Shown here: positions 1-59,495 of the stretch, piece by piece | Position numbering within the stretch: the stretch's first letter is position 1 | Layout: every line of letters starts with the position of its first letter | Origin: an uncultured Fibrobacterota bacterium | GTDB taxonomy: Bacteria; Fibrobacterota; Fibrobacteria; Fibrobacterales; Fibrobacteraceae | Direction of reading: 5' to 3' | DNA: 59,495 nucleotides | NCBI GenBank assembly: GCA_903876665.1 | Contig: CAIRAY010000019.1 | Coordinates: 1 to 59,495 of the forward strand | Made by a program: the position numbers and the translations under genes | The notes under the pieces: model-generated | Told to the model about the DNA's origin: nothing | What the model saw: only the letters and a program-made list of their open reading frames with translations | Databases searched by the model: none

Positions 1-139
1 TTGTTCATCGGCCCGCAAGTTCAATCCACCCTTCCTCCCCACGGTTCGTTACCTTACCGCAGTTGGGTTTCATTTCGTTCGCTGTGGTCAGCTAACGGGA
101 GGACTTGCACCTCCAAGACTGCGCCCGTGCCGGGCGCAC
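1..139 (-). mobile_element. 5' end of a group IIC intron, cut by the window edge
   Basis: Read on the minus strand from 139 downwards, the sequence opens with GTGCGCCCGGCACGGGCGCA and continues with AGTCTTGGAGGTG and a matching CCTCC. This closely resembles the remembered 5' end and domain I of bacterial group IIC introns such as the Oceanobacillus iheyensis intron (GTGTGCCCGGCATGGGTGCA, then AGTCT and a GGG/CCC arm). Further on, GAGGAAG and GGCCGATGAAC also resemble parts of its domain I. The intron begins five bases after the T-tract of the GH45 terminator, which is the insertion preference known for class IIC introns. The maturase and domains V-VI would lie outside the window, so activity cannot be judged. 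Confidence 0.8.
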
Positions 140-144
140 ATCCG

Positions 145-169
145 AAAAAAAGCCCCACTTTGGTGGGGC
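145..169 (-). terminator. Intrinsic terminator of the GH45 gene
   Basis: A 7-bp stem (GCCCCAC at 152-158 with GTGGGGC at 163-169) with a 4-base loop is followed on the minus strand by seven T residues (145-151). It lies directly after the stop codon of the endoglucanase gene. Its 3' side is also the landing site of the group IIC intron. Confidence 0.9.
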
Positions 170-176
170 CTTTTCG

Positions 177-1283
177 TTAATGGAAAGAGGATTTATACTT
201 TGCAACCAGCTCGGCAGGACAGGTGACTTCCTTGTAGGTGAATGTGGGATTGTCTACCGCATTCATCCAATTCGCATACCACTTGCAACCTTCATACAAC
301 TGGCTCAGCGCTGGATTTGTTCCGAATAATTTATCGCACATGCCGATGACACAGGCCTTATAGGAAGCAACAGGTGCATCCCAACCCAGCTTAGCTTGAC
401 AAGTGCTGGTAAAGCCACCATAGGTTTCACCCACTAAAGCGGTGTTGTTCACATCGACACCCCACTGCTTGGCGCAACCATCCTTAAACGCTCCAAGGCC
501 ACCGCCCGGGATCAAAATGTCAAACTGTCCGCTACCCACGTCGCCACCAGTATTGGAGGCCATAACGATCATGGTTTTTCCTTTCATCAAAAGATGAGCC
601 GGCTTGGGGGTTCCGTATTTGGCTCCACCGTTGAAATCAAGCTGAAAGCACTTTCCACAGGCAGGAGTAGAGGAGGGAACAGCCGCGAAGCCGTAGGCTA
701 GTTTGTCGCAAACCGCATAGGGAGCATTGCTGTAGCAAGTAAAAGCCTCGCCACTCGCTTCGCACCCGCTCTTCGTGCCTTCAAACCAAGTCCCTCGATC
801 GATGAAGCACATGGATTCCTGGTTGGTGGCGCTACAATTACGTGCTATGCCATTTGGTGTTCCAATGGCCATGGTATTTTCGCGCCAGGAGCAGCTCGGT
901 TTGCAGCAATCCCAATAACGGGATCCCCAACCACTTGTCCCGCCCGAGATGGGGGTAGGCAATTGTCCGGTTCCACAAGTTGCGGTAATGTTGTTGGAAC
1001 TGGAAGTCGCCGCACTAGAGGCCACATAAATACTGGAACTAGGGACGGAGTTGCTGGTGCCATTGGGATCGGTGCTGCTTGAGTTGGCAACCGAGCTCGT
1101 CCCAGGGATGACGCCGGGATCGGTGAAGGAGCTGGTCCCGGGATCGGTTATGGAACTAGTCCCAGGGTCGGTGATTGAGCTACTGAGATTGTCAGTTCCT
1201 GGGCTCGGTGGGGTGGATGGGGTGGTGCAGCCCATAGCAAGCAGAAAAGCCAAAGAAACGCCTAGGATTCCGGAACGGTTCAT
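177..1283 (-). CDS. Lipoprotein endoglucanase, glycoside hydrolase family 45
   Basis: Secreted endo-beta-1,4-glucanase that would cut cellulose or related beta-glucans at the cell surface. Residues 1-19 form a lipoprotein signal peptide ending in the lipobox LAMGC (Cys19). Residues about 20-100 are a Ser/Thr/Pro-rich linker with a TDPGTSS repeat, encoded by imperfect 24-30 base tandem repeats. The catalytic domain follows: SRYWDCCKPSCSW with Asp125 matches the GH45 signature, and GQFDILIPGGG supplies the second catalytic Asp (Asp255). Many Cys residues fit the disulfide-rich GH45 fold. The start is chosen because GGGAGA lies 7 bases upstream. It is a single gene with its own terminator. GH45 enzymes are common in fungi and rare in bacteria; Fibrobacter is a known bacterial source. 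Confidence 0.93.
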   Translation of the reverse strand: MNRSGILGVSLAFLLAMGCTTPSTPPSPGTDNLSSSITDPGTSSITDPGTSSFTDPGVIPGTSSVANSSSTDPNGTSNSVPSSSIYVASSAATSSSNNITATCGTGQLPTPISGGTSGWGSRYWDCCKPSCSWRENTMAIGTPNGIARNCSATNQESMCFIDRGTWFEGTKSGCEASGEAFTCYSNAPYAVCDKLAYGFAAVPSSTPACGKCFQLDFNGGAKYGTPKPAHLLMKGKTMIVMASNTGGDVGSGQFDILIPGGGLGAFKDGCAKQWGVDVNNTALVGETYGGFTSTCQAKLGWDAPVASYKACVIGMCDKLFGTNPALSQLYEGCKWYANWMNAVDNPTFTYKEVTCPAELVAKYKSSFH

Positions 1284-1337
1284 TATTATCTCCCAAAGTG
1301 CCGCGATGGGAAATTCGCAAACATCTTTTGGCCTTAA

Positions 1338-1343
1338 ACTATA
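1338..1343 (-). promoter_or_regulatory. Candidate -10 box for the GH45 gene
   Basis: TATAGT on the minus strand, about 55 bases before the endoglucanase start codon, which leaves room for a leader with the GGGAGA ribosome site. No convincing -35 element was found. The rest of 1284-1558 holds no gene I can support. Confidence 0.35.
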
Positions 1344-1558
1344 TTAAACCCCTTGCAAGTCAATGAAAACATCGCAGGGGCGTTTACAGAAATCACCAGG
1401 ATTCTTGGAAGATATCCATTTTGTGGAGATGTCCTGTATTTTTGAGATGCAGATGCACCCGAACTCCCTCAGTTTGTGTGGGATAGCCATTGTTACCAAG
1501 CCCGACTCCCACCCACCCAATATTCACGAAGAATTCCCTGTGGCACCTTGGTTTTCAC

Positions 1559-1564
1559 TATAAT
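1559..1564 (+). promoter_or_regulatory. -10 box TATAAT at a leaderless start
   Basis: A perfect TATAAT ends six bases before the ATG at 1571 and there is no Shine-Dalgarno sequence. Transcription would begin at or very near the start codon, as at many other genes in this window. Confidence 0.6.
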
Positions 1565-1570
1565 TCGGAT

Positions 1571-4500
1571 ATGAAGAAGAATTCTGGAATTTTTGGATTT
1601 TGGTTGTTGATATGCATGCTTCCTGCTTGGGGGTGGTCCGCAACCCAGGGTATTCCGCCGATCCTGCAGGAATGGGTTCCCTGGGTTCTGCGAAATTCCC
1701 CAGAACTCGCTTGCCCCATCGGTGAAAACCAAGGTCGCCAATGTTCTTTGCTTTCTAAGCTGCACATTGAAGCTTCGGCCACGGGTGCCCGTTTTGAATT
1801 GAATGCAACCTTGTACACGCCCGACTGGATCAATCTTCCCGGTGATCCCGGCACCTGGCCCACCAATGTCCAGGGCCCCGGTCCCATCCCAGTAGTGGAA
1901 CGGGCTGGCCGGCCGGCGGTTTATCTTCAACCCGGAAATTATCTCCTCAAGGGAACCATTCCCTGGAGTACCCGCCCCCGAACCCTTGCCATTCCCCAGA
2001 ATGCCGCCATACTCTCTTTGTCAATTAATGGAATCCAAATTAAGCAACCGACCTTGGATGAAAACACCAGGTTATGGTTGGGCGAAAGCGCCATAAAAAA
2101 TTCGACCACCGCCGGGGGGGATTCCCATATCCGAATTTACCGCAGGCTCATTGATGAAATCCCTGCGCGCCTCATTACGCGGATGTTTCTTGACTTGACA
2201 GGTGCGGATCGCGAAATTCTAGTAGACTCCTTGCAAGCCTCGGCCTCCATCCTGATGCGCCTCCAGAGTCAGTTGCCCGCGCGCTTTGATCCAGCAGGCA
2301 AACTCCGCATCCAGGCCTCTGCAGGAAATTGGATCATTGAATTCGAATCCCGCTTTACCAAGCCCATCAACGAATTCCGTATGACCCCACATTTTTCCCC
2401 ACTCCCCGGCGAAGAATTCTGGAGCTTTTCAAGCCAGCCAGGCCTACGGGGAGTAACTATTTCTGGAGTTCCGCAAGTAGATGCCGAACAGGTTCAGGTC
2501 CCGGAGGATTGGCGCGGAGACCCTTGTTACCGGCTTACCAAGGAGGTAAAACTCGCCTTGGAAGAAGTGCATCGCGGAGCTGCAAATACGGACCCATCTG
2601 ATCTTCAATTAATTCGAATCATCTATCCAGATTTTTCTGGAAATGGCGCTACAATTGTTGATCAGTTGACGGGAACGATCCGTCAGCCCATGCGCCTCTC
2701 GAGCCAAAAGCCCCTTGAACTCGGTCGCCTTACCCTGGATGGGCAACCCATGGTGGTCACCACTGTGCAAGAGGGCGAGCGCGGTCTCGAAATGCCCGCA
2801 GGGCAACACATCCTGGACGCAGTATCCCGCCTGGAAGGGCAAGCATCATCATTGGGCTCTTCCAACTGGAATACCGAATTCGAGCGGGGGGAATGGACCG
2901 TCCAAATCCCACCGGGCTGGTGGCTGATTCATGCCTCCGGCTCCGAAACATCTTCGGGAACCTGGGTCAGCGAATGGACCCTTTGGGCGGTATTTCTCGT
3001 TCTCCTGATTGCGGCGGCTACATCTAAACTTCTAGGACTGCCGATGGGCTTCATTGCTGCACTCGGCCTCACCATCTCCTACCATTTGCCAGGGTCTCCA
3101 ACCTGGGTCTTGCTGAATTTGCTTGGGGCTCTTTTGCTATTTAAGGTTCTTCCCGCCGGGAAAGCCATCACGCGCTGGGTTGCCCGCTATGCCGTCATGG
3201 CAGGGGCCGTGGCTGCTTTGGTTTTGTTGCTATTTTCTGTCCAGGAATTGCGCACGGTAGTTTATCCGCAACTGGATTCCAGTAGCGAAATTTCTGAGGG
3301 GAGCGTGGATGCGGTGATGTTTGAAGATGTTTCCAAAATGGATTTGACCGCCTCCATGGAAATCGCCTCGAGAAGTGGAGGATTCAATGACAAACAAGAA
3401 ACGGTGAGTACCCCACCGGTGCAGGACGGCATTGTGCAGACAGGCCCGGGGAGGCCCGACTGGAGCTGGGGTCAAGCCTCTTTGCGTTGGTCTTCAACCA
3501 TTCTACCCAATCAAAATGTCTCGCTCATTTGGGGCGCTCCCTGGTTGATTCGCATTTTCCGACTACTCGCCCTGGCTTCTTTCTGGATATTGACAATCGT
3601 AATCATCAAACGATTTGCTCCCAGTCCTGCGAGAGAAAAACTGGCTACATGGCTTCCCCGGGGAACAGGAAAAGCATCCCTGTTGGCTTTGATTCTTCTA
3701 GTGGCATCCCCCTCCTCACCTCAGGCTACGGAGCTCGGCGCCATTCCGGATTCGGTGATGCTCGGACAGTTACGGGAGCTCGTCAGCACACCCCCCGCTT
3801 GCACGCCTCATTGCAGTGAACTTACCCAGGTGACCATTGAAGCCACAGGGCCCCAGGTGACTTTTCGCCTCGTCGCCGAAGCCCTTGCGCCAAGCATAAT
3901 GATTCTGCCCAGTGGCTCATGGACCCTGGCCCAAGCCGATTGCCGGGGCTGCACAGTCGGCCGCAACCCTGCGGGAAACCTGGTGGCAGCCCTTCCCCAT
4001 GGACGCTCCGAAATTCTTCTTCGCGCATTTCCCAACGGAGATGTCCTCGACATTGCTTTCCCCACCGTTCCCCGCCACTTGAATGTGCAAACCCAAGGCT
4101 GGAGCAGGCCTCCAGACAATGGTGCCCAAAATAATTCCTCCCTGCGTCTACAAAAAGTCCGCGCCATATCTGCGCAGGCCAAACAAGATTCAGGCAATGT
4201 CGGGATTTCTCCCTTCCTACGCGTTCAACGCCATTTGGTGCTCGACCGTCAGTGGACCGTTACCACCACTGTTCAGCGGGTCGCCCCCATCGGAACATCA
4301 GTCACCGCCGAAATCCCCCTGCTCCCTGGAGAAGCCGTGCTTTCGGCCATCCCCACCCAGGGGAACCACGTACGCGTCACCCTGTCGGACGAGCGCCCAA
4401 GCGCCAACTGGAATTCCATGCTGACCATCGCTGACTCCCTCGCCCTCACTGCAGAAAAAAATACCGAGTGGGCCGAAGAATGGCTGGTGGCAAGCACTCC

Positions 4501-5569
4501 CCGTTGGCAGACAAACTTCCAGGGACCTCCCAGGCTTGAAGGAGATGTCCCCAGTTGGAAGCCTTGGCCCGGAGAGACTCTGGTCATCCATGCGCGGGCC
4601 CCCCACCCCGTTCCGGGCTCCACGTACACGGTCGAAAATGCGAATCTTAATGTCGATATTGCCAGTCAGTCACTCTCCTGCAATTTGAGGCTTACCGTGG
4701 TAAGCAGTCAAGGAGGCTCTCTCCGGGTGAAACTCCCGGAAGGCGCCCGTACCGACCGCCTGGAAGAAAACGGCACCAACCTCCCACTTTTGAAGGAAGC
4801 CGACGGAGCCATTCGGCTTCCCTTGCATCCAGGCGAACAAACCTTGGTGCTCTACTGGAAGCAAGCCAATCCGTCCTGGGGATTTGTCCGATCTCCACAG
4901 GTGCAGATTCCAGGAACCCTGGGCGATATTACCGTCCACATGACCACTTCCGAAGGGTTCTGGACGCTCGCCTTGGGCGGTCCCGCCCTTGGCCCCGCAC
5001 TCCTTTACTGGGGCATGCTGCTTGCACTGATACTCCTTGCGCTGATCTTGCGCAAAATACCATCTCCCATTGGGCTTGGATCCTGGATTCTTCTTTTTGT
5101 GGGAACTTGCACCATCAATGTTTTTGGTGGATTGCCTTTTGCATTGTGGATCGGGCTTCTGGCCTGGAGGGCGAAACGCAACCCCGAAGAAACATCCCCG
5201 CAAGCCTGGAACCTGATGCAAATGGGTATTGCAGCCCTCGGCGTAATTTCACTGGCCCTTTTTCTGGGAGTGATTCCCTGGGGACTTTTGGGAAGTCCTG
5301 AAATGGACATCCAGGGGAATCATTCCTCGGCCCATGATTTGAATTGGTACCAGGACCGCATGAGCGAAGGATTCCCTCAGGCCTGGATTTTCGGTGTGCC
5401 CCTTTGGGTATATCGTGGTGCTATGTTGCTATGGTCGCTCTGGCTTGTCTGGTCTTTGGGCAAGTGGCTCCGCTGGGCTTGGCAATGCTTTTCTGCCGGC
5501 CCCCTGTGGAAGCCCACTCCAAAGACGATCCAACATCCAGATTTGCCCCCGCCACCTCCGCGAATTTAG
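1571..5569 (+). CDS. Large duplicated membrane protein of unknown function (1332 aa)
   Basis: I do not recognise a named family. The start at 1571 gives a clear signal peptide (MKKNSGIFGFWLLICMLPAW), whereas the upstream in-frame ATG at 1490 does not. The protein is built as two similar halves. Each begins with a secretion-like hydrophobic stretch, then a module with a Cys pair and beta-rich text (ACPIGENQGRQC then LHIEASATGARFEL; ACTPHC then VTIEATGPQVTFRL). Hydrophobic helices end each half (near residues 475-590 and 1140-1310). A second signal-like segment (SLLALILLVASPSSPQATEL) lies in mid-protein, which suggests fusion of two tandem ancestors. The C-terminus is Pro-rich. Probably an inner-membrane protein with large periplasmic domains. 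It sits alone before the kinase gene, 38 bases apart. Confidence 0.75.
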   Translation: MKKNSGIFGFWLLICMLPAWGWSATQGIPPILQEWVPWVLRNSPELACPIGENQGRQCSLLSKLHIEASATGARFELNATLYTPDWINLPGDPGTWPTNVQGPGPIPVVERAGRPAVYLQPGNYLLKGTIPWSTRPRTLAIPQNAAILSLSINGIQIKQPTLDENTRLWLGESAIKNSTTAGGDSHIRIYRRLIDEIPARLITRMFLDLTGADREILVDSLQASASILMRLQSQLPARFDPAGKLRIQASAGNWIIEFESRFTKPINEFRMTPHFSPLPGEEFWSFSSQPGLRGVTISGVPQVDAEQVQVPEDWRGDPCYRLTKEVKLALEEVHRGAANTDPSDLQLIRIIYPDFSGNGATIVDQLTGTIRQPMRLSSQKPLELGRLTLDGQPMVVTTVQEGERGLEMPAGQHILDAVSRLEGQASSLGSSNWNTEFERGEWTVQIPPGWWLIHASGSETSSGTWVSEWTLWAVFLVLLIAAATSKLLGLPMGFIAALGLTISYHLPGSPTWVLLNLLGALLLFKVLPAGKAITRWVARYAVMAGAVAALVLLLFSVQELRTVVYPQLDSSSEISEGSVDAVMFEDVSKMDLTASMEIASRSGGFNDKQETVSTPPVQDGIVQTGPGRPDWSWGQASLRWSSTILPNQNVSLIWGAPWLIRIFRLLALASFWILTIVIIKRFAPSPAREKLATWLPRGTGKASLLALILLVASPSSPQATELGAIPDSVMLGQLRELVSTPPACTPHCSELTQVTIEATGPQVTFRLVAEALAPSIMILPSGSWTLAQADCRGCTVGRNPAGNLVAALPHGRSEILLRAFPNGDVLDIAFPTVPRHLNVQTQGWSRPPDNGAQNNSSLRLQKVRAISAQAKQDSGNVGISPFLRVQRHLVLDRQWTVTTTVQRVAPIGTSVTAEIPLLPGEAVLSAIPTQGNHVRVTLSDERPSANWNSMLTIADSLALTAEKNTEWAEEWLVASTPRWQTNFQGPPRLEGDVPSWKPWPGETLVIHARAPHPVPGSTYTVENANLNVDIASQSLSCNLRLTVVSSQGGSLRVKLPEGARTDRLEENGTNLPLLKEADGAIRLPLHPGEQTLVLYWKQANPSWGFVRSPQVQIPGTLGDITVHMTTSEGFWTLALGGPALGPALLYWGMLLALILLALILRKIPSPIGLGSWILLFVGTCTINVFGGLPFALWIGLLAWRAKRNPEETSPQAWNLMQMGIAALGVISLALFLGVIPWGLLGSPEMDIQGNHSSAHDLNWYQDRMSEGFPQAWIFGVPLWVYRGAMLLWSLWLVWSLGKWLRWAWQCFSAGPLWKPTPKTIQHPDLPPPPPRI

Positions 5570-5570
5570 C

Positions 5571-5598
5571 TTGAAAATTCTTTCCATTAGGGTATAAT
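5571..5598 (+). promoter_or_regulatory. Sigma-70-like promoter of the hybrid kinase gene
   Basis: TTGAAA (5571-5576), a 16-base spacer and TATAAT (5593-5598). The expected start of transcription is within a few bases of the ATG at 5608, so the mRNA would be nearly leaderless. Confidence 0.7.
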
Positions 5599-5607
5599 TC
5601 TGTTAAT

Positions 5608-8600
5608 ATGCCCAAAAAGACCTTGTCTCCCTTCAAAACTCGAGCCGTCCAGCCTTGGCTGGCTTGGGTTGTCCTGGTCGCAAGTCTTTCATTGACAATT
5701 GTTGTCGGCGTAAAGCTCCGCCATGATGAGGAAACATCTCGGCAAAGGGATTTTCTTACCGCAACCGAGGTGATTGAAAGCAAGATTTCAAGCCGCCTGG
5801 GGCAGAATGCCCAAATGTTGCGCACCGGTGCCGGCTTCTTCAATGCATCGCCCTCCGTGGATCGTGAAGGATGGCGCACCTTCGCCAGTTCGCTCGAAAT
5901 GGAGCAAAAACTACCGGGTACCCAAGGATTCGGGTTTGCCTTGGCAATTCCCAAAGATAGCCTAGTGAATCACACGGAGACCATGCATAAAAAAGGGTTT
6001 CCGACCTACCAAGTCAAGCCCGCAGGTGAACGAGAGTTCTACTCTTCTATTATTTTTTTGGAGCCCTTCAAGGATCGGAACCTGCGAGCCTTTGGGTATG
6101 ATATGTTTTCCGAACCCATTCGGCGGGCGGCCATGGAGCTTGCTCGGGATTCCGATGTCGCCATCCTTTCCGGCAGGGTAACGCTGGTGCAGGAAGTCGG
6201 CAAGGCTGTGCAGGCCGGCACACTCCTCTACATTCCTGTTTTCCGCAAAGGAATGCCCACGGGCACCATTGAGGAGCGCCGTGCCGCAATCTACGGTTGG
6301 GTCTACAGTCCATTTCGGATGACGGATTTTATTGCGGGGATTCTGGATACCACGCATCGCGCGGGAAAAACGAATATTGACATCCAAATTTATGATGGAC
6401 CTGTCAAACCCGAAAATATCCTATTCAACAACCTGGCACCCACCGCACAAATTCTCCAGACTCGGGAAATTCAGGCCGAGTACTGCGGACGCCCATGGAC
6501 TCTCGTTTTAACCCAAACCACAACGAAGAATGGATCCCTCATCCAATTTGTCCTTTGGAGCATTCCTTTGGCAGGATTGGTAATCAGCCTTCTTTTGTTT
6601 TTTCTCATTCGCGCACTCCTGGCTGGAATCCAAAATCGCACCCTGCTACAGCAGTCATTGAATGCAAACATCTCAGATGTCATTGGGGTCATCGGTTCTG
6701 ACGGCCGCTATTTGTCTCTCAGTCCAAACATTGAAACGATGTTTGGCTGGAACCCTCAGGACCTTGAAGGAGTCCAGGTACTGGACCAGGCCCACCCGGA
6801 CGACCAAGCTACCATTAAAGGAGAATGGGAAAAAATCCAGGATAAGGACAGCTCCCAGTCCAACTTTGAATACCGTTTTAGATGCAAAAATGGGGAATAC
6901 ACTTGGATCAAGATGACCTGCGTCAACAACATTTTCGACCCCCTCATTCAGGGGATCTTGACAAATTTCCACGACATTTCCGAGCGCAAGAATGCGGAAA
7001 TTGAAATTAAGGAAACCAACCTTCGCCTTCAGGAAAGCATTGCCCAATCAACCCTGCTCGCTGTCAAAGCCGAAACGGCGAGCGTCTCCAAAAGCGAATT
7101 TCTAGCGAACATGAGTCATGAAATCCGCACCCCCATGAACGGAGTGATCGGCATGACCGGCCTTCTCTTGGATACGGACCTGGATCCCGTGCAAAGACGA
7201 TATTCGGAGGCAATTCAATCCAGCGCGGATTCCCTGCTAGGACTCATCAACGACATCCTGGACTTTTCTAAGATTGAAGCAGGAAAACTTGCCTTGGAAA
7301 CCGTTGATTTTGATCTACAGAAATTGATGGATCAATTTGGGCCCACCCATTCCTTAAAGTCGTTTGAAAAAGGAGTGGAACTGGTTTGCGCCATATCTCC
7401 CGGTGTGCCATTGAAGTTACTGGGAGATCCAAGCCGTCTGCGGCAGATATTAAACAACCTGACGAGCAATGCGGTCAAGTTTACCCAAAAGGGCGAAGTC
7501 TGCGTCAAGGCGGACCTTGTATCCCAAACCGAAAGTGCGGCTGTGATCCGCTTTTCGATCAAGGATACCGGCATCGGAATCCCAATGGACCGAATCAATC
7601 TCCTATTCAAAAAATTTTCCCAGGTGGATTCCACTACCTCAAGAAAATATGGAGGCACCGGCCTCGGCCTAGCGATCTCCAAACAACTGGCAGAAATGAT
7701 GGGGGGCGAAATCGGCGTCAATAGCTTCAATGGTGAGGGGTCCGAATTTTGGTTCACAGTTGCCGTTCTCAAGCAGGAAGCTCAAACTTCTGGTCCAAAT
7801 TTTCCCCAGGAAGTATCGAATAGACAAATTCTGGTTGTTGATGGAAACTTCACCAACCGGGAATCCCTTTTGACTCTGCTCAAGGATTGGGGCATTCGGG
7901 CAGAGGGGGCAAACGATGGGCCCTTGGCATTGCAAAAGATCTACGCAGCTCGGCATTCCAACGATCCATTCCAAACCGTAATTCTGGATTTGCAATTACA
8001 AGGAATGGACGGCATCTCTCTCGCCCAGTTCATTAAGGCACAAGAATCCCTGCGAAACCTTGCCCTGATCATGATGGCACCACCGCAGGCCATCACCGAG
8101 GCCAGGCGCCTAGAGGGGATCGGATTTTCTGCCATTATCCCCAAGCCAGTCTCTCGGGCGGACTTGGAAGATTCAATCCTTGCTACACTGAATCCTGTGG
8201 AACCCGTTTACGAAGCGCAAACCTCGGCGCCCATCCCCGAAGCTCCCCGTCCTGAGACCCCCAATGCATTCCGCATTCTCCTGGCAGAAGACAACCTCAC
8301 CAACCAACAAGTGGCTTTGGGGATTCTCGCCAAACTTGGATTCACCGCCGACATCGCGCAAAATGGCCGAAGCGCGATCGATTGCCTGACCTCCATGGAT
8401 TATGATCTAGTGCTCATGGATGTCCAAATGCCGGAGATGAACGGCTACGAAGCTACAATGGAGATCCGGAATCCAGAATCCATGGTCAGGAACCACTGCA
8501 TTCCCATTATTGCCATGACCGCCAACGCCATGGAAGGCGACCGAAAGAAATGTCTGGAAGCAGGAATGGATGACTATGTGGCCAAGCCAATTATGCCCAA

Positions 8601-8982
8601 GACCCTGCTGGAGGCCTTGACCCGGTGGTTGCCTCAGACCCCCAAGGAAATCCCTATTTTCAACAAGGAGGATTTCATGGAAAGGGTCATGGATGACCAG
8701 GACCTCGCAGAGGATATCCTGAAGGGATTCTTGGCCGACATTCCCAAAAAAATACAGCAATTGAGCCAGGCCATCCAATCCAAGGATTCAACGCAGAGCG
8801 AACGCGTTGCGCACACCATCAAGGGCGCAGCCTATTCTGTCGGAGGAGCGCCCCTGGCAAAGCTCGCGAGCGAGCTTGAAGCCATGGCCAGGTCCAATCA
8901 TTTAGATGCAATGGCGGAGCGGCTTTCTGAACTACAAAATGCCTTCCGACTTTTGCAAGATAAAATCCACGAAGCCTTTTAG
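5608..8982 (+). CDS. Hybrid sensor histidine kinase: CHASE-PAS-HisKA-HATPase-REC-REC-HPt
   Basis: Membrane-bound phosphorelay kinase. An N-terminal helix (about 15-35) precedes a periplasmic CHASE-type sensor (about 60-290, with [12 protein letters not shown]) and a second helix near 310-335. A PAS domain (about 350-465) follows, then HisKA with His504 in [12 protein letters not shown] and a HATPase with DTGIGIP and [10 protein letters not shown]. Two receiver domains come next: the first keeps Asp in [11 protein letters not shown], the second has [12 protein letters not shown]. The C-terminal HPt domain carries [10 protein letters not shown] (His about 1069). A complete internal His-Asp-His relay is therefore present. 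It is convergent with another hybrid kinase (9193-12336) and near a free REC-HPt protein, which suggests a shared relay. No DNA-binding output gene is adjacent. Confidence 0.93.
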
Positions 8983-9002
8983 GATCATTATCCATTGATG
9001 AT

Positions 9003-9137
9003 TGTCATGCTCGTGCCGGGCATGACAAGACAACCGAACAAGGGCCTTACTGCAACAAGCCTGTCATGGCCGGAACGGCCATCACAGAACTCCGGTAAAT
9101 GAACGGCATGACAAGACAACGGGCATGTCATCCCCCG
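9003..9137. repeat. Cluster of REP-like inverted repeats between convergent genes
   Basis: Three hairpin-forming units lie between the two convergent kinase genes. TGTCATGC/GCATGACA pair at 9003-9027. CTGT-ATGGCCG/CGGCCAT-ACAG pair at 9061-9087. ATGAC/GTCAT flank 9108-9131. The block GCATGACAAGACAAC occurs twice (9020-9034 and 9106-9120). This looks like a small extragenic palindromic repeat and may also stop transcription from both sides, although no T-tract follows the stems. Confidence 0.6.
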
Positions 9138-9192
9138 AAGGAGGATCGCCGCACCTCGCCTGCCGGCTTCATGTTGCATCATTTCCCAGACA

Positions 9193-12100
9193 TTAGCAAT
9201 TCACTAGGCGTGCTTTCAGTGATTCAAGCTTGCCCCTCAGCTGACGGAACCATGCGGAATAATCAGCGGGCTCTTCATGGTGGGCCGAGTTTTCCATTGT
9301 TTCGAGTATCTCTGCGCATTCAACGAATTTTAGGTTTGCCACCGCCCCTTTAAGCTTATGGCTGGCGGAACGAATTTCTTTGAAATTCTCACTTTGTATG
9401 GCATCTTGAATACTCTGAAGCTGAGGGTCCATATTCCTGGAAAAAAACGTGTCGATAATCATTTGGAAACGTTCGGGGGGAATACCAAAAGAACCGGCCA
9501 CAGCAGAAAGTGAGTAAAGGTCTTTTGGCTCCGATTCGTTTTTGATGTAATTTATCTGTAAATAAGAATTCATAACCAGAGACAGCTTTTCCATTTCCAA
9601 AGGTTTTTTTAATACGCCATCCATCCCCTCTGCAATAAACCGAGACTCATCATCCTTCATGGTGTGTGCCGTTAGGGCAATTATTGGAGTGTGATATTTG
9701 TCCCCGCAACGAATCCGCTTCATCGCTTCGATTCCATCGATTCCGGGCAAATCAACATCCATTAGGATCAGGTCAAACCGTTCAATAACGGTGGCTTCCA
9801 CCCCTTCTTCACCGGTGGAGGCAACTCGCAAGTTCGGGCCCATTGGCTCTAGAATGGCTTTCATCAATTCCTGGTTGATCAGGTTATCCTCAACCAACAG
9901 AATGGATCCAGAATAGCCAAAATTAGAGGTGCTTTGCGCAGGCAAAGAATGGGTTGGGGACGCCTTTTCTGAGGACTCCGTCAGAGGGTGCCTTCCGGGC
10001 AAGGTCACCGTAAAACGGCTCCCTTTGCCTAGGATGCTTGTCAGGGTGAGGGTTCCTTGATGAAGCTCCACCAGATTACGGGTAATGGGGAGCCCTAAGC
10101 CAGTCCCCTTTAGGCCAGGAATACGGCTTCTCACCTGTTCAAAGGGCTGGAAGATGCGCTCCTGATCGGATTTTTCAATCCCGATTCCCTCGTCCCACAC
10201 GGAAATTTTCACCATTTGCCCCTCCCCGACCGCCTCGATTCCAATGGATTTTCCGGGTTCGGAAAATTTTAGTGCATTGGAAAGAAGATTGTACATGACT
10301 TGTTTAATGCGCACTGCATCAGCGTGAAGAAGTCCCAAGGACGGGGCAATATCGCACTGAACCTGTATGCCTTTGCGGTAAGCGACAGCCTTAACCATTT
10401 CCGGAAACCCCGCAAGCATCTTGCCCAGATCAAAAAGATTCTTATCCAGTTCAAAGGTTCCCGATTCAATTTTGGCCAGGTCCAGCAGGTCGTTAATCAT
10501 ATTCAATAAATGATCCCCACTATCCTTTATGTACCCCACATAGTTCTTTTGATCGCGGGTTAGTGAACCAGCCTTTTCCCCTGCGAGAATCTGACTGAAA
10601 CCCAGAATCGCATTCAAGGGCGTCCGAAGCTCGTGACTCATCGAGGCCAGGAATTCGCTTTTCGCCCGATTGGCAATTTCAGCCGCCATTTTGGCCTGTT
10701 GTAAGCCTTGCTCAAAATGAATGCGACGAGTTATATCAATTAAATATCCTTCGGAACGTATGAGGTTTCCCTGCTCATCCCTTTCTATGCTACAGGTATT
10801 TGCAACCCAGCGAATGGAGCCATCTTTATGAATGATCCGATGCTCAATCGGTGGCAAACAATTACCCGATCGGACGCCAGCAAGGTAATCCAATACTGCT
10901 TTGCGATCCTCATCATGGATCATGGAAAGCCAGATGCCTGGCTGGGCCTGGTACTCCTCGGGAGTGTAGCCGGTAACATTCACCGATTGGGGACTATGAA
11001 AAAATAGAACCGGATGATCGCCACAATAATCCACGAAATAGATGTACTCATTAATATTTTGCACCAGGGAACGGAAGCGTTTTTCGCTTTGACGGAGTTC
11101 ATCAAGGACCTGTCTGCGTTCAAATTCACCTGCCACACGAATAGCCACCAATTTGAGCATAAAATCCACCAGGCGCTTTTTTACCAAAGGTTTGCGGCAG
11201 GTCAAGGCAATCAACCCGATGGCCTTACCTTCTGAATTCCAAAGGGCTGTACCAACGAAGCTTTCCGCAACCAACCCTTCCAGAATTGTATCCCGGGGAA
11301 ACCGCTGACGGATTCCCGTGGGGTAAACACAGGTCCGATTGGCCACCACTTCCTGGCAGGGAGAGTCTTTGAGGTCATGCTCAAAATTTTCAAGGATTTT
11401 TCCGTCTGAGTATACGACCACGGTTTTGGCCGTTTGGCAATTGTCATCTAGCTTTTCGATGCGCACCTGATCCATTCCCAGATGTTCAGCCAAATATCCC
11501 GCTACCGATTGAAAGAAGTCTTCGTGTGAATGCACATAGGAATTCTTGAGCAAAAATGTCTGGGTTTTTTCGATAAGGAGTCGCTCAGAAATATCCTCAT
11601 TGACCGCGATGAAATTAAATATTTTACCATTTTCATCCAGAATGGGAGCAATACACACGGACTCCCAATAGAGCTCGCCATTCTTTTTCCGGTTCTGTAG
11701 CACCCCCCGCCATTCCTTCCCGGCAGTAATCGAAAGCCACAAATTCACATAAACTTCCTTAGGCGTTTTTCCCGATTGTATTATGCGAATATTTTCGCCC
11801 ATGACTTCTTTGGCGGAATACCCCGTTTCGGATAAAAACCGGGGATTAACATATTCGATAGTCCCATCGAGACTTGTCATGATTACGGATGCGGGATGCT
11901 GCTCAACGGCTTTTGATAATTTTTGCATCTCCTCTCGGGTAGATTTGCTCTGGACCTCCTGTTGATGCCTATTCAATGCTGCAGTAACGATGGCGATTAG
12001 AATGGACTCGGCAAAAGGTTTCACCAAAAATCCAGAGGGTTCGCAGCTTTGTGCCCGAGCCAAGGTATCGTGATCATCGGTCTCAGTGAGGAAAATTATG

Positions 12101-12336
12101 GGGATGGAATGATCCCTCCGAATTTGGATTGCTGCTTCAATTCCATCAATCAAATCCAACAAGCCAATGTCCATGAGAACAAGGTCTGGCTTAAGGTCCC
12201 TTGCCTTTTCTACTGCATCCAACCCACAATTCGCAAATCCAACGACTTCAAAATGGGTCTGTCTGAACTTTCGCTGGATGATGCATGCCATTTTTTCTTC
12301 TTCATCCACGAGAAGAATGCGTTTATTGCTGGACAT
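9193..12336 (-). CDS. Hybrid histidine kinase: REC-PAS-GAF-PAS-HisKA-HATPase-REC-HPt
   Basis: Cytoplasmic hybrid kinase of 1047 residues without membrane segments. Order: receiver (1-125, VLMDIGLLD), PAS with the motif YVNPRFLSETGYS (about 140-255), GAF-like region (about 260-420), PAS (about 425-545, FHSPQSVNVTGYT), HisKA with SMSHELRTPLNAI (His about 565), HATPase with DEGIGIEK and GTGLGLPITR, second receiver (LILMDVDLPGIDG), and HPt with SHKLKGAVANL. An N-terminal receiver lets another kinase control this one; the neighbouring hybrid kinase and the divergent REC-HPt protein are obvious candidates. The start has a strong GGGGAGGGG ribosome site about 4-12 bases upstream. The signal it senses cannot be told from sequence. 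Confidence 0.93.
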   Translation of the reverse strand: MSSNKRILLVDEEEKMACIIQRKFRQTHFEVVGFANCGLDAVEKARDLKPDLVLMDIGLLDLIDGIEAAIQIRRDHSIPIIFLTETDDHDTLARAQSCEPSGFLVKPFAESILIAIVTAALNRHQQEVQSKSTREEMQKLSKAVEQHPASVIMTSLDGTIEYVNPRFLSETGYSAKEVMGENIRIIQSGKTPKEVYVNLWLSITAGKEWRGVLQNRKKNGELYWESVCIAPILDENGKIFNFIAVNEDISERLLIEKTQTFLLKNSYVHSHEDFFQSVAGYLAEHLGMDQVRIEKLDDNCQTAKTVVVYSDGKILENFEHDLKDSPCQEVVANRTCVYPTGIRQRFPRDTILEGLVAESFVGTALWNSEGKAIGLIALTCRKPLVKKRLVDFMLKLVAIRVAGEFERRQVLDELRQSEKRFRSLVQNINEYIYFVDYCGDHPVLFFHSPQSVNVTGYTPEEYQAQPGIWLSMIHDEDRKAVLDYLAGVRSGNCLPPIEHRIIHKDGSIRWVANTCSIERDEQGNLIRSEGYLIDITRRIHFEQGLQQAKMAAEIANRAKSEFLASMSHELRTPLNAILGFSQILAGEKAGSLTRDQKNYVGYIKDSGDHLLNMINDLLDLAKIESGTFELDKNLFDLGKMLAGFPEMVKAVAYRKGIQVQCDIAPSLGLLHADAVRIKQVMYNLLSNALKFSEPGKSIGIEAVGEGQMVKISVWDEGIGIEKSDQERIFQPFEQVRSRIPGLKGTGLGLPITRNLVELHQGTLTLTSILGKGSRFTVTLPGRHPLTESSEKASPTHSLPAQSTSNFGYSGSILLVEDNLINQELMKAILEPMGPNLRVASTGEEGVEATVIERFDLILMDVDLPGIDGIEAMKRIRCGDKYHTPIIALTAHTMKDDESRFIAEGMDGVLKKPLEMEKLSLVMNSYLQINYIKNESEPKDLYSLSAVAGSFGIPPERFQMIIDTFFSRNMDPQLQSIQDAIQSENFKEIRSASHKLKGAVANLKFVECAEILETMENSAHHEEPADYSAWFRQLRGKLESLKARLVNC

Positions 12337-12384
12337 AGTCCCCTCCCCTGGGTTGTTTTTAATCCTAGCATTTTTTGCGGGAGT

Positions 12385-12414
12385 TTGGTTGGTGGCAACA
12401 AATATTGGTACAAT
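12385..12414 (+). promoter_or_regulatory. Promoter of the REC-HPt gene
   Basis: TTGGTT (12385-12390), an 18-base spacer and TACAAT (12409-12414). Transcription would start near 12421, leaving a short leader with GGAG (12431-12434) before the ATG at 12440. It lies in the 103-base gap shared with the divergent hybrid kinase gene. Confidence 0.55.
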
Positions 12415-12439
12415 TCATTCAAATGAACCAGGAGCATAT

Positions 12440-13243
12440 ATGAAAGGGGAACCCTTGCATCAAATTTTGTTAGTGGATGACAGCGAAACGATTCAATTGG
12501 TTATTTTAGGAATATTGGATTCTTTAGGACTCTGTGCAGATGTGGTAAATAGCGGAAGCGAATCTATTCAAGCACTTTCCCACGAAGATTATGATTTAGT
12601 TCTAATGGACATCCAAATGCCAGATTTGGACGGATACCAGACCACAAGAATCATTCGCAATCCAGCATCAACCGTCAGGAACCACCATATCCCCATAATC
12701 GCCATGACAGGCAACATCGGGGCCAGTGAGCGTAAAGCATGCCTGGAAGCCGGAATGGATGATTATTTGGCCAAGCCTATTTATAGACAGGAATTAACCA
12801 TAATCCTAAGTCGCTGGCTTCGGAATTCTCTTCCGGGAAGACAGGTGACCATTCCTGAATACATGATGACGAGTCAAGCGCTGCAATATTTTAACCAGGA
12901 AAACCTACTCGACCGCGTTGCCGGAGATCTGGATCTAGCCCAGTGCGTGGTGCGTGGCTTTTTGCAGGAGGTTCCCCTAAAACTCGCAGAGATCCGCATG
13001 GCCCTAGAGCGGGTGGACGCAATAGCCTGCGAACGTAGTGTGCACACCATCAAAGGCTCTGCGGCTACCGTGGGTGCGGATGTTTTCAGCATGCTTGCCT
13101 GGGATTTGGAGCTTGCCGCAAACAGTGGAAACCTGGAACGGGTGTCCCACCGCATGCCAGAGCTTGAGGCTCAATTCCGTGAGCTTAAACCTGTTCTCAC
13201 TGGATTCACGATGGCTCCTACCACTCCTTGCCCGGGTGAATGA
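12440..13243 (+). CDS. Response regulator with receiver and HPt domains
   Basis: A 267-residue phosphorelay shuttle. Residues about 8-125 are a receiver (ILLVDDSE, phospho-acceptor Asp in LVLMDIQMPDLDG, Lys in DYLAKPI). Residues about 155-250 are an HPt domain with His in VHTIKGSAATVG. There is no output domain. The start at 12440 is chosen because GGAG lies six bases upstream and the upstream in-frame region overlaps the divergent kinase gene. The receiver closely resembles the last receiver of the kinase at 5608-8982 (both have a TMEIRNP- or TRIIRNP-like stretch followed by VRNH), so the three genes probably arose together and exchange phosphate. Its end overlaps the convergent gene at 13218 by 26 bases. 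Confidence 0.9.
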   Translation: MKGEPLHQILLVDDSETIQLVILGILDSLGLCADVVNSGSESIQALSHEDYDLVLMDIQMPDLDGYQTTRIIRNPASTVRNHHIPIIAMTGNIGASERKACLEAGMDDYLAKPIYRQELTIILSRWLRNSLPGRQVTIPEYMMTSQALQYFNQENLLDRVAGDLDLAQCVVRGFLQEVPLKLAEIRMALERVDAIACERSVHTIKGSAATVGADVFSMLAWDLELAANSGNLERVSHRMPELEAQFRELKPVLTGFTMAPTTPCPGE

Positions 13244-14975
13244 TCTTGGCGGAGCACTTCTTGCTTGCCTTCAATAGGTTTTTGTATGGCCCACCCTTAG
13301 CATTTTTAATAAACGCCTGCTTATTGGAATCGTAGGCAAAAATATTCGGGTCTATGGTGATGCATTCATCACAGGCCGTACAGAGTTTGGATTCAATATA
13401 GGGCGTATCGAAATTCACAACAGGGGCCTGTATTTTAGATGCAATGGGGGCCGAAACCATTTTGAATGGATTCGTTTTATCCTGGGGTGCGACGGCGATT
13501 TGGCCAAGTTCCAATGCGGACAGTCCTGCCAAATTCCCCGCAAGCTTGGCCATGGCCTGTTGCACGGCTTCCTGGTTCAACGCTTCAATCTCGGATGACA
13601 AGTCATTACGAAGATCCGCCAAGGCGCTTTCTTTGTCCTTGGCAGCCTCGGTACGGAGCTGTTTTTCAAGTTCGGTAAGGTAGGGATTATTTACTCCCGA
13701 AACTTCGCAGAGGGACTTCCACAAGTGACGTTTATCCGCAGTCTGGGCCACAATACGCATCGATGGCACCTTTTTTACCAAAGCATTCTGGGAATTGCGG
13801 AAAAATATGAAAGGAAGCTTGCCACTTCGATCCGCATAGGGCAACTCGAGGTAGGCCGAAATTTCGATGGCGCGGGATTCCTGGTTCGCGGGCAAATCCG
13901 AAAAGTCACTCTGATATTGAGCTTCAGTAGCTGCAAAATCCGCAAAGGTAATCTTCTTTTGCATCAGGTCTTTTTTCCCTGCCGCATTCAAAAATTCGAT
14001 TGTGGAACTGGCCCAAACGTCTTTAAGATCGGGGTTCTCCGCTAGATCAAAGCGCTTCAGGAAAACCTCGGACTTGTCAGGATCGTAGCGGAAAAGAGGC
14101 AGGGCACGAGAGAGCACTGCTTGGTCACACCTGCCAGAATCTGCATCGTTCAATATGGAAAAAAGCCCAGGGCGCGGAGAAATGAGCCCCGCTTGCAGGT
14201 GGGCTATCGCCTGGGGCCGGGCAACGGTATCTTGGATTACATAGACACCCTTGAGCGCGACGGGAAGCATCTCAATTTCCAGAGAACAGCGCAGCGCAGT
14301 CGAGCGACTGAATGCCTGATAGGTATTGTAGAAGGCTGACTTTTCCAAAACCACCTTAACCGGAAGACCGGAGGTCACCAAGGGGAGCAAGGTACTGTAA
14401 AAAAGATTCTTGTCGCCCTGATCCTTGATCATGACCACAAAAGGGGGACAAAGCCCGACTTCATCGTTGGTAAGTTTTTCCCAATTGAAATCGGCAAAAT
14501 AGGAATCATGGACGGCAGGATCGTACTTGGAATTGCGTTCCAGCCAAGCCATGCGGATCAGCTTCAGGCATTCTGCCATTTGATTCAGGTGTTCCACGGC
14601 TTGTTTTTCAATGCCAGGAAGATCCGAAATCGCAATCACCTTGCAAGATGGAATACGACTTTCGAAGTCAATGTTCCAGACCGAGAGCTGCTGATGAAGA
14701 GCTTGAACCCGGGAATAGGTGCTGGAATCCAGTGCGGCTTTTTTCGCATTCTTTCCAAATACCTTGGAGACTGCGCCTAAGTCGAGACTCGCGCCCGCAA
14801 AGCTTCCCAGCGAACGCTCCAATTCCGCCTCATGGTGGCCCGATGTCCGCAATACTTCCAAAGTCAGAATATCAGAGACATTCTGGGTGGCAATGGAGAC
14901 TTTGTTGCGCAGGGCTTGTAGCGGAGCAGACCAGGCAGATTCAACGATTTCTTGCAGTTCCATATTATGACTCAA
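13218..14975 (-). CDS. PFOR-derived protein with C-terminal ferredoxin domain (585 aa), last gene of the Rnf-Kor operon
   Basis: Function unknown. Residues about 145-310 resemble the last (thiamine-diphosphate) domain of pyruvate:ferredoxin oxidoreductase, including PLFRYDP (293-299), a signature that follows the active-site domain in NifJ/PFOR. The GDG...N motif that holds Mg-ThDP is absent: the equivalent place reads VVMIKDQGDKNLF. Residues 145-181 also match part of the 1021-residue protein of the same operon (RYNPRIHDSFFQDF there, KYDPAVHDSYFADF here). A charged, coiled-coil-like stretch (about 430-480) precedes a ferredoxin domain with C532, C535, C538 and C574, enough for one [4Fe-4S] cluster. 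It overlaps korB by 11 bases, so translation is coupled. It could provide the electron-carrying subunit that KorAB lacks. Confidence 0.7.
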   Translation of the reverse strand: MSHNMELQEIVESAWSAPLQALRNKVSIATQNVSDILTLEVLRTSGHHEAELERSLGSFAGASLDLGAVSKVFGKNAKKAALDSSTYSRVQALHQQLSVWNIDFESRIPSCKVIAISDLPGIEKQAVEHLNQMAECLKLIRMAWLERNSKYDPAVHDSYFADFNWEKLTNDEVGLCPPFVVMIKDQGDKNLFYSTLLPLVTSGLPVKVVLEKSAFYNTYQAFSRSTALRCSLEIEMLPVALKGVYVIQDTVARPQAIAHLQAGLISPRPGLFSILNDADSGRCDQAVLSRALPLFRYDPDKSEVFLKRFDLAENPDLKDVWASSTIEFLNAAGKKDLMQKKITFADFAATEAQYQSDFSDLPANQESRAIEISAYLELPYADRSGKLPFIFFRNSQNALVKKVPSMRIVAQTADKRHLWKSLCEVSGVNNPYLTELEKQLRTEAAKDKESALADLRNDLSSEIEALNQEAVQQAMAKLAGNLAGLSALELGQIAVAPQDKTNPFKMVSAPIASKIQAPVVNFDTPYIESKLCTACDECITIDPNIFAYDSNKQAFIKNAKGGPYKNLLKASKKCSAKIIHPGKEW

Positions 14976-15930
14976 CCGAATAGCGGGTTAAATAATCATC
15001 CAGAAGTTTGGCTTTGGCCTTGCGGTCCACGGTGGCCACTTTGCTGTAGCGAATGTCGGAGTAGGTAGGAACTTCCGGATTGTAATAAATCAAGCCGAGG
15101 GGTTCTTTTTCCATGTGAGAATTGGCCGCTACCGCCTGCGCCGCATTGATGTTGCGCGGATCGTGGGCCACCACGGGTGCATCACGTAGAATCCCTTTGT
15201 CTACGGGAATTCCCTCTGGACTTTCCAAAAATTTTCCAGGAAAATCGACGCTGCCACCTTGGAAGGCGTTAGGCATAAAAACCGGGCACCGTTGCAGAAT
15301 ACGGACAAAGGCCAGGCCCTTGTGCTTCCATGCTTTTTCCAGAGTCGCCTGCATGTGCCCAGGCAACCAGGACGCTGTTTGTGCAATAAAGGAAATATTG
15401 GAAATACCCAGAGCCACACTCAATGGATTCAAGGGCTCCAAATAGGAACCGCGAGGCGAGGTATTGGAGACAGTACCGATCCTTGAAGTGGGAGAAACTT
15501 GCTTCTTGGTCAGCGCATAAATTTCATTGTCCAAAACCATGACCATAGAATTGATGTTGTAGCGCAGGGTATGAAGCCAATGGTTCCCGCCAATGGAGAA
15601 GCAGTCGCCATCACCCATGACGGTCAACAATTTCAGCTCAGGCCGGGCCAGGGACACGCCAACCGATACCGGCAAGGCGCGACCATGCAGGGTGTGGAAA
15701 CCATACGCCCGCAGGTAGTGAGGAAACCGGCTCGAACAGCCAATGCCCGAAACACAAACGACCTCTTCGGGGTGGACTTGATTGTCCCGCAACATGCGCT
15801 GGAGGGCTCCCAAGGCACCATGGCCTCCGCAACCCTTGCACCAGCGGGCAGCTTCAGTGGTGTAATCATCCATTCCATAACTACAGGTGGATTCTTCTTT
15901 CTGCACGAAGTCATCAATAGTTAACGACAT
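14965..15930 (-). CDS. korB: 2-oxoacid:ferredoxin oxidoreductase, beta subunit
   Basis: Thiamine-diphosphate subunit of a two-subunit 2-oxoacid (probably 2-oxoglutarate) oxidoreductase, which oxidises the acid to acyl-CoA and reduces ferredoxin. Motifs: WCKGCGGHG and SGIGCSSR, whose Cys residues with a later Cys in LQRCPVF bind the [4Fe-4S] cluster, and GDGDCFSIGGNH followed by LDNEIYALTKKQ for Mg-ThDP. The start ATG is at 15930, one base after the korA stop. The upstream ATG at 15993 would run into korA and is not preferred. 321 residues is normal for KorB. Substrate assignment to 2-oxoglutarate rather than pyruvate or another 2-oxoacid rests on overall resemblance. Confidence 0.9.
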   Translation of the reverse strand: MSLTIDDFVQKEESTCSYGMDDYTTEAARWCKGCGGHGALGALQRMLRDNQVHPEEVVCVSGIGCSSRFPHYLRAYGFHTLHGRALPVSVGVSLARPELKLLTVMGDGDCFSIGGNHWLHTLRYNINSMVMVLDNEIYALTKKQVSPTSRIGTVSNTSPRGSYLEPLNPLSVALGISNISFIAQTASWLPGHMQATLEKAWKHKGLAFVRILQRCPVFMPNAFQGGSVDFPGKFLESPEGIPVDKGILRDAPVVAHDPRNINAAQAVAANSHMEKEPLGLIYYNPEVPTYSDIRYSKVATVDRKAKAKLLDDYLTRYSVES

Positions 15931-15931
15931 A

Positions 15932-17797
15932 TTAAATCCCCTTCTTGGTTTTGAGGGCTTGAATTTCTTGCCGGATAACGCCATGTACTTCACATGGCAT
16001 CAGGGGGCGGCCTGGAACCATGCCCCAGCAATCCACATCTACCAAAGTATTGGCCCGCAAGATAATGGCCAGCTGGGCATAGCGGCGGTTTTCTTCGGTG
16101 ATGTATGGATCTCCCATGCGGTCACAATAATTGAGTTCGACGGTCATTACCTTTTTGAACTTTTGGAACGCGGCCTTGATTCCTGGTGGCAATGGGGAGA
16201 TGAACTGGATGTTCATTGCCGACACACGCAGTCCTTCCGCCTGGGCTCTTTCTACGGCTTCCCAAATGGCGCCACGGGTAGAGCCCCAACCCACGATCAG
16301 CAGATCCCCTTCGGCTTCTCCAAAGATTTCCGGAGCCTTCAGAGTGGATTGCAGGACCGCCAATTTGCGGCTACGCATGGTCATTCCCTTTTGATTGGAT
16401 TCGGCCAGGTAATTGATTTTGCCGGCTTCATTGTGATTCAGGCCCGTTGCGACCCACATGCCATTTGGGCGCCCGGGCAGGATCCGCTGAGAAAGCCCCG
16501 TTTCCAGATCCCAGTCAAAGGGCTTGGCACCGGCTTCCACTGGGCTCAGATCCAAAGGCGTGGTCAACATGTCCTCGACTACCTTGGGACGGGCAAATAG
16601 CTGACGCCCGGTGGCCAAATTGGCATCGCTCAGCACAATGACCAGGGCTCGGAATTCTTCGGAGATTTTGCGAGCCAGGGGCATGATGTGGTAACATTCC
16701 TCGATCGAGCTAGGAGCCATCACTACCTTGGGTGCGTCCCCGGGAGAGGCAAATAGGGCGTTGAGCAGATCACCTTGTTCCACCTTGGTGGGAAGTCCCG
16801 TAGAAGGGCCTCCACGCTGGACATTCACACAGACCAAGGGAGTTTCGGTCATCACGGTCAGACCCAAAAATTCGGTCTTAAGCGCCATTCCTGGCCCGGA
16901 AGTAATGGTCAGGGCAGGCTTGCCCGCCCAATTGGAGCCAATGGCCACACCCACTGCGGCGATTTCGTCTTCTGCCTGATGAACCAGGCCACCGAAATCT
17001 TCAAAAAAGGCCGCGAGCTCGTGGGAAGCAGAAGTGGCCGGGGTAATGGGATACATGGAGCAGAGTTCATACCCCGCAGCGATGGAGCCCAGGGCGATGG
17101 CGGTATTGCCGTTCATCGCCACCTGTTCGGGCAGTCCTTTCACGGGCGCCACAACGAAGGTCTGAGAAAAATGGTTCATCCCAAATACATAGCCCGCTTC
17201 AATCAGATCCATATTTTTTTGAATCACGGCCGGTGGTTTTTTGGCGAAAATTCCCCGCACAAACGACTTGGCAACCTCAAGATCCTTGTTGTACAGACAA
17301 GACAACATGCCCACGATAAACATGTTTTTTCCCTTGGCGGAATCATCCGTGACTTTGGCGCAGGCTGCATCGATTGGCAACTCCCAAACCTGGCCACCCT
17401 GGGTAGACAAGGAATCCAGAACTTCCCGGTATTGTTTGCAAATCTGAGGGTCCGCATGGGTGGCCCACATATTATCGATAATCACAATCACATCTGGCGC
17501 CAGTGCGCCAACCTGGATCCGGGAAAGCAAAGCCATTTCGTTGAAGGCCACCACCAGGTTGGTGAGGTCGCCCCCATTGGTAACCGGACGGGAGGAGAGG
17601 CGAATGCGATTTCCGCTTGCGCTCCCTACCGTGTGCGGTGGCGGCTGGATTTCGGAAGGAATAATCTCGACGGTCCACAAGCCATTGCCGCTCTTGGCGC
17701 AGAGCTCGGCAAAGGTGGTACCGGCCTTTTGGGCGCCTTCACCCGCATCGCTTACGATTTCAACAATATGTTCTTTGAGCTGTATAGGTTCTTTCAT
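15932..17797 (-). CDS. korA: 2-oxoacid:ferredoxin oxidoreductase, fused gamma-alpha subunit
   Basis: Partner of KorB. The N-terminal 190 residues are the gamma domain, here with an unusual insertion (PPPHTVGSASGNRIRLSSRP near 60-80). From about 195 the alpha (pyrimidine-binding) domain follows, with GNTAIALGSIAAGYELCS and MYPITPATSASHELA, then the domain II part with GWGSTRGAIWEAVERAQ. The start at 17797 (MKEPIQLKE) is five bases after the upstream Cys-rich gene; an ATG at 17842 would overlap that gene. The arrangement alpha before beta is usual for kor operons; no separate delta (ferredoxin) subunit is present, but the downstream 585-residue protein carries a ferredoxin domain. Confidence 0.9.
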   Translation of the reverse strand: MKEPIQLKEHIVEIVSDAGEGAQKAGTTFAELCAKSGNGLWTVEIIPSEIQPPPHTVGSASGNRIRLSSRPVTNGGDLTNLVVAFNEMALLSRIQVGALAPDVIVIIDNMWATHADPQICKQYREVLDSLSTQGGQVWELPIDAACAKVTDDSAKGKNMFIVGMLSCLYNKDLEVAKSFVRGIFAKKPPAVIQKNMDLIEAGYVFGMNHFSQTFVVAPVKGLPEQVAMNGNTAIALGSIAAGYELCSMYPITPATSASHELAAFFEDFGGLVHQAEDEIAAVGVAIGSNWAGKPALTITSGPGMALKTEFLGLTVMTETPLVCVNVQRGGPSTGLPTKVEQGDLLNALFASPGDAPKVVMAPSSIEECYHIMPLARKISEEFRALVIVLSDANLATGRQLFARPKVVEDMLTTPLDLSPVEAGAKPFDWDLETGLSQRILPGRPNGMWVATGLNHNEAGKINYLAESNQKGMTMRSRKLAVLQSTLKAPEIFGEAEGDLLIVGWGSTRGAIWEAVERAQAEGLRVSAMNIQFISPLPPGIKAAFQKFKKVMTVELNYCDRMGDPYITEENRRYAQLAIILRANTLVDVDCWGMVPGRPLMPCEVHGVIRQEIQALKTKKGI

Positions 17798-17802
17798 AAC
17801 GA

Positions 17803-17994
17803 CTATCCTTTTTCCGGAACAACTTCCGGCCTTTGATGACAATCCAGGTGACAGGATTCACAACCGGCACTAGGCCTGCAGGGGTCTACATTCTTCATAG
17901 TTTTTTTGTGCAAGAGGCTCACTTTGGCCCACAGAAGCGACAGGATCCAAATCACTCCAATTGTGGCAAATACTGGCAATAAAACATCAAACAT
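17803..17994 (-). CDS. Small Cys-rich single-pass membrane protein (63 aa)
   Basis: One membrane helix (about residues 3-23, VLLPVFATIGVIWILSLLW) followed by a basic stretch and a short tail with four Cys: CRPSAGCESCHLDC. The arrangement resembles the small FeoB-associated Cys-rich membrane proteins, but the Cys pattern differs and there is no feoB here. The start at 17994 has GGAGG seven bases upstream and sits one base from the rnfA stop. Its place between rnfA and korA, in a tightly coupled operon, suggests a role in the Rnf-Kor machinery, perhaps an Fe-S or electron-transfer link at the membrane. That function is inference only. Confidence 0.75.
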   Translation of the reverse strand: MFDVLLPVFATIGVIWILSLLWAKVSLLHKKTMKNVDPCRPSAGCESCHLDCHQRPEVVPEKG

Positions 17995-17995
17995 A

Positions 17996-18577
17996 TTAAC
18001 CTCCCATTCCTGCAAAACCCATAAAAGCCATCGACAAAATCCCTGCAATCATCAGGGTCAGTGCTGTGCCTTTAATGAGACGCGGAATATTTGCGAATTC
18101 AAGGTCCTGGCGAAGACCCGCCATAATGGTCAGGGCCAGGGTATATCCTGCGCCCGCGCCCAAAGCAAACACCAGGGCTTGCAATAAGTTGTATTCGCGG
18201 TTGGTCTGGAACAAAGCCACCGCAAGGATTGCGCAGTTGGTGCTAATTAATGGCAAAAATATGCCCAAGGCTCTAAAGAGCGAGGGGCTGAATTTCTTAA
18301 CCAGCATTTCCACCAATTGCACCGCAGAGGCAATGACGGCAATAAAGGATATGAGTTGCAAATATTCAGCGTGCATTTTTACCAAAACCCAATGGATGGC
18401 AAAAGCCGAGCCCGAGCTCACCAGCATTACAAAGGTCACTGCGGCACCAAGTCGTAGAGCCGTATCGGCCTTTTTGGATACACCCAAAAAGGAACAAATG
18501 CCTAAAAAATAGGCCAGCACAAAATTATTAATGATACATGAACTCAGGAATATAAAACCCAACGAATCGGTATTCAT
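17996..18577 (-). CDS. rnfA: Rnf complex subunit A
   Basis: Integral membrane subunit of the ferredoxin:NAD+ oxidoreductase (ion-translocating Rnf complex). 193 residues with six predicted helices. The first half has the typical NNFVLAYFLGICSFLGVS text with the conserved Cys, and LISTNCAILAVALF supplies the second; together with RnfE these Cys are known to hold an iron centre at the membrane interface. The start overlaps the rnfE stop by four bases (ATGA), indicating coupled translation. Confidence 0.96.
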   Translation of the reverse strand: MNTDSLGFIFLSSCIINNFVLAYFLGICSFLGVSKKADTALRLGAAVTFVMLVSSGSAFAIHWVLVKMHAEYLQLISFIAVIASAVQLVEMLVKKFSPSLFRALGIFLPLISTNCAILAVALFQTNREYNLLQALVFALGAGAGYTLALTIMAGLRQDLEFANIPRLIKGTALTLMIAGILSMAFMGFAGMGG

Positions 18578-19197
18578 GCTTTCGTCCTCATTTTTTTGAC
18601 CCGTTCATTAATCACATTGACCACGAGGAGCAATGCGCCCAGCACAAAAAAACCACCACTGGGAAGAATCATGATCACCCAAGGTTCGTAGGAAGGACCA
18701 AAGACGGAAATGCCCGCAAAGGTTCCATTGCCAATCACTTCGCGGATAGCGCCCATGCAGAACAAGGCCAAGGTGAACCCCAGCCCACTCCCAAGGGCAT
18801 CAAGGCCCGAAAGCCAAATTCCATTTTTGGAAGCGAAGGATTCGGCGCGACCCATGATAATGCAATTCACGACAATCAGTGCAATGAATGCGCCCAAGCT
18901 ACGGTATATTTCAATACTGATCGCTTGGATGATGTAATCCGCCACCGTAACAAAGGTGGCAATAATCATGATGAAGGAGGCGATGCGGACTTGGGGGGGA
19001 ATCAGGTTGCGAAGCATCGAAATCAACATGCTAGAAGAAACCAGAACAAAGGTCGTGGCAAGCCCCATGGAGAGGGAATTCGAGACCGAATTGGTTACGG
19101 CGAGGGTTGGGCACATCCCCAAAAGAAATACGAATACCGGATTTTCCTTCCACAGCCCACTCAAAAAGGTGGTTGCAGACAAACTAGTCTTTTCCAT
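18574..19197 (-). CDS. rnfE: Rnf complex subunit E
   Basis: Membrane subunit paired with RnfA. 207 residues, six helices, with NPVFVFLLGMCPTLAVTNS and LIVVNCIIMGRAESFA carrying the conserved Cys residues. It overlaps rnfG by 14 bases and rnfA by four. The order C-D-G-E-A with B placed first, rather than A-B-C-D-G-E, resembles the arrangement of clostridial rnf operons except that rnfB leads. Confidence 0.96.
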   Translation of the reverse strand: MEKTSLSATTFLSGLWKENPVFVFLLGMCPTLAVTNSVSNSLSMGLATTFVLVSSSMLISMLRNLIPPQVRIASFIMIIATFVTVADYIIQAISIEIYRSLGAFIALIVVNCIIMGRAESFASKNGIWLSGLDALGSGLGFTLALFCMGAIREVIGNGTFAGISVFGPSYEPWVIMILPSGGFFVLGALLLVVNVINERVKKMRTKA

Positions 19198-19813
19198 GAT
19201 AACCCTCCACCATTCGCGCGATGATGGGGATCATCGTCGATGAATTGGATTGAAGCAGACGGCCCACCGCTTTGGAGGAAATGGTTGCACCCGTAATCCC
19301 GTCAATTTGCCAAGCCTCCGTTTTCTTCCCGGATTTTGTCACTTGCAGGGAATGAAGCAAGCCCGAAGAATCGGCATTGAGGCTCAAATCCAAAGCGGTG
19401 AAATTGGCGCAGAATTTGGCATCCTTTTCGATTTTATCGCCTAGGCCGGGGGTTTCCTTGGACTCAAGCACCTTCAGTCCAATCATGACCTGCCGTTTGG
19501 GAGAGTAACCATAAATCACTTTGATGATATCTGCAAACCCTTGCCCCTGCGCCTCAATCGCCACGCCGGAAACCTGGTGGGAATCATCATATCCGAAAAA
19601 CAACCGCCCTGCGTCCGGACCGTCCAGGCGGACGACTTTGACATGGGTGGAACCAGGGAGGACCTCCAGGGCTGCCGCCTGAACCATCAGATCCTTGTTG
19701 GCCTGAATGGGCTTTAAGGTTAACTGATAAGAAGTTACAATCAAAACCCCGGAGATCACGGCGATCAAGCCAAGGGTATTGATCATTTTCCAGCTGGTCA
19801 CAGTCTCGCTCAT
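19184..19813 (-). CDS. rnfG: Rnf complex subunit G, covalent flavoprotein
   Basis: Periplasm-facing electron-transfer subunit with one N-terminal helix (about 10-30) and a soluble FMN-binding domain. DGITGATISSKAV contains the SGAT-type motif (here TGAT) whose Thr carries FMN through a phosphoester bond. GYSPKRQVMIGLKVLESKETPG is the usual preceding text. 209 residues from the ATG at 19813; longer in-frame starts run into rnfD and are rejected. It overlaps rnfD by four bases. Confidence 0.95.
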   Translation of the reverse strand: MSETVTSWKMINTLGLIAVISGVLIVTSYQLTLKPIQANKDLMVQAAALEVLPGSTHVKVVRLDGPDAGRLFFGYDDSHQVSGVAIEAQGQGFADIIKVIYGYSPKRQVMIGLKVLESKETPGLGDKIEKDAKFCANFTALDLSLNADSSGLLHSLQVTKSGKKTEAWQIDGITGATISSKAVGRLLQSNSSTMIPIIARMVEGYHGKD

Positions 19814-20820
19814 TTGGACGCCCTCACCCCATAGACCCGGGGAATCATCAGGCGGTTCATGAGAGGAACCAGAGCGTTGGCCAAAAGGATCACATACATG
19901 ACGCCTTCGGGCAATCCTCCCCAGATGCGGATGACTACCACCACCATGCCGATAAAGGCGGAATAAACCCACACGGCCAAAGGGTTGATGGGCGAAGTCA
20001 CCATATCGGTGGCCATGAAAACGGCACCGAGCATGAGGCCTCCAGAAAATACCGTGAAGAGCGGAGTGGGATAAGTGGGGTCCACTGCATGCAAAATGCC
20101 GGTGAGAATGGCTGCGGAAGCAATAATTCCAACGGGAATCCGCCAGTCCAGCATTTTGCGGATTGCAAGATATGCGCCACAGCAGAGAATCAATAAGGAT
20201 GAGGTTTCTCCGATGGAACCCGCAACCCCGCCCAGGAATAAATCAGAGACACCCGTCGCCACGCACTCAAATTTGAACGCAGCCAGCGGAGTGGCGCCAG
20301 ACATGCCATCCACCACAGGCTTGGAGAAGGGGAAAGCGAAGGTGGAGGAAGGGAAGGAGGAAAAGCGATCCAAAGCAAAGGTGGCTGACCAAGTGGTAAT
20401 GGAAGCAGGAAAAGCAGTTTGCAAAAAGGCCCGCCCCACTAGGGCTGGATTGAAAGGGTTATACCCAAGTCCTCCGAAAATCATTTTCCCCAGCAAAATA
20501 GAAACGACCGAACCCACCAAGGTCATCCAAAGAGGAAAGCTCGGCGGAAGGGTTAGCCCCAAAAGAATTCCCGTAATCAAAGAGGAATAATCGGAAGTAC
20601 TTTGCTCGCGGCCCGTCAAACGGTTGTAGATACTTTCCGTCACAAAGCATCCCATGGTTGCTGTGACCACCACAGCCAAAGCGCCTAGACCAAACAGGTA
20701 GACAGCATAAGCCACAATGGGCAACATGGCATAAACCACATGTCGCATAATCATGCGCACATCCAGTTTATTTTGGACATGGGGGGAAGTGGTCAAGGTG
20801 GTCGGTAGAAATTTACCCAT
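19810..20820 (-). CDS. rnfD: Rnf complex subunit D
   Basis: Membrane flavoprotein subunit, 336 residues. VDGMSGATPLAAFK contains the SGAT motif for covalent FMN. GGLGYNPFNPALVGRAFLQ and ATDMVTSPINPLA are standard RnfD/NqrB signatures. The start at 20820 overlaps the rnfC end by eight bases; the longer frame to 20928 lies inside rnfC. FMN-carrying motif and helices appear intact. Confidence 0.96.
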   Translation of the reverse strand: MGKFLPTTLTTSPHVQNKLDVRMIMRHVVYAMLPIVAYAVYLFGLGALAVVVTATMGCFVTESIYNRLTGREQSTSDYSSLITGILLGLTLPPSFPLWMTLVGSVVSILLGKMIFGGLGYNPFNPALVGRAFLQTAFPASITTWSATFALDRFSSFPSSTFAFPFSKPVVDGMSGATPLAAFKFECVATGVSDLFLGGVAGSIGETSSLLILCCGAYLAIRKMLDWRIPVGIIASAAILTGILHAVDPTYPTPLFTVFSGGLMLGAVFMATDMVTSPINPLAVWVYSAFIGMVVVVIRIWGGLPEGVMYVILLANALVPLMNRLMIPRVYGVRASK

Positions 20821-22141
20821 TTGATTTCCCGCTGGCCTTGCGCTCGCGCGCGATCTGCTTACTGATCCGGAATTGTTGCACGAGAGGTATGTTGGATGGA
20901 CAGACATAGCTGCAACATCCGCATTCAAAGCAATCCATCAAATTGCACTCACTGACCATTCTGTCGTATTCTCCCTTGCGGGCCATGAGGCCAAGTCGCG
21001 CGGGTATTAAATGCACCGGACAGGCGTTGACACAGGCCCCACAACGGATGCAGGGATAAATGACCCGTTCCTGCTCATCCCGGCTTGCTAAAACCACAAT
21101 TCCGGAAGTGCCTTTGGTCACAGGCGATTCTAGGAAGGAAACGGATTTTCCCATCATGGGACCGCCGAAAATAACTTTGTACGGAGTTCCGTGGGTTCCC
21201 AGAGTGCTGAGAATAAAATCAAGGGGGGTTCCAATGGGAATCAAATAATTCCCTGGTTTTTTGATTCCATCTCCGGTTATTGTAACCACGCGCTCAATGA
21301 GCCCCATCCCCACAGGCAACAGGCGCCCAATCTCAGCAGCAGTGGCGATATTGGATATCATGATTCCAATGTCGGCGGGGATTCCGCCCGAAGGAACTTC
21401 CTTGCCGAACATGGCCTTGGTGAGCATTTTTTCGGCACCCTGAGGGTACTTGGTCTTGAAAACCTCTACCCGGATGTTTGCCTCATTTTCACAGGCTTTA
21501 CGCATGACCGCAATGGCATCGGGCTTATTGTCCTCGATGGCGATTACCAGATCCGTCGCCTTTGCCGCCCGCAACAAAAGCTTGGCCCCCAGCACAATAT
21601 TCGCGGATTGCTCCAGCATGACCCTATGGTCGGAGGTCAAATAGGGCTCACACTCCGCCCCATTCAAAATAATGGCTTGAATGGATTTTCCTTTGGGAGG
21701 AGAAAGCTTGACATGGGTCGGAAACGCAGCGCCACCAAGACCCACCATTCCCATGTCCCGAATGGCCTGCACAATTTGTTCTGGAGTCAATTCATCCACA
21801 TTCACTGACGAAGAGACTTCTACATCTTGACAGGAGGCCGGATCTGGAATGATGACGATGGAGGGCGTGGGGTTTCCGTTGCTATCTAAGGAATTCCCCA
21901 CCAGCTTTACCAAGCCCGTTACGGGGGCATGCACCGGTACCGAAACGAATCCATCAGGCAGAGCGATCACCTGACCCCGTCGCACCTGCTGGCCAGCCTG
22001 CACAATCGAGCGGGCAGGCGTTCCCGCGTTCTGCGCCAGATGCACCACGTAATAGGGAGCAAAGGGGAATCGACGCACCGGCTTTCCTGCGGTGAGAATT
22101 TTGGCGTCGTCGGGATGGATTCCGTGGGGGAAAGTTCGCAT
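20813..22141 (-). CDS. rnfC: Rnf complex subunit C
   Basis: Peripheral cytoplasmic subunit that carries FMN and reduces NAD+. 442 residues. The N-terminal part has a barrel-sandwich domain (VQAGQQVRRGQVIA). The central SLBB/NADH-binding part has GGAAFPTHVKLSP and NGAECEPYLTSDH. Two [4Fe-4S] sites follow: CIRCGACVNACP and CFECGCCSYVCPSN. The ATG at 22141 is preferred over a TTG at 22159 because GGGGA lies upstream of it and it starts four bases after the stop of the preceding gene. Confidence 0.96.
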   Translation of the reverse strand: MRTFPHGIHPDDAKILTAGKPVRRFPFAPYYVVHLAQNAGTPARSIVQAGQQVRRGQVIALPDGFVSVPVHAPVTGLVKLVGNSLDSNGNPTPSIVIIPDPASCQDVEVSSSVNVDELTPEQIVQAIRDMGMVGLGGAAFPTHVKLSPPKGKSIQAIILNGAECEPYLTSDHRVMLEQSANIVLGAKLLLRAAKATDLVIAIEDNKPDAIAVMRKACENEANIRVEVFKTKYPQGAEKMLTKAMFGKEVPSGGIPADIGIMISNIATAAEIGRLLPVGMGLIERVVTITGDGIKKPGNYLIPIGTPLDFILSTLGTHGTPYKVIFGGPMMGKSVSFLESPVTKGTSGIVVLASRDEQERVIYPCIRCGACVNACPVHLIPARLGLMARKGEYDRMVSECNLMDCFECGCCSYVCPSNIPLVQQFRISKQIARERKASGKSNG

Positions 22142-22145
22142 CAAA

Positions 22146-25100
22146 CTAAGTCCCCGCAAGTTGGATCAAGGAACGGGTGACATTTTCAATCACCTCTTTC
22201 TGTACGGATTCACGCAGGGCGGACTCATCCAGGGGAGGACGATTGAGTCCTTTCAGTTGGCGCAGAAGAGCTTTGCAGCTCTGGTATTCCTGGGTGCGAT
22301 CGAGCAGCTCCCGGGACACCTTCAAGGATTGGGTGGTTTTTACCACAGGCACCGTTTCCTGCCGATCTTCAAAATCCAAGCCCAGATAATCCGCAACGGG
22401 CGTACCGGTCAAGGTATTGAGAGGGGAAAAATGCGAGGCAAAGGAAGGGTCGCTGACCACGAGATCGGCGAAGGTCTGTCCCGCGCGGAAAGAGGCATCG
22501 AGCTGGGTCTTGGGGTGCAGGATTATCGTTTCAGAAAAATCCCCGGAAGTCCCGGAATACATGGGGTACACACCAGAGTTCACTGCACGGCCAGAGAACT
22601 CCGCATAGTTCTTGCCCCCAGGACTCAGTATTTGAAAAATGGATGGCTTCTCAGAACGGAACCCGGCAGAAAACCCATGCAGCAGGTGTTCCTGATCCTC
22701 CAGGGAACTTTGCAACACAAACAAATCATGCGCAATCAACTGCTGGAGCAAGGAAGATGGATGGGAATGGAGCGTATCAAAAATGAGAACCTTGATGGGA
22801 GCCCCGGTGCGGAACAATTCATTCAAGGCGCTTGGGCGACGGAAAAAATCCGTGTCGGTTCCGGTGATCACGAGCGGTGGACAAAGGGCGAGCTCTTCGG
22901 CAGATAATTGTTTCCAATGGAAATCCTGAAAAAAGGAGTCGTGAATGCGGGGATTGTAGCGTCCTGCAAGCTCAAGTTCGGTCTTGCGCAGGGTAATAAA
23001 ATCCGAGCAAATCTTGGACATGTGAGCTTCCCAAATTCCCAAGGCCAGTTCGATCCCTTCCCCACTTCCGTTCTGAGCCCAGGGAACCACCACGGGCGAC
23101 CATGGATAGACGCCTGCCGCATTCTGGCTGATAATGCCATGGGAAGAGCACCCTAGTCCAATGCTGCCCTGCAGATGCTTCTGCCGCAAGGTATCAAGCT
23201 CCCCCAACAGGGTGTGCACATGGACGAGCCACTGCCGATCAACAGGATTCTGTTCCCGGTCCATGCGTTGGGCAAGCTCTGCCAAGGTGAGGTCGTTTCC
23301 GGTCAAATTTTCTAGCACCTTGTTCAAGTCGCCCGATAAATTTACAGACAAACGTTGTTTATTGTGGAGTTTCAATCTCGCTAAATTTTCTTCGGCCCTT
23401 CCGAGCAGGATCCGGGATTTTTTGCGGGCCTCGATGCGGGCCACGGCGGAAAATAAATGTGAGATCGTTTGAGTGGAGGTGTCTTCGGTCTTCACAAAGG
23501 ACTGGAAGGCATCCTTGTCCAATAACACATTTTCAGGCTTTTCCAGAAAACGTGGCGAGGAGTTGGGAAGCAAATTGAAAAAGGCGCGCTGGGCTTCGGT
23601 ATTGTCTACGACCAGAATGCCGCCATCCACAAAGGTCGCGGCAGGAAGAACATGTCCCGCATTCCTAAGCTCGCTCCCCAGCGCAGCACGGTCACCACTG
23701 TAGGATTCAATCACCACCGGAAGGCTTTCCTCCCAAATCATCCGCAAAGGAATACCATCGCGACCAAGAGTCTTCAGAGTTGAGGCGAGGATTCGGGCAC
23801 AAGAATCCAAATGGCGGATGGAAAAATTTTCGCGTTGCAGGAAGGCTACCAGCGTATTTACGAAATCCGCAGGTTCCACCATTCGGCGGGCATGAATTTC
23901 GATTTCGGCCTGGAACATTTTTCCCGAGCCCGCGGGCAAAACGCCCGTCGCCAGCACGGGAGTCGCCACCACCAGAGAAGTCTGGCCTGATGCTAAAAAC
24001 TTGCCATTGTGCGCCCAGAAACTATGCAAATCCGCAAGTGGCTCTAGCGTGGTCGGATGGTGGCTCAAGGCGTCGGGAGTTGGAATGGGACGACGGGAGC
24101 TACGCACCTCGTCCTCAATGGATTCTTGAGGGATATTATAAAGATCGGAAATGCGCTGATTGTAGATCTCTTCTTTGGGATTCAAAGGAGGCTGAAACAG
24201 AAACCGCGCTCCGGCAATCCCAACTGGATTTTCGGAATTCAGGGCGAGAGCAGCAGAAATGGCCTGCGGATTAATGGAGCCATAATGCACCAAAGAAAAC
24301 CCTGGCAATCCCAGGGCCGTAGACAAGGCCCGGGAATGGTTCCTGTCTATGAAGGAAAGAGTTTTGCGGGCCAGCTTTTTATGGAGTTCCGGCGTCATGA
24401 AATTCACCTTCACCAAAGGCAAATCCCTGGACAAATCCTGAGGAATGGCTTCGGTGGTCACGACCCAGTGGTCTGCGCCTTCATTCAGAAAAAAGGAATC
24501 GAGGTGCTGGCGGCCGGTCAATTCCGCGAATTCCTTCACGATGGCCTGTAGCAGGTCCGCAACATGATTGGTGAAAAAAGTCTGTCGTGCAGCCCATTGA
24601 CGGTCGCGCAGAATGGCGGGAACATTGAGCCCGGTGGTCATGGGAAGGTCGAGATTCCAGAACTCAGGGATACGACGGCGCGTTTCGCCAAAAAGAATTT
24701 TCTGCGCTGGGGTCGGCGAATCAATCAGGTCTTGGGCCGTTCCCAGGAACTTGGAAATAACCCCAGAATCAGGATGGACATATTCGGTTTCACAGCTGGA
24801 GTGGATCACCATGACCGGAAGCAAGGCCACCTCGCTCAGGCGATGGGCAATCAAAGTAAAATCTGCGGATTGTTGAGAGTTGCCCGCAAAAAAACGAAAA
24901 AGCGGAAGACGGAGGGTCTGGTTGTTTCCGGTAGAAAGGTCCTTCACATGAATGACCAGTGGCAGGGTTTTTTGGGTCAAGTTGGTAAGGGCTATGGCCT
25001 GCTCATTCAATTTTTCATTGGTGAACAGCGCAGAACTGCGCAAACCACCCAGGGCCGCCCCGGTAATGTGGCTGATGGAGTGATCGCTCTTCCAGCGGGC

Positions 25101-25211
25101 ACCGCAAATTTCCTGTTCCAAGGATTCCACCACCGCAAATTGTCCAGCCGTGCGGCTTTCGTTTCGTTTGCCATGGTGCAAATCTGAATGTCGGTTCTTC
25201 CTAAAAAACAT
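22146..25211 (-). CDS. PFOR-shaped protein without Fe-S or thiamine-diphosphate motifs (1021 aa), between rnfB and rnfC
   Basis: No family name recognised. Segments align in order with pyruvate:ferredoxin oxidoreductase (NifJ): FTLIAHRLSEVALLPVMVIH near 130-150 (LVAHLAAIESNVPFMHFF in NifJ); FAELTGRQHLDSFFL near 240; GGILVVDNTEAQ and following text near 510 (domain III); LGCSSHGIISQN at 685-697 followed by NGSGEGIELALGIW (TGCSSIW and GPAWGNSLFED in NifJ); and AVNSGVYPMYS near 876-886. The ferredoxin domain V with its CxxCxxC motifs is missing, and the GDG...N site is replaced by TGTDTDFFRRP. It therefore looks like a PFOR that has lost catalysis. AAGGA precedes the start by eight bases. It shares one block with the 585-residue protein at the operon end. 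Confidence 0.75.
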   Translation of the reverse strand: MFFRKNRHSDLHHGKRNESRTAGQFAVVESLEQEICGARWKSDHSISHITGAALGGLRSSALFTNEKLNEQAIALTNLTQKTLPLVIHVKDLSTGNNQTLRLPLFRFFAGNSQQSADFTLIAHRLSEVALLPVMVIHSSCETEYVHPDSGVISKFLGTAQDLIDSPTPAQKILFGETRRRIPEFWNLDLPMTTGLNVPAILRDRQWAARQTFFTNHVADLLQAIVKEFAELTGRQHLDSFFLNEGADHWVVTTEAIPQDLSRDLPLVKVNFMTPELHKKLARKTLSFIDRNHSRALSTALGLPGFSLVHYGSINPQAISAALALNSENPVGIAGARFLFQPPLNPKEEIYNQRISDLYNIPQESIEDEVRSSRRPIPTPDALSHHPTTLEPLADLHSFWAHNGKFLASGQTSLVVATPVLATGVLPAGSGKMFQAEIEIHARRMVEPADFVNTLVAFLQRENFSIRHLDSCARILASTLKTLGRDGIPLRMIWEESLPVVIESYSGDRAALGSELRNAGHVLPAATFVDGGILVVDNTEAQRAFFNLLPNSSPRFLEKPENVLLDKDAFQSFVKTEDTSTQTISHLFSAVARIEARKKSRILLGRAEENLARLKLHNKQRLSVNLSGDLNKVLENLTGNDLTLAELAQRMDREQNPVDRQWLVHVHTLLGELDTLRQKHLQGSIGLGCSSHGIISQNAAGVYPWSPVVVPWAQNGSGEGIELALGIWEAHMSKICSDFITLRKTELELAGRYNPRIHDSFFQDFHWKQLSAEELALCPPLVITGTDTDFFRRPSALNELFRTGAPIKVLIFDTLHSHPSSLLQQLIAHDLFVLQSSLEDQEHLLHGFSAGFRSEKPSIFQILSPGGKNYAEFSGRAVNSGVYPMYSGTSGDFSETIILHPKTQLDASFRAGQTFADLVVSDPSFASHFSPLNTLTGTPVADYLGLDFEDRQETVPVVKTTQSLKVSRELLDRTQEYQSCKALLRQLKGLNRPPLDESALRESVQKEVIENVTRSLIQLAGT

Positions 25212-25236
25212 GATTCAAGTCCTTTGTCACAGCCAA

Positions 25237-26109
25237 TTATCCGATGGGCAATGCTTTGGTCCGAATGACCCGTTTTGCGGCCTGTCCGGTCTCAAACTGA
25301 TTCTTTTCGTTGATCCAGATGATCGCCCCGGTTGGACACCGGGCAATGATGGATGGGGTCGCAAAATCATTGAGGGCGTAGTCAATCACGGGCAAATTAT
25401 TTTTCATGGAAACCAAGCCTCCACTGGCATCCATGGCACACTTGCCACAGGCGATACAAGCCACGGCGCACTCGGCCTCAGCGGCGTCTCCGGCCTCAAT
25501 ATTTTTGCAGTTGACCCACAGCTGCCGAGAAACGGGCTGAATGGAAAACAATTGCTTCGGACAGATTTCTACGCAGTCCCCGCACGCCGTGCATTTGTCC
25601 AGGTCCACAGACGGAAGTCCGTTTTCGCTAAAGGATATGGCACCGAAATTACACACAACACCACAATCTTTTAGCCCCAGGCAACCCCAGTAACAACCTT
25701 TTCCACCTCCGGCAACTAGGGCTGCAGCCCGGCAGGATTCCATTCCGGTGTAACGCGTGCGCTGACGCGCAACATGTGCCCCTCCGGCGCAGGCAAGCCT
25801 TGCGACCCGTTTTTCCGTGTCACCGAGCTCTACACCCAAGTGGGAGGCAATTTGCAGTTTGACCCCGGCGCTACTGATGGTGCATTTTGCAGGGTTTTCC
25901 GTTCCCCCGACCAGAGCCTCCGCAAAGGCACGGCAACCCGGATTGCCACAGGCGCCACAATTCGACCCAGGAAGCATCTGCTCCACTTGGTCAATTCTGG
26001 GGTCCTCCACCACCGCCAACTTGCGGTTGGCAAAGGCAATAACCCCCGCCAGGAAGGCTCCGAGCCCACCCATGAAAAGAACTGCAGGAATCACAATCTC
26101 AGAGTTCAT
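25237..26109 (-). CDS. rnfB: Rnf complex subunit B, ferredoxin-like input subunit
   Basis: Membrane-anchored multi-cluster ferredoxin that takes electrons from reduced ferredoxin. 290 residues: an N-terminal helix (5-25), the Fe-S domain NCGACGNPGCRAFAEAL, an internal Cys-rich region (SCRAAALVAGGGKGCYWGCLG), then CTACGDCVEICP and CIACGKCAMDAS cluster sites, with RCPTGAIIW near the end. First gene of the eleven-gene leftward operon; a TATCTTTG promoter lies about 70 bases upstream. Confidence 0.95.
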   Translation of the reverse strand: MNSEIVIPAVLFMGGLGAFLAGVIAFANRKLAVVEDPRIDQVEQMLPGSNCGACGNPGCRAFAEALVGGTENPAKCTISSAGVKLQIASHLGVELGDTEKRVARLACAGGAHVARQRTRYTGMESCRAAALVAGGGKGCYWGCLGLKDCGVVCNFGAISFSENGLPSVDLDKCTACGDCVEICPKQLFSIQPVSRQLWVNCKNIEAGDAAEAECAVACIACGKCAMDASGGLVSMKNNLPVIDYALNDFATPSIIARCPTGAIIWINEKNQFETGQAAKRVIRTKALPIG

Positions 26110-26178
26110 TTTGACCCAGAAAAAAGACGAACCAAACCAAAATCAGGATGAATGACGGCTCATGCCGAACAAGCGCGC

Positions 26179-26186
26179 CAAAGATA
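26179..26186 (-). promoter_or_regulatory. TATCTTTG promoter of the Rnf-Kor operon
   Basis: On the minus strand TATCTTTG matches TAnnTTTG. Transcription would start near 26173, giving a leader of about 60 bases before rnfB. No clear upstream element was seen. Confidence 0.6.
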
Positions 26187-26216
26187 GGATTTTTGGAGGC
26201 TTTTAGTACCCAGGGA

Positions 26217-27020
26217 TTAGGCTCTTAACTTCTTCATCACGTCGTTCACGACCATCCCGGCCAGGAACTGCCCAAAAGTAGCGGCGATATGGGAAACAGA
26301 GGCGTTGATTTCCTGCTTGGAATCGCACCAGTCCTTGGCCACCAAGTCACCGCAGTCGTCCCCTCGCACCTCATCGGCACAAATGCACTTGTGGCTTCCG
26401 TCCCGGGCGGAGGTGTGGCGGATTTCCTGGGCAGATTCCAGGGAATACACGCATTGACAATCCCCAGTAAAACCCCGTTCCCGCAATTTTTTCCGGACGA
26501 GCTTGGCCAAGGAGCAATTTTTTGAGGCCCAAATGCTTCCAATGCGGATTTGGCTGGGATCCATTTTATTGCCGGCCCCCATGGAAGAATAAACGGTTGC
26601 ACCCGCGCCATGGGCTGCCATGATCAGATCAACCTTGTGGCTAAGGCTGTCAATGGCGTCAATGACATAGTCGAATTTTTCCAGGTGAAATTCTTCACGC
26701 CGGGAAGCCTCGTACACGCCGTGAATCGGTTCGATGGTGGCCTTGGGGTGGATATCCCGGAGACGGGAGGCCATTTCCATGACCTTGGATCGGCCCAGAT
26801 TTTTTGTCGTGGCCTGGAGCTGGCGATTGATGTTGGTGACACAAATGGTGTCGCTATCCACGAGCGTAATCCGCCCAATCCCACTACGCACCAGCGATTC
26901 CGCGCACCAGGAACCTACGCCCCCAAGCCCAAAAATCGCGACATCCGTAGCGTGCAAAGCCTCAATGCCATCATCGCCAAGCATGAGGGCCAACCGGTGA
27001 AACTGGGGGGATACTGCCAT
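26217..27020 (-). CDS. tcdA: tRNA threonylcarbamoyladenosine dehydratase
   Basis: E1-like ATP-dependent enzyme (TcdA/CsdL) that dehydrates t6A37 to the cyclic form in ANN-decoding tRNAs. 267 residues. The nucleotide-binding GLGGVGSWCAESLVRSGIG motif is at about 30-49, followed by LVDSDTICVTNINRQ, which matches the family. IDAIDSLSHKVDLI and SSMGAGNKMDPSQI are further family text. The start lies five bases after a TATCTTTG box, without a Shine-Dalgarno sequence. It is transcribed singly, divergent from the EVE-domain gene. Confidence 0.95.
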   Translation of the reverse strand: MAVSPQFHRLALMLGDDGIEALHATDVAIFGLGGVGSWCAESLVRSGIGRITLVDSDTICVTNINRQLQATTKNLGRSKVMEMASRLRDIHPKATIEPIHGVYEASRREEFHLEKFDYVIDAIDSLSHKVDLIMAAHGAGATVYSSMGAGNKMDPSQIRIGSIWASKNCSLAKLVRKKLRERGFTGDCQCVYSLESAQEIRHTSARDGSHKCICADEVRGDDCGDLVAKDWCDSKQEINASVSHIAATFGQFLAGMVVNDVMKKLRA

Positions 27021-27025
27021 GGCCC

Positions 27026-27033
27026 CAAAGATA
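27026..27033 (-). promoter_or_regulatory. TATCTTTG box at the leaderless tcdA start
   Basis: TATCTTTG on the minus strand, then five bases, then the ATG at 27020. No ribosome-binding site intervenes. Confidence 0.65.
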
Positions 27034-27119
27034 GCTAGATATTCCCCTTGCTCTCGCCCCTTATCGGTCTGGAACTAGCATTGATCTGGTTTGTGCAGGG
27101 ATTGGACCCCTGTTTTTAT

Positions 27120-27127
27120 TACAATTC
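27120..27127 (+). promoter_or_regulatory. TACAATTC box at the EVE-gene start
   Basis: TACAATTC ends four bases before the ATG at 27132. A TTGGAC lies 12 bases upstream of it, too close for a standard -35 element. The mRNA is probably leaderless. Confidence 0.5.
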
Positions 27128-27131
27128 CTTT

Positions 27132-27587
27132 ATGAAATATTGGCTATTGAAGTCCGAACCGGGCGCATTTTCAATTCTAGATTTGGAGCGGAAAAGGAAG
27201 GAATCCTGGGATGGAGTCCGCAATTATCAGGCCCGAAACAGCCTGCGCGATGAAATGAGTCCTGGGGATCTGGGAATTTTTTACCATTCCAATGCCCTTC
27301 CCTCCGGTGCGGCCGGCGTTTGCCGAATTGCAAGCCCGAGTCGCCCCGATCCCACAGCCTTTGAACCAGGGCATATCCATTTTGACCCGAAGTCCGACCC
27401 GGAAAGCCCACGCTGGTGGCTCGTTGATGTGGAATTCGTCCAAAAATTCCGGCAGGTCATTCCGTTAAGCATTTTAAGGGACATTCCCGCTCTGGCAAAT
27501 ATGTCTCTTTTGCGAAAGGGACAACGGCTATCGGTAATGCAAATCACAAAAGGGGAATTTGAAGCCATTATTCAACTCTCAAACTGA
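27132..27587 (+). CDS. EVE domain protein
   Basis: 151 residues that are almost entirely an EVE (PUA-like) domain: MKYWLLKSEPGAFSILDLE at the start, WDGVRNYQARN, GDLGIFYHSN and the C-terminal LLRKGQRLSVMQI. EVE proteins are thought to bind modified bases in DNA or RNA; human THYN1 is a relative. A direct role here is unknown. The start at 27132 is chosen because it gives the canonical N-terminus and directly follows a -10-like box. An upstream in-frame ATG at 27048 adds non-conserved residues. It stands alone before the acyl-CoA synthetase gene. Confidence 0.92.
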   Translation: MKYWLLKSEPGAFSILDLERKRKESWDGVRNYQARNSLRDEMSPGDLGIFYHSNALPSGAAGVCRIASPSRPDPTAFEPGHIHFDPKSDPESPRWWLVDVEFVQKFRQVIPLSILRDIPALANMSLLRKGQRLSVMQITKGEFEAIIQLSN

Positions 27588-27632
27588 GAGCGAAAAAATC
27601 CTGCTTGGGACATAACTCTCGGAAATGTACCT

Positions 27633-27640
27633 TACTTTTG
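27633..27640 (+). promoter_or_regulatory. TACTTTTG box at the acyl-CoA synthetase start
   Basis: TACTTTTG fits TAnnTTTG and is followed by TC and two consecutive ATG codons (27643 and 27646). The second is five bases from the box, the spacing seen at other genes. Confidence 0.6.
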
Positions 27641-27645
27641 TCATG

Positions 27646-29406
27646 ATGAAATATTCCTCTCTTCCACAAATGGTCCGTGACCGGTTCGCTGAGCCGATGT
27701 CAGGGAGCCTCTTTTCAAGAGGTCACAAAACCTGGGAAGAATGTGCTCCCGCACAATTCATCGATGACCTCCGCAGCATTTCCGCAGTATTTAAAGACAT
27801 GGGGCTATCTGGCTCGCGGGGCACTGGAATTATCGCTCCATCATGTCCTGAATGGATGGTAGCAGATCTTGCGGTCCAGGTTTGCCACTCCTACACTGTC
27901 CCCATGTTTCCCAATCTTTCTCTAGATGCTTTTCGCTACCAGTGCGAAGATGCCGCGGTGGAAACCCTGATCGTCAAGAATCCGACCCAGCTAGATCCGA
28001 GCCTGCGAAAAATGCTGGAAGGCTTCAAACACGTAATTATACTCTCCCCCACCGAGCCCCTTGCTTCCAACGAGTCTTCCTGGAAAGACCTGCTCGAAAG
28101 GGGGCGACACCTGCGAAAAGATATTGGGGATTCATGGTTCGATCAACAGATTGACGGAATCCAGGAAGATGAAATTGCAACGGTTATATATACCTCGGGC
28201 TCTACCGGAGTACCCAAGGGATCCATGATCACCCATGCCAATTTGCTCTTCCAATTCGACAGCGCAAGTCAGCTCTATCCCATTGATCCGCTCAAGGACA
28301 AATGCCTTTCGATTCTTCCTGTGGCTCATGTATTTGAACGCATGGTCGTGTACTTCTTCATGTATTGCCGCATCCCCATTTATTTTGCGGACGACCCCAA
28401 AAATGTCGGGATCTATTTGAAGGAATTACGCCCCACCGTGATCAGCATGGTTCCCAGGATCCTAGAGCGCCTCTATGAAAAGCTGGTTTCCTCGCCATGG
28501 AATACCCACGGACCTAAGCGCTGGCTGATGCAATGGGCCATTCGGCACGCCAAATATTCCGACCCCAGGTATCAATCTGCGTTGCATCGGGTGTTTGATC
28601 GACTGGTGTATTCGAAGATGCGCGAAGCCCTTGGAAATTCGCTGACTCTGGTCATTTCGGGAAGTTCCGCGCTGAATATCGCGGTGCACCGGTTCCTTCT
28701 CAACATTGGCCTTCCCATTTATGAGGGCTATGGCTTGACCGAATGCTCTCCGGTGCTTTCCGCAGAGCATTCCGGCGCCATGAGACTTGGGTCGGTCGGT
28801 CGAGCCTTCCCCGGTGTCCGCTTAAGGATTGGACCTCAAAACGAAGTCCAGGCCAAGTCACCGGGCTGCATGAAAGGTTACCACAATCATCCAGAAACAA
28901 CTTCTGCAAGTTTTACCGAGGACGGCTGGTTCCGTACGGGTGATTATGGTTACCTAGACGAGGACGGATACTTATTTATAAAAGGACGCATCAAAGAACA
29001 ATTCAAAACCTCCACCGGCAAATACGTTTCTCCGCTCCCCATCGAGCAGGCAATCGCCCGCCATCCCCTGATCGACGTGGCCGTAGTGATTGCCGACAAC
29101 CGGAAATTTGCCTGCGCACTTATTTTTCTGGACCATTCCCAGGTGGGGCAAGCCTTGCGCAAAACCGAATACGACCCCGTCAAGGGTTCCCAGTCCAGGC
29201 GGGTCAATGCGAGGATCGCAAGACAGATCCAGCGAGTCAACCGTGGCCTGAACGATTGGGAAAAGATCCGTAAATGGGTGATCGTCCCTGACCCCATCAC
29301 CCCTGAATCCGGCCTTCTGACTCCAACCCTGAAGATCCGCCGCCATACCATTGAGAAGAAATACCAGCTTCAGCTGGAAAATATATACCTGGGACAAACT
29401 GAGTAA
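27646..29406 (+). CDS. Long-chain acyl-CoA synthetase (AMP-forming)
   Basis: Activates fatty acids to acyl-CoA through an acyl-adenylate. 586 residues in the ANL superfamily: P-loop VIYTSGSTGVPKGSMIT (about 180-197), then LPVAHVFERM, YEGYGLTECSPVLS (A5 motif), WFRTGDYGYLDEDGYLFIKGR (A7-A8) and TSTGKYVSPLPIE near the C-terminus. The DxDGxxxxxGR hinge is intact. The A8-A10 region resembles FadD/long-chain enzymes of the FCB group more than acetyl-CoA synthetase. The first ATG of the pair at 27643 may be used instead. A monocistronic gene as far as can be seen. Confidence 0.9.
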   Translation: MKYSSLPQMVRDRFAEPMSGSLFSRGHKTWEECAPAQFIDDLRSISAVFKDMGLSGSRGTGIIAPSCPEWMVADLAVQVCHSYTVPMFPNLSLDAFRYQCEDAAVETLIVKNPTQLDPSLRKMLEGFKHVIILSPTEPLASNESSWKDLLERGRHLRKDIGDSWFDQQIDGIQEDEIATVIYTSGSTGVPKGSMITHANLLFQFDSASQLYPIDPLKDKCLSILPVAHVFERMVVYFFMYCRIPIYFADDPKNVGIYLKELRPTVISMVPRILERLYEKLVSSPWNTHGPKRWLMQWAIRHAKYSDPRYQSALHRVFDRLVYSKMREALGNSLTLVISGSSALNIAVHRFLLNIGLPIYEGYGLTECSPVLSAEHSGAMRLGSVGRAFPGVRLRIGPQNEVQAKSPGCMKGYHNHPETTSASFTEDGWFRTGDYGYLDEDGYLFIKGRIKEQFKTSTGKYVSPLPIEQAIARHPLIDVAVVIADNRKFACALIFLDHSQVGQALRKTEYDPVKGSQSRRVNARIARQIQRVNRGLNDWEKIRKWVIVPDPITPESGLLTPTLKIRRHTIEKKYQLQLENIYLGQTE

Positions 29407-29492
29407 TCTTCGACAAAAACGCGCAAATTCCTGCGCATTCACTCTCGTAAAATCATCAAAAAATCTTGTTTGGGACTTGGCATCTTAATTGC

Positions 29493-29500
29493 TATTGTCC
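29493..29500 (+). promoter_or_regulatory. TATTGTCC -10-like box before the paralogue operon
   Basis: TATTGT with four bases between its 8-base box and the ATG at 29505. A match of moderate quality, supported mainly by its position. Confidence 0.35.
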
Positions 29501-29504
29501 TAAC

Positions 29505-30026
29505 ATGAAGCCATTACACGTGATTCTCTTTCTCGCGCTTTCAGGTCTCGGGGTTTTTGCCCAGGGGACTCCGGATATCCAGTCCCGCGAAAACCGTTTA
29601 TCCATTGGCGTATCCACCGGAATGCTCTCGGGCGTGGCTGGAATCTCTGCACGGTACTGGATGGATCGCTGGGGCATCCAAGCCACGGCTCTTCCTGTCG
29701 TTGATTTCAATTCGGGTGGTGAACGAGTGGTGCTAGGTGGATTGCAGATCATGCGCCGCATCAACCAGGAACCACCTCGCCTGCACGAATCTAGCGGTTA
29801 TGTGCATAGCCTGGCCTATAACTATCTTGGCGTTTCTCTCGCTGACTTAAAGAAGGAATCCGATTCGGCCTACCGGGCCAATTTTATCGGTGGCGGATTT
29901 GGCCTGGAAACCTTCTGGCGAAATTGGCGGTTTTCCTCGGGTGTAGGAATTGTACTGGTACAAAACCCGGATGATGAATTATTGGTGCTCCCCTCCCTGG
30001 ACCTGAACCTTAGCATGGGGATATGA
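29505..30026 (+). CDS. Secreted beta-rich protein, first of three tandem paralogues
   Basis: 173 residues with a signal peptide (MKPLHVILFLALSGLGVFAQG). The mature part alternates in the manner of an outer-membrane beta-barrel or periplasmic beta protein: GVSTGMLSGVAGISARYWMDRW, then IQATALPVVDFN. The pattern SG-x-GISARYW-x4-G-IQATALP recurs in the next two genes, so the three are paralogues. I do not recognise a family. Start chosen from the signal peptide; the upstream ATG at 29466 is not needed. Its stop overlaps the next start (ATGA). Confidence 0.75.
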   Translation: MKPLHVILFLALSGLGVFAQGTPDIQSRENRLSIGVSTGMLSGVAGISARYWMDRWGIQATALPVVDFNSGGERVVLGGLQIMRRINQEPPRLHESSGYVHSLAYNYLGVSLADLKKESDSAYRANFIGGGFGLETFWRNWRFSSGVGIVLVQNPDDELLVLPSLDLNLSMGI

Positions 30027-30619
30027 CCATGAAAATATCTAGCCTATTTCCCATCAGCCTGCTTGCGTTTTCCATGGTTTCAGCAAAAACAGACTGGGTC
30101 CCTCCTGCGGAAGGAACCAGCTATGATTGGCGAAATACCCATTGGTTTGGATTCAATGGAGGAACTATATCCGGACCAGGTTTGAGCTATGAATACTGGG
30201 GCCAATCCAGAGGTCTGAAGGTAACCTTCCTTCCTATCGTTTTAAACGAAACGGAGATTGTCGGACAAACCACTCGGGAAAGACAGACCAGGTGTTTTTC
30301 TATCGGAGCTGCGGGCTTATTTTCCTTCAATACCCCCCCGGCGGTGGAAGCTGGCCGCTTGGGTTTCACGTCTAAACACTACTACTGGTTCCTGGCGGCT
30401 TCCCATGGCGAATATGATGGGGTTTTCGACCTGACCCGGGCGAGCACGGCAAGCATCGGCTTGGGCGCAGACCTGAACCGCAGGGACTCCCGTCTCGGAT
30501 TCATGCTAGGTGTCGGTCCCTATTATTTTCGGCAGTCGTCCGGAGAACTCGGTTTTAAAATGTTGCCCACCTTTGAATTCAGCTGGCACTTCGGTGCACC
30601 ACGGAGAATCACACCATGA
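30023..30619 (+). CDS. Secreted beta-rich protein, second of three tandem paralogues
   Basis: 198 residues with a signal peptide (MTMKISSLFPISLLAFSMVSA). The mature part has GFNGGTISGPGLSYEYWG followed by GLKVTFLPIVL, matching the paralogue pattern. The C-terminus ends in a beta-strand-like stretch with an aromatic residue ([15 protein letters not shown]), compatible with an outer-membrane barrel but not proof. Two starts are possible, 30023 and 30029; the first overlaps the upstream stop. The gene ends overlapping the third paralogue by four bases. Confidence 0.75.
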   Translation: MTMKISSLFPISLLAFSMVSAKTDWVPPAEGTSYDWRNTHWFGFNGGTISGPGLSYEYWGQSRGLKVTFLPIVLNETEIVGQTTRERQTRCFSIGAAGLFSFNTPPAVEAGRLGFTSKHYYWFLAASHGEYDGVFDLTRASTASIGLGADLNRRDSRLGFMLGVGPYYFRQSSGELGFKMLPTFEFSWHFGAPRRITP

Positions 30620-31236
30620 AATTCCTCACAACCATCCTCCTCGTCAGCGCCCTTGGGGTTTCCCTGAGTCAGGCTCAGTCTAAAACACCTCCTGTTTATC
30701 GCACCTATGAGGCCGCCGACGCTCCTCATTATAAAAATTCCACTACCGCAGGCGGATCGGCTGGATTCGTAAACGGCATCGGACTGATGTATCGGCATTG
30801 GTTTGAGCAAAATGGATTTCAGGCTAGCCTGCTACCCATTATCCAAATTGATGGAGAAAACCGGACCCTATTTGTCGATTTCGGAGCCACCTACCTCCAT
30901 GCCCTATGGGAATCCAAAATGGCGGACTGGCTCTATCAACCGACCCGAAGCCTTGTGTATTCCTACGCCGGCCTTCACTACAACCTCGATTCCGAAAAAA
31001 ATCTTGAGTGGGGTTCGGATTATATGGACCACAACGTCTTTGCCGGGGGCGGACTAGGATTCCAGCTGAACATCAACTCCATTCAGTTCAGTCTTGGGCT
31101 AGGTTTCGCAGGGCATTTGGGCCAATACTCCGACTATATCAACAATAGTCCCGGAACCAATGAATCCCCTGATCGTTCCACCCGGGGGATTCAACCCACT
31201 ATTGACGCAACTCTGGGCTATACCTTCGGTTGGTAA
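30616..31236 (+). CDS. Secreted beta-rich protein, third of three tandem paralogues
   Basis: 206 residues with a signal peptide ([21 protein letters not shown]). [21 protein letters not shown] followed by [14 protein letters not shown] repeats the paralogue pattern. It has the [13 protein letters not shown] strand and ends in [10 protein letters not shown], with an aromatic last residue as in many outer-membrane barrels. The three genes overlap each other by four bases, so they are one operon and probably form parts of one envelope structure. A TATATTTG promoter for ilvD begins three bases after the stop. Confidence 0.75.
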
Positions 31237-31238
31237 AT

Positions 31239-31246
31239 TATATTTG
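31239..31246 (+). promoter_or_regulatory. TATATTTG promoter of ilvD
   Basis: TATATTTG fits TAnnTTTG. It lies 25 bases before the ilvD start, leaving a short leader with GTGAGGA (31260-31266) as ribosome site. This gene is therefore leadered, unlike many neighbours. Confidence 0.55.
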
Positions 31247-31271
31247 GGATCTATCACACTGTGAGGATCCT

Positions 31272-33128
31272 ATGCCTGATTTCCGTTCAAAGACTAGCAC
31301 TTCCGGTCGCAATATGGCCGGTGCCCGTTCCCTCTGGCGCGCCACTGGCGTAAAGGACTCCGACTTCGGAAAACCCATCATTGCGGTTGTCAATTCCTTC
31401 ACCCAATTTGTCCCAGGGCATGTGCATCTCCACGACATTGGCCAAATGGTCTGCCGCGAGATTGAAAAAGCCGGCGGAATCGCCAAGGAATTCAACACCA
31501 TCGCCATCGACGACGGCATCGCCATGGGACACGGTGGCATGCTTTATTCTTTACCCAGTCGCGACCTCATTGCGGACTCCGTGGAGTACATGGTCAATGC
31601 CCATTGCGCCGACGCCATGGTCTGCATCTCCAACTGCGACAAGATCACCCCCGGGATGCTTATGGCCTCCATGCGCCTCAACATTCCTTCTATCTTCGTC
31701 TCCGGTGGCCCCATGGAAGCAGGCAAAGCCAAGCTCGCCGACGGCAAGGTGCACGCACTGGACCTGATCGACGCGATGGTGATGGCCGCCGATTCCCACG
31801 TCTCCGACGAGGACGTGGCAGAAACCGAACGCAACGCTTGCCCCACCTGTGGTAGCTGTTCGGGCATGTTCACCGCGAACTCCATGAATTGCCTCACGGA
31901 AGCCTTGGGCTTGTCCCTGCCCGGCAACGGCACAGTTGTAGCCACCCACGCCGACCGCAAGAATCTGTTCATCCATGCCGCTCAGCGTATTGTGGAGATG
32001 ACCAAGCAATATTATCTGGATAATGACACCTCGGTCCTCCCCCGCTCCATCGCCTCGTTCCAGGCCTTTGAAAACGCCATGCGCCTCGACATTGCCATGG
32101 GAGGTTCCACCAATACCGTTCTGCATTTGCTGGCCGTCGCCCGCGAGGCCGAAGTTCCTTTTACCATGAGCGACATGGACCGCCTAAGCCGCAACACCCC
32201 CTGCCTCTGCAAAGTGGCCCCTGCGGTCAGTTACTACCATATCGAAGACGTGCATCGCGCCGGAGGAATCATGGGAATCCTGGGCGAGCTAGACCGCGCA
32301 GGTCTTTTACACACGGGTGCATTTACCGTCCACGCCAAGACCATGGGCGAAGCATTGAATAATTGGGATGTTATACGTAATTCGGATGTAAAAATCCACG
32401 AATTTTTCAAGGCGGCTCCGGGAAATGTCCCCAACTTGGTGGCTTTCAGCCAATCCTGCCGTTTTGAAACTCTTGATCTGGACCGAACCAAAGGCTGCAT
32501 CCGCTCCCGCCAGGATGCCTATACCCAGGACGGTGGCTTAGCGATTCTATTTGGAAACATAGCCCTCGATGGTTGCGTAGTGAAGACCGCCGGCGTGGAT
32601 GCATCCAACCTTACCTTCACCGGAAAGGCTGTTGTATTTGAAGCCCAGGAAGATTCGGTAGAAGCAATTTTGCAAGGCAAGGTCAAGGCCGGCGATGTGG
32701 TGATCATCCGGTACGAAGGTCCCAAGGGCGGTCCCGGCATGCAAGAAATGCTCTACCCCACCAGCTACCTCAAGTCCATGGGACTTGGCAAAGTTTGCGC
32801 CCTATTGACCGATGGCCGTTTTTCGGGTGGAACCTCCGGCCTTTCCATTGGCCACGCGAGCCCCGAAGCCGCCAGTGGAGGAAACATCGGGCTTGTGCAA
32901 ACAGGCGATGTAATTGAAATCGACATCCCCAACCGTAGCATCAACATTGGCATCACCGATAGCGAGCTGGCGACCCGGCGCGAAGCCATGCTGGCCAAGG
33001 GCGACCAAGCCTGGAAACCACTCAAGCGTGAACGCATAGTCTCTGCAGCCCTGCGCGCATACGCAGCCATGGCTTCGAGCGCAGACAAGGGTGCGGTCCG
33101 TGACCTGAGCCTGATTGGAATCAAGTAA
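31272..33128 (+). CDS. ilvD: Dihydroxy-acid dehydratase
   Basis: Branched-chain amino acid synthesis: dehydrates 2,3-dihydroxyisovalerate and 2,3-dihydroxy-3-methylvalerate to the 2-oxoacids. 618 residues and very close to E. coli IlvD throughout: [60 protein letters not shown] (cluster Cys), [11 protein letters not shown] and [14 protein letters not shown]. The [4Fe-4S]-type Cys are present. The start at 31272 has GAGGA upstream; an in-frame ATG at 31230 lies before the promoter and is rejected. Aconitase follows 11 bases after the stop, so the two dehydratases form an operon. Confidence 0.97.
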
Positions 33129-33139
33129 TTCGAGGACTT

Positions 33140-35401
33140 ATGCTATTTGACATTGATATGATCCGTAAAGCCTACGCACAAATTCCTGTGCGGGTTTCCA
33201 TTGCCCGTAAAGTGCTAGGCCGTCCCCTGACTTTGACAGAAAAGATCCTTTATTGTCATCTGGTTCCGGGTACAGAATCCCAGAGCTATACACGGGGAAC
33301 TGATTTTGCGGAATTCCATCCGGACCGCGTCGCCATGCAGGACGCTACCGCCCAAATGGCTCTTTTGCAGTTCACCACTGCAGGCAAGGCCCGCGTAGCT
33401 GTCCCAAGCTCCGTACATTGCGATCATTTGATCACCGCCAAAGACGGAGTCGCCAAAGACCTGCCCCAGGCACTTACCGAGAATCAGGAGGTCTACTCTT
33501 TCCTGGAGTCCGTGAGTGCGAAGTACGGGATTGACCTGTGGAAACCCGGTGCAGGAATCATCCATCAAGTGGTCCTCGAAAATTACGCCTTCCCTGGTGG
33601 CATGATGATCGGGACGGATTCGCACACCGTGAATGCGGGTGGCCTGGGAATGCTGGCCATTGGCGTGGGCGGAGCGGATGCGGTGGATGCCATGGTCGGA
33701 CTTCCGTGGGAGCTTAAGTACCCTAAAATTATCGGCGTCAAACTGGTGGGCAAGCTCAGCGGATTTGCCAGCGCCAAGGACATTATCCTCAAGCTCGCAG
33801 GCATTCTCACCGTCAAGGGCGGGACCAATTGCGTGGTGGAATATTTCGGCGAAGGCGCGCGCTCCCTCAGCTGCACGGGCAAAGGAACCATTTGCAATAT
33901 GGGCGCGGAAGTCGGCGCCACCTGTTCCACATTTGGGTACGACGAGTCCATGGCCCGCTATTTAAAGTCCACCGGTCGCGAAGAGGTGGTGAAAGCGGCG
34001 GAAACCATCAAGGCCGACCTCGCTTGCGACCCCGAAGTGGAAATCAACCCCGGTCAATTTTTTGATCAGGTTATCGAAATTAATCTCTCCGATCTCAAGC
34101 CACACTACAACGGCCCCTTCAGCCCGGACCGCGCCTTTGCGGTGGGCAACATGGCCCAGTCCATTCAGGAATTTGACAGTCCCACTGCGGTTAGTTCCGC
34201 TCTGATCGGCTCCTGCACCAACTCATCATATGAGGATTTGGCGCGGGCTGCATCCCTTTTGCGCCAAGCTATGGCACAAGGAATTACATCCAAGTGTCCA
34301 TTGCTGATCAACCCCGGTTCCGAACTGGTTCGAGCTACGGCAGAACGTGACGGCATTCTCCAAGTATTTGAAGACTTCGGTGCGGTCATTATGACCAACG
34401 CCTGCGGTCCTTGCATTGGCATGTGGAACCGCGCCGGGGCCACAAAGCATGAGAAGAACACGATTGTCCACAGCTTCAACCGGAACTTTGCGAGTCGTGC
34501 AGACGGAAACCCCAATACCCACGCCTTTGTTTCCAGCCCCGAAATGGCCGTTGTCGCAGCACTCAGTGGCAGTCTTCTTTTCAATCCCGAAACGGATTTT
34601 CTGACCAATGCCCAGGGCAACAAAATCAAGCTCGAAATGCCCCAAGGAGAGGAGCTTCCCGCCATCGCCTTCGCAGCCAAGAACCCGGGCTATCAAGGCC
34701 CAGCAAAGGACGGCGCCTCCATTGTGATCGCCATCGACCCCAAATCCGATCGCCTGCAAAAGCTGGAGCCCTTTGCGCCCTGGAATGGCAAAGATATTTG
34801 CAACACCCGCATCCTGATCAAGGCTAAAGGCAAATGCACCACCGATCATATTTCCATGGCCGGCCCTTGGCTCAAATACCGCGGTCATCTGGAAAACATT
34901 TCCGGGAATTTATTGATTGGCGCTGTCAATATTTTCAATGGAGAAAAAAACAAAATAAAGAATCAACTGACCGGAGTTTATCTTCAAGTGCCCGAATCCG
35001 CAAAGGTCTATAAAGAAGCAGGCATTCCCAGCATCGTGATCGGGGATGAAAACTATGGTGAAGGTAGCTCCAGAGAACACGCCGCCATGGAACCCCGGTT
35101 CATGGGTGTCTGTGCGGTGATCGTGCGCAGTTTTGCCCGCATTCACGAGACCAACCTGAAAAAGCAAGGCATGCTCGCCCTCACCTTCGTGAATCCCCTG
35201 GACTACGAAAAAATTCAAGAGGACGACAAGGCCTGCATTCTAGGACTTGAGACCTTTGCCCCGGGCAAGCCCTTTACTCTGCGCCTGGAACATGGCAACG
35301 GAAGCATTGAGGAACTTGCACTGGCCCATACCTACAACGAACAGCAATGGAGCTGGTTCCAAGCTGGCAGCGCCCTGAATGTGATCGGCAAAAATAACTG
35401 A
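33140..35401 (+). CDS. acn: Aconitate hydratase, mitochondrial type
   Basis: Interconverts citrate and isocitrate. 753 residues, resembling eukaryotic mitochondrial aconitase rather than E. coli AcnA or Acn[15 protein letters not shown] and [10 protein letters not shown] carry the cluster Cys residues, [21 protein letters not shown] is the family signature, and [19 protein letters not shown] has the active-site Ser and Arg. GAGGA lies upstream of the ATG. Placed 11 bases after ilvD and probably co-transcribed. Together with KorAB, it fits a citric-acid cycle segment to 2-oxoglutarate and succinyl-CoA. Confidence 0.95.
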
Positions 35402-35408
35402 CCCTACC

Positions 35409-36482
35409 CTAGGCGGGCCGGGAGGTCCGCAGGGTTTGCACCAGAAGAAACGGCCAGGCAAATAGCAGATAACTGACATCCGCACCGTTTTCGTAAACGA
35501 CCTGATGCAGTCCGACTCTCCAGATCCCTGAGGCCAGGTGCAAAACACCGAAACTCAGCATGACTGCGCTGACGCCCGCCAAAATGCGGTTCGAATTCGC
35601 ATACTGGAAATACCCCCACAACACCGCCCCGACCATAACAAATGCCATGAGAATGGTTGGAGTGTGACTGCCCTGATGCAAAATGGGATTTGCGGAAGCA
35701 AATGCGCTCCAGCCAAACCCCAGAACGAGTGGCGCCAAACACAAAAGAAACACTGCGACCGCAAGGGTCAATTGTCCCATGGCCTGCCTTGGACCCCGTC
35801 GCCAAACCACCCCTCCGAGCAAAAGAAAGGGCGCCACCACATTCAGGCGCATGGCCAGCAACAAGCCCGCAAACAGTCCGAGCCCGCGATGATGGGGGCG
35901 ATGAATGACCAGAAGGGTGAAGCCCAAAGTTATAATGGCATTGAGCACTAAAGTGCTACGAACGGCGATTTCCCAAAGAAGAGGGACATAGCCAACCGAC
36001 CAGACCATTGCATCCAACGCACGATCGGGATAATGCTTGCGTAACATATAAAGGAAGGCCAAAAGTCCCAGGAGTGTTACCCAACCGATATCCCCGAGAA
36101 GGTACCCCGGAAGATAAAGCATCTGATAGACCGGCAATGGAGAAAGAAAACCACCAAAACGGGTACGGGTCGCATAGGGGTATGTCCCTTGGAAAACCGA
36201 ATCCCACCAACGTACAATGGCATCCCAGCGGTCCACCTGAACGGAATCCAGGGGAATCCGCAACCATGCCACCATCCAAAAACACACCAGCAAAGCGCCC
36301 CCAACCCACCACGCCCAAGCCCCTAGCTTGGGCATGCGAGGACGCAGTATCCAAAACAGAGGATAGGTGGCCACACTCACAAAACCAACCGCGGGATGAA
36401 GCCGAAGACCGTATTTCAAAAGGAAGACGGCACCGATCAAAGCCAGGAGGAATCCTGCAGGATCATTTCGAAGGAGTCTCAT
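35409..36482 (-). CDS. Polytopic membrane protein, glycosyltransferase-like
   Basis: 357 residues with about ten hydrophobic helices. The WDAIVRWWDSVFQGTYPYATRT stretch after the second or third helix, with an acidic pair and a YPY motif, resembles GT87/GT39-like polyprenol-phosphate-sugar glycosyltransferases, but no motif is decisive. The start at 36482 gives the natural N-terminus (MRLLRNDPAG) and lies five bases after a TATCTTTA box; the earlier in-frame ATG codons lie in the divergent MATE gene region. It ends eight bases from the aconitase stop, convergent to it. Confidence 0.65.
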   Translation of the reverse strand: MRLLRNDPAGFLLALIGAVFLLKYGLRLHPAVGFVSVATYPLFWILRPRMPKLGAWAWWVGGALLVCFWMVAWLRIPLDSVQVDRWDAIVRWWDSVFQGTYPYATRTRFGGFLSPLPVYQMLYLPGYLLGDIGWVTLLGLLAFLYMLRKHYPDRALDAMVWSVGYVPLLWEIAVRSTLVLNAIITLGFTLLVIHRPHHRGLGLFAGLLLAMRLNVVAPFLLLGGVVWRRGPRQAMGQLTLAVAVFLLCLAPLVLGFGWSAFASANPILHQGSHTPTILMAFVMVGAVLWGYFQYANSNRILAGVSAVMLSFGVLHLASGIWRVGLHQVVYENGADVSYLLFAWPFLLVQTLRTSRPA

Positions 36483-36487
36483 CCCAT

Positions 36488-36495
36488 TAAAGATA
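36488..36495 (-). promoter_or_regulatory. TATCTTTA box at a leaderless start
   Basis: TATCTTTA on the minus strand, then five bases, then the ATG at 36482. Confidence 0.55.
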
Positions 36496-36553
36496 GTATA
36501 CGAGGCGAACCAACTATTCCTTGAAAACCCATGAATGCAGGCAACCGGTTTTC

Positions 36554-36561
36554 TATCTTGC
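36554..36561 (+). promoter_or_regulatory. TATCTTGC box before the MATE gene
   Basis: TATCTTGC with six bases to the ATG at 36568. No ribosome-binding site lies between. Divergent from the TATCTTTA box at 36488-36495. Confidence 0.5.
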
Positions 36562-36567
36562 CCCGGC

Positions 36568-37899
36568 ATGTCCGTCAAAGATCGTAGTTTGTTTTCGCTT
36601 TCGTGGCCCCTTGTGGTCACCATTGCGCTCGGCATTTTTCAACCCATGCTCGACAGCTGGTTCCTGGGTCGCGTTTCTGACGAAGCCGCTGCGGGAGTAG
36701 GATCCTTGGGCGCATTGATCATGACCATGTTCATGGTGTTGCAAGCATTGGCCCAAGCCGGCGCAAGCATTGCATCCCAATTCCTGGGAGCAGGTCGCAA
36801 GAGCCACGCGCGGGCAACTCAAACTTTGGTCATGACGGGAAGCGTGGCCATGGGCGTTGTCATGACCCTGTTGATCTGGCCAATCAAAGACCTCCTGGTC
36901 CGCATGCTTGGGCTTGAGGGCGTTGTGGCCGTTCATGCCGGTGACTTCCTGGGGATATTTGTCCTTGGCATGGTATTCAAGGCCCTCCAGGTTACTTTGA
37001 CCAGTCTGATCGCCTCCCACGGCCGAACCAAATGGAATCTCGGGGCAAATGCTCTATCTCTTGTCATCAATGCGATTCTCAATTATGTATTCCTCGAAGG
37101 CATGTTTGGCCTGCCCCGCATGGGAGTCAAAGGAGTTGCCTGCGCCACTGTGATTTCCTGGGTGGCGGTGGACATTCTGCTGTGGATCATTTTGCGCAAA
37201 GACTCGGGGACCCACCGCCACCTGACCTCCTTACGCCGCGGAATCAGCCTGGTGTTGCCCGATTGGATGCGGATTGGACTTCCTGCTGCGGTAGAACCTG
37301 TCTCCTATTCCGTGTACCAAGTCGTGGTGACCGCATTAATTGTCCGACTGGGGACTCTTTCCATGACGGCGAGAGTTTATGCGGGAAACTTTGCCATGTT
37401 GGCGGTCATCTTTAGCGTGGGCATCGGCATCGGAAATCAAATCCTGGTTGCGCACCTCGTGGGAGCCTTCGAGTACCGCAAAGCCAACCAAAGACTCCGC
37501 CAAAGCTTGGTATGGGGGTGTGGGCTGGCCTTTGGCGTGGCCATTCTGGTGGCCGTCGGTGGGAACTTCCTGCTCGCCATATACACCCAGAATTCCGAAG
37601 TCATCAAGCTTGCAGGCATGTGTCTCTGGGCGGACGCGGTTCTTCAACCTGCAAAAGCTGCGAACATTGTCATCACGAATGCGTTGCGGGCTTCGGGCGA
37701 CTCCAAGTTTCCCGCCATTGTCGGGACTTCCATGATGTGGACCCTAGGACTCGGGGGCGTTGTGGCACTTGGCTACGGCCTGCACATGGGCCTGCTCGGG
37801 ATTTGGCTGGGAATGGCTTTTGACGAATGGACCCGGGCCATCCTCAACTACCGTCGCTGGACCAGCGGGGCGTGGAAAAACAAGGGCGTGGTCCACTAG
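36568..37899 (+). CDS. MATE family efflux transporter
   Basis: 443 residues with twelve predicted helices in two similar halves, as usual for MATE exporters that pump drugs or metabolites out with Na+ or H+. Family text includes IFQPMLDSWFLGRVS near the start, QALAQAGASIASQFLGAGR, NLGANALSLVINAILNYVFLEG, VEPVSYSVYQV and GIGNQILVAHLVGA. The start at 36568 follows a -10-like box; the ATG at 36535 precedes it. The substrate is unknown. It is followed 54 bases later by lgt, which has its own box. Confidence 0.92.
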   Translation: MSVKDRSLFSLSWPLVVTIALGIFQPMLDSWFLGRVSDEAAAGVGSLGALIMTMFMVLQALAQAGASIASQFLGAGRKSHARATQTLVMTGSVAMGVVMTLLIWPIKDLLVRMLGLEGVVAVHAGDFLGIFVLGMVFKALQVTLTSLIASHGRTKWNLGANALSLVINAILNYVFLEGMFGLPRMGVKGVACATVISWVAVDILLWIILRKDSGTHRHLTSLRRGISLVLPDWMRIGLPAAVEPVSYSVYQVVVTALIVRLGTLSMTARVYAGNFAMLAVIFSVGIGIGNQILVAHLVGAFEYRKANQRLRQSLVWGCGLAFGVAILVAVGGNFLLAIYTQNSEVIKLAGMCLWADAVLQPAKAANIVITNALRASGDSKFPAIVGTSMMWTLGLGGVVALGYGLHMGLLGIWLGMAFDEWTRAILNYRRWTSGAWKNKGVVH

Positions 37900-37941
37900 C
37901 CCCATATTTGCTTCTTTAAGAACAGTTCATCCCCAAAATAC

Positions 37942-37949
37942 TATCTTGG
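37942..37949 (+). promoter_or_regulatory. TATCTTGG box before lgt
   Basis: TATCTTGG with four bases to the ATG at 37954. The only purine-rich stretch, GGGGGAA, overlaps the box itself, so both a promoter and a weak ribosome site could be read here. Confidence 0.5.
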
Positions 37950-37953
37950 GGGA

Positions 37954-38814
37954 ATGACTGAAATTGCAAGTTATTCTTGGTGGAATTTAATTCCGCAACA
38001 CATGGATCCCACCTTGATCCATATCGGTTCTTTCCCGGTGCGCTGGTATGGGCTCATGTATCTGGCAGCATTTTTCACCTGCTATCAGGTGATGTGGCGG
38101 ACCATTCTACGCGACAAGATCAAAGTCAGCAAAGAAAACTTGGATGATCTTTCCGCTTGGATTATTGCTGGCATTCTGATCGGGGCCCGCTTGGGCTACG
38201 TGGCCTTCTACAATCTCGGCTATTATGTGGATCACCCCCTAGACGCCATACTTCCCTTCTCTTTTGATGGTGGCTTTCATTTCACCGGAATTTCGGGAAT
38301 GTCATTCCACGGTGGCCTGATTGGGGCCGTCACGGGCGCGAGCATTTGCATTATCAAGAACAAGTGGAATTATTGGCAATGGAACAACCTGGCCTTCATG
38401 GCTGCTCCACTCGGGTACACCTGGGGCCGCCTAGGGAACTTCATCAACGGCGAGCTTTACGGCCGCACCACGGATTCCCCCATTGGAATGCTGTTTCCCA
38501 TGGATAAAACCAATCACTTGCGCCACCCCTCCCAGCTTTACGAAATGTTCTTTGAGGGTGTGTTCCTTTTTATCATTCTGCAATGGCTATACCGCAAACC
38601 GAGCTTCAAGACTCACATGATGTCCCTGTATCTGATCGGATACGGATCGGTACGTTTCGTCATTGAATTTTTCCGCGAACCCGATGCTCAAATTGGCTTG
38701 AACGCACTGGGTCTCTCACGGGGGCAATTGCTTTGCATGACCATGATTGTGACTGGCGTTGTCCTCTGGGCCCTCCGGGAATTCTTCTTGGGAAAAGCCA
38801 AACCGGCCAAATAA
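37954..38814 (+). CDS. lgt: Prolipoprotein diacylglyceryl transferase
   Basis: Transfers diacylglycerol from phosphatidylglycerol to the lipobox Cys of prolipoproteins in the inner membrane. 286 residues with seven helices. Family motifs: VRWYGLMYLAAF, GARLGYV, GGFHFTGISGMSFHGGLIGA (the H-x-GG-x-G region), the signature GRLGNFINGELYGR and RHPSQLYEM. It serves the lipoproteins seen here (GH45 enzyme, 39421-40113). Convergent with the NUDIX gene; the 70 bases between show no terminator. Confidence 0.96.
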   Translation: MTEIASYSWWNLIPQHMDPTLIHIGSFPVRWYGLMYLAAFFTCYQVMWRTILRDKIKVSKENLDDLSAWIIAGILIGARLGYVAFYNLGYYVDHPLDAILPFSFDGGFHFTGISGMSFHGGLIGAVTGASICIIKNKWNYWQWNNLAFMAAPLGYTWGRLGNFINGELYGRTTDSPIGMLFPMDKTNHLRHPSQLYEMFFEGVFLFIILQWLYRKPSFKTHMMSLYLIGYGSVRFVIEFFREPDAQIGLNALGLSRGQLLCMTMIVTGVVLWALREFFLGKAKPAK

Positions 38815-38884
38815 AAAACGGCTGCGACCCGGTACGGTGATGGTTGTTCCGGCCATGACACAGCGAGTTACCCGCAGAATTCTG

Positions 38885-39424
38885 TTAAAACTTGTGCCGA
38901 TTCAGCACCCAAGCCAAAATATGGTGCGGGTGTTCGATCCCCCCACTGCCAACCCGGGAATCAATTTCGCCCGCATCTAAGCGGTGCAAGTGAATGTCTT
39001 CACTTTCGTCGAATTTTGTTTCTGCCTGTTTGGTTACGTTTTTCGCAAAGACAATGTGGAACATGGCCGACTGCCGGTCCGGATTAACCGAATAGGACTG
39101 GAGACATTCCCATTCCCCACCCCCAAAGCCAGATTCTTCCAGGAGCTCCCGCTTGGCGGCCGCCAAAGCCCCCTCATCCGCATCAATAATCCCAGCAGGG
39201 AATTCCAAAAACCAACGCCGCTGACCGTGCCGGTATTGCCGACCCAGAACCCATTTCCCTTCGGTGTCCCGAGCGAGAATCAATACCCAGTCCGGCTGCT
39301 TCACCACATAAAATGGAGAAATAAGCTTTCCGTTGGGGAGTTTGCAGACTTGCGCCTCAACCCCAAGCCAAGGAGAATCCACCAACATTTTAGATTCTAC
39401 GACTTCCCATATTGGCTCCTTCAT
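38885..39424 (-). CDS. NUDIX hydrolase, ADP-sugar pyrophosphatase type
   Basis: 179 residues. The Nudix box reads GIIDADEGALAAAKRELLEESGF (residues about 76-98), with the metal-binding REx2EE core intact; ten extra-box residues match the ADP-ribose pyrophosphatase subgroup (RQYRHGQRRWFLEFPAG). It would hydrolyse a nucleotide-sugar such as ADP-ribose. Its start codon overlaps the stop of the upstream lipoprotein gene by four bases (ATGA), so they share an mRNA, although a functional link is not obvious. Confidence 0.92.
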   Translation of the reverse strand: MKEPIWEVVESKMLVDSPWLGVEAQVCKLPNGKLISPFYVVKQPDWVLILARDTEGKWVLGRQYRHGQRRWFLEFPAGIIDADEGALAAAKRELLEESGFGGGEWECLQSYSVNPDRQSAMFHIVFAKNVTKQAETKFDESEDIHLHRLDAGEIDSRVGSGGIEHPHHILAWVLNRHKF

Positions 39425-40113
39425 TGCGGACTCCCTGGATCCAGTAAGGATTCATCGGGTGCGACTTTGAGCTGGTTGCGGTATTGCTTTTCGAGCAGGT
39501 AAAGGATGGTTTTGGATTGGGACCACTCCTTTTTCACTCCAATGGTTTCGATGCCACGGGTGATCACCGGCAGAGTCGCCTTCAGATCAAGCTTCCAACG
39601 GCCATCGATCCAGGTGAAGTAAATTATGGGAACCCTGGGCGAGGAGGAGAGACCCCGAGTACCGCGCAGGTTGCGAACCTCCATGGGCCCCAGCTTGAGG
39701 GCACGAATTTTTCGCAATACGCCATTCTTTCCAATAGCCAGACTGAGCATCCGGTCCTTATAAAAACCAACCATCCGATTATCGCGTTCCAGCATCCGGT
39801 ATAAAATAATGGTCATCAATTCATTGAAGGGCCGAGCTTCGACAGCGTTGCGGGATTCAGAGATCGCGGCAACTTCCATTTCATCGACCCAGAGCAGGCT
39901 CGAATCCGTCAAAAATGGCTTCAGGCTATCTGATAATTGTCCTGCCTCAATTCTGGAAAACAGATCCTCATAGGTTGCTTCCAAAAGGGCAAGTCGGCTG
40001 TCCGGAGTGGTTTCCGGAGCCGAATCCACTTCACGGTTTGCGGGCGCAGTGGCGCAGCTACAAAGAAGCACGGCAAGCGCGCAACATTTGATAAGTTTGA
40101 ATTTATGCAACAT
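39421..40113 (-). CDS. Lipoprotein of unknown function
   Basis: 230 residues with a lipoprotein signal peptide: MLHKFKLIKCCALAVLLCSC, lipobox Cys at 20. The mature part begins with a low-complexity linker and then mixes alpha and beta text (ILYRMLERDNRMVGFYKDRM, IIYFTWIDGRWKLDLKATLP). The last segment has the look of an NTF2-like or Tol-type small domain, which I cannot assign. The only usable starts are ATG 40113 or the adjacent TTG, so the 5' end overlaps that of the divergent release-factor-like gene by nine bases. It is translationally coupled to the NUDIX gene. Confidence 0.8.
   Translation of the reverse strand: MLHKFKLIKCCALAVLLCSCATAPANREVDSAPETTPDSRLALLEATYEDLFSRIEAGQLSDSLKPFLTDSSLLWVDEMEVAAISESRNAVEARPFNELMTIILYRMLERDNRMVGFYKDRMLSLAIGKNGVLRKIRALKLGPMEVRNLRGTRGLSSSPRVPIIYFTWIDGRWKLDLKATLPVITRGIETIGVKKEWSQSKTILYLLEKQYRNQLKVAPDESLLDPGSPQ
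40092..40099 (+). promoter_or_regulatory. TAAGTTTG box of the release-factor-like gene
   Basis: TAAGTTTG fits TAnnTTTG and is followed by five bases and the ATG at 40105. The box lies inside the coding start of the divergent lipoprotein gene. Confidence 0.6.
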
Positions 40114-40605
40114 CGAGATGAATACCTGCGGATGAACAACCAGAGCTTACTCGAAGCTTGTACTGTGCGGGGCTACCAAGGGTCAGGCCCTGGAGGGCAG
40201 CACCGCAACAAAACAAACACAGGGGTAAAATTATCCTTTGCGCCCTTTAATCTAGAAATCCGCTGCTGTGAAGACCGTAGTGCACAAGTGAACCGCACTT
40301 TGGCCCTGGGCCGAATGAGACTCCGGATCGCCATCGAGATACGGGAAGTCCCCACCCCGGTCCCGCCCATTCCCTTCCCGGGATCCGCAGGCAGGGTGAG
40401 CCCCGAAAACCCCCTATTCCCACTCTTCGTTGCAGACTGCCTGGACCGGATTGCGGAAGCAACAGGGGATCACCGCCCCGCCGCCAAAGCCTGGGGAATT
40501 AGCAGCTCCGCGCTACTTCGAATTCTGTTCCAAGAAAAAGCAATCATCGAGGCAACCCAGAAAATCCGCCAGCAAGCAGGCCTGGGCCCATTAAAAGCGC
40601 CCTAG
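40105..40605 (+). CDS. Release-factor-like peptidyl-tRNA hydrolase (GGQ protein)
   Basis: 166 residues. Residues about 22-40 hold the class I release factor signature with GSGPGGQHRNKTNTGVKL; the GGQ loop catalyses peptidyl-tRNA hydrolysis in the ribosome. There is no stop-codon-recognition domain, so it is of the rescue type (ArfB- or PrfH-like) rather than RF1/RF2. The C-terminal part (ATGDHRPAAKAWGISSSALLRIL) is not the basic tail of ArfB, so the exact class is open. Start at 40105 from the TAAGTTTG box and conserved text; the frame upstream is the shadow of the lipoprotein gene. It overlaps the convergent GGDEF gene by four bases. Confidence 0.87.
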   Translation: MQHRDEYLRMNNQSLLEACTVRGYQGSGPGGQHRNKTNTGVKLSFAPFNLEIRCCEDRSAQVNRTLALGRMRLRIAIEIREVPTPVPPIPFPGSAGRVSPENPLFPLFVADCLDRIAEATGDHRPAAKAWGISSSALLRILFQEKAIIEATQKIRQQAGLGPLKAP

Positions 40606-41840
40606 GGATCCGAGCAAACGAGGCAATCCTTCCCTTTGGCCTTGGCCTCGAGAAGGAGGCGGTCCGATTCTTTAATCATCTCTTCCAAGGAATCCATGGG
40701 GTGCAACGCCACTCCACAGCTGACGGTGATGGAAAACTCCACCCCCTCAAACCGCATCCGGTGTTCCCTAACCCGTGCAACCATTCGACTCATCACCAAA
40801 CAAGCATCCCTGGTGGACTCGAGACCTGCAAGCATAATGCAGTATTCCTCGCCCCCGAATCGTGCAACCACATCAGTATCCCGAAGGCAACCTTTGAGAA
40901 TCCTTCCCGTATCCAGAATGGCAATATCTCCCGCCGCGTGTCCCAAGGTATCGTTCACCTTTTTGAAATTATCGATATCGATCATCGCAACAGCGACATT
41001 GATCTTGCCCCGGCGGACCTGGGCAAATAATTTTTCAGCGGTCTCATAAAAATGACGACGATTGAAAAGACCGGTCAGGGAGTCTTTGCGGCTCAGCTCA
41101 AGAATTTCTTGGAAGGATTCGGCAATGGCCAAATTTTGCATCACCCGCACAATAACCTCGTGCAAAAGGCGTGGTGGCTTGGTGATCACATCATTGGCGC
41201 CGATCCGCAAAAACTGCAAGGTTTCCTGGTCATTCTCCCCGTCGGCAAGACCTATAATGGGAAGCTCCTGTTTGTTGGTCTTTTCCCGGATCGCATGAAT
41301 CAAGGCCTCGCCGGACATGCCCGGCATGTCCATTTCCGTGAGGACCAGGCGAATTTCGGAGTGCTCCGCAAGCATATTCAAAGCATCTATTCCATTTTTT
41401 GCCTGCAGCATGTGAAACCCATGCTTTTTCAGGACATTGCAGAATAAATTGCGTACAACCTGCTCATTATCGACAACTAGAATCTTTATTTTTCCCTGGA
41501 ATTGAGCCCTTCGCAATAAGGAGATGATCTGAAAATGATTATGCTGGCCATAATCCATGACATAATCCAGAACATTCTCCGCCTTGATCAGCATATTGGC
41601 TTTCACCGGCAGACCATCACTGATAACAATTGTCGGCAATTGGCCCAAGGGAGAGGCGACATTGGCACAGAGCCGCTGACTCACAACTCCGGCCAACACA
41701 TCAGATCCAGGTTCGACCAGAAAGGCCTGGGCCGCGGAAATAGAGGAAAACACGTGGCAATCATGCCCCAGAATGGACTCGATTCGCTGGATAAGCGAAG
41801 AAAGCCGTGCGGTGCGATCTTCTACAAAAAGGATATTCAC
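40602..41840 (-). CDS. GGDEF diguanylate cyclase with receiver domains
   Basis: 412 residues. Residues 1-110 look like a degenerate receiver (MNILFVEDRT). Residues about 117-235 form a second receiver (KILVVDNEQ), but its phospho-acceptor position reads LTEMDMPG, with Glu169 where Asp is expected, so it may mimic the phosphorylated state. The GGDEF domain (about 250-410) has DSLTGLFNRRHF, DIDNFKKVNDTLGH and the active GGEEY (329-333). An I-site R320-x-x-D323 is five residues upstream, allowing product inhibition by c-di-GMP. Start is GTG at 41840, four bases after a TACAATAT box. No EAL domain gene lies nearby. Confidence 0.9.
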   Translation of the reverse strand: MNILFVEDRTARLSSLIQRIESILGHDCHVFSSISAAQAFLVEPGSDVLAGVVSQRLCANVASPLGQLPTIVISDGLPVKANMLIKAENVLDYVMDYGQHNHFQIISLLRRAQFQGKIKILVVDNEQVVRNLFCNVLKKHGFHMLQAKNGIDALNMLAEHSEIRLVLTEMDMPGMSGEALIHAIREKTNKQELPIIGLADGENDQETLQFLRIGANDVITKPPRLLHEVIVRVMQNLAIAESFQEILELSRKDSLTGLFNRRHFYETAEKLFAQVRRGKINVAVAMIDIDNFKKVNDTLGHAAGDIAILDTGRILKGCLRDTDVVARFGGEEYCIMLAGLESTRDACLVMSRMVARVREHRMRFEGVEFSITVSCGVALHPMDSLEEMIKESDRLLLEAKAKGKDCLVCSDP

Positions 41841-41844
41841 ACGG

Positions 41845-41852
41845 ATATTGTA
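41845..41852 (-). promoter_or_regulatory. TACAATAT box at the GGDEF gene start
   Basis: TACAATAT on the minus strand with four bases to the GTG at 41840. Leaderless arrangement. Confidence 0.5.
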
Positions 41853-41966
41853 TCAAAAACATTTGAATGATTGTCCACAAAAATGCTCGCGCTTCAATCA
41901 TTTCCTTCTCCGGACCCATTCTTTTCTAAATTCGCCTACGCGAATATATGCATCAAGGAGCATATC

Positions 41967-43742
41967 ATGGAAAACCCCGCCCCTACGACTTCCGGTCTAT
42001 CCCGACTGATTTCCCGTATTCCTGCGGCCTTTACTCCCATCCTGGCAACGGTCCTCAAGGAAGGTTACTCCCGGCACGATTTCCTCAAAGACTTCCTCTC
42101 AGGCATCATTGTTGGAATCGTTGCCCTGCCTCTCGCCATCGCATTTGGAATTGCCTCAGGCGTAACGCCCGCCCAAGGAATGATTACCGCCATTTTAGGC
42201 GGATTCATTACCGCCTTTCTCGGAGGTAGTCGCGCCCAGGTTTCCGGTCCAACGGGTGCCTTTATTGTCATCATTTATGGAATTATCCAAAAATACGGAT
42301 ACGACGGCCTTGCTACTGCGACGCTTATCGCGGGTGTCCTTCTTATAGGCATGGGTCTTGCACGCTTTGGCGGGGTCCTGCAGTTTATCCCCTTCCCGGT
42401 AATCGTCGGATTTACCTCCGGAATCGCCCTGATTATTGCCACCGGGCAAATTCCCTCCTTCCTCGGACTTGTACTGGAAAAGGACCCTGCAGACTGGGTT
42501 CACAAAATTGGAGTGTATGCCCAGCACCTGACCCAAATCAATTTATGGACCGTAACCATCGCAGTTCTGGCGCTTCTTTTGATCATGTCCTGGCCAAAAT
42601 TTTCCTCCCGGGGCGCATCAAAATTTCTCTCCAGAATTCCAGGATCCCTCGTGGCAATCCTGGTCACTACGGCCCTGGCAAAATTCCTGGACCTTCCCAT
42701 TTTGACGATTGGAGATAAATACGGAGTCGTTCCATCCACAATACCCCTACCCCATTTGCCCTCCATCAGCTTTGAACTGGTTCGGGAAATGTTCTCACCC
42801 GCCATGACCATTGCCATGCTTGCCGGAATCGAATCGCTACTCTCCGCTGTGGTTGCGGACGGCATGACCGGCCATAAGCACCGACCCAATATGGAACTGG
42901 TGGCGCAAGGGGTTGCCAACATCGTTTCTCCGCTCTTCGGAGGGATCCCCTCCACCGGCGCAATCGCACGTACCGCAACGAATATCCGCAACGGAGGACG
43001 TTCGCCGGTTTCTGGAATTGTTCACGCCATTGTTCTCCTTTTGATCATGCTCTTCATTGGCAAGTGGGCCGCTCTAATTCCCATGGCAACCCTGGCTGCA
43101 ATTCTTTTGGTAGTTGCATACAACATGTCGGAATGGCGAACCTTCGTCAAGCTGTTCAAAGCCCCCAAAAGCGATCTGATCGTGCTGTTGCTCACTTTCG
43201 CATTGACCGTCATTGTGGACCTCACGGTAGCAATCCAAGTGGGCGTAGTTGCTGGCGCCATCCTCTTTATTCGGCGCATGGCCGAAGTGACCCAGGTGAA
43301 TGTGGTCACCAAATCCATCCGCGATGATGACGAAGAAATTGCTGATCCCATGAACGTGGCGGCACGTGCTATCCCGACAGGCGTAATCGTCTATGAAGTT
43401 TATGGCTCCTTTTTCTTTGGCGCGGTCGAGAAATTCAACAGCATCCTCTCCGAACTGGAGCGCCCTCCCAAAGTATTGATCATCCGCATGCGAGCGGTTC
43501 TTTCCATTGACAGCTCTGGCCTGCACTTCCTGGAAGACATGATCAAACGTTGCGAAAAAGAAAAGGTCCGCCTGATTCTAAGTGGCGTTCACATGCAACC
43601 CACCATCGCCATGACCAATGCCGGCTTAATCGACATGCTCGGTGACGATAACTTCTCCGCCAACATAGACCAGGCCCTCACCATGGCCCGCAACTATCTA
43701 GGTGTCAAGTCCGTGGAATCCCCCATCGTTACACAGGTATAA
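41967..43742 (+). CDS. SulP/SLC26 family anion transporter with STAS domain
   Basis: 591 residues: about twelve to fourteen helices (60-470) followed by a cytoplasmic STAS domain (about 470-585). Transport part: GIIVGIVALPLAIAFGIASG (the N-terminal signature), AFLGGSRAQVSGPTGAFIVI, and GGIPSTGAIARTATNIRNGG. STAS part: VLIIRMRAVLSIDSSGLHFLE. Members carry sulfate, bicarbonate or dicarboxylates; substrate cannot be decided. The ATG at 41967 has GGAG upstream and is chosen over 41871. It is followed by ffh with its own promoter. Confidence 0.93.
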   Translation: MENPAPTTSGLSRLISRIPAAFTPILATVLKEGYSRHDFLKDFLSGIIVGIVALPLAIAFGIASGVTPAQGMITAILGGFITAFLGGSRAQVSGPTGAFIVIIYGIIQKYGYDGLATATLIAGVLLIGMGLARFGGVLQFIPFPVIVGFTSGIALIIATGQIPSFLGLVLEKDPADWVHKIGVYAQHLTQINLWTVTIAVLALLLIMSWPKFSSRGASKFLSRIPGSLVAILVTTALAKFLDLPILTIGDKYGVVPSTIPLPHLPSISFELVREMFSPAMTIAMLAGIESLLSAVVADGMTGHKHRPNMELVAQGVANIVSPLFGGIPSTGAIARTATNIRNGGRSPVSGIVHAIVLLLIMLFIGKWAALIPMATLAAILLVVAYNMSEWRTFVKLFKAPKSDLIVLLLTFALTVIVDLTVAIQVGVVAGAILFIRRMAEVTQVNVVTKSIRDDDEEIADPMNVAARAIPTGVIVYEVYGSFFFGAVEKFNSILSELERPPKVLIIRMRAVLSIDSSGLHFLEDMIKRCEKEKVRLILSGVHMQPTIAMTNAGLIDMLGDDNFSANIDQALTMARNYLGVKSVESPIVTQV

Positions 43743-43761
43743 CAGGCCACGGCTCAATTTC

Positions 43762-43769
43762 TATCTTTG
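43762..43769 (+). promoter_or_regulatory. TATCTTTG box before ffh
   Basis: TATCTTTG with seven bases to the ATG at 43777. No Shine-Dalgarno sequence. Confidence 0.6.
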
Positions 43770-43776
43770 GACCACT

Positions 43777-45147
43777 ATGTTTACACAACTGACCGATAGC
43801 CTAGAATCAACCCTCAAAAATCTTCGTGGCCAAGGGAAACTTTCGGAAGACAATGTCGCCGAAGCCCTGCGCGAAGTCCGCCGCTCCTTCTTGGAAGCTG
43901 ATGTCAATTTTGCCGTCACCCGGGACTTTGTCAAATCCGTAAAGGAAAAAGTCCTAGGGCAAGATGTCCTGCTCTCGGTTACCCCGGGCCAGCAAATCGT
44001 AAAGATCATCCATGACGAGCTGGTTGAAATCATGGGGGGCACGGCCAAAGAGCCTCGCCTGGATGGACGCGCACCGGTGGGAATCATGATGTGCGGCCTG
44101 CAAGGTTCGGGCAAGACCACCTTTGCAGGAAAGCTCGCCCTATTCCTTCGGTCGAAGCGAAAAAAGAACCCCCTACTCGTTGCCGCCGACGTTTACCGCC
44201 CCGCCGCCATCAAGCAGTTGCAGGTGCTGGGCAAGTCCATCCAAGTCCCTGTATACGATGAGGGCCAAGGCAATCCGGTCGACATCATCAAACATGGCTA
44301 CGAATATGCCAAGGCCCATGGCCACGATGTGGTGATTTACGATACCGCAGGTCGCCTACAGGTTGACGAAGAACTGATGCGGGAGCTCGAGCTCGCACGC
44401 GACGCCGTACATCCTGATGAGATCCTCTTCGTTGCAGACGCGATGATCGGTCAGGAAGCCGTCAATGTCGCAGAGACCTTCTACAAGCGGCTAAACTTTA
44501 CCGGAGTCTGCTTATCCAAAATGGATGGCGACACCCGCGGTGGCGCAGCCCTTTCCATTCGCAAAATTACGGGCAAACCCGTTGTATTCATTGGCACCGG
44601 CGAAAAACTCCACGAAATCGACGTGTTCCATCCAGAACGCATGGCCAGCCGAATCCTGGGCATGGGCGATGTGGTTTCCCTGGTCGAAAAAGCCCAGCTG
44701 GCGATCGATGAAAAAGACGCCAAGAACCTGACCAAGCGGATCATGAACAACCAGTTTGACCTTGAGGATTTCCTCAGTCAACTGCGCACCATCAAAAAAA
44801 TGGGCGCCATTAAGGATCTTCTGGGTCTGATTCCTGGACTCAATAAAATCCCCTTGGGCGACATCAATGAAAAAGACATGGTTCATGTCGAAGCGGCCCT
44901 GAGCTCCATGACCCCGCGCGAACGCAAGAACCCCAGACTGATTGACGGCAGCCGTCGCAAGCGAATCGCTGCAGGCTCAGGCACCAGCGTGCAAAAGGTC
45001 AATCAAGTGCTTCAGCAATACGAACAGATGAAAGACATGATGAAAAAGATGTCCGGAATGATGCACAAAGGCATGCCCCAGGCAGGCGTGAATCCTGGCC
45101 AAGGTGAAAAATTTCACCCCAAAAAAGACAAGAAAAAGAAGCGATAG
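43777..45147 (+). CDS. ffh: Signal recognition particle GTPase
   Basis: Recognises signal sequences on nascent chains and delivers ribosomes to FtsY. 456 residues: N domain (1-95), G domain with P-loop GLQGSGKTTFAGKLA, VAADVYRPAA, DTAGRLQVDEELM and LSKMDGDTRGGAAL, and the M domain (about 300-430) with MTPRERKNPRLIDGSRRKRIAAGSG, the 4.5S RNA-binding loop. The methionine-rich C-terminal part ends in a Lys-rich tail. The start MFTQLTDSLE agrees with the family; the upstream ATG at 43702 is inside the SulP gene. Transcribed separately. Confidence 0.97.
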   Translation: MFTQLTDSLESTLKNLRGQGKLSEDNVAEALREVRRSFLEADVNFAVTRDFVKSVKEKVLGQDVLLSVTPGQQIVKIIHDELVEIMGGTAKEPRLDGRAPVGIMMCGLQGSGKTTFAGKLALFLRSKRKKNPLLVAADVYRPAAIKQLQVLGKSIQVPVYDEGQGNPVDIIKHGYEYAKAHGHDVVIYDTAGRLQVDEELMRELELARDAVHPDEILFVADAMIGQEAVNVAETFYKRLNFTGVCLSKMDGDTRGGAALSIRKITGKPVVFIGTGEKLHEIDVFHPERMASRILGMGDVVSLVEKAQLAIDEKDAKNLTKRIMNNQFDLEDFLSQLRTIKKMGAIKDLLGLIPGLNKIPLGDINEKDMVHVEAALSSMTPRERKNPRLIDGSRRKRIAAGSGTSVQKVNQVLQQYEQMKDMMKKMSGMMHKGMPQAGVNPGQGEKFHPKKDKKKKR

Positions 45148-45212
45148 TCTGATTGTATCTCGTTTAGAGCAATAAAACACCATTAACTGCCGATATTGGC
45201 TTTTTTAAATGG

Positions 45213-45220
45213 TATATTAC
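45213..45220 (+). promoter_or_regulatory. TATATTAC box before hipB
   Basis: TATATTAC with five bases to the ATG at 45226, again with no Shine-Dalgarno site. Confidence 0.5.
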
Positions 45221-45225
45221 TCTTT

Positions 45226-45561
45226 ATGGAATACTATGCAAATCCTAACCAGCATATCCTGGAAGACCTCGGTAGTCGGCTAAAGCACCACCGTCTCCAT
45301 GCCAATATGAGCCAGAGCGCCCTTGCGGAAAAAATGGGTGTTGCCCTGAAAACCATTCAGAATCTGGAGAGTGGCAAAAATCCAACCCTCGAAACCGTTG
45401 TGTCCGCCCTACGCGGACTGAACCTTTTGGCTAACCTAGACCAATTCATCCCCATCCCCGGACCCAGCCCCATTGAGCTGGCCAAACGTGGCGGGCTCGA
45501 GCGCAAAAGGGCTCGAACCATTGTCTTGAAAGAACCTAAACCCGGTGAATGGAAATGGTAG
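45226..45561 (+). CDS. hipB: HipB-like antitoxin, XRE-family repressor
   Basis: 111 residues with a helix-turn-helix of the XRE type at about 15-70 (LGSRLKHHRLHANMSQSALAEKM and KTIQNLESGKNPTLETVVS). It would bind the operator of its own operon and neutralise HipA. The first ATG at 45196 is upstream of the promoter and rejected. The C-terminus (PGEWKW) is short and Trp-rich. Its end overlaps the start of the hipA-like gene by 13 bases, the usual antitoxin-first order. Confidence 0.88.
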   Translation: MEYYANPNQHILEDLGSRLKHHRLHANMSQSALAEKMGVALKTIQNLESGKNPTLETVVSALRGLNLLANLDQFIPIPGPSPIELAKRGGLERKRARTIVLKEPKPGEWKW

Positions 45562-46874
45562 CCCGCGTCGATGTCGCCCAAATTCTATTATGGGATCGGG
45601 AAGTCGCCGCCATCTCCTGGGACAATTCGCGCAACCTAGGATTTTTTCAATTTCATCCGGATTTTTTGACGAGCAATATCCAAATTGCCCCCGTCACCAT
45701 GCCATTGTCCCCTCAGGTGTACAGCTTCCCTGGGCTTCCCAAGGACACCTTCCGCGGCTTGCCGGGCTTAGTTTCGGACTCTTTGCCCGACCGTTTTGGC
45801 AACGCCCTGATCGACCAGTGGTTGGCTCGCCAAGGCCGAAGCCTCGCCAGTTTCAGCCCGGTGGAGCGCCTGTGCTATATCGGAGTGCGTGGCATGGGGG
45901 CCTTGGAATACCGGCCAATCCTTCACCCTCCTGCATCGAGCCGGTCTACCTCCATTGAACTCCAGGAGCTGGTGGAATTGGCCAACACCATGCTTGCGAA
46001 AAGGGCTTCCCTGCGAACCCGCTGGACCGAGGCCGACGAAGTAAACCGCCAAGCCATGGATCACATGCTGCGCGTGGGCACCTCCGCCGGGGGCGCGAGG
46101 GCCAAGGCCGTCATTGCTTGGAATCCCACAACCAACGAAATCCGCTCCGGCCAAGCCAAAGTCCCGGAGGGTTTCGAACATTGGTTGCTGAAATTCGACG
46201 GAGTCCATGGCAACCGGGACAAGGAAAGCCAGGACATTCCCAGTTATGGGAAAATTGAATACGCCTACTCCCTCATGGCCCGCGTGGCAGGAATCACCAT
46301 GATGGACTGCCAGCTGCTTCCGGAAAATGGACGCAACCATTTTATGACGCGTCGATTTGACCGTTTACCCGATGGTCAAAAACTCCACATGCTTTCCCTT
46401 TGCGCCATGGGCCATTTCGATTTCAATATGGCGGGGGGGTATTCCTATGAACAGGCCATGTCCTTGATCCAGCAAATGGGAATGGGCCATGGAGCCATCG
46501 TAGAAATGTACCGGCGCATGCTGTTCAACATTGTGGGCCGCAACCAGGACGACCACACCCGCAATACCGCATTTCTGATGGACAAAACCGGCAAATGGAC
46601 CCTAGCGCCCGCCTTTGATCTCACCTACTCTTACAACCCGGACGGAGCATGGACCAACACCCATCAAATGACGGCAAATGGAAAGCGAGATCAATTTACC
46701 CCAGAAGACCTCGAGGCGGTAGCCAGGCCATTTCGCATCCGCACCTGGAAAACGGTTTTGGATCAGGTATGCCAAGCGATTTCCGAGTGGCCCAAGCTTG
46801 CCCAACGAGTGGGAGTCCCCAAAACCATTGCAGCGGAAATCAGCAAAACCCATCGTTTGTATCTTCACAAATAA
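45549..46874 (+). CDS. hipA: HipA-like serine/threonine kinase toxin
   Basis: 441 residues of the HipA family. In E. coli HipA phosphorylates glutamyl-tRNA synthetase and causes persistence. The N-terminal domain (PGLPKDTFRGLPGLVSDSLPD) is of the HipA_N type. The kinase domain has GTSAGGARAKAVIAW (Gly-rich loop), NQDDHTRNTAFLMD (catalytic D...N) and APAFDLTYS (DFD-like Mg site), all present, so it should be active. The whole gene overlaps hipB by 13 bases. Relatives with this GGARAK loop and the longer N-terminus are often encoded on chromosomes in Bacteroidota. Confidence 0.9.
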   Translation: MEMVARVDVAQILLWDREVAAISWDNSRNLGFFQFHPDFLTSNIQIAPVTMPLSPQVYSFPGLPKDTFRGLPGLVSDSLPDRFGNALIDQWLARQGRSLASFSPVERLCYIGVRGMGALEYRPILHPPASSRSTSIELQELVELANTMLAKRASLRTRWTEADEVNRQAMDHMLRVGTSAGGARAKAVIAWNPTTNEIRSGQAKVPEGFEHWLLKFDGVHGNRDKESQDIPSYGKIEYAYSLMARVAGITMMDCQLLPENGRNHFMTRRFDRLPDGQKLHMLSLCAMGHFDFNMAGGYSYEQAMSLIQQMGMGHGAIVEMYRRMLFNIVGRNQDDHTRNTAFLMDKTGKWTLAPAFDLTYSYNPDGAWTNTHQMTANGKRDQFTPEDLEAVARPFRIRTWKTVLDQVCQAISEWPKLAQRVGVPKTIAAEISKTHRLYLHK

Positions 46875-46948
46875 TGCGATTTACCGCAATCGTGCAAAAA
46901 TGCAAAGCCACAAGGTGGCCATTGCATGCATTCTTGGCCGATTTGAAG

Positions 46949-46956
46949 TATTCTTA
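46949..46956 (+). promoter_or_regulatory. TATTCTTA box before the glycoside hydrolase gene
   Basis: TATTCTTA with five bases to the ATG at 46962. Leaderless arrangement. Confidence 0.45.
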
Positions 46957-46961
46957 TCTTC

Positions 46962-49934
46962 ATGAAACACTCAAAATTGATTTTCGCAACCCTTCTCGCT
47001 GCCACCGGAAGTCTACTTGCGGCAGATACGACCCTGGTCGGAATCCCCATCCTGGGGGAATCTCCGGCATCCCAAACAGCCACAGATGTCTACAATAACT
47101 CGGGAACCACTGGCCCTATTCAGGTCCGGGTCGATGATACTAAGCCGGGCATATCCATTAAGACGGGCGGGCTCTTTGGAGCCGACCTGCCGGTGTGGAA
47201 CTCACCCAGCACCTACGCGGCACTCAAGCCTTACCTAGTCGACGCTGGGTTTAACTGGTTCCGCTTTCCCAACGGATCCTTATCCAATGAATACCATTGG
47301 AATGGCAGTGGCAAATACGATGAAACCGGAATATGGACTCCCAGCAAAACCCAGTGGACCCCAGGGTTCGTCTCTGAAACCAAATGGCGCGGAACATCCA
47401 AGGACAATTATGGATTCCGCCGCCCTTCAAACCTCACGGATGGAGACACTTCCACGGTGTGGTGGGGCGCCGTTTATGACCCGATGGATCCACCTTGGTT
47501 CGTGGTTGACCTGGGAAAGCCCTATGAAGTGGATTCAGTAAAAATCAACTGGGGATCTGTGCGCCCCAAGGCCTTCAAGCTTGTGGCCTGGGACTCGGCC
47601 GAGGCGGCATACCCTGGCCCCCACCAATTACACACAAACCTATGGAAACTCGCTTTTGCATCTAAAGTCGAATCGGCAAATTCCGAATCAAAAATCCCCC
47701 ACAAAACATCTCGCTACTGGGCGGTCCAGTTTTCTGCGCGGGATTTGTCGAGCGAAGGAGTCCAGGTCAAGGAATTCAGTCTATTCAGTGCGAGTAGGTC
47801 CGTCACCGTTCTCCCCAAAACCTGGGGCATGTCCACCCGCGCAGGAGACATGGCCCGCACCGACTGGACCAACATCAAATGGCAATTCGAAAGTTTTATG
47901 GAATACGTGCAGTCGATTCCGAATGGACGCCCTGTGTTGTGTGTAAATTTGGCAACAGGAAGCCCCGAGGAAGCCGCGCTATGGGTTCGCTACGCCAATA
48001 GCGTCAAGGGTTATCAGGTTAAGGATTGGCAACTTGGAAACGAAAATGACGGAGACTGGGAAGAGGCGGGCCCACTGTCCGCACGCCAATATGCAGCAAG
48101 GTTCCTGGCCTTTTCCAAAGCGATGAAAGCGGTCGACCCCACCATAAAAATCCATGGTCCCTTGCATAGTAGCGACGAATTTTTGAAGAAGGGGGACGGG
48201 CTGTTCACCGGTCGCTCCTGGATGGAGAGCTTCCTGAAGATCGTGGGCGAAGCCGAAGCCAAGGATGGTAAACGTTGGCTCGATGCGGTTGATTTCCATA
48301 CCTACCCCTACTGGAGCTCCACCGGCGTAAAGCCCTTGGGAATGCTCGCTTCCAGCGCTCGTCCCGGCCCCATGATGGACACGCTCTCCTCCTGGATGGC
48401 AAAATATTTAAAGGATGGGGGCCAGCGCGAAGTCCACATGTCCGAATTTTCATCCACCGTAGTCGGATCCTCCCAGACTCTAAGTGCAGTGCAAGCCACC
48501 ACGGTCGCACACCTTTTTGCCCAGTTTGTAACACGGTTTGGAGACCGTGGCCACGCGCTTCCTTGGGACACCTACGGTGGCTGGCAAAAAGGGCCCGATG
48601 ACACCCAAGGCAGTCTACGCATGGCTAACCCTACCCCACCCGGCTCCATTAGCTCCTGGGATTCCTACGCTCCTTCATCCCAATATTTTGGACTCCAATT
48701 GGCATTTCAAAAATGGATTCGTGCCGGCCTCAAGGTACTTCCAACGACCACCGCAGACAGCGCAGTCCGCGCATTCTCCTTGGGCAATGGGGACACCACC
48801 CGAGTTCTCTTGATCAACATGACCGACCGAAGCCTACCCGTGCAGGTTTCGCGCCTTTCTGCGGTAACCACTCCCTGGCAGGTTTTCGTTTTCGGCAACG
48901 AAAATTACGATTGGAAAGGAACTACCGATAAAGCCCATCCAATTCCGGGAATGGGTCCATGGGCCAATCGCATGCCTGCATCCGCGAACGCAGTAATCCA
49001 ACTGCCCGCACTCGGCATGACTCTAGTTTCCTGGGACCCCAAGACACCCCAAAGCGCCTCGCTCGAAGCGGTGCACTATGCGGCCACAGCAACCACGCTC
49101 CTCGCCGGAGACACTTTTGAATTTTGGGGAACCTTCCGCCAAAAAGAAGGTAGCATCACCGGTGGGACCTTCCGTTGCCCACCATTTGCGAGTGGCAACA
49201 TCCAATTTGCAGATAAAGTACCCGGCGGAGAAATGGAAGGCGTTCATTTGCGCATTCCCATTCCCACCAACGCCAAGCCCGGTCAATACCGCTTTGGCCT
49301 GGAGCTAGCCGGCGCAGGGAACGAAGGCTTAGCCGAAACAGTCCCCTTCCGAGTGCGTGGCAGTTACCGGACCACACTGGCCTTGGCGGACTTTGACAGC
49401 ACCGATCCTGCATTGGATACCTACGCCCATGGCAGCAACAGCACATCGATGACCACAGTGGTTAAGCCGGGAAACCCGCCCCTAGGCAAATACCTTCAAT
49501 CTACCTTCAACATTGAGCAGCCCAAAAACCAGAACTGGCCCAATTTTGTGGCTCTGCATTTCCCCCTCAACCCTACGATCCTTGAAGCCAAAGGAGTCGC
49601 AGGCGTCGTTTTTGACTACTCGACCCAACACTCCAATGATGTAGGGTATTTTGAATTATTCTTTTTGACGGACACAGTCAAGGACAGTGATGAATATCAG
49701 ATCCGCCTCAAGAACACTCATGGGAACTGGGCCCGCGACACCGTTTTATGGAGCCAAATGTCCCAGGAAGGTTGGGGAATTTCAACTGGCCCCCTATACC
49801 CCAAACAGATCCGCAAAATCGAATTCCGGGCCCGAGTCGAGGGAAAAGGAATTCTCAATCTTGACAATATTTACCTGCTTTCCGAGGACGGAGCCGAATT
49901 GAGGATGTCCGAATCGCTCCGCCGAATGCGCTGA
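46962..49934 (+). CDS. Secreted glycoside hydrolase of clan GH-A with an inserted discoidin-like domain
   Basis: 990 residues with a signal peptide (MKHSKLIFATLLAATGSLLA). The catalytic barrel begins near 60 (FGADLPVWNS, GFNWFRFPNGSL). An F5/8-type C (CBM32-like) domain is inserted at about 140-270, with NLTDGDTSTVWWGAVYDP and WFVVDLGKPYEVDSVKINWG. The barrel resumes with KDWQLGNENDGDWEEAG, where NE is the acid/base typical of GH-A, and HMSEFSST supplies the probable nucleophile Glu. Beta-sandwich domains follow (from about 590). The order resembles alpha-L-arabinofuranosidase and GH44/GH51-like enzymes, but I cannot fix the family. It likely acts on plant or algal polysaccharide. No sugar-transport gene is adjacent. 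Confidence 0.72.
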   Translation: MKHSKLIFATLLAATGSLLAADTTLVGIPILGESPASQTATDVYNNSGTTGPIQVRVDDTKPGISIKTGGLFGADLPVWNSPSTYAALKPYLVDAGFNWFRFPNGSLSNEYHWNGSGKYDETGIWTPSKTQWTPGFVSETKWRGTSKDNYGFRRPSNLTDGDTSTVWWGAVYDPMDPPWFVVDLGKPYEVDSVKINWGSVRPKAFKLVAWDSAEAAYPGPHQLHTNLWKLAFASKVESANSESKIPHKTSRYWAVQFSARDLSSEGVQVKEFSLFSASRSVTVLPKTWGMSTRAGDMARTDWTNIKWQFESFMEYVQSIPNGRPVLCVNLATGSPEEAALWVRYANSVKGYQVKDWQLGNENDGDWEEAGPLSARQYAARFLAFSKAMKAVDPTIKIHGPLHSSDEFLKKGDGLFTGRSWMESFLKIVGEAEAKDGKRWLDAVDFHTYPYWSSTGVKPLGMLASSARPGPMMDTLSSWMAKYLKDGGQREVHMSEFSSTVVGSSQTLSAVQATTVAHLFAQFVTRFGDRGHALPWDTYGGWQKGPDDTQGSLRMANPTPPGSISSWDSYAPSSQYFGLQLAFQKWIRAGLKVLPTTTADSAVRAFSLGNGDTTRVLLINMTDRSLPVQVSRLSAVTTPWQVFVFGNENYDWKGTTDKAHPIPGMGPWANRMPASANAVIQLPALGMTLVSWDPKTPQSASLEAVHYAATATTLLAGDTFEFWGTFRQKEGSITGGTFRCPPFASGNIQFADKVPGGEMEGVHLRIPIPTNAKPGQYRFGLELAGAGNEGLAETVPFRVRGSYRTTLALADFDSTDPALDTYAHGSNSTSMTTVVKPGNPPLGKYLQSTFNIEQPKNQNWPNFVALHFPLNPTILEAKGVAGVVFDYSTQHSNDVGYFELFFLTDTVKDSDEYQIRLKNTHGNWARDTVLWSQMSQEGWGISTGPLYPKQIRKIEFRARVEGKGILNLDNIYLLSEDGAELRMSESLRRMR

Positions 49935-49947
49935 GCCTCGAAATTTC

Positions 49948-49955
49948 TACCTTTG
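49948..49955 (+). promoter_or_regulatory. TACCTTTG box at the acyltransferase start
   Basis: TACCTTTG fits TAnnTTTG and is followed by five bases and a GTG start at 49961. Confidence 0.6.
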
Positions 49956-49960
49956 CGCCC

Positions 49961-51034
49961 GTGTCTACCATTGTCCTACGCGATAAAATCGATTATCTGA
50001 ACTCCCTGCGCGGGATCGCCGTTCTTATGGTGATCTTCACGCATGCGGGTCTTTACATCCAAACTAGCCTGCTGGATTCCAACACCCGAAGCATCATCGC
50101 CGATGCATCCCGTGGGGTTCAGCTCTTTTACATCCTCAGCGCCTTCACACTATTTTACTCCATCTACAGTCGCAAAGGGGCGGATACCCGGCAATGGCGG
50201 GACTTCTTTGTGCGTCGGCTGTTCCGCATTGCGCCCTTGTGGTGGCTCTCCATCATGGCCTTCATCTATATCCGTAGCCAGTACACCTTTTCCTGGTCCG
50301 CCATTCTCTCCAACGTGTTTTTCATTCATGGATTCAATCCCAAGTACATCAACAGCATCGTGGTTGGGGGCTGGTCCATCGCCGTCGAAATGAACTTCTA
50401 CCTGCTGGTTCCTTTGTTCTACAAGCTCTGCAAGGACTTGAACCGGACCCTTATCAGCTTTACCTGGATCTATGTGGCCATGCGCCTGATCAGCTTTGCC
50501 ATGGCAACCGCCAATCCAGGAGTCTCCACCACTATCTGGGCAGAATACCTGTTCTATTACCTTCCCCACCAATTGCCGGTGTTCTTCTTTGGATTCATGC
50601 TATTCCACATCATCATTCGCAAAGACACCAAGCTTTCCCCCGTAGCCATCGTCCATGCCGCCATCTTCCTGCTCCTCTGTTATTCCTTCAGCAAGGACTG
50701 GTTCATGGGCCAATGCGCCATGCTATTCCCCCTGGTGTGGATGGTCAGCAAAGCTCCCCATGTGAAGCTTTGGAACAACAAGGTCCTGCAATACCTGGGC
50801 AAAATCAGCTTTGGCTTGTACCTGGTCCACTTTGGCGCCGTGCTGCTGGTCAAGGAATCCGGCGTCCTGGCCTACATCACCCAGCCCCACCTCCAATTCG
50901 CCACCGGCTGGCTCCTGGTGACCGCCCTCGCCACCGGCATCGCCACCCTCACCTATCGCCTGGTCGAGAAGCCCTGCATCGCCCTAGGCAACAAGCTGAT
51001 CGAAAGGCTTGAGTCCCGCAAGATTCTTTATTAG
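49961..51034 (+). CDS. Acyltransferase family 3 membrane protein
   Basis: 357 residues with about ten helices. The opening DYLNSLRGIAVLMVIFTHAG contains the conserved Arg and catalytic His (R-x10-H) of the acyltransferase 3 (OafA/NodX) family, and GGWSIAVEMNFYLLVPLFY contains the WS-x-E-x-FYL motif. Such proteins O-acetylate or otherwise acylate surface polysaccharides or lipids. GTG start at 49961, five bases after a TACCTTTG box. It is the last core gene before the tRNA and island. Confidence 0.92.
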   Translation: MSTIVLRDKIDYLNSLRGIAVLMVIFTHAGLYIQTSLLDSNTRSIIADASRGVQLFYILSAFTLFYSIYSRKGADTRQWRDFFVRRLFRIAPLWWLSIMAFIYIRSQYTFSWSAILSNVFFIHGFNPKYINSIVVGGWSIAVEMNFYLLVPLFYKLCKDLNRTLISFTWIYVAMRLISFAMATANPGVSTTIWAEYLFYYLPHQLPVFFFGFMLFHIIIRKDTKLSPVAIVHAAIFLLLCYSFSKDWFMGQCAMLFPLVWMVSKAPHVKLWNNKVLQYLGKISFGLYLVHFGAVLLVKESGVLAYITQPHLQFATGWLLVTALATGIATLTYRLVEKPCIALGNKLIERLESRKILY

Positions 51035-51047
51035 ATTTAACCCGTTC

Positions 51048-51120
51048 GCGGGAATAGCTCAGTTGGTAGAGCGCTAGCTTCCCAAGCTAACGGTCGAGGG
51101 TTCGAATCCCTTTTCCCGCT
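51048..51120 (+). tRNA. tRNA-Gly (anticodon CCC)
   Basis: A full cloverleaf: acceptor stem GCGGGAA pairing with TTCCCGC, D arm with AGCTCAGTTGGTAGAGC, anticodon loop TTCCCAA, T arm GAGGGTTCGAATCCCTT and T as discriminator base. CCA is not encoded. It marks the left border of the mobile island, as tRNA 3' ends are common integration sites. Confidence 0.96.
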
Positions 51121-51126
51121 TCCCCC

Positions 51127-51152
51127 TAAAAGGCCCTGAAAAGGGCCTTTTT
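51127..51152 (+). terminator. Intrinsic terminator after the tRNA gene
   Basis: AAAGGCCC pairs with GGGCCTTT around a short TGAAAA-type loop, followed by a T run at 51148-51152. Confidence 0.85.
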
Positions 51153-51255
51153 CTTTGTTTTCAGAGCAAATTCGCCACGTTGTGATTCATAAAAGCCCCG
51201 TCTCCGCGAACCTGCGGCTGGCGATTCGTTCGCCCCAGTTCGGATAATGCAGAAG

Positions 51256-51291
51256 TATTTGGGGAGAAAACGGGGAGTTATTTGGGGAGAA
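51256..51291 (+). repeat. Direct repeats upstream of the integrase gene, possible arm sites
   Basis: TATTTGGGGAGAA occurs at 51256-51268 and again at 51279-51291, 23 bases apart, with CGGGGAG (51271-51277) between. The position between the tRNA and the integrase gene, about two DNA turns apart, suits arm-type binding sites of a tyrosine recombinase. A possible TATACT promoter overlaps the right end (51294-51299). Confidence 0.5.
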
Positions 51292-51337
51292 TATACTATC
51301 ATTCGACTAATGGTCATGAATATAGGGGGGAAAACCC

Positions 51338-52639
51338 ATGGCGAAGATTGTCAACAAAGTTCACGGCTTGCAACTGGTGGACACCATAAGCAAAGGCCGT
51401 CGCATATACCTACACATGGGCGACCTCAATAAAACAGAGCAGAAGGAATGGCTCCGCTCCTATGACCTCACAGTGTCCGGTCTGACTCACGCACAGCGGG
51501 AAACCGTCAGCTCGGTGGACCTGAAAGAGATGGTTTCGAAAATGATGCTACTGGAGAAGCCTGCCCAGATTGAACAAGCTGTGAGGGGCCTGGCGATCCA
51601 AACCGCAAAAGATCCCGGTGCGGTGACACGGTGGGCAGACTTGATTCCCGAATTCCTCGCATGGCAAAAGGTTGCCCTGGAATGTGGCCCGGCCCAGCAG
51701 AGCCACCGCGAAGCGTTCATGGAGATTATCAAGACATTCCTGAAAGAAGAGAACATTGAATACTATAACGACTTGGATAGCGACCAAACGGCCAAATTTA
51801 TTCAATGGCGCAAGACATACCGGAGAGACACGGACCACCGGCATGTGGAAGGGCGAGAGGTTTCCGCCAGCGCTCTTCGCCATGAGATCCAAGCCTGGAA
51901 GAAAATGGTGGATTGGGCAATTTCTAAAAAGAAGTTCCACGACCATAAGCCATTCTTCGGAATCCGAATCCTAACCACCGTAACCAATACGGCGACCATC
52001 TCTCCGCTTTCCATCTCTGAGGTGGAAAAACTATTCAAGCAGATTCGAGACCTGGGTAATGAAAAATTCCATGATCTGGCCCTGTTAGCCTATCTAACCG
52101 GATGTGAGATCATGGCAATGCAATTCATTGTAGATAACCACCCGAATTGCATTGATAAACAAACTGGAATGCTTCGCGTTTTCGCCCGCCAGGTGAGTGG
52201 GAAAAGCGGAGGAAAGACCGACAACCGAGGCCGTGAATTAGAGATAACACCCACAGTAAAGGCCGTTCTAGACCGGGGGAACATATTGGGGAAATACAAA
52301 ATCCACAATTTTATCGCAAACGTATTCAAGCGGAACTGGAACCTGGAGCAAAATGACAATGATGGAAAGAAGATTAAACGAATGGAATGGCATTTCCACC
52401 AGCTTCGCCACTCATTCGCCTCACACCATTTAAGCGCTGGCGTCCCACTCGAAGTTATTTCTAATGCCTGCGGACACGCTGACATCACAACAACTCGGAA
52501 TGTGTATGGAAAATTCTTACCAGTGAAAGGAAAAAAAGGAGTTCAAGGAATGATCGACGCCCACAAGGAACACCTGGCAGCGTTCAATGAATCGTATTTC
52601 ACTTCTCCCCCGAAGTCAAAGGGGAAATCATCAAATTGA
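51338..52639 (+). CDS. Tyrosine recombinase (integrase), atypical catalytic site
   Basis: 433 residues. N-terminal SAM-like core-binding domain (about 95-200), then a catalytic domain. HQLRHSF (His354, Arg357), ACGHADITTT (His380) and VYGKF (Tyr390 nucleophile) are present. The first catalytic Arg, normally in TGxR, reads TGCE (Glu257). This would badly impair strand cleavage unless a nearby residue replaces it. GGGGGG upstream of the ATG may act as ribosome site. It lies directly after the tRNA-Gly and points into the island. Its 3' end overlaps the convergent excisionase-like gene by 41 bases. Confidence 0.88.
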   Translation: MAKIVNKVHGLQLVDTISKGRRIYLHMGDLNKTEQKEWLRSYDLTVSGLTHAQRETVSSVDLKEMVSKMMLLEKPAQIEQAVRGLAIQTAKDPGAVTRWADLIPEFLAWQKVALECGPAQQSHREAFMEIIKTFLKEENIEYYNDLDSDQTAKFIQWRKTYRRDTDHRHVEGREVSASALRHEIQAWKKMVDWAISKKKFHDHKPFFGIRILTTVTNTATISPLSISEVEKLFKQIRDLGNEKFHDLALLAYLTGCEIMAMQFIVDNHPNCIDKQTGMLRVFARQVSGKSGGKTDNRGRELEITPTVKAVLDRGNILGKYKIHNFIANVFKRNWNLEQNDNDGKKIKRMEWHFHQLRHSFASHHLSAGVPLEVISNACGHADITTTRNVYGKFLPVKGKKGVQGMIDAHKEHLAAFNESYFTSPPKSKGKSSN

Positions 52640-53111
52640 ACCTTCGTGCCCGGCCCTTACCCTTTATTGCTGCACGGGGAATGACTCCATCTGTAATGTA
52701 TTGATAAAATGATGTTTTCTTGATTGCATACCGATTTCGGTATTCCTCAGCAGCCACCCATACGTCAATTTTTCCGCCCACTCGGTCGAGTGCGGAGGAA
52801 AAGCCTTTTTCAACAGCCTTTCCCACAATCAGCTCAAACAACCCTGAGCGACCGAGATCAATATCTGGCGAACCTAATTTGGAAACAACTTTGGATGCTA
52901 GCGCATCTATATCCAATATTGGCGTAGGTGCCGATGATGAGGACTTATTATACCATGTACGTAGTTCTTTTAGTTCGACCTGGGCTGGAGTCATGGTCAT
53001 GACCATCTCTGCAAACTGATCCAGCATTGCAGGGGTTGGACGAACCTTGGTCAGGGCATGGCGAAAGCCAGATAGCAATTGGACTGGGGATTTAGAGACA
53101 GAAAGCGTCAT
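52599..53111 (-). CDS. Excisionase-like DNA-binding protein
   Basis: 170 residues. The C-terminal part (AAEEYRNRYAIKKTSFYQYI, then DGVIPRAAIKGKGRARRFN) has the winged-helix form of MerR/excisionase HTH_17 domains, in which a short helix-turn-helix is followed by a basic wing. The N-terminal 110 residues are of unknown fold. Convergent with and overlapping the integrase gene. In integrative elements such a protein directs excision and often represses the integrase. Confidence 0.6.
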   Translation of the reverse strand: MTLSVSKSPVQLLSGFRHALTKVRPTPAMLDQFAEMVMTMTPAQVELKELRTWYNKSSSSAPTPILDIDALASKVVSKLGSPDIDLGRSGLFELIVGKAVEKGFSSALDRVGGKIDVWVAAEEYRNRYAIKKTSFYQYITDGVIPRAAIKGKGRARRFNLMISPLTSGEK

Positions 53112-53738
53112 AAATTACCTCGCTCTACCGTATGAAAATTATTGCAGGTACACATAACCACAAAAGATGCATTAGCGAATCCAACTCCGTACTAATTGCA
53201 TCCTCGACATCGATGGAATAGACGAATGTTTCATTTGTGAAACTGGATACGATTACACGGCTCATGCTTTCCCTTTGGTTTGGTGCCTGTTACTATCTCA
53301 GTAGATTACTCTCAATTATCAGAAAATGCAATAACATTTATTTACGGTTATTGTCTGTTATGCACCTTTTCCCGATTTCCGGATTGGCGCTCCTATTTCA
53401 TAGAACAATGAACCACGACCTACCAAAATAATTGATCCTGGATCATATTCCATATAACAAATCAGGCGCTTTTGTATGAACTGGTTGGGTGAATACATGC
53501 CTTGAATATCTGGCCCTGACAAACTTTGAATAGCATGTTCCAAGATAAACAAGAAGGCCCATATTTTCGGTATATGAGTGATTTTTTCCCAAGAAGATCG
53601 AACCCGTTTCAGCGATATCCGATTTTAATGCTATCAAGTATATGGCAACAATTTCCCAGTTGCACTTCTTCGTTCTTCTATACCCCAGCCATATCCCTGG
53701 CTGTGAATCCTCCCAATGGATTTTCGCATTACTCCGAA
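53112..53738. other. Gene-poor stretch in the island
   Basis: No coding region can be supported in these 627 bases. A 159-residue frame (53443-53922, minus) has no recognisable text and would run across the next gene. The left end is the upstream region of the excisionase-like gene. The composition is more AT-rich than the core genome, so decayed genes or regulatory sequence are possible. Confidence 0.5.
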
Positions 53739-53773
53739 CTCGGGGTTGGGTGCATAACTCAACTCCATCAAAC
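53739..53773 (+). repeat. Island motif, copy 1
   Basis: CTCGGGG, TT, GGGTGCATAACTCA, then ACTCCATCAAAC. It is one of five copies of a motif with core GGyGCATAACTyA preceded by CGGG. The next gene (RadC-like) begins 17 bases later with GAGGAG as ribosome site. Confidence 0.8.
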
Positions 53774-53790
53774 AAGCGAGGAGCCGCACC

Positions 53791-54231
53791 ATGAAAATCT
53801 ACGAGATCCAAACCAGGTATGTGGCCAAGGGAGTAATGGAAAGCGTACCAACCTTCACGCATCCCACTGCTGTCGTACGTTACATGGAGTCCGCGTTCAA
53901 TCAATACCACGATCAAGAACAATTTTGGGTAGTCATGTTGAATGGCGCAAACAGACCGATCGCACGCGTCATGTGTACTTTAGGCTTGGCAAATCAAACC
54001 CAGATCCATCCTCGGGAAGCATTTAAGCACGCAGTCCGAGAGGGTGCTATAAGCGTGATCTTTCTTCATAATCATCCAAGCGGAAACCTCAAGGCCTCCA
54101 TTGACGATATAGCCACCACCACGCGCCTTGTTGAGGCTGGTAAGGTGCTAGATATCCCTGTATTGGATCATGTGATTGTGGCTGATGGCTGGACAAGCAT
54201 CCGAGCAACCAATCCAGAATGTTTCCGCTGA
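53791..54231 (+). CDS. RadC-like JAB/MPN domain protein
   Basis: 146 residues, essentially one RadC-type JAMM domain. Metal and catalytic residues are present: Glu43 (EQFWVVMLN), His93 and His95 in LHNHPSGN, Ser103 and Asp106. The helix-hairpin-helix domain of chromosomal RadC is missing, as in most plasmid- and phage-borne copies. Despite the name, a role in DNA repair is not established; such proteins are frequent cargo of mobile elements. Start preceded by GAGGAG. The next copy of the island motif begins one base after the stop. Confidence 0.9.
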   Translation: MKIYEIQTRYVAKGVMESVPTFTHPTAVVRYMESAFNQYHDQEQFWVVMLNGANRPIARVMCTLGLANQTQIHPREAFKHAVREGAISVIFLHNHPSGNLKASIDDIATTTRLVEAGKVLDIPVLDHVIVADGWTSIRATNPECFR

Positions 54232-54269
54232 AATCGGGATTGGGCGCATAACTTACCAACATCAAACCA
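54232..54269 (+). repeat. Island motif, copy 2
   Basis: AAATCGGG, ATT, GGGCGCATAACTTA, then CCAACATCAAACC. It begins immediately after the stop of the RadC-like gene and precedes the SpoVG-like gene by 19 bases. Confidence 0.8.
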
Positions 54270-54288
54270 CTTCACCGTTGAGAATGCT

Positions 54289-54633
54289 ATGACAACTGCA
54301 ACAGAAAAAAAGATCGCCAAAGAAGAACTCGCAAAGCGTAATGGAATCGACGTTACTGCAGTCCAGGTATTCCTCCTAAAGGAGCGCATGGGAAAGACCT
54401 ATGCTATAGCTCGTGTCGTCCTGAATGACCAGATGCAGCTCACTGGTTTGCGTATCGTTGACGGCGCGAATGGCTTGTTTGTTAGCTATCCCAATGATCC
54501 TGGCTACAAAGGCGAAGATTACCGGAGCCTCTTCTATCCAGTCACCAGGGAGCTTCGAGACCATATTGAATCTTTAGTACTTAGCAAATACAAGGAATTG
54601 ATGGATGAAAAGGCCGAGGAGGATAAGAAGTGA
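54289..54633 (+). CDS. spoVG: SpoVG-like single-strand nucleic-acid-binding protein
   Basis: 114 residues. The part from about 25 reads like SpoVG: MQLTGLRIVDGANGLFVSYP and YRSLFYPVTRELRDHIESLV match the conserved RVIDGNNGLFVAMP and DIAHPI text of the Bacillus protein. SpoVG binds single-stranded DNA and RNA and affects gene control in Firmicutes and spirochetes; phage and plasmid versions are common. N-terminus is unusual in being longer and charged (TEKKIAKEELAKR). A strong terminator follows at 54674-54715. Confidence 0.82.
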   Translation: MTTATEKKIAKEELAKRNGIDVTAVQVFLLKERMGKTYAIARVVLNDQMQLTGLRIVDGANGLFVSYPNDPGYKGEDYRSLFYPVTRELRDHIESLVLSKYKELMDEKAEEDKK

Positions 54634-54673
54634 GTCAGTAGTTCTCACATCACGAGCAATCCATAATCACAAT

Positions 54674-54715
54674 AAACTCAGTCCACTCCGATCACTCGGG
54701 GTGAGCTGAGTTTTT
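54674..54715 (+). terminator. Intrinsic terminator after the SpoVG-like gene
   Basis: Outer stem ACTCAG/CTGAGT and inner stem CACTCCGA/TCGGGGTG (with one G-T pair) around TCAC, followed by five T. Confidence 0.85.
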
Positions 54716-54720
54716 CTGAA

Positions 54721-54754
54721 TTCGGGGATGGGTGCATAACTTATCCCCATGAAC
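54721..54754 (+). repeat. Island motif, copy 3
   Basis: TTCGGGG, AT, GGGTGCATAACTTA, then TCCCCATGAAC. It starts six bases after the T run of the terminator, so it cannot be part of the upstream transcript. This favours a promoter or operator role. Confidence 0.8.
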
Positions 54755-54771
54755 AGTGCAAGGAGATCATT

Positions 54772-55065
54772 ATGGCTACTGCAAAATCCAAGACACCCGC
54801 GCTCGATGCATATGTCGGTCGAATCAATGCCATGAGATCGATTTTCCTGGGACAGAACTCGAACATTGTTGATGTTCCATTCCCCACTGATGAGGCAACC
54901 TCCAGGGAAATTATTGCTAGGCTCGCACAGGATTTGTCGCCAGAGAACCTAAGTTGCGACGGAGAACTTTCCCTCCAGGAAATTCGCATTCGCTATGCTC
55001 ATATCATGACTTGCGTGCTTGAGCTTGAGAAAATCCTTTGTCGCAAAATTGAATTAGCTTGCTAA
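54772..55065 (+). CDS. Island protein of unknown function (97 aa)
   Basis: A hydrophilic small protein (MATAKSKTPALDAYVGRINA) with two helical stretches, the second (RIRYAHIMTCVLELEKILCR) amphipathic. No family recognised. AAGGAG lies seven bases upstream of the ATG. It stands alone between two copies of the island motif, and its stop codon is followed five bases later by copy 4. Confidence 0.65.
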   Translation: MATAKSKTPALDAYVGRINAMRSIFLGQNSNIVDVPFPTDEATSREIIARLAQDLSPENLSCDGELSLQEIRIRYAHIMTCVLELEKILCRKIELAC

Positions 55066-55070
55066 GCGGA

Positions 55071-55107
55071 AGTCGGGACTGGGTGCATAACTTATCAATA
55101 TCAAGAC
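55071..55107 (+). repeat. Island motif, copy 4
   Basis: AGTCGGG, ACT, GGGTGCATAACTTA, then TCAATATCAAGAC. Followed after 28 bases by a five-codon ATG frame (55135-55152) whose stop overlaps the start of the next gene. Confidence 0.8.
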
Positions 55108-55148
55108 TAGCGAGGATCCTTTAGGAACATCGTCATGAAAGGTGCGAT

Positions 55149-55463
55149 ATGAAAGAGAAGAGCCTCAGTTTGAATGATATACGGGCCGTCTGGCACCAAG
55201 ATGTCTATTCTCGGATCTATCCTCGCGAGCCTGTCGTTGAATTTGATGTTTTATTATGGCAGATGTACCATGAAGAACAACTTGAAGCCATCTACTGCAA
55301 ATTTGTAAAAACGGCACAAAAATCCGGCTATGAGGTGCTTTCATATGACAAGTTCCTGGAGCTTTCACACTATTACTTTCATGCTAACCAGCGAGTCGAT
55401 AGTCTCATACAGGAAGAAATTTTGGAACTGACGAAGGCTTTGCCTTCCAGGGGGAGGAAATGA
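55149..55463 (+). CDS. Island protein of unknown function (104 aa)
   Basis: Small helical protein with an acidic and aromatic central part (VVEFDVLLWQMYHEEQLEAIY). No family recognised. A minimal upstream frame MKGAI ends on TGA that overlaps its ATG, so its translation may depend on re-initiation. AAAGG is the only ribosome-site-like text. Its stop overlaps the ATG of the next gene (ATGA). Confidence 0.6.
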   Translation: MKEKSLSLNDIRAVWHQDVYSRIYPREPVVEFDVLLWQMYHEEQLEAIYCKFVKTAQKSGYEVLSYDKFLELSHYYFHANQRVDSLIQEEILELTKALPSRGRK

Positions 55464-56020
55464 ATAAGATAAGAATGAAAAAATCTCGAATGATCGCAAT
55501 CACATTGATCGGCGTCGCAGAAGGATCCTATGAATTTAAATGCGATTCTGTTCCGTTCGTAGTTGGATACATTCAAGAAAATCTAAAGGAAAAGGAGGAT
55601 TTAGAATATTCAGTCAGGCTCAAATTATATCAAAGAGGCATCCATGTGATCGCAGTTCTTGACGACGATTGTGCCATAGGAGGTCTCATGGGGAGCGTCA
55701 TTGATTGGTCAACGACCCCAATTATCCCATGTGAAAAACACGCACGTTCCAAGCTGAAAGATTTAATGACCCACACTGAATTATCTGGGTTGAATAAATT
55801 CGTCGAAAGATACAACCGACACATACGAGTGCTTAGGTCGCTTCATAAAGACGAAGGAGCTTCTGAAATATCATACCCAACTTCGCCTGAAGAATTTGAC
55901 GCTGTCGGCGACGCTCTGATAACGGCTGCCAGGTTAAATTTCCCAACAATGGTGTTGGCTGAGGCCATCGCGGAAATGCTTGAGTTGAATCAAGAATTCA
56001 GAGAACGATTCGATGGTTGA
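55460..56020 (+). CDS. Island protein of unknown function (186 aa)
   Basis: Overlaps the preceding gene by four bases and has a very good GGAGGAA ribosome site. The sequence is of mixed alpha/beta type with no family I recognise. SCRITIGVAEGSY-like openings are absent; the visible text is MKKSRMIAITLIGVAEGSYE and VRLKLYQRGIHVIAVLDDD. It could be a partner of the 104-residue protein, given translational coupling. Function unknown. Confidence 0.6.
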   Translation: MNKIRMKKSRMIAITLIGVAEGSYEFKCDSVPFVVGYIQENLKEKEDLEYSVRLKLYQRGIHVIAVLDDDCAIGGLMGSVIDWSTTPIIPCEKHARSKLKDLMTHTELSGLNKFVERYNRHIRVLRSLHKDEGASEISYPTSPEEFDAVGDALITAARLNFPTMVLAEAIAEMLELNQEFRERFDG

Positions 56021-56097
56021 TTAAATTCGTGACATGGGCGACACACACGCACCGAGAGCTGAATATTGCCATATATATCAACAATATAAGGGAATCC

Positions 56098-56379
56098 ATG
56101 GTATCAGAAGCGCAATACAAACACATTTGGCTTGTGAAATACTCGATAGAAGTGCCACCGGAAACTAACCTAGAATTCCTTGACGTTGTCAATCCATTTG
56201 CATCGTGTAAAATGGAGGTGATTGATCGTGAAATTCGGAACTGCATGGCTCAAATTCGAGTTGTAGTTTCAGGCACAAAAGAGCTGGAATTATTTGGGGC
56301 CTGTCACTCAGTAATATTTTGCTTTGGCTCCTTCACCATTTGTGGAAAATTGAGGTGGGAACTTGTTGGATATAAGTGA
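56098..56379 (+). CDS. Island protein of unknown function (93 aa)
   Basis: The ATG at 56098 is chosen because AAGGGA precedes it at the right distance; a TTG at 56017 would extend the frame to 120 residues and overlap the previous gene. The text is beta-rich (YKHIWLVKYSIEVPP, IRVVVSGTKELELFG). No family recognised; it may belong to the preceding operon. Confidence 0.5.
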   Translation: MVSEAQYKHIWLVKYSIEVPPETNLEFLDVVNPFASCKMEVIDREIRNCMAQIRVVVSGTKELELFGACHSVIFCFGSFTICGKLRWELVGYK

Positions 56380-56635
56380 TATCTATCTGCTGCCTCACTG
56401 AACGTCAATATCACATAGCAATATGGTCTAGGGGGTCAGTACGATATTGAGTCGATGCGCCCCCCCATTGACTTCGAATGGGTGGGTAATGTAGGCAAGC
56501 CCGCAATGGTCGAGTTGTGTGTTCCAATTCCATGTCCTCTGGCCAAGGACTGGGGGTGGGTCCGGGTGCCAATCACAATTAGGAAGCGACGGTTTGAAAT
56601 CACGAATTCAAATCGAGCTGGTTTTTCCTCCTGAA
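56380..56635. other. Non-coding stretch in the island
   Basis: No gene can be supported. It contains a G/C-run region (GGGGGTC at 56432 area and CCCCCCC at 56461-56467) that may form local structure. A frame of 85 residues from 56519 lacks a ribosome site and any recognisable text. Confidence 0.4.
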
Positions 56636-56668
56636 ACCGGGATTAGGCGCATAACTTACCCAGGTAAC
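56636..56668 (+). repeat. Island motif, copy 5
   Basis: ACCGGG, ATTA, GGCGCATAACTTA, then CCCAGGTAAC. The most diverged copy downstream of the core. It lies about 130 bases before the second recombinase gene, farther from its gene than the other four copies. Confidence 0.75.
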
Positions 56669-56796
56669 GTAGGTAAAGATCAATCGCGATTCAATGAAAA
56701 TAGCCGACAAATCGCAAACGAGCGGGCTGTCAAAACCAAAAAATCATCCGGGTTCCGGGCAAGAAAGCGGACATAAATAAATTCATCGAGGTTACT

Positions 56797-57747
56797 ATGG
56801 GACATAATCCGTTTATACCGTCAATAACTGCGACATCGAACACAATCACCTTTGGTCTGATCGTCGACAACTACCTTGCATCGCTGAACGCACGTGGAGC
56901 CGTTTGCGGTCGCTCTATGGCCCGAATCCTCGGATCAGCAAAGGAATCCATTGGCGAAGCCGTTCCAGCCTCGCAGGTGTCTCCTGAAGCCGTTTGCAAA
57001 TGGCTCGGTGTAATCTGGGGAAGAGGATCGGAGGCCATGGCAGATAGGGCACGGGCTTACTTATCCGCAGCATTCAATCACTCGATGCAGTACGATTACA
57101 GAAATCCGAGCAATCACCATGGAATCAAGGAAAATCCTGTTTCGCTGATCCAGTCCACAAACGCCAGTTCGCATGTTCGTAACAGGATTGCCAGCAAGCA
57201 GGAACTTTCCTCATTCATTTCTAGAATCGAAAGTGACCTGGAACACCCTGCTGCAAGGGCTTTACTGATTTCGTTACTGGTTGGATGCCGCATAGAGGAG
57301 GCCGCCAACCTCACCGTGAAATCATTTAACATTTCCGAAAAATCACTGTACTGGGATAAGACCAAGACCGGAGTCAGCCATAAGATCGGTATTGGAAACA
57401 AGGTTGCCGGATTGCTCCGGTTATGGAGTGCTGAGAAATCTGATGATGATTACATTTTTCCGAGTCAGACAAACCCGCGGAGGGCTGTGTCAGCGGATAC
57501 AATTCTAAAGTATTTCGGACGTATGAGATTCGTTAGCGCAACACCACGCGACTTTTGTCGCCGTTCATTTGCGTCCTGGGCACAAGCCGCTGGGTTGACA
57601 CGAGAAATGATCGATCTGATCCAATGCCATCAGGTTCGGTCGATAGCTACACGCCACTACGATCGCTATAAATTCACTGAGGATGGCATTCAAGCAATAT
57701 CGAAAGCGTTGAATGCATGGGAAAACTGGATTGAATGCATTATTTGA
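56797..57747 (+). CDS. Tyrosine recombinase
   Basis: 316 residues: core-binding domain (about 20-125) and catalytic domain. GCRIEEA has the first catalytic Arg (165), DKTKTG the Lys (188 or 190), RDFCRRSFAS the second Arg (255, with Asp252 where His is usual), IQCHQV His278 and ATRHYDRYK the Tyr288 nucleophile. All essential residues are plausible. It is shorter and unlike the first recombinase. GAGG precedes its ATG. It may act on a different site, or belong to a second element nested in the island. Confidence 0.88.
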   Translation: MGHNPFIPSITATSNTITFGLIVDNYLASLNARGAVCGRSMARILGSAKESIGEAVPASQVSPEAVCKWLGVIWGRGSEAMADRARAYLSAAFNHSMQYDYRNPSNHHGIKENPVSLIQSTNASSHVRNRIASKQELSSFISRIESDLEHPAARALLISLLVGCRIEEAANLTVKSFNISEKSLYWDKTKTGVSHKIGIGNKVAGLLRLWSAEKSDDDYIFPSQTNPRRAVSADTILKYFGRMRFVSATPRDFCRRSFASWAQAAGLTREMIDLIQCHQVRSIATRHYDRYKFTEDGIQAISKALNAWENWIECII

Positions 57748-57762
57748 ATCGAGCTAGCAAAA

Positions 57763-57798
57763 GGTAAAGTCAAGCTCACGCCTGAGCTTGACTTTACC
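57763..57798. terminator. Perfect 16-bp hairpin between convergent genes
   Basis: GGTAAAGTCAAGCTCA (57763-57778), loop CGCC and its exact complement (57783-57798). TTTT follows on the minus strand and no T run on the plus strand. It would terminate the leftward gene and could act for both. Confidence 0.75.
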
Positions 57799-57838
57799 GA
57801 AGGAATCCAGAAGCATTTGTCCTAGAATCTTGCATTGA

Positions 57839-58327
57839 TTAAGAATTAGTCACGTCTATCAGCCCTGGTATAATGAGGGAATCAATCAGCGCCACTACTT
57901 CAGGGCGTACAATTTGATCAATTTGATCAAGATCTATGGAAGAATTCATGGAAAGCGACACAGCTTCATCATATTCTTGCAATGCATAATATGCTAAGGA
58001 AAAGACTTCTGGATACAAATCATCTAATTCACAGCAATCTCCCCAGGGTTGGGGGATGATGTTGTTGTCGGCTGCAGGTGCAAAACCAATGCTCATGCTC
58101 ACGTTGGGCAAATGCTTTCGATATTTTACAATTTCTAATAAAGGATAAACCCGGTAATCAAAGCTGTGTCCAGAAGAAAGATGGATCTCTTTCCCGAAGA
58201 AATTATTATCCAGGAATTTCTTTTCGACATGCTCATTGGATGAACTGCCGGTGTCTTTTGTTTTGCTGCAAAACGATACAATTGCTGGCATAACTGGGTT
58301 GTTGGTTGTTTCGTTTGATGTATTCAT
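57839..58327 (-). CDS. Island protein of unknown function (162 aa)
   Basis: A soluble acidic protein with no family recognised. Visible text: MSIGFAPAADNNIIPQPWG in the middle and VVALIDSLIIPGLIDVTNS at the end. AAGGA lies eight bases before the start. It is downstream of, and co-directional with, the Api92-like gene but 292 bases away, so it likely has its own promoter. Confidence 0.6.
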   Translation of the reverse strand: MNTSNETTNNPVMPAIVSFCSKTKDTGSSSNEHVEKKFLDNNFFGKEIHLSSGHSFDYRVYPLLEIVKYRKHLPNVSMSIGFAPAADNNIIPQPWGDCCELDDLYPEVFSLAYYALQEYDEAVSLSMNSSIDLDQIDQIVRPEVVALIDSLIIPGLIDVTNS

Positions 58328-58574
58328 TTGATTATCCTTGTTTATGTTTGTTACCTTAAATTCATTTATTCAATATTTGATTCCAAGCAATCCATGAAAT
58401 TATTTAATGAAATTTATGTGCACTGTCTTCAAAAGATGATGCGACAAAAATTGCCACTGAGTATTCAGGGAATTATTATCAGTAAATAGGATCATGGTGA
58501 TCAAAAAAGACCAGGCGCGAGCTATAGTGGCTGGATTGATTTTTACCGGAGACCATGGCTGTCAACTCGGTCGC

Positions 58575-58620
58575 TGAGGAATGAGATCAGGGGCATTGAC
58601 AGCCCCGTCCTCATCTCATT
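58575..58620. terminator. Imperfect hairpin after the Api92-like gene
   Basis: AATGAGAT (58580-58587) pairs with ATCTCATT (58613-58620), and GGGGC (58590-58594) with GCCCC (58602-58606). TGAGGA/TCCTCA offers an alternative pairing. It begins at the stop codon of the leftward gene. No T run is present, so it may only slow transcription or protect the mRNA end. Confidence 0.4.
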
Positions 58621-59348
58621 TAAAATGGTAGATCATCAGGTAATGGCGATGAGTCCCCGTTAGTTCCAAACATTGGGCGAAGGTAATCGACAACCGGGGA
58701 GATTGGCTTGTAGGGGTAGCCCTCTCCGCCATCCAGCTCCATGAGCATCAATATTGTCTCATCAGGTTCTTTTTCGTCGTCATTCTCAAGGTCATCAATT
58801 TGGTATTTGCTAAGGACGACACCATCCCGAAAGCCCATCCATCCGAGAAAATCCCTCGAATTTTCCACGTACGTCAATAAAAAAACTAGCTGAGGGAACA
58901 TCTTCGATGCAGTCAAAATAGGTTGTGAAATTACGGAGTCTCTGGTTAAGTAAAGGTAACGCAATTTTTCGGGTAATGTGAAAACTGAATCGTAGCTCTT
59001 GCAATCCCATATTTTTGAAAGGTTTGTTACGCTCCACTCTCGCCAGCTCGTTGTCCCATAGCTGGTTTTGGCGTAATCCAACACGGATTGCTCATCCAGG
59101 GTTCCACATTCTCGGAGAATAAAGGACTGCTCCGCTTCGTTAAGTTGATAACCTCGAATTGCGTTTTCTCCGAGCCAATAATCGATCGCTTCCAAAAATT
59201 TTGGCATGCCAATAAATGAATGGAACGAAAATCCTTTGCGAGTCCTTTCTCTCGTGATCCTGCCGATATTCTCTTCCATCATAATCTGAAAAAGTGTGAC
59301 CTGATCTGCGGGACCTGTAATGGTCAAGCGATTTGTGATATTGAACAT
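58620..59348 (-). CDS. Api92-like protein with ferredoxin-like fold (DUF1281 type)
   Basis: 242 residues. The start MFNITNRLTITGPADQV and the middle YGTTSWREWSVTNLSKIWDC resemble the Api92/DUF1281 family, in which NxxxITG opens the protein and a YGxxxWxxW-x-WGTKWDA block follows. These proteins are encoded by phages, plasmids and integrative elements; no function is established. The usual GTKWDA reads LSKIWDC here. AGGAG lies before the ATG. Here it is 292 bases from the next leftward gene. Confidence 0.72.
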   Translation of the reverse strand: MFNITNRLTITGPADQVTLFQIMMEENIGRITRERTRKGFSFHSFIGMPKFLEAIDYWLGENAIRGYQLNEAEQSFILRECGTLDEQSVLDYAKTSYGTTSWREWSVTNLSKIWDCKSYDSVFTLPEKLRYLYLTRDSVISQPILTASKMFPQLVFLLTYVENSRDFLGWMGFRDGVVLSKYQIDDLENDDEKEPDETILMLMELDGGEGYPYKPISPVVDYLRPMFGTNGDSSPLPDDLPF

Positions 59349-59411
59349 TTATAACTCCTTTTTTGTTTTCTCCTCTCAAATTATTTGATCCAAATCACTA
59401 CTGTCCAAAAC

Positions 59412-59441
59412 AACCTAGCTTAGCCGGCTAGGTTTTCTTTT
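59412..59441 (+). terminator. Terminator-like hairpin at the right edge
   Basis: AACCTAGC pairs with GCTAGGTT (59427-59434) around seven bases, followed by TTTTCTTTTTT on the plus strand. No plus-strand gene precedes it in the window, so it may end a small RNA or, on the minus strand, a gene beyond the edge. Confidence 0.55.
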
Positions 59442-59495
59442 TTGCCTAAATTCGCTTATTTTCACCTTCCGTTAGAAAGTACCCCCTCCCCCAAA

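What the first reader, a model, noticed from the sequence alone, without database searches (positions are those of the whole stretch)
13218..26109. Rnf and 2-oxoacid oxidoreductase genes fused into one operon with two PFOR-derived proteins
Eleven leftward genes (rnfB, 1021-aa protein, rnfC, D, G, E, A, 63-aa Cys-rich protein, korA, korB, 585-aa protein) overlap or nearly touch throughout, so they form one transcription unit behind a single TATCTTTG promoter. Known: Rnf takes electrons from reduced ferredoxin, Kor produces reduced ferredoxin. Inference: the extra proteins help channel electrons from Kor to Rnf without free diffusion of ferredoxin. I do not know a described operon of this composition.
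Basis: partly seen in the sequence, partly recalled or inferred. Interest (0 to 1): 0.93.

Follow-up and report, generated by a model that had tools for sequence, protein, structure and literature searches.

The report
Rnf pump with built-in 2-oxoacid oxidase
One operon, read here and in six other bacterial families, joins the genes of the Rnf ion pump to those of a 2-oxoacid-splitting enzyme and of two proteins descended from the metabolic enzyme PFOR, which in this genome have both lost PFOR's catalytic residues and would likely hold the enzyme on the pump and hand over its electrons directly.

Summary
In detail: eleven leftward genes (rnfB, 1021-aa protein, rnfCDGEA, 63-aa protein, korA, korB, 581/585-aa protein), gaps -14 to +25 nt. 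Both unknown proteins are PFOR-derived. P1021 keeps scaffold domains but lacks the gamma domain, every Fe-S motif and the TPP/Mg motifs. P585 is a dead beta-type domain plus an intact single-cluster ferredoxin on a predicted flexible linker. A second Fibrobacteraceae genome has the identical order; six families of other phyla show the same composition in one of two orders, five more show parts of it. A PFOR core profile hit 20 genomes, all 20 inside rnf clusters (G359 was added from its neighbours); 5 of 5 PFORs of another type are not. The embedded PFOR looks active in 4 of 21 judgeable copies. I infer an Rnf complex with a docked 2-oxoacid oxidoreductase: PFOR ancestrally, KorAB here, with the dead PFOR as scaffold and a tethered ferredoxin as electron arm. 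Ten searches of an open-licence library showed no such operon. No complex, electron path or direction is shown experimentally. The claimed promoter is not supported.

The parts
25237..26109 (-). rnfB, 290 aa, Fe-S electron-input subunit of Rnf
   Evidence: TIGR01944 71.9 bits vs cut-off 68.7; PF04060 FeS
22146..25211 (-). P1021, PFOR-derived protein without catalytic or Fe-S motifs, encoded between rnfB and rnfC; proposed scaffold
   Evidence: 124 hits, 120 listed: itself, 8 homologs of 1004-1034 aa, the rest mostly PFOR-type proteins of 1400-1700 aa; domain map and motif loss; Foldseek top hits are PFOR on a weak model
20813..22141 (-). rnfC, NADH/FMN subunit of Rnf
   Evidence: TIGR01945 502 bits vs 245.95
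19810..20820 (-). rnfD
   Evidence: TIGR01946 307 bits vs 207.05; start by comparison with L003
19184..19813 (-). rnfG
   Evidence: TIGR01947 93.9 bits, below its cut-off 102; FMN_bind 51.8 vs 22
18574..19197 (-). rnfE
   Evidence: TIGR01948 239.6 bits vs 213.4
17996..18577 (-). rnfA
   Evidence: TIGR01943 232.3 bits vs 229.3
17803..17994 (-). 63-aa small protein: hydrophobic N-terminal stretch plus CxxCxxxC tail; possibly an Rnf maturation factor (inference)
   Evidence: counterparts in L003 (61 aa) and L110/L137 (54 aa) at the same place; no real Pfam match
15932..17797 (-). korA, fused gamma-alpha subunit of 2-oxoacid:ferredoxin oxidoreductase
   Evidence: TIGR03710 488.6 bits vs 482.75; best solved relative 6n2n_A E 3.8e-79
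14965..15930 (-). korB, TPP-binding beta subunit with cluster cysteines
   Evidence: TPP_enzyme_C 82.9 bits; 5b46_B and 6n2n_B E about 1e-46
13218..14963 (-). P585 (581 aa from this ATG): dead PFOR beta-type domain plus C-terminal ferredoxin
   Evidence: residues 129-582 of the 585-aa form align to PFOR about 1149-1634 at 28-31%; Fer4_13; model pLDDT 82.7
13230..13391 (-). ferredoxin domain of P585 (about residues 525-578 of 581)
   Evidence: Fer4_13 31.5 bits vs 24.5; D. africanus ferredoxin I 1fxr TMt 0.84; cysteine pattern
13413..13520 (-). predicted disordered linker of P585 (residues 482-517 of 581)
   Evidence: pLDDT below 50 over 482-517; composition in relatives
26110..26216 (-). 107-nt gap before rnfB holding TATCTTTG; promoter unproven

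Best explanation
This operon likely encodes a membrane-bound 2-oxoacid:NAD+ oxidoreductase, in which a 2-oxoacid:ferredoxin oxidoreductase (KorAB) would be docked onto the Rnf ion pump by two proteins derived from PFOR. Proposed working: KorAB oxidises a 2-oxoacid (2-oxoglutarate by family naming) with CoA and passes electrons to its own Fe-S cluster. The ferredoxin domain of P585, on a flexible linker, picks them up and swings to RnfB. Rnf then reduces NAD+ and pumps ions. P1021, encoded between rnfB and rnfC, is the dead remnant of a PFOR that once sat on Rnf; it keeps docking surfaces and carries no electrons. Shown by sequence: gene order and its recurrence, PFOR ancestry, loss of catalytic motifs, intact ferredoxin motif, intact-looking KorAB and Rnf. 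Inferred: the physical complex, the docking roles, the swinging arm, the direction and the substrate.
For: (1) Same eleven-gene order in L003. Longest-contig lengths of KorA, P1021 and P585 homologs coincide in metagenomes (22922, 69425, 40205 for all three; 24854 and 12812 for two), so they probably share contigs. (2) PFOR-core profile A3: 12 hits below E 1e-60 in 391 genomes, all 12 in rnf clusters; 8 further hits (E 1e-118 to 7e-30) in the phyla of G373, G270 and G219, all 8 in rnf clusters; 5 hits (E 1e-27 to 1e-34) to PFORs without a ferredoxin tail, 0 of 5 near rnf or kor. (3) Catalytic motifs of the embedded PFOR: intact in 4 of 21 judgeable copies (G373 L116, G391, G387, G223), lost wholly or partly in 17. 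(4) In the 15 clusters where the C-termini of both the PFOR-like and the P585-like protein can be read, there is always at least one ferredoxin tail: on P585-like only in 13, on PFOR only in 1 (G223, over two contigs), on both in 1 (G354). (5) The stretch before the ferredoxin is usually richer in Ala/Pro and poorer in large hydrophobics than the core; the P585 model has a disordered linker there. (6) RnfC of these clusters groups apart from seven of eight ordinary RnfCs of the window's phylum.
Against: No experiment. KorAB-P585-like without rnf in 19 kb exists (G175), so P585-like may first of all be a Kor subunit. G394 has korB, P585-like, rnfB and PFOR-like but no recognisable korA in the 10 kb beyond korB. 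The P1021 model is poor (mean pLDDT 60.2, residues 1-219 below 50) and its PDB matches have low TM-scores (0.15-0.18), so no docking surface can be named. The linker is not Ala/Pro-rich in every relative (P0126 0.13, P0131 0.15, L118b 0.09). The genome also encodes NifJ and a second KorAB, so free ferredoxin is probably present. One ordinary RnfC (G052) falls beside the cluster RnfCs (support 1.0). The later genomes were drawn from phyla of earlier hits.
Confidence: 0.5

Rival explanations
1. Same assembly, opposite direction: Rnf uses NADH and the ion gradient to push low-potential electrons through the tethered ferredoxin to KorAB, which carboxylates succinyl-CoA to 2-oxoglutarate.
For: Rnf runs both ways (PMC12174285 abstract start, and PMC3534657 passage); OGOR is reversible (recalled). 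F. succinogenes makes succinate by the reductive branch and is reported to lack both OGOR and Rnf (PMC4814513, passages), so a gained pair could serve biosynthesis.
Against: Nothing in the sequence sets the direction; no rTCA genes were looked for.
Confidence: 0.2
2. Metabolic operon only: KorAB and Rnf are co-expressed and linked by free ferredoxin; the PFOR-derived proteins are assembly, regulatory or ferredoxin-storage factors.
For: P1021 has no redox motif; KorAB-P585-like can lie without rnf; other Rnf loci of the phylum lack these genes (0 of 18 read).
Against: The PFOR-like gene lies in an rnf cluster in all 20 genomes hit by the core profile, in 11 families besides Fibrobacteraceae counting G359; every readable cluster keeps at least one tethered ferredoxin.
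Confidence: 0.24
3. P1021 and P585 are decaying remnants of a horizontally gained PFOR with no function.
For: All PFOR catalytic motifs are lost in both.
Against: Nine P1021 family members (with the query) are full-length with many invariant columns; of fifteen aligned P585 members 14 keep the ferredoxin motif (P0136 ends before it); the split and order recur in distant genomes.
Confidence: 0.03

Closest known systems
Ferredoxin-tailed PFOR of about 1620-1650 aa (e.g. P0011, named Saprospiraceae; P0029, named Algoriphagus)
   Same: P1021 and P585 align over large parts of their length; the ferredoxin tail is very similar (CTxCxEC...HPG)
   Different: Here split into two proteins, gamma domain and catalytic motifs gone, ferredoxin only on P585
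Rnf complex (RnfABCDGE)
   Same: All six subunits with family-level matches, rnfG below cut-off
   Different: PFOR-derived gene between rnfB and rnfC, and kor genes in the same operon; ordinary operons read in the phylum are rnfCDGEAB (PMC4814513 passages)
Two-subunit KorAB / OGOR, e.g. Magnetococcus marinus 6n2n
   Same: KorA E 3.8e-79 and KorB 1.5e-46, catalytic segments aligned
   Different: Has a third protein with a tethered ferredoxin encoded next to korB
RnfH of Azotobacter vinelandii Rnf1
   Same: Extra cytoplasmic Rnf subunit without a redox cofactor (PMC12174285, passage)
   Different: Not compared here by sequence; P1021 is PFOR-derived
Endoriftia korABCD-Hdr-Flx cluster and 'PFOR-like' gene
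   Same: OGOR genes clustered with electron-transfer genes; PFOR-like and korAB(3) fall together in expression (PMC11636981, passages)
   Different: korABCD lies with Hdr-Flx there; the passages read describe no PFOR gene inside an rnf operon
Swinging-arm carriers (lipoyl domains of 2-oxoacid dehydrogenases; recalled)
   Same: Carrier domain on an Ala/Pro-rich linker
   Different: Carrier here is a ferredoxin; mobility is only predicted

Membership tests
Rnf complex | Six subunits A, B, C, D, G, E encoded together | tested here: met
   TIGRFAM cut-offs passed for A, B, C, D, E; G is 93.9 bits against a cut-off of 102
Rnf complex | Ferredoxin:NAD+ oxidoreductase coupled to ion transport | not testable with these tools
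   needs biochemistry
2-oxoacid:ferredoxin oxidoreductase (KorAB) | Gamma-alpha subunit and TPP-binding beta subunit with conserved segments | tested here: met
   KorA passes TIGR03710; KorB's best family TIGR02177 (215.3 bits) is below its cut-off 261.9, but TPP_enzyme_C passes and the CxxC, GDG and CP segments are present
PFOR enzyme (P1021) | TPP/Mg motifs, proximal cluster ligands, gamma domain | tested here: not met
   motifs absent; gamma domain coverage 0.0; residue roles recalled
PFOR enzyme (P585) | TPP/Mg motifs and proximal cluster ligands | tested here: not met
PFOR ancestry (P1021, P585) | Sequence and fold similarity to PFOR | tested here: met
   P1021 E 1.7e-81 against P0011; P585 blastp E to 4.6e-75; Foldseek PFOR at the top for both, with low TM-scores
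Single-cluster ferredoxin (P585 C-terminus) | Four-cysteine 4Fe-4S motif, Fer4_13 | tested here: met
   cluster binding itself not shown
NqrM-like maturation factor (63-aa protein) | Membrane helix plus cysteine tail and family match | tested here: inconclusive
   CxxCxxxC shared with L003; no real Pfam match

The most novel reading that the evidence does not exclude
A class of respiratory complex, with PFOR-like genes inside rnf clusters in twelve bacterial families, in which the Rnf pump carries its own 2-oxoacid oxidase: first an active ferredoxin-tailed PFOR, later replaced by KorAB while the PFOR died in place and became the docking scaffold, with electrons delivered by a ferredoxin on a swinging tether and no free ferredoxin.
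Probability: 0.44. Interest if true: 0.88.

Novelty: new variant of a known kind. Interest (0 to 1): 0.75.

Why it matters
Reduced ferredoxin is treated as a free pool that Rnf taps. A pump with its own oxidase and a tethered ferredoxin would be a different way to conserve that energy, protecting very low-potential electrons from side reactions. It would also be a clear case of an enzyme that died and stayed as a scaffold while another took over its chemistry. Living relatives with active and dead forms of the embedded PFOR make this testable.

Tried and rejected
Pseudogene decay: disfavoured. 'Unique to this genome': rejected. Inheritance with the phylum's ordinary Rnf: disfavoured; 18 Rnf loci from other classes (of 36 other genomes above cut-off) show rnf genes without kor or these proteins in the stretch read, apart from two short chance-like PFOR matches of 60 and 24 residues in L056 and L064, and seven of eight ordinary RnfCs branch elsewhere. 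The octamer as promoter: not supported. s63 as a Pfam NqrM: no match. Sequence matches to solved structures: only chance hits for P1021, only a ferredoxin for P585. Docking residues from conservation: columns kept in 20 Rnf-embedded sequences but changed in five non-Rnf PFORs were listed; the five are one clade, so ancestry confounds it; not used. Names for the other phyla: G handles bear none. Full composition in G394: looked for and not found, no korA beside korB. Tree: partly dead G283 falls inside the active group, suggesting at least two losses, but that group's own node has support 0.66 only.
Full report
What is there. The window lies on contig C19 of a draft genome. The family name Fibrobacteraceae is inferred from named relatives: the only genome contigs match to P1021 is titled 'Fibrobacter sp.' and database proteins close to KorA and P585 bear that family's name. 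Eleven leftward genes run from 26109 to 13218: rnfB, P1021, rnfC, rnfD, rnfG, rnfE, rnfA, a 63-aa protein, korA, korB and P585. Gaps are -14 to +25 nt once starts are set by comparison. A ThiF-family gene (26217-27020) points the same way 107 nt upstream; on the left P585 overlaps, tail to tail, a response-regulator/Hpt frame (12167-13243).

Known parts. The Rnf subunits match their families (rnfG below cut-off). KorA passes TIGR03710, and its best solved relative is 6n2n_A, M. marinus OGOR. KorB keeps the CxxC, GDG and CP segments seen in alignments to 5b46_B and 6n2n_B. 'Kor' as a 2-oxoglutarate enzyme rests on database names of relatives and is not tested.

P1021. No family profile passes. 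The protein search scored 7995 candidates and gave 124 hits, 120 listed: the window protein, eight homologs of 1004-1034 aa (41-58% identity), then mostly PFOR-type proteins of 1400-1700 aa. Aligned to a 1620-aa PFOR (P0011), P1021 covers the POR_N region (0.81), PFOR_II (0.68), the stretch after gamma (0.77) and the beta-domain regions (0.78-0.86), none of the gamma domain, 0.04 and 0.18 of the two ferredoxin-type clusters, and none of the C-terminal ferredoxin. PIT, catalytic Glu, CxxC, STGC, GDG, NTGGQ and C1071 motifs are absent (residue roles recalled from D. africanus PFOR). It has 7 cysteines and no CxxCxxC. The model is weak (pLDDT 60.2); the fifteen PDB hits with E at most 0.001 are all PFOR, 14 of them from M. 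thermoacetica, with TM-scores of only 0.15-0.18.

P585. Residues 129-582 align to the last third of eight PFORs at 28-31%. The TPP motifs are gone and the ferredoxin is kept. The model has pLDDT 82.7; residues 482-517 are the only segment listed below 50, directly before the ferredoxin, which resembles D. africanus ferredoxin I (TMt 0.84); PFOR matches follow at low TM. In 26 P585-like proteins the 54 residues before the ferredoxin (which can include the end of the preceding helix) have an A+P fraction of 0.09-0.57 (core 0.10-0.20) and a fraction of F, I, L, M, W, Y of 0.04-0.22 (core 0.19-0.31); the window's own values are 0.28 (core 0.15) and 0.22 (core 0.27). P585 and P1021 are related to each other (E 3e-17).

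Distribution in the phylum. P1021: G000 and G006 of 60 relatives. P585: the same two of 111 family genomes. rnfC above cut-off: 38 of 120 phylum genomes, in the window's family only G000 and G006. G006's locus has the coordinates and ORFs of JAAZFC010000109.1 (L003), with the identical order and identities, from RnfB to P585, of 70, 49, 67, 64, 40, 71, 77, 28, 75, 75 and 40%. The module's KorA is at most 38% identical to any other KorA hit in 167 phylum genomes (19 with E at most 1e-60). Eighteen Rnf loci from other classes have rnfC-D-(G)-E-A-B order and no kor, P1021 or P585 match. F. succinogenes is reported to lack Rnf and OGOR (PMC4814513, passages). Gain of the module by transfer is therefore likely (inference).

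Other phyla. Profile A2 (P585) hit 21 of 391 relatives. Thirteen carry a P585-like protein apart from PFOR (G000, G006, G354, G359, G270, G219, G381, G240, G373, G387, G175, G389, G346); in the other eight the match lies in a PFOR-type or other frame. Order A, rnfB - PFOR-like - rnfCDGEA - (small protein) - korAB - P585-like: G354, G359 and G387, besides G000 and G006; the small protein was seen in G000, G006 and G359 only. Order B, korAB - P585-like - rnfB - PFOR-like - rnfCDGEA: G381, G399 and G401; G240 and G400 cut by fetch or contig ends after rnfE and in rnfC; G373 L115 cut in PFOR-like; G346 beginning in P585-like; G219 with one extra ORF between korB and P585-like; G270 with ORFs between rnfB, PFOR-like and rnfC and two korA-like frames; G394 with korB, P585-like, rnfB, PFOR-like and rnf but no recognisable korA in the 10 kb beyond korB. 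G223 has korB, a 338-aa relative of the P585 N-terminus without ferredoxin, rnfB, PFOR and rnfC over two contigs. G175 has korAB-P585-like and no rnf in the 19 kb read; G389's contig ends. So rnf, kor, P585-like and PFOR-like can be read together in six other families (f182, f64, f93, f117, f66, f87), and in f79 up to a contig end.

PFOR core. Profile A3 gave 12 hits below 1e-60 in 391 genomes, all in rnf clusters; five weaker ones (1e-27 to 1e-34) belong to 1517-1621-aa PFORs without ferredoxin tail, none with rnf or kor in the 7-20 kb read. The remaining A3 rows are second matches in P585-like proteins. The phyla of G373 (4 of 5 genomes hit), G354 (1 of 2), G270 (2 of 2) and G219 (5 of 9) added 8 new genomes, E 1e-118 to 7e-30, all 8 in rnf clusters; in G392, G393 and G398 the contig ends before rnfB. 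G359's PFOR-like gene was not found by A3 and was read from its neighbours. Outside Fibrobacteraceae these carriers span 11 families (f64, f66, f70, f79, f87, f93, f117, f130, f176, f182, f203). The later genomes were chosen because a hit lay in their phylum.

Active and dead. Of 21 judgeable embedded copies, 4 keep every catalytic motif (G373 L116, G391, G387, G223) and 17 do not (the fragment L115 was dropped; G392, G393 and G398 are partial frames judged on the motifs they contain). G283 and G354 keep the proximal cluster ligands but lose TPP motifs; G270 and G394 keep GDG but lose the others. Of the 17, eleven keep both ferredoxin-type clusters, two more (G401, G398) keep the one that can be read, and G000, G006, G359 and G394 do not show two. 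In the 15 clusters readable at the C-termini of both proteins there is always at least one ferredoxin tail: 13 on P585-like, 1 on PFOR, 1 on both. This complementation is the best hint that the tail is the working part.

Trees (FastTree). The PFOR tree joins the P1021 family with G359 (0.95) and places partly dead G283 inside the active group (1.0 with P0091 and G223; the group itself 0.66). The RnfC tree groups G000, G006, G354, G359 and G387 (order A, 0.98), joined by G373 L116 and G391 (1.0), and ten order-B or partial genomes (0.90); all nineteen cluster RnfCs sit with one ordinary RnfC, G052, apart from the other seven.

Mechanism and limits. I propose that KorAB feeds Rnf through P585's tethered ferredoxin, with P1021 as a redox-silent scaffold. 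The complex, the docking roles, the arm's motion, the direction and the substrate are inferences.

Literature. Ten searches of an open-licence library showed no operon of this kind in their listings. Passages only were seen of PMC11636981, PMC12174285, PMC4814513, PMC4914600, PMC4014512, PMC3534657, PMC12542636 and PMC9124969; other papers as listings. Most subscription papers and all bioRxiv preprints are missing there, so prior description is not excluded.

Noticed in passing
window 12167-13243 (+) and 9193-12336 (-): A response-regulator/Hpt frame and a hybrid histidine kinase are divergent and overlap as called by longest ORF (the first one's true start is probably further in); the former overlaps the 3' end of P585 tail to tail by 26 nt.
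   Followed up: no
window 26217-27020 (-): ThiF-family (E1-like) gene directly upstream and codirectional with rnfB; may share transcription with the operon.
   Followed up: partly
window 51048-51120 (+): tRNA-Gly (CCC) with uncharacterised ORFs to its right (51338-59348); an integrated element is possible but untested.
   Followed up: no
L119 (G175) 5229-10277: korA-korB followed by a 783-aa P585-like protein with ferredoxin tail, but no rnf genes in the 19 kb read; suggests P585-like can serve KorAB alone.
   Followed up: partly
L147/L153 (G394): A cluster with korB, P585-like, rnfB, PFOR-like and rnf but no recognisable korA in the 10 kb beyond korB.
   Followed up: partly
L136 (G270) 1513-5548: Two korA-like frames stand side by side next to korB.
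   Followed up: no
L111 (G270) 4021-5808: A 596-aa ORF with a hydrophobic start sits between the PFOR-like gene and rnfC.
   Followed up: no
L113 and L114 (G381, G240): The P585-like protein carries a long extra N-terminal part (1465-1470 aa in all), of unknown nature.
   Followed up: no
G000 C100, C111 (L047, L048): The genome also encodes an ordinary NifJ-type PFOR with intact motifs and a second, distant korAB.
   Followed up: partly
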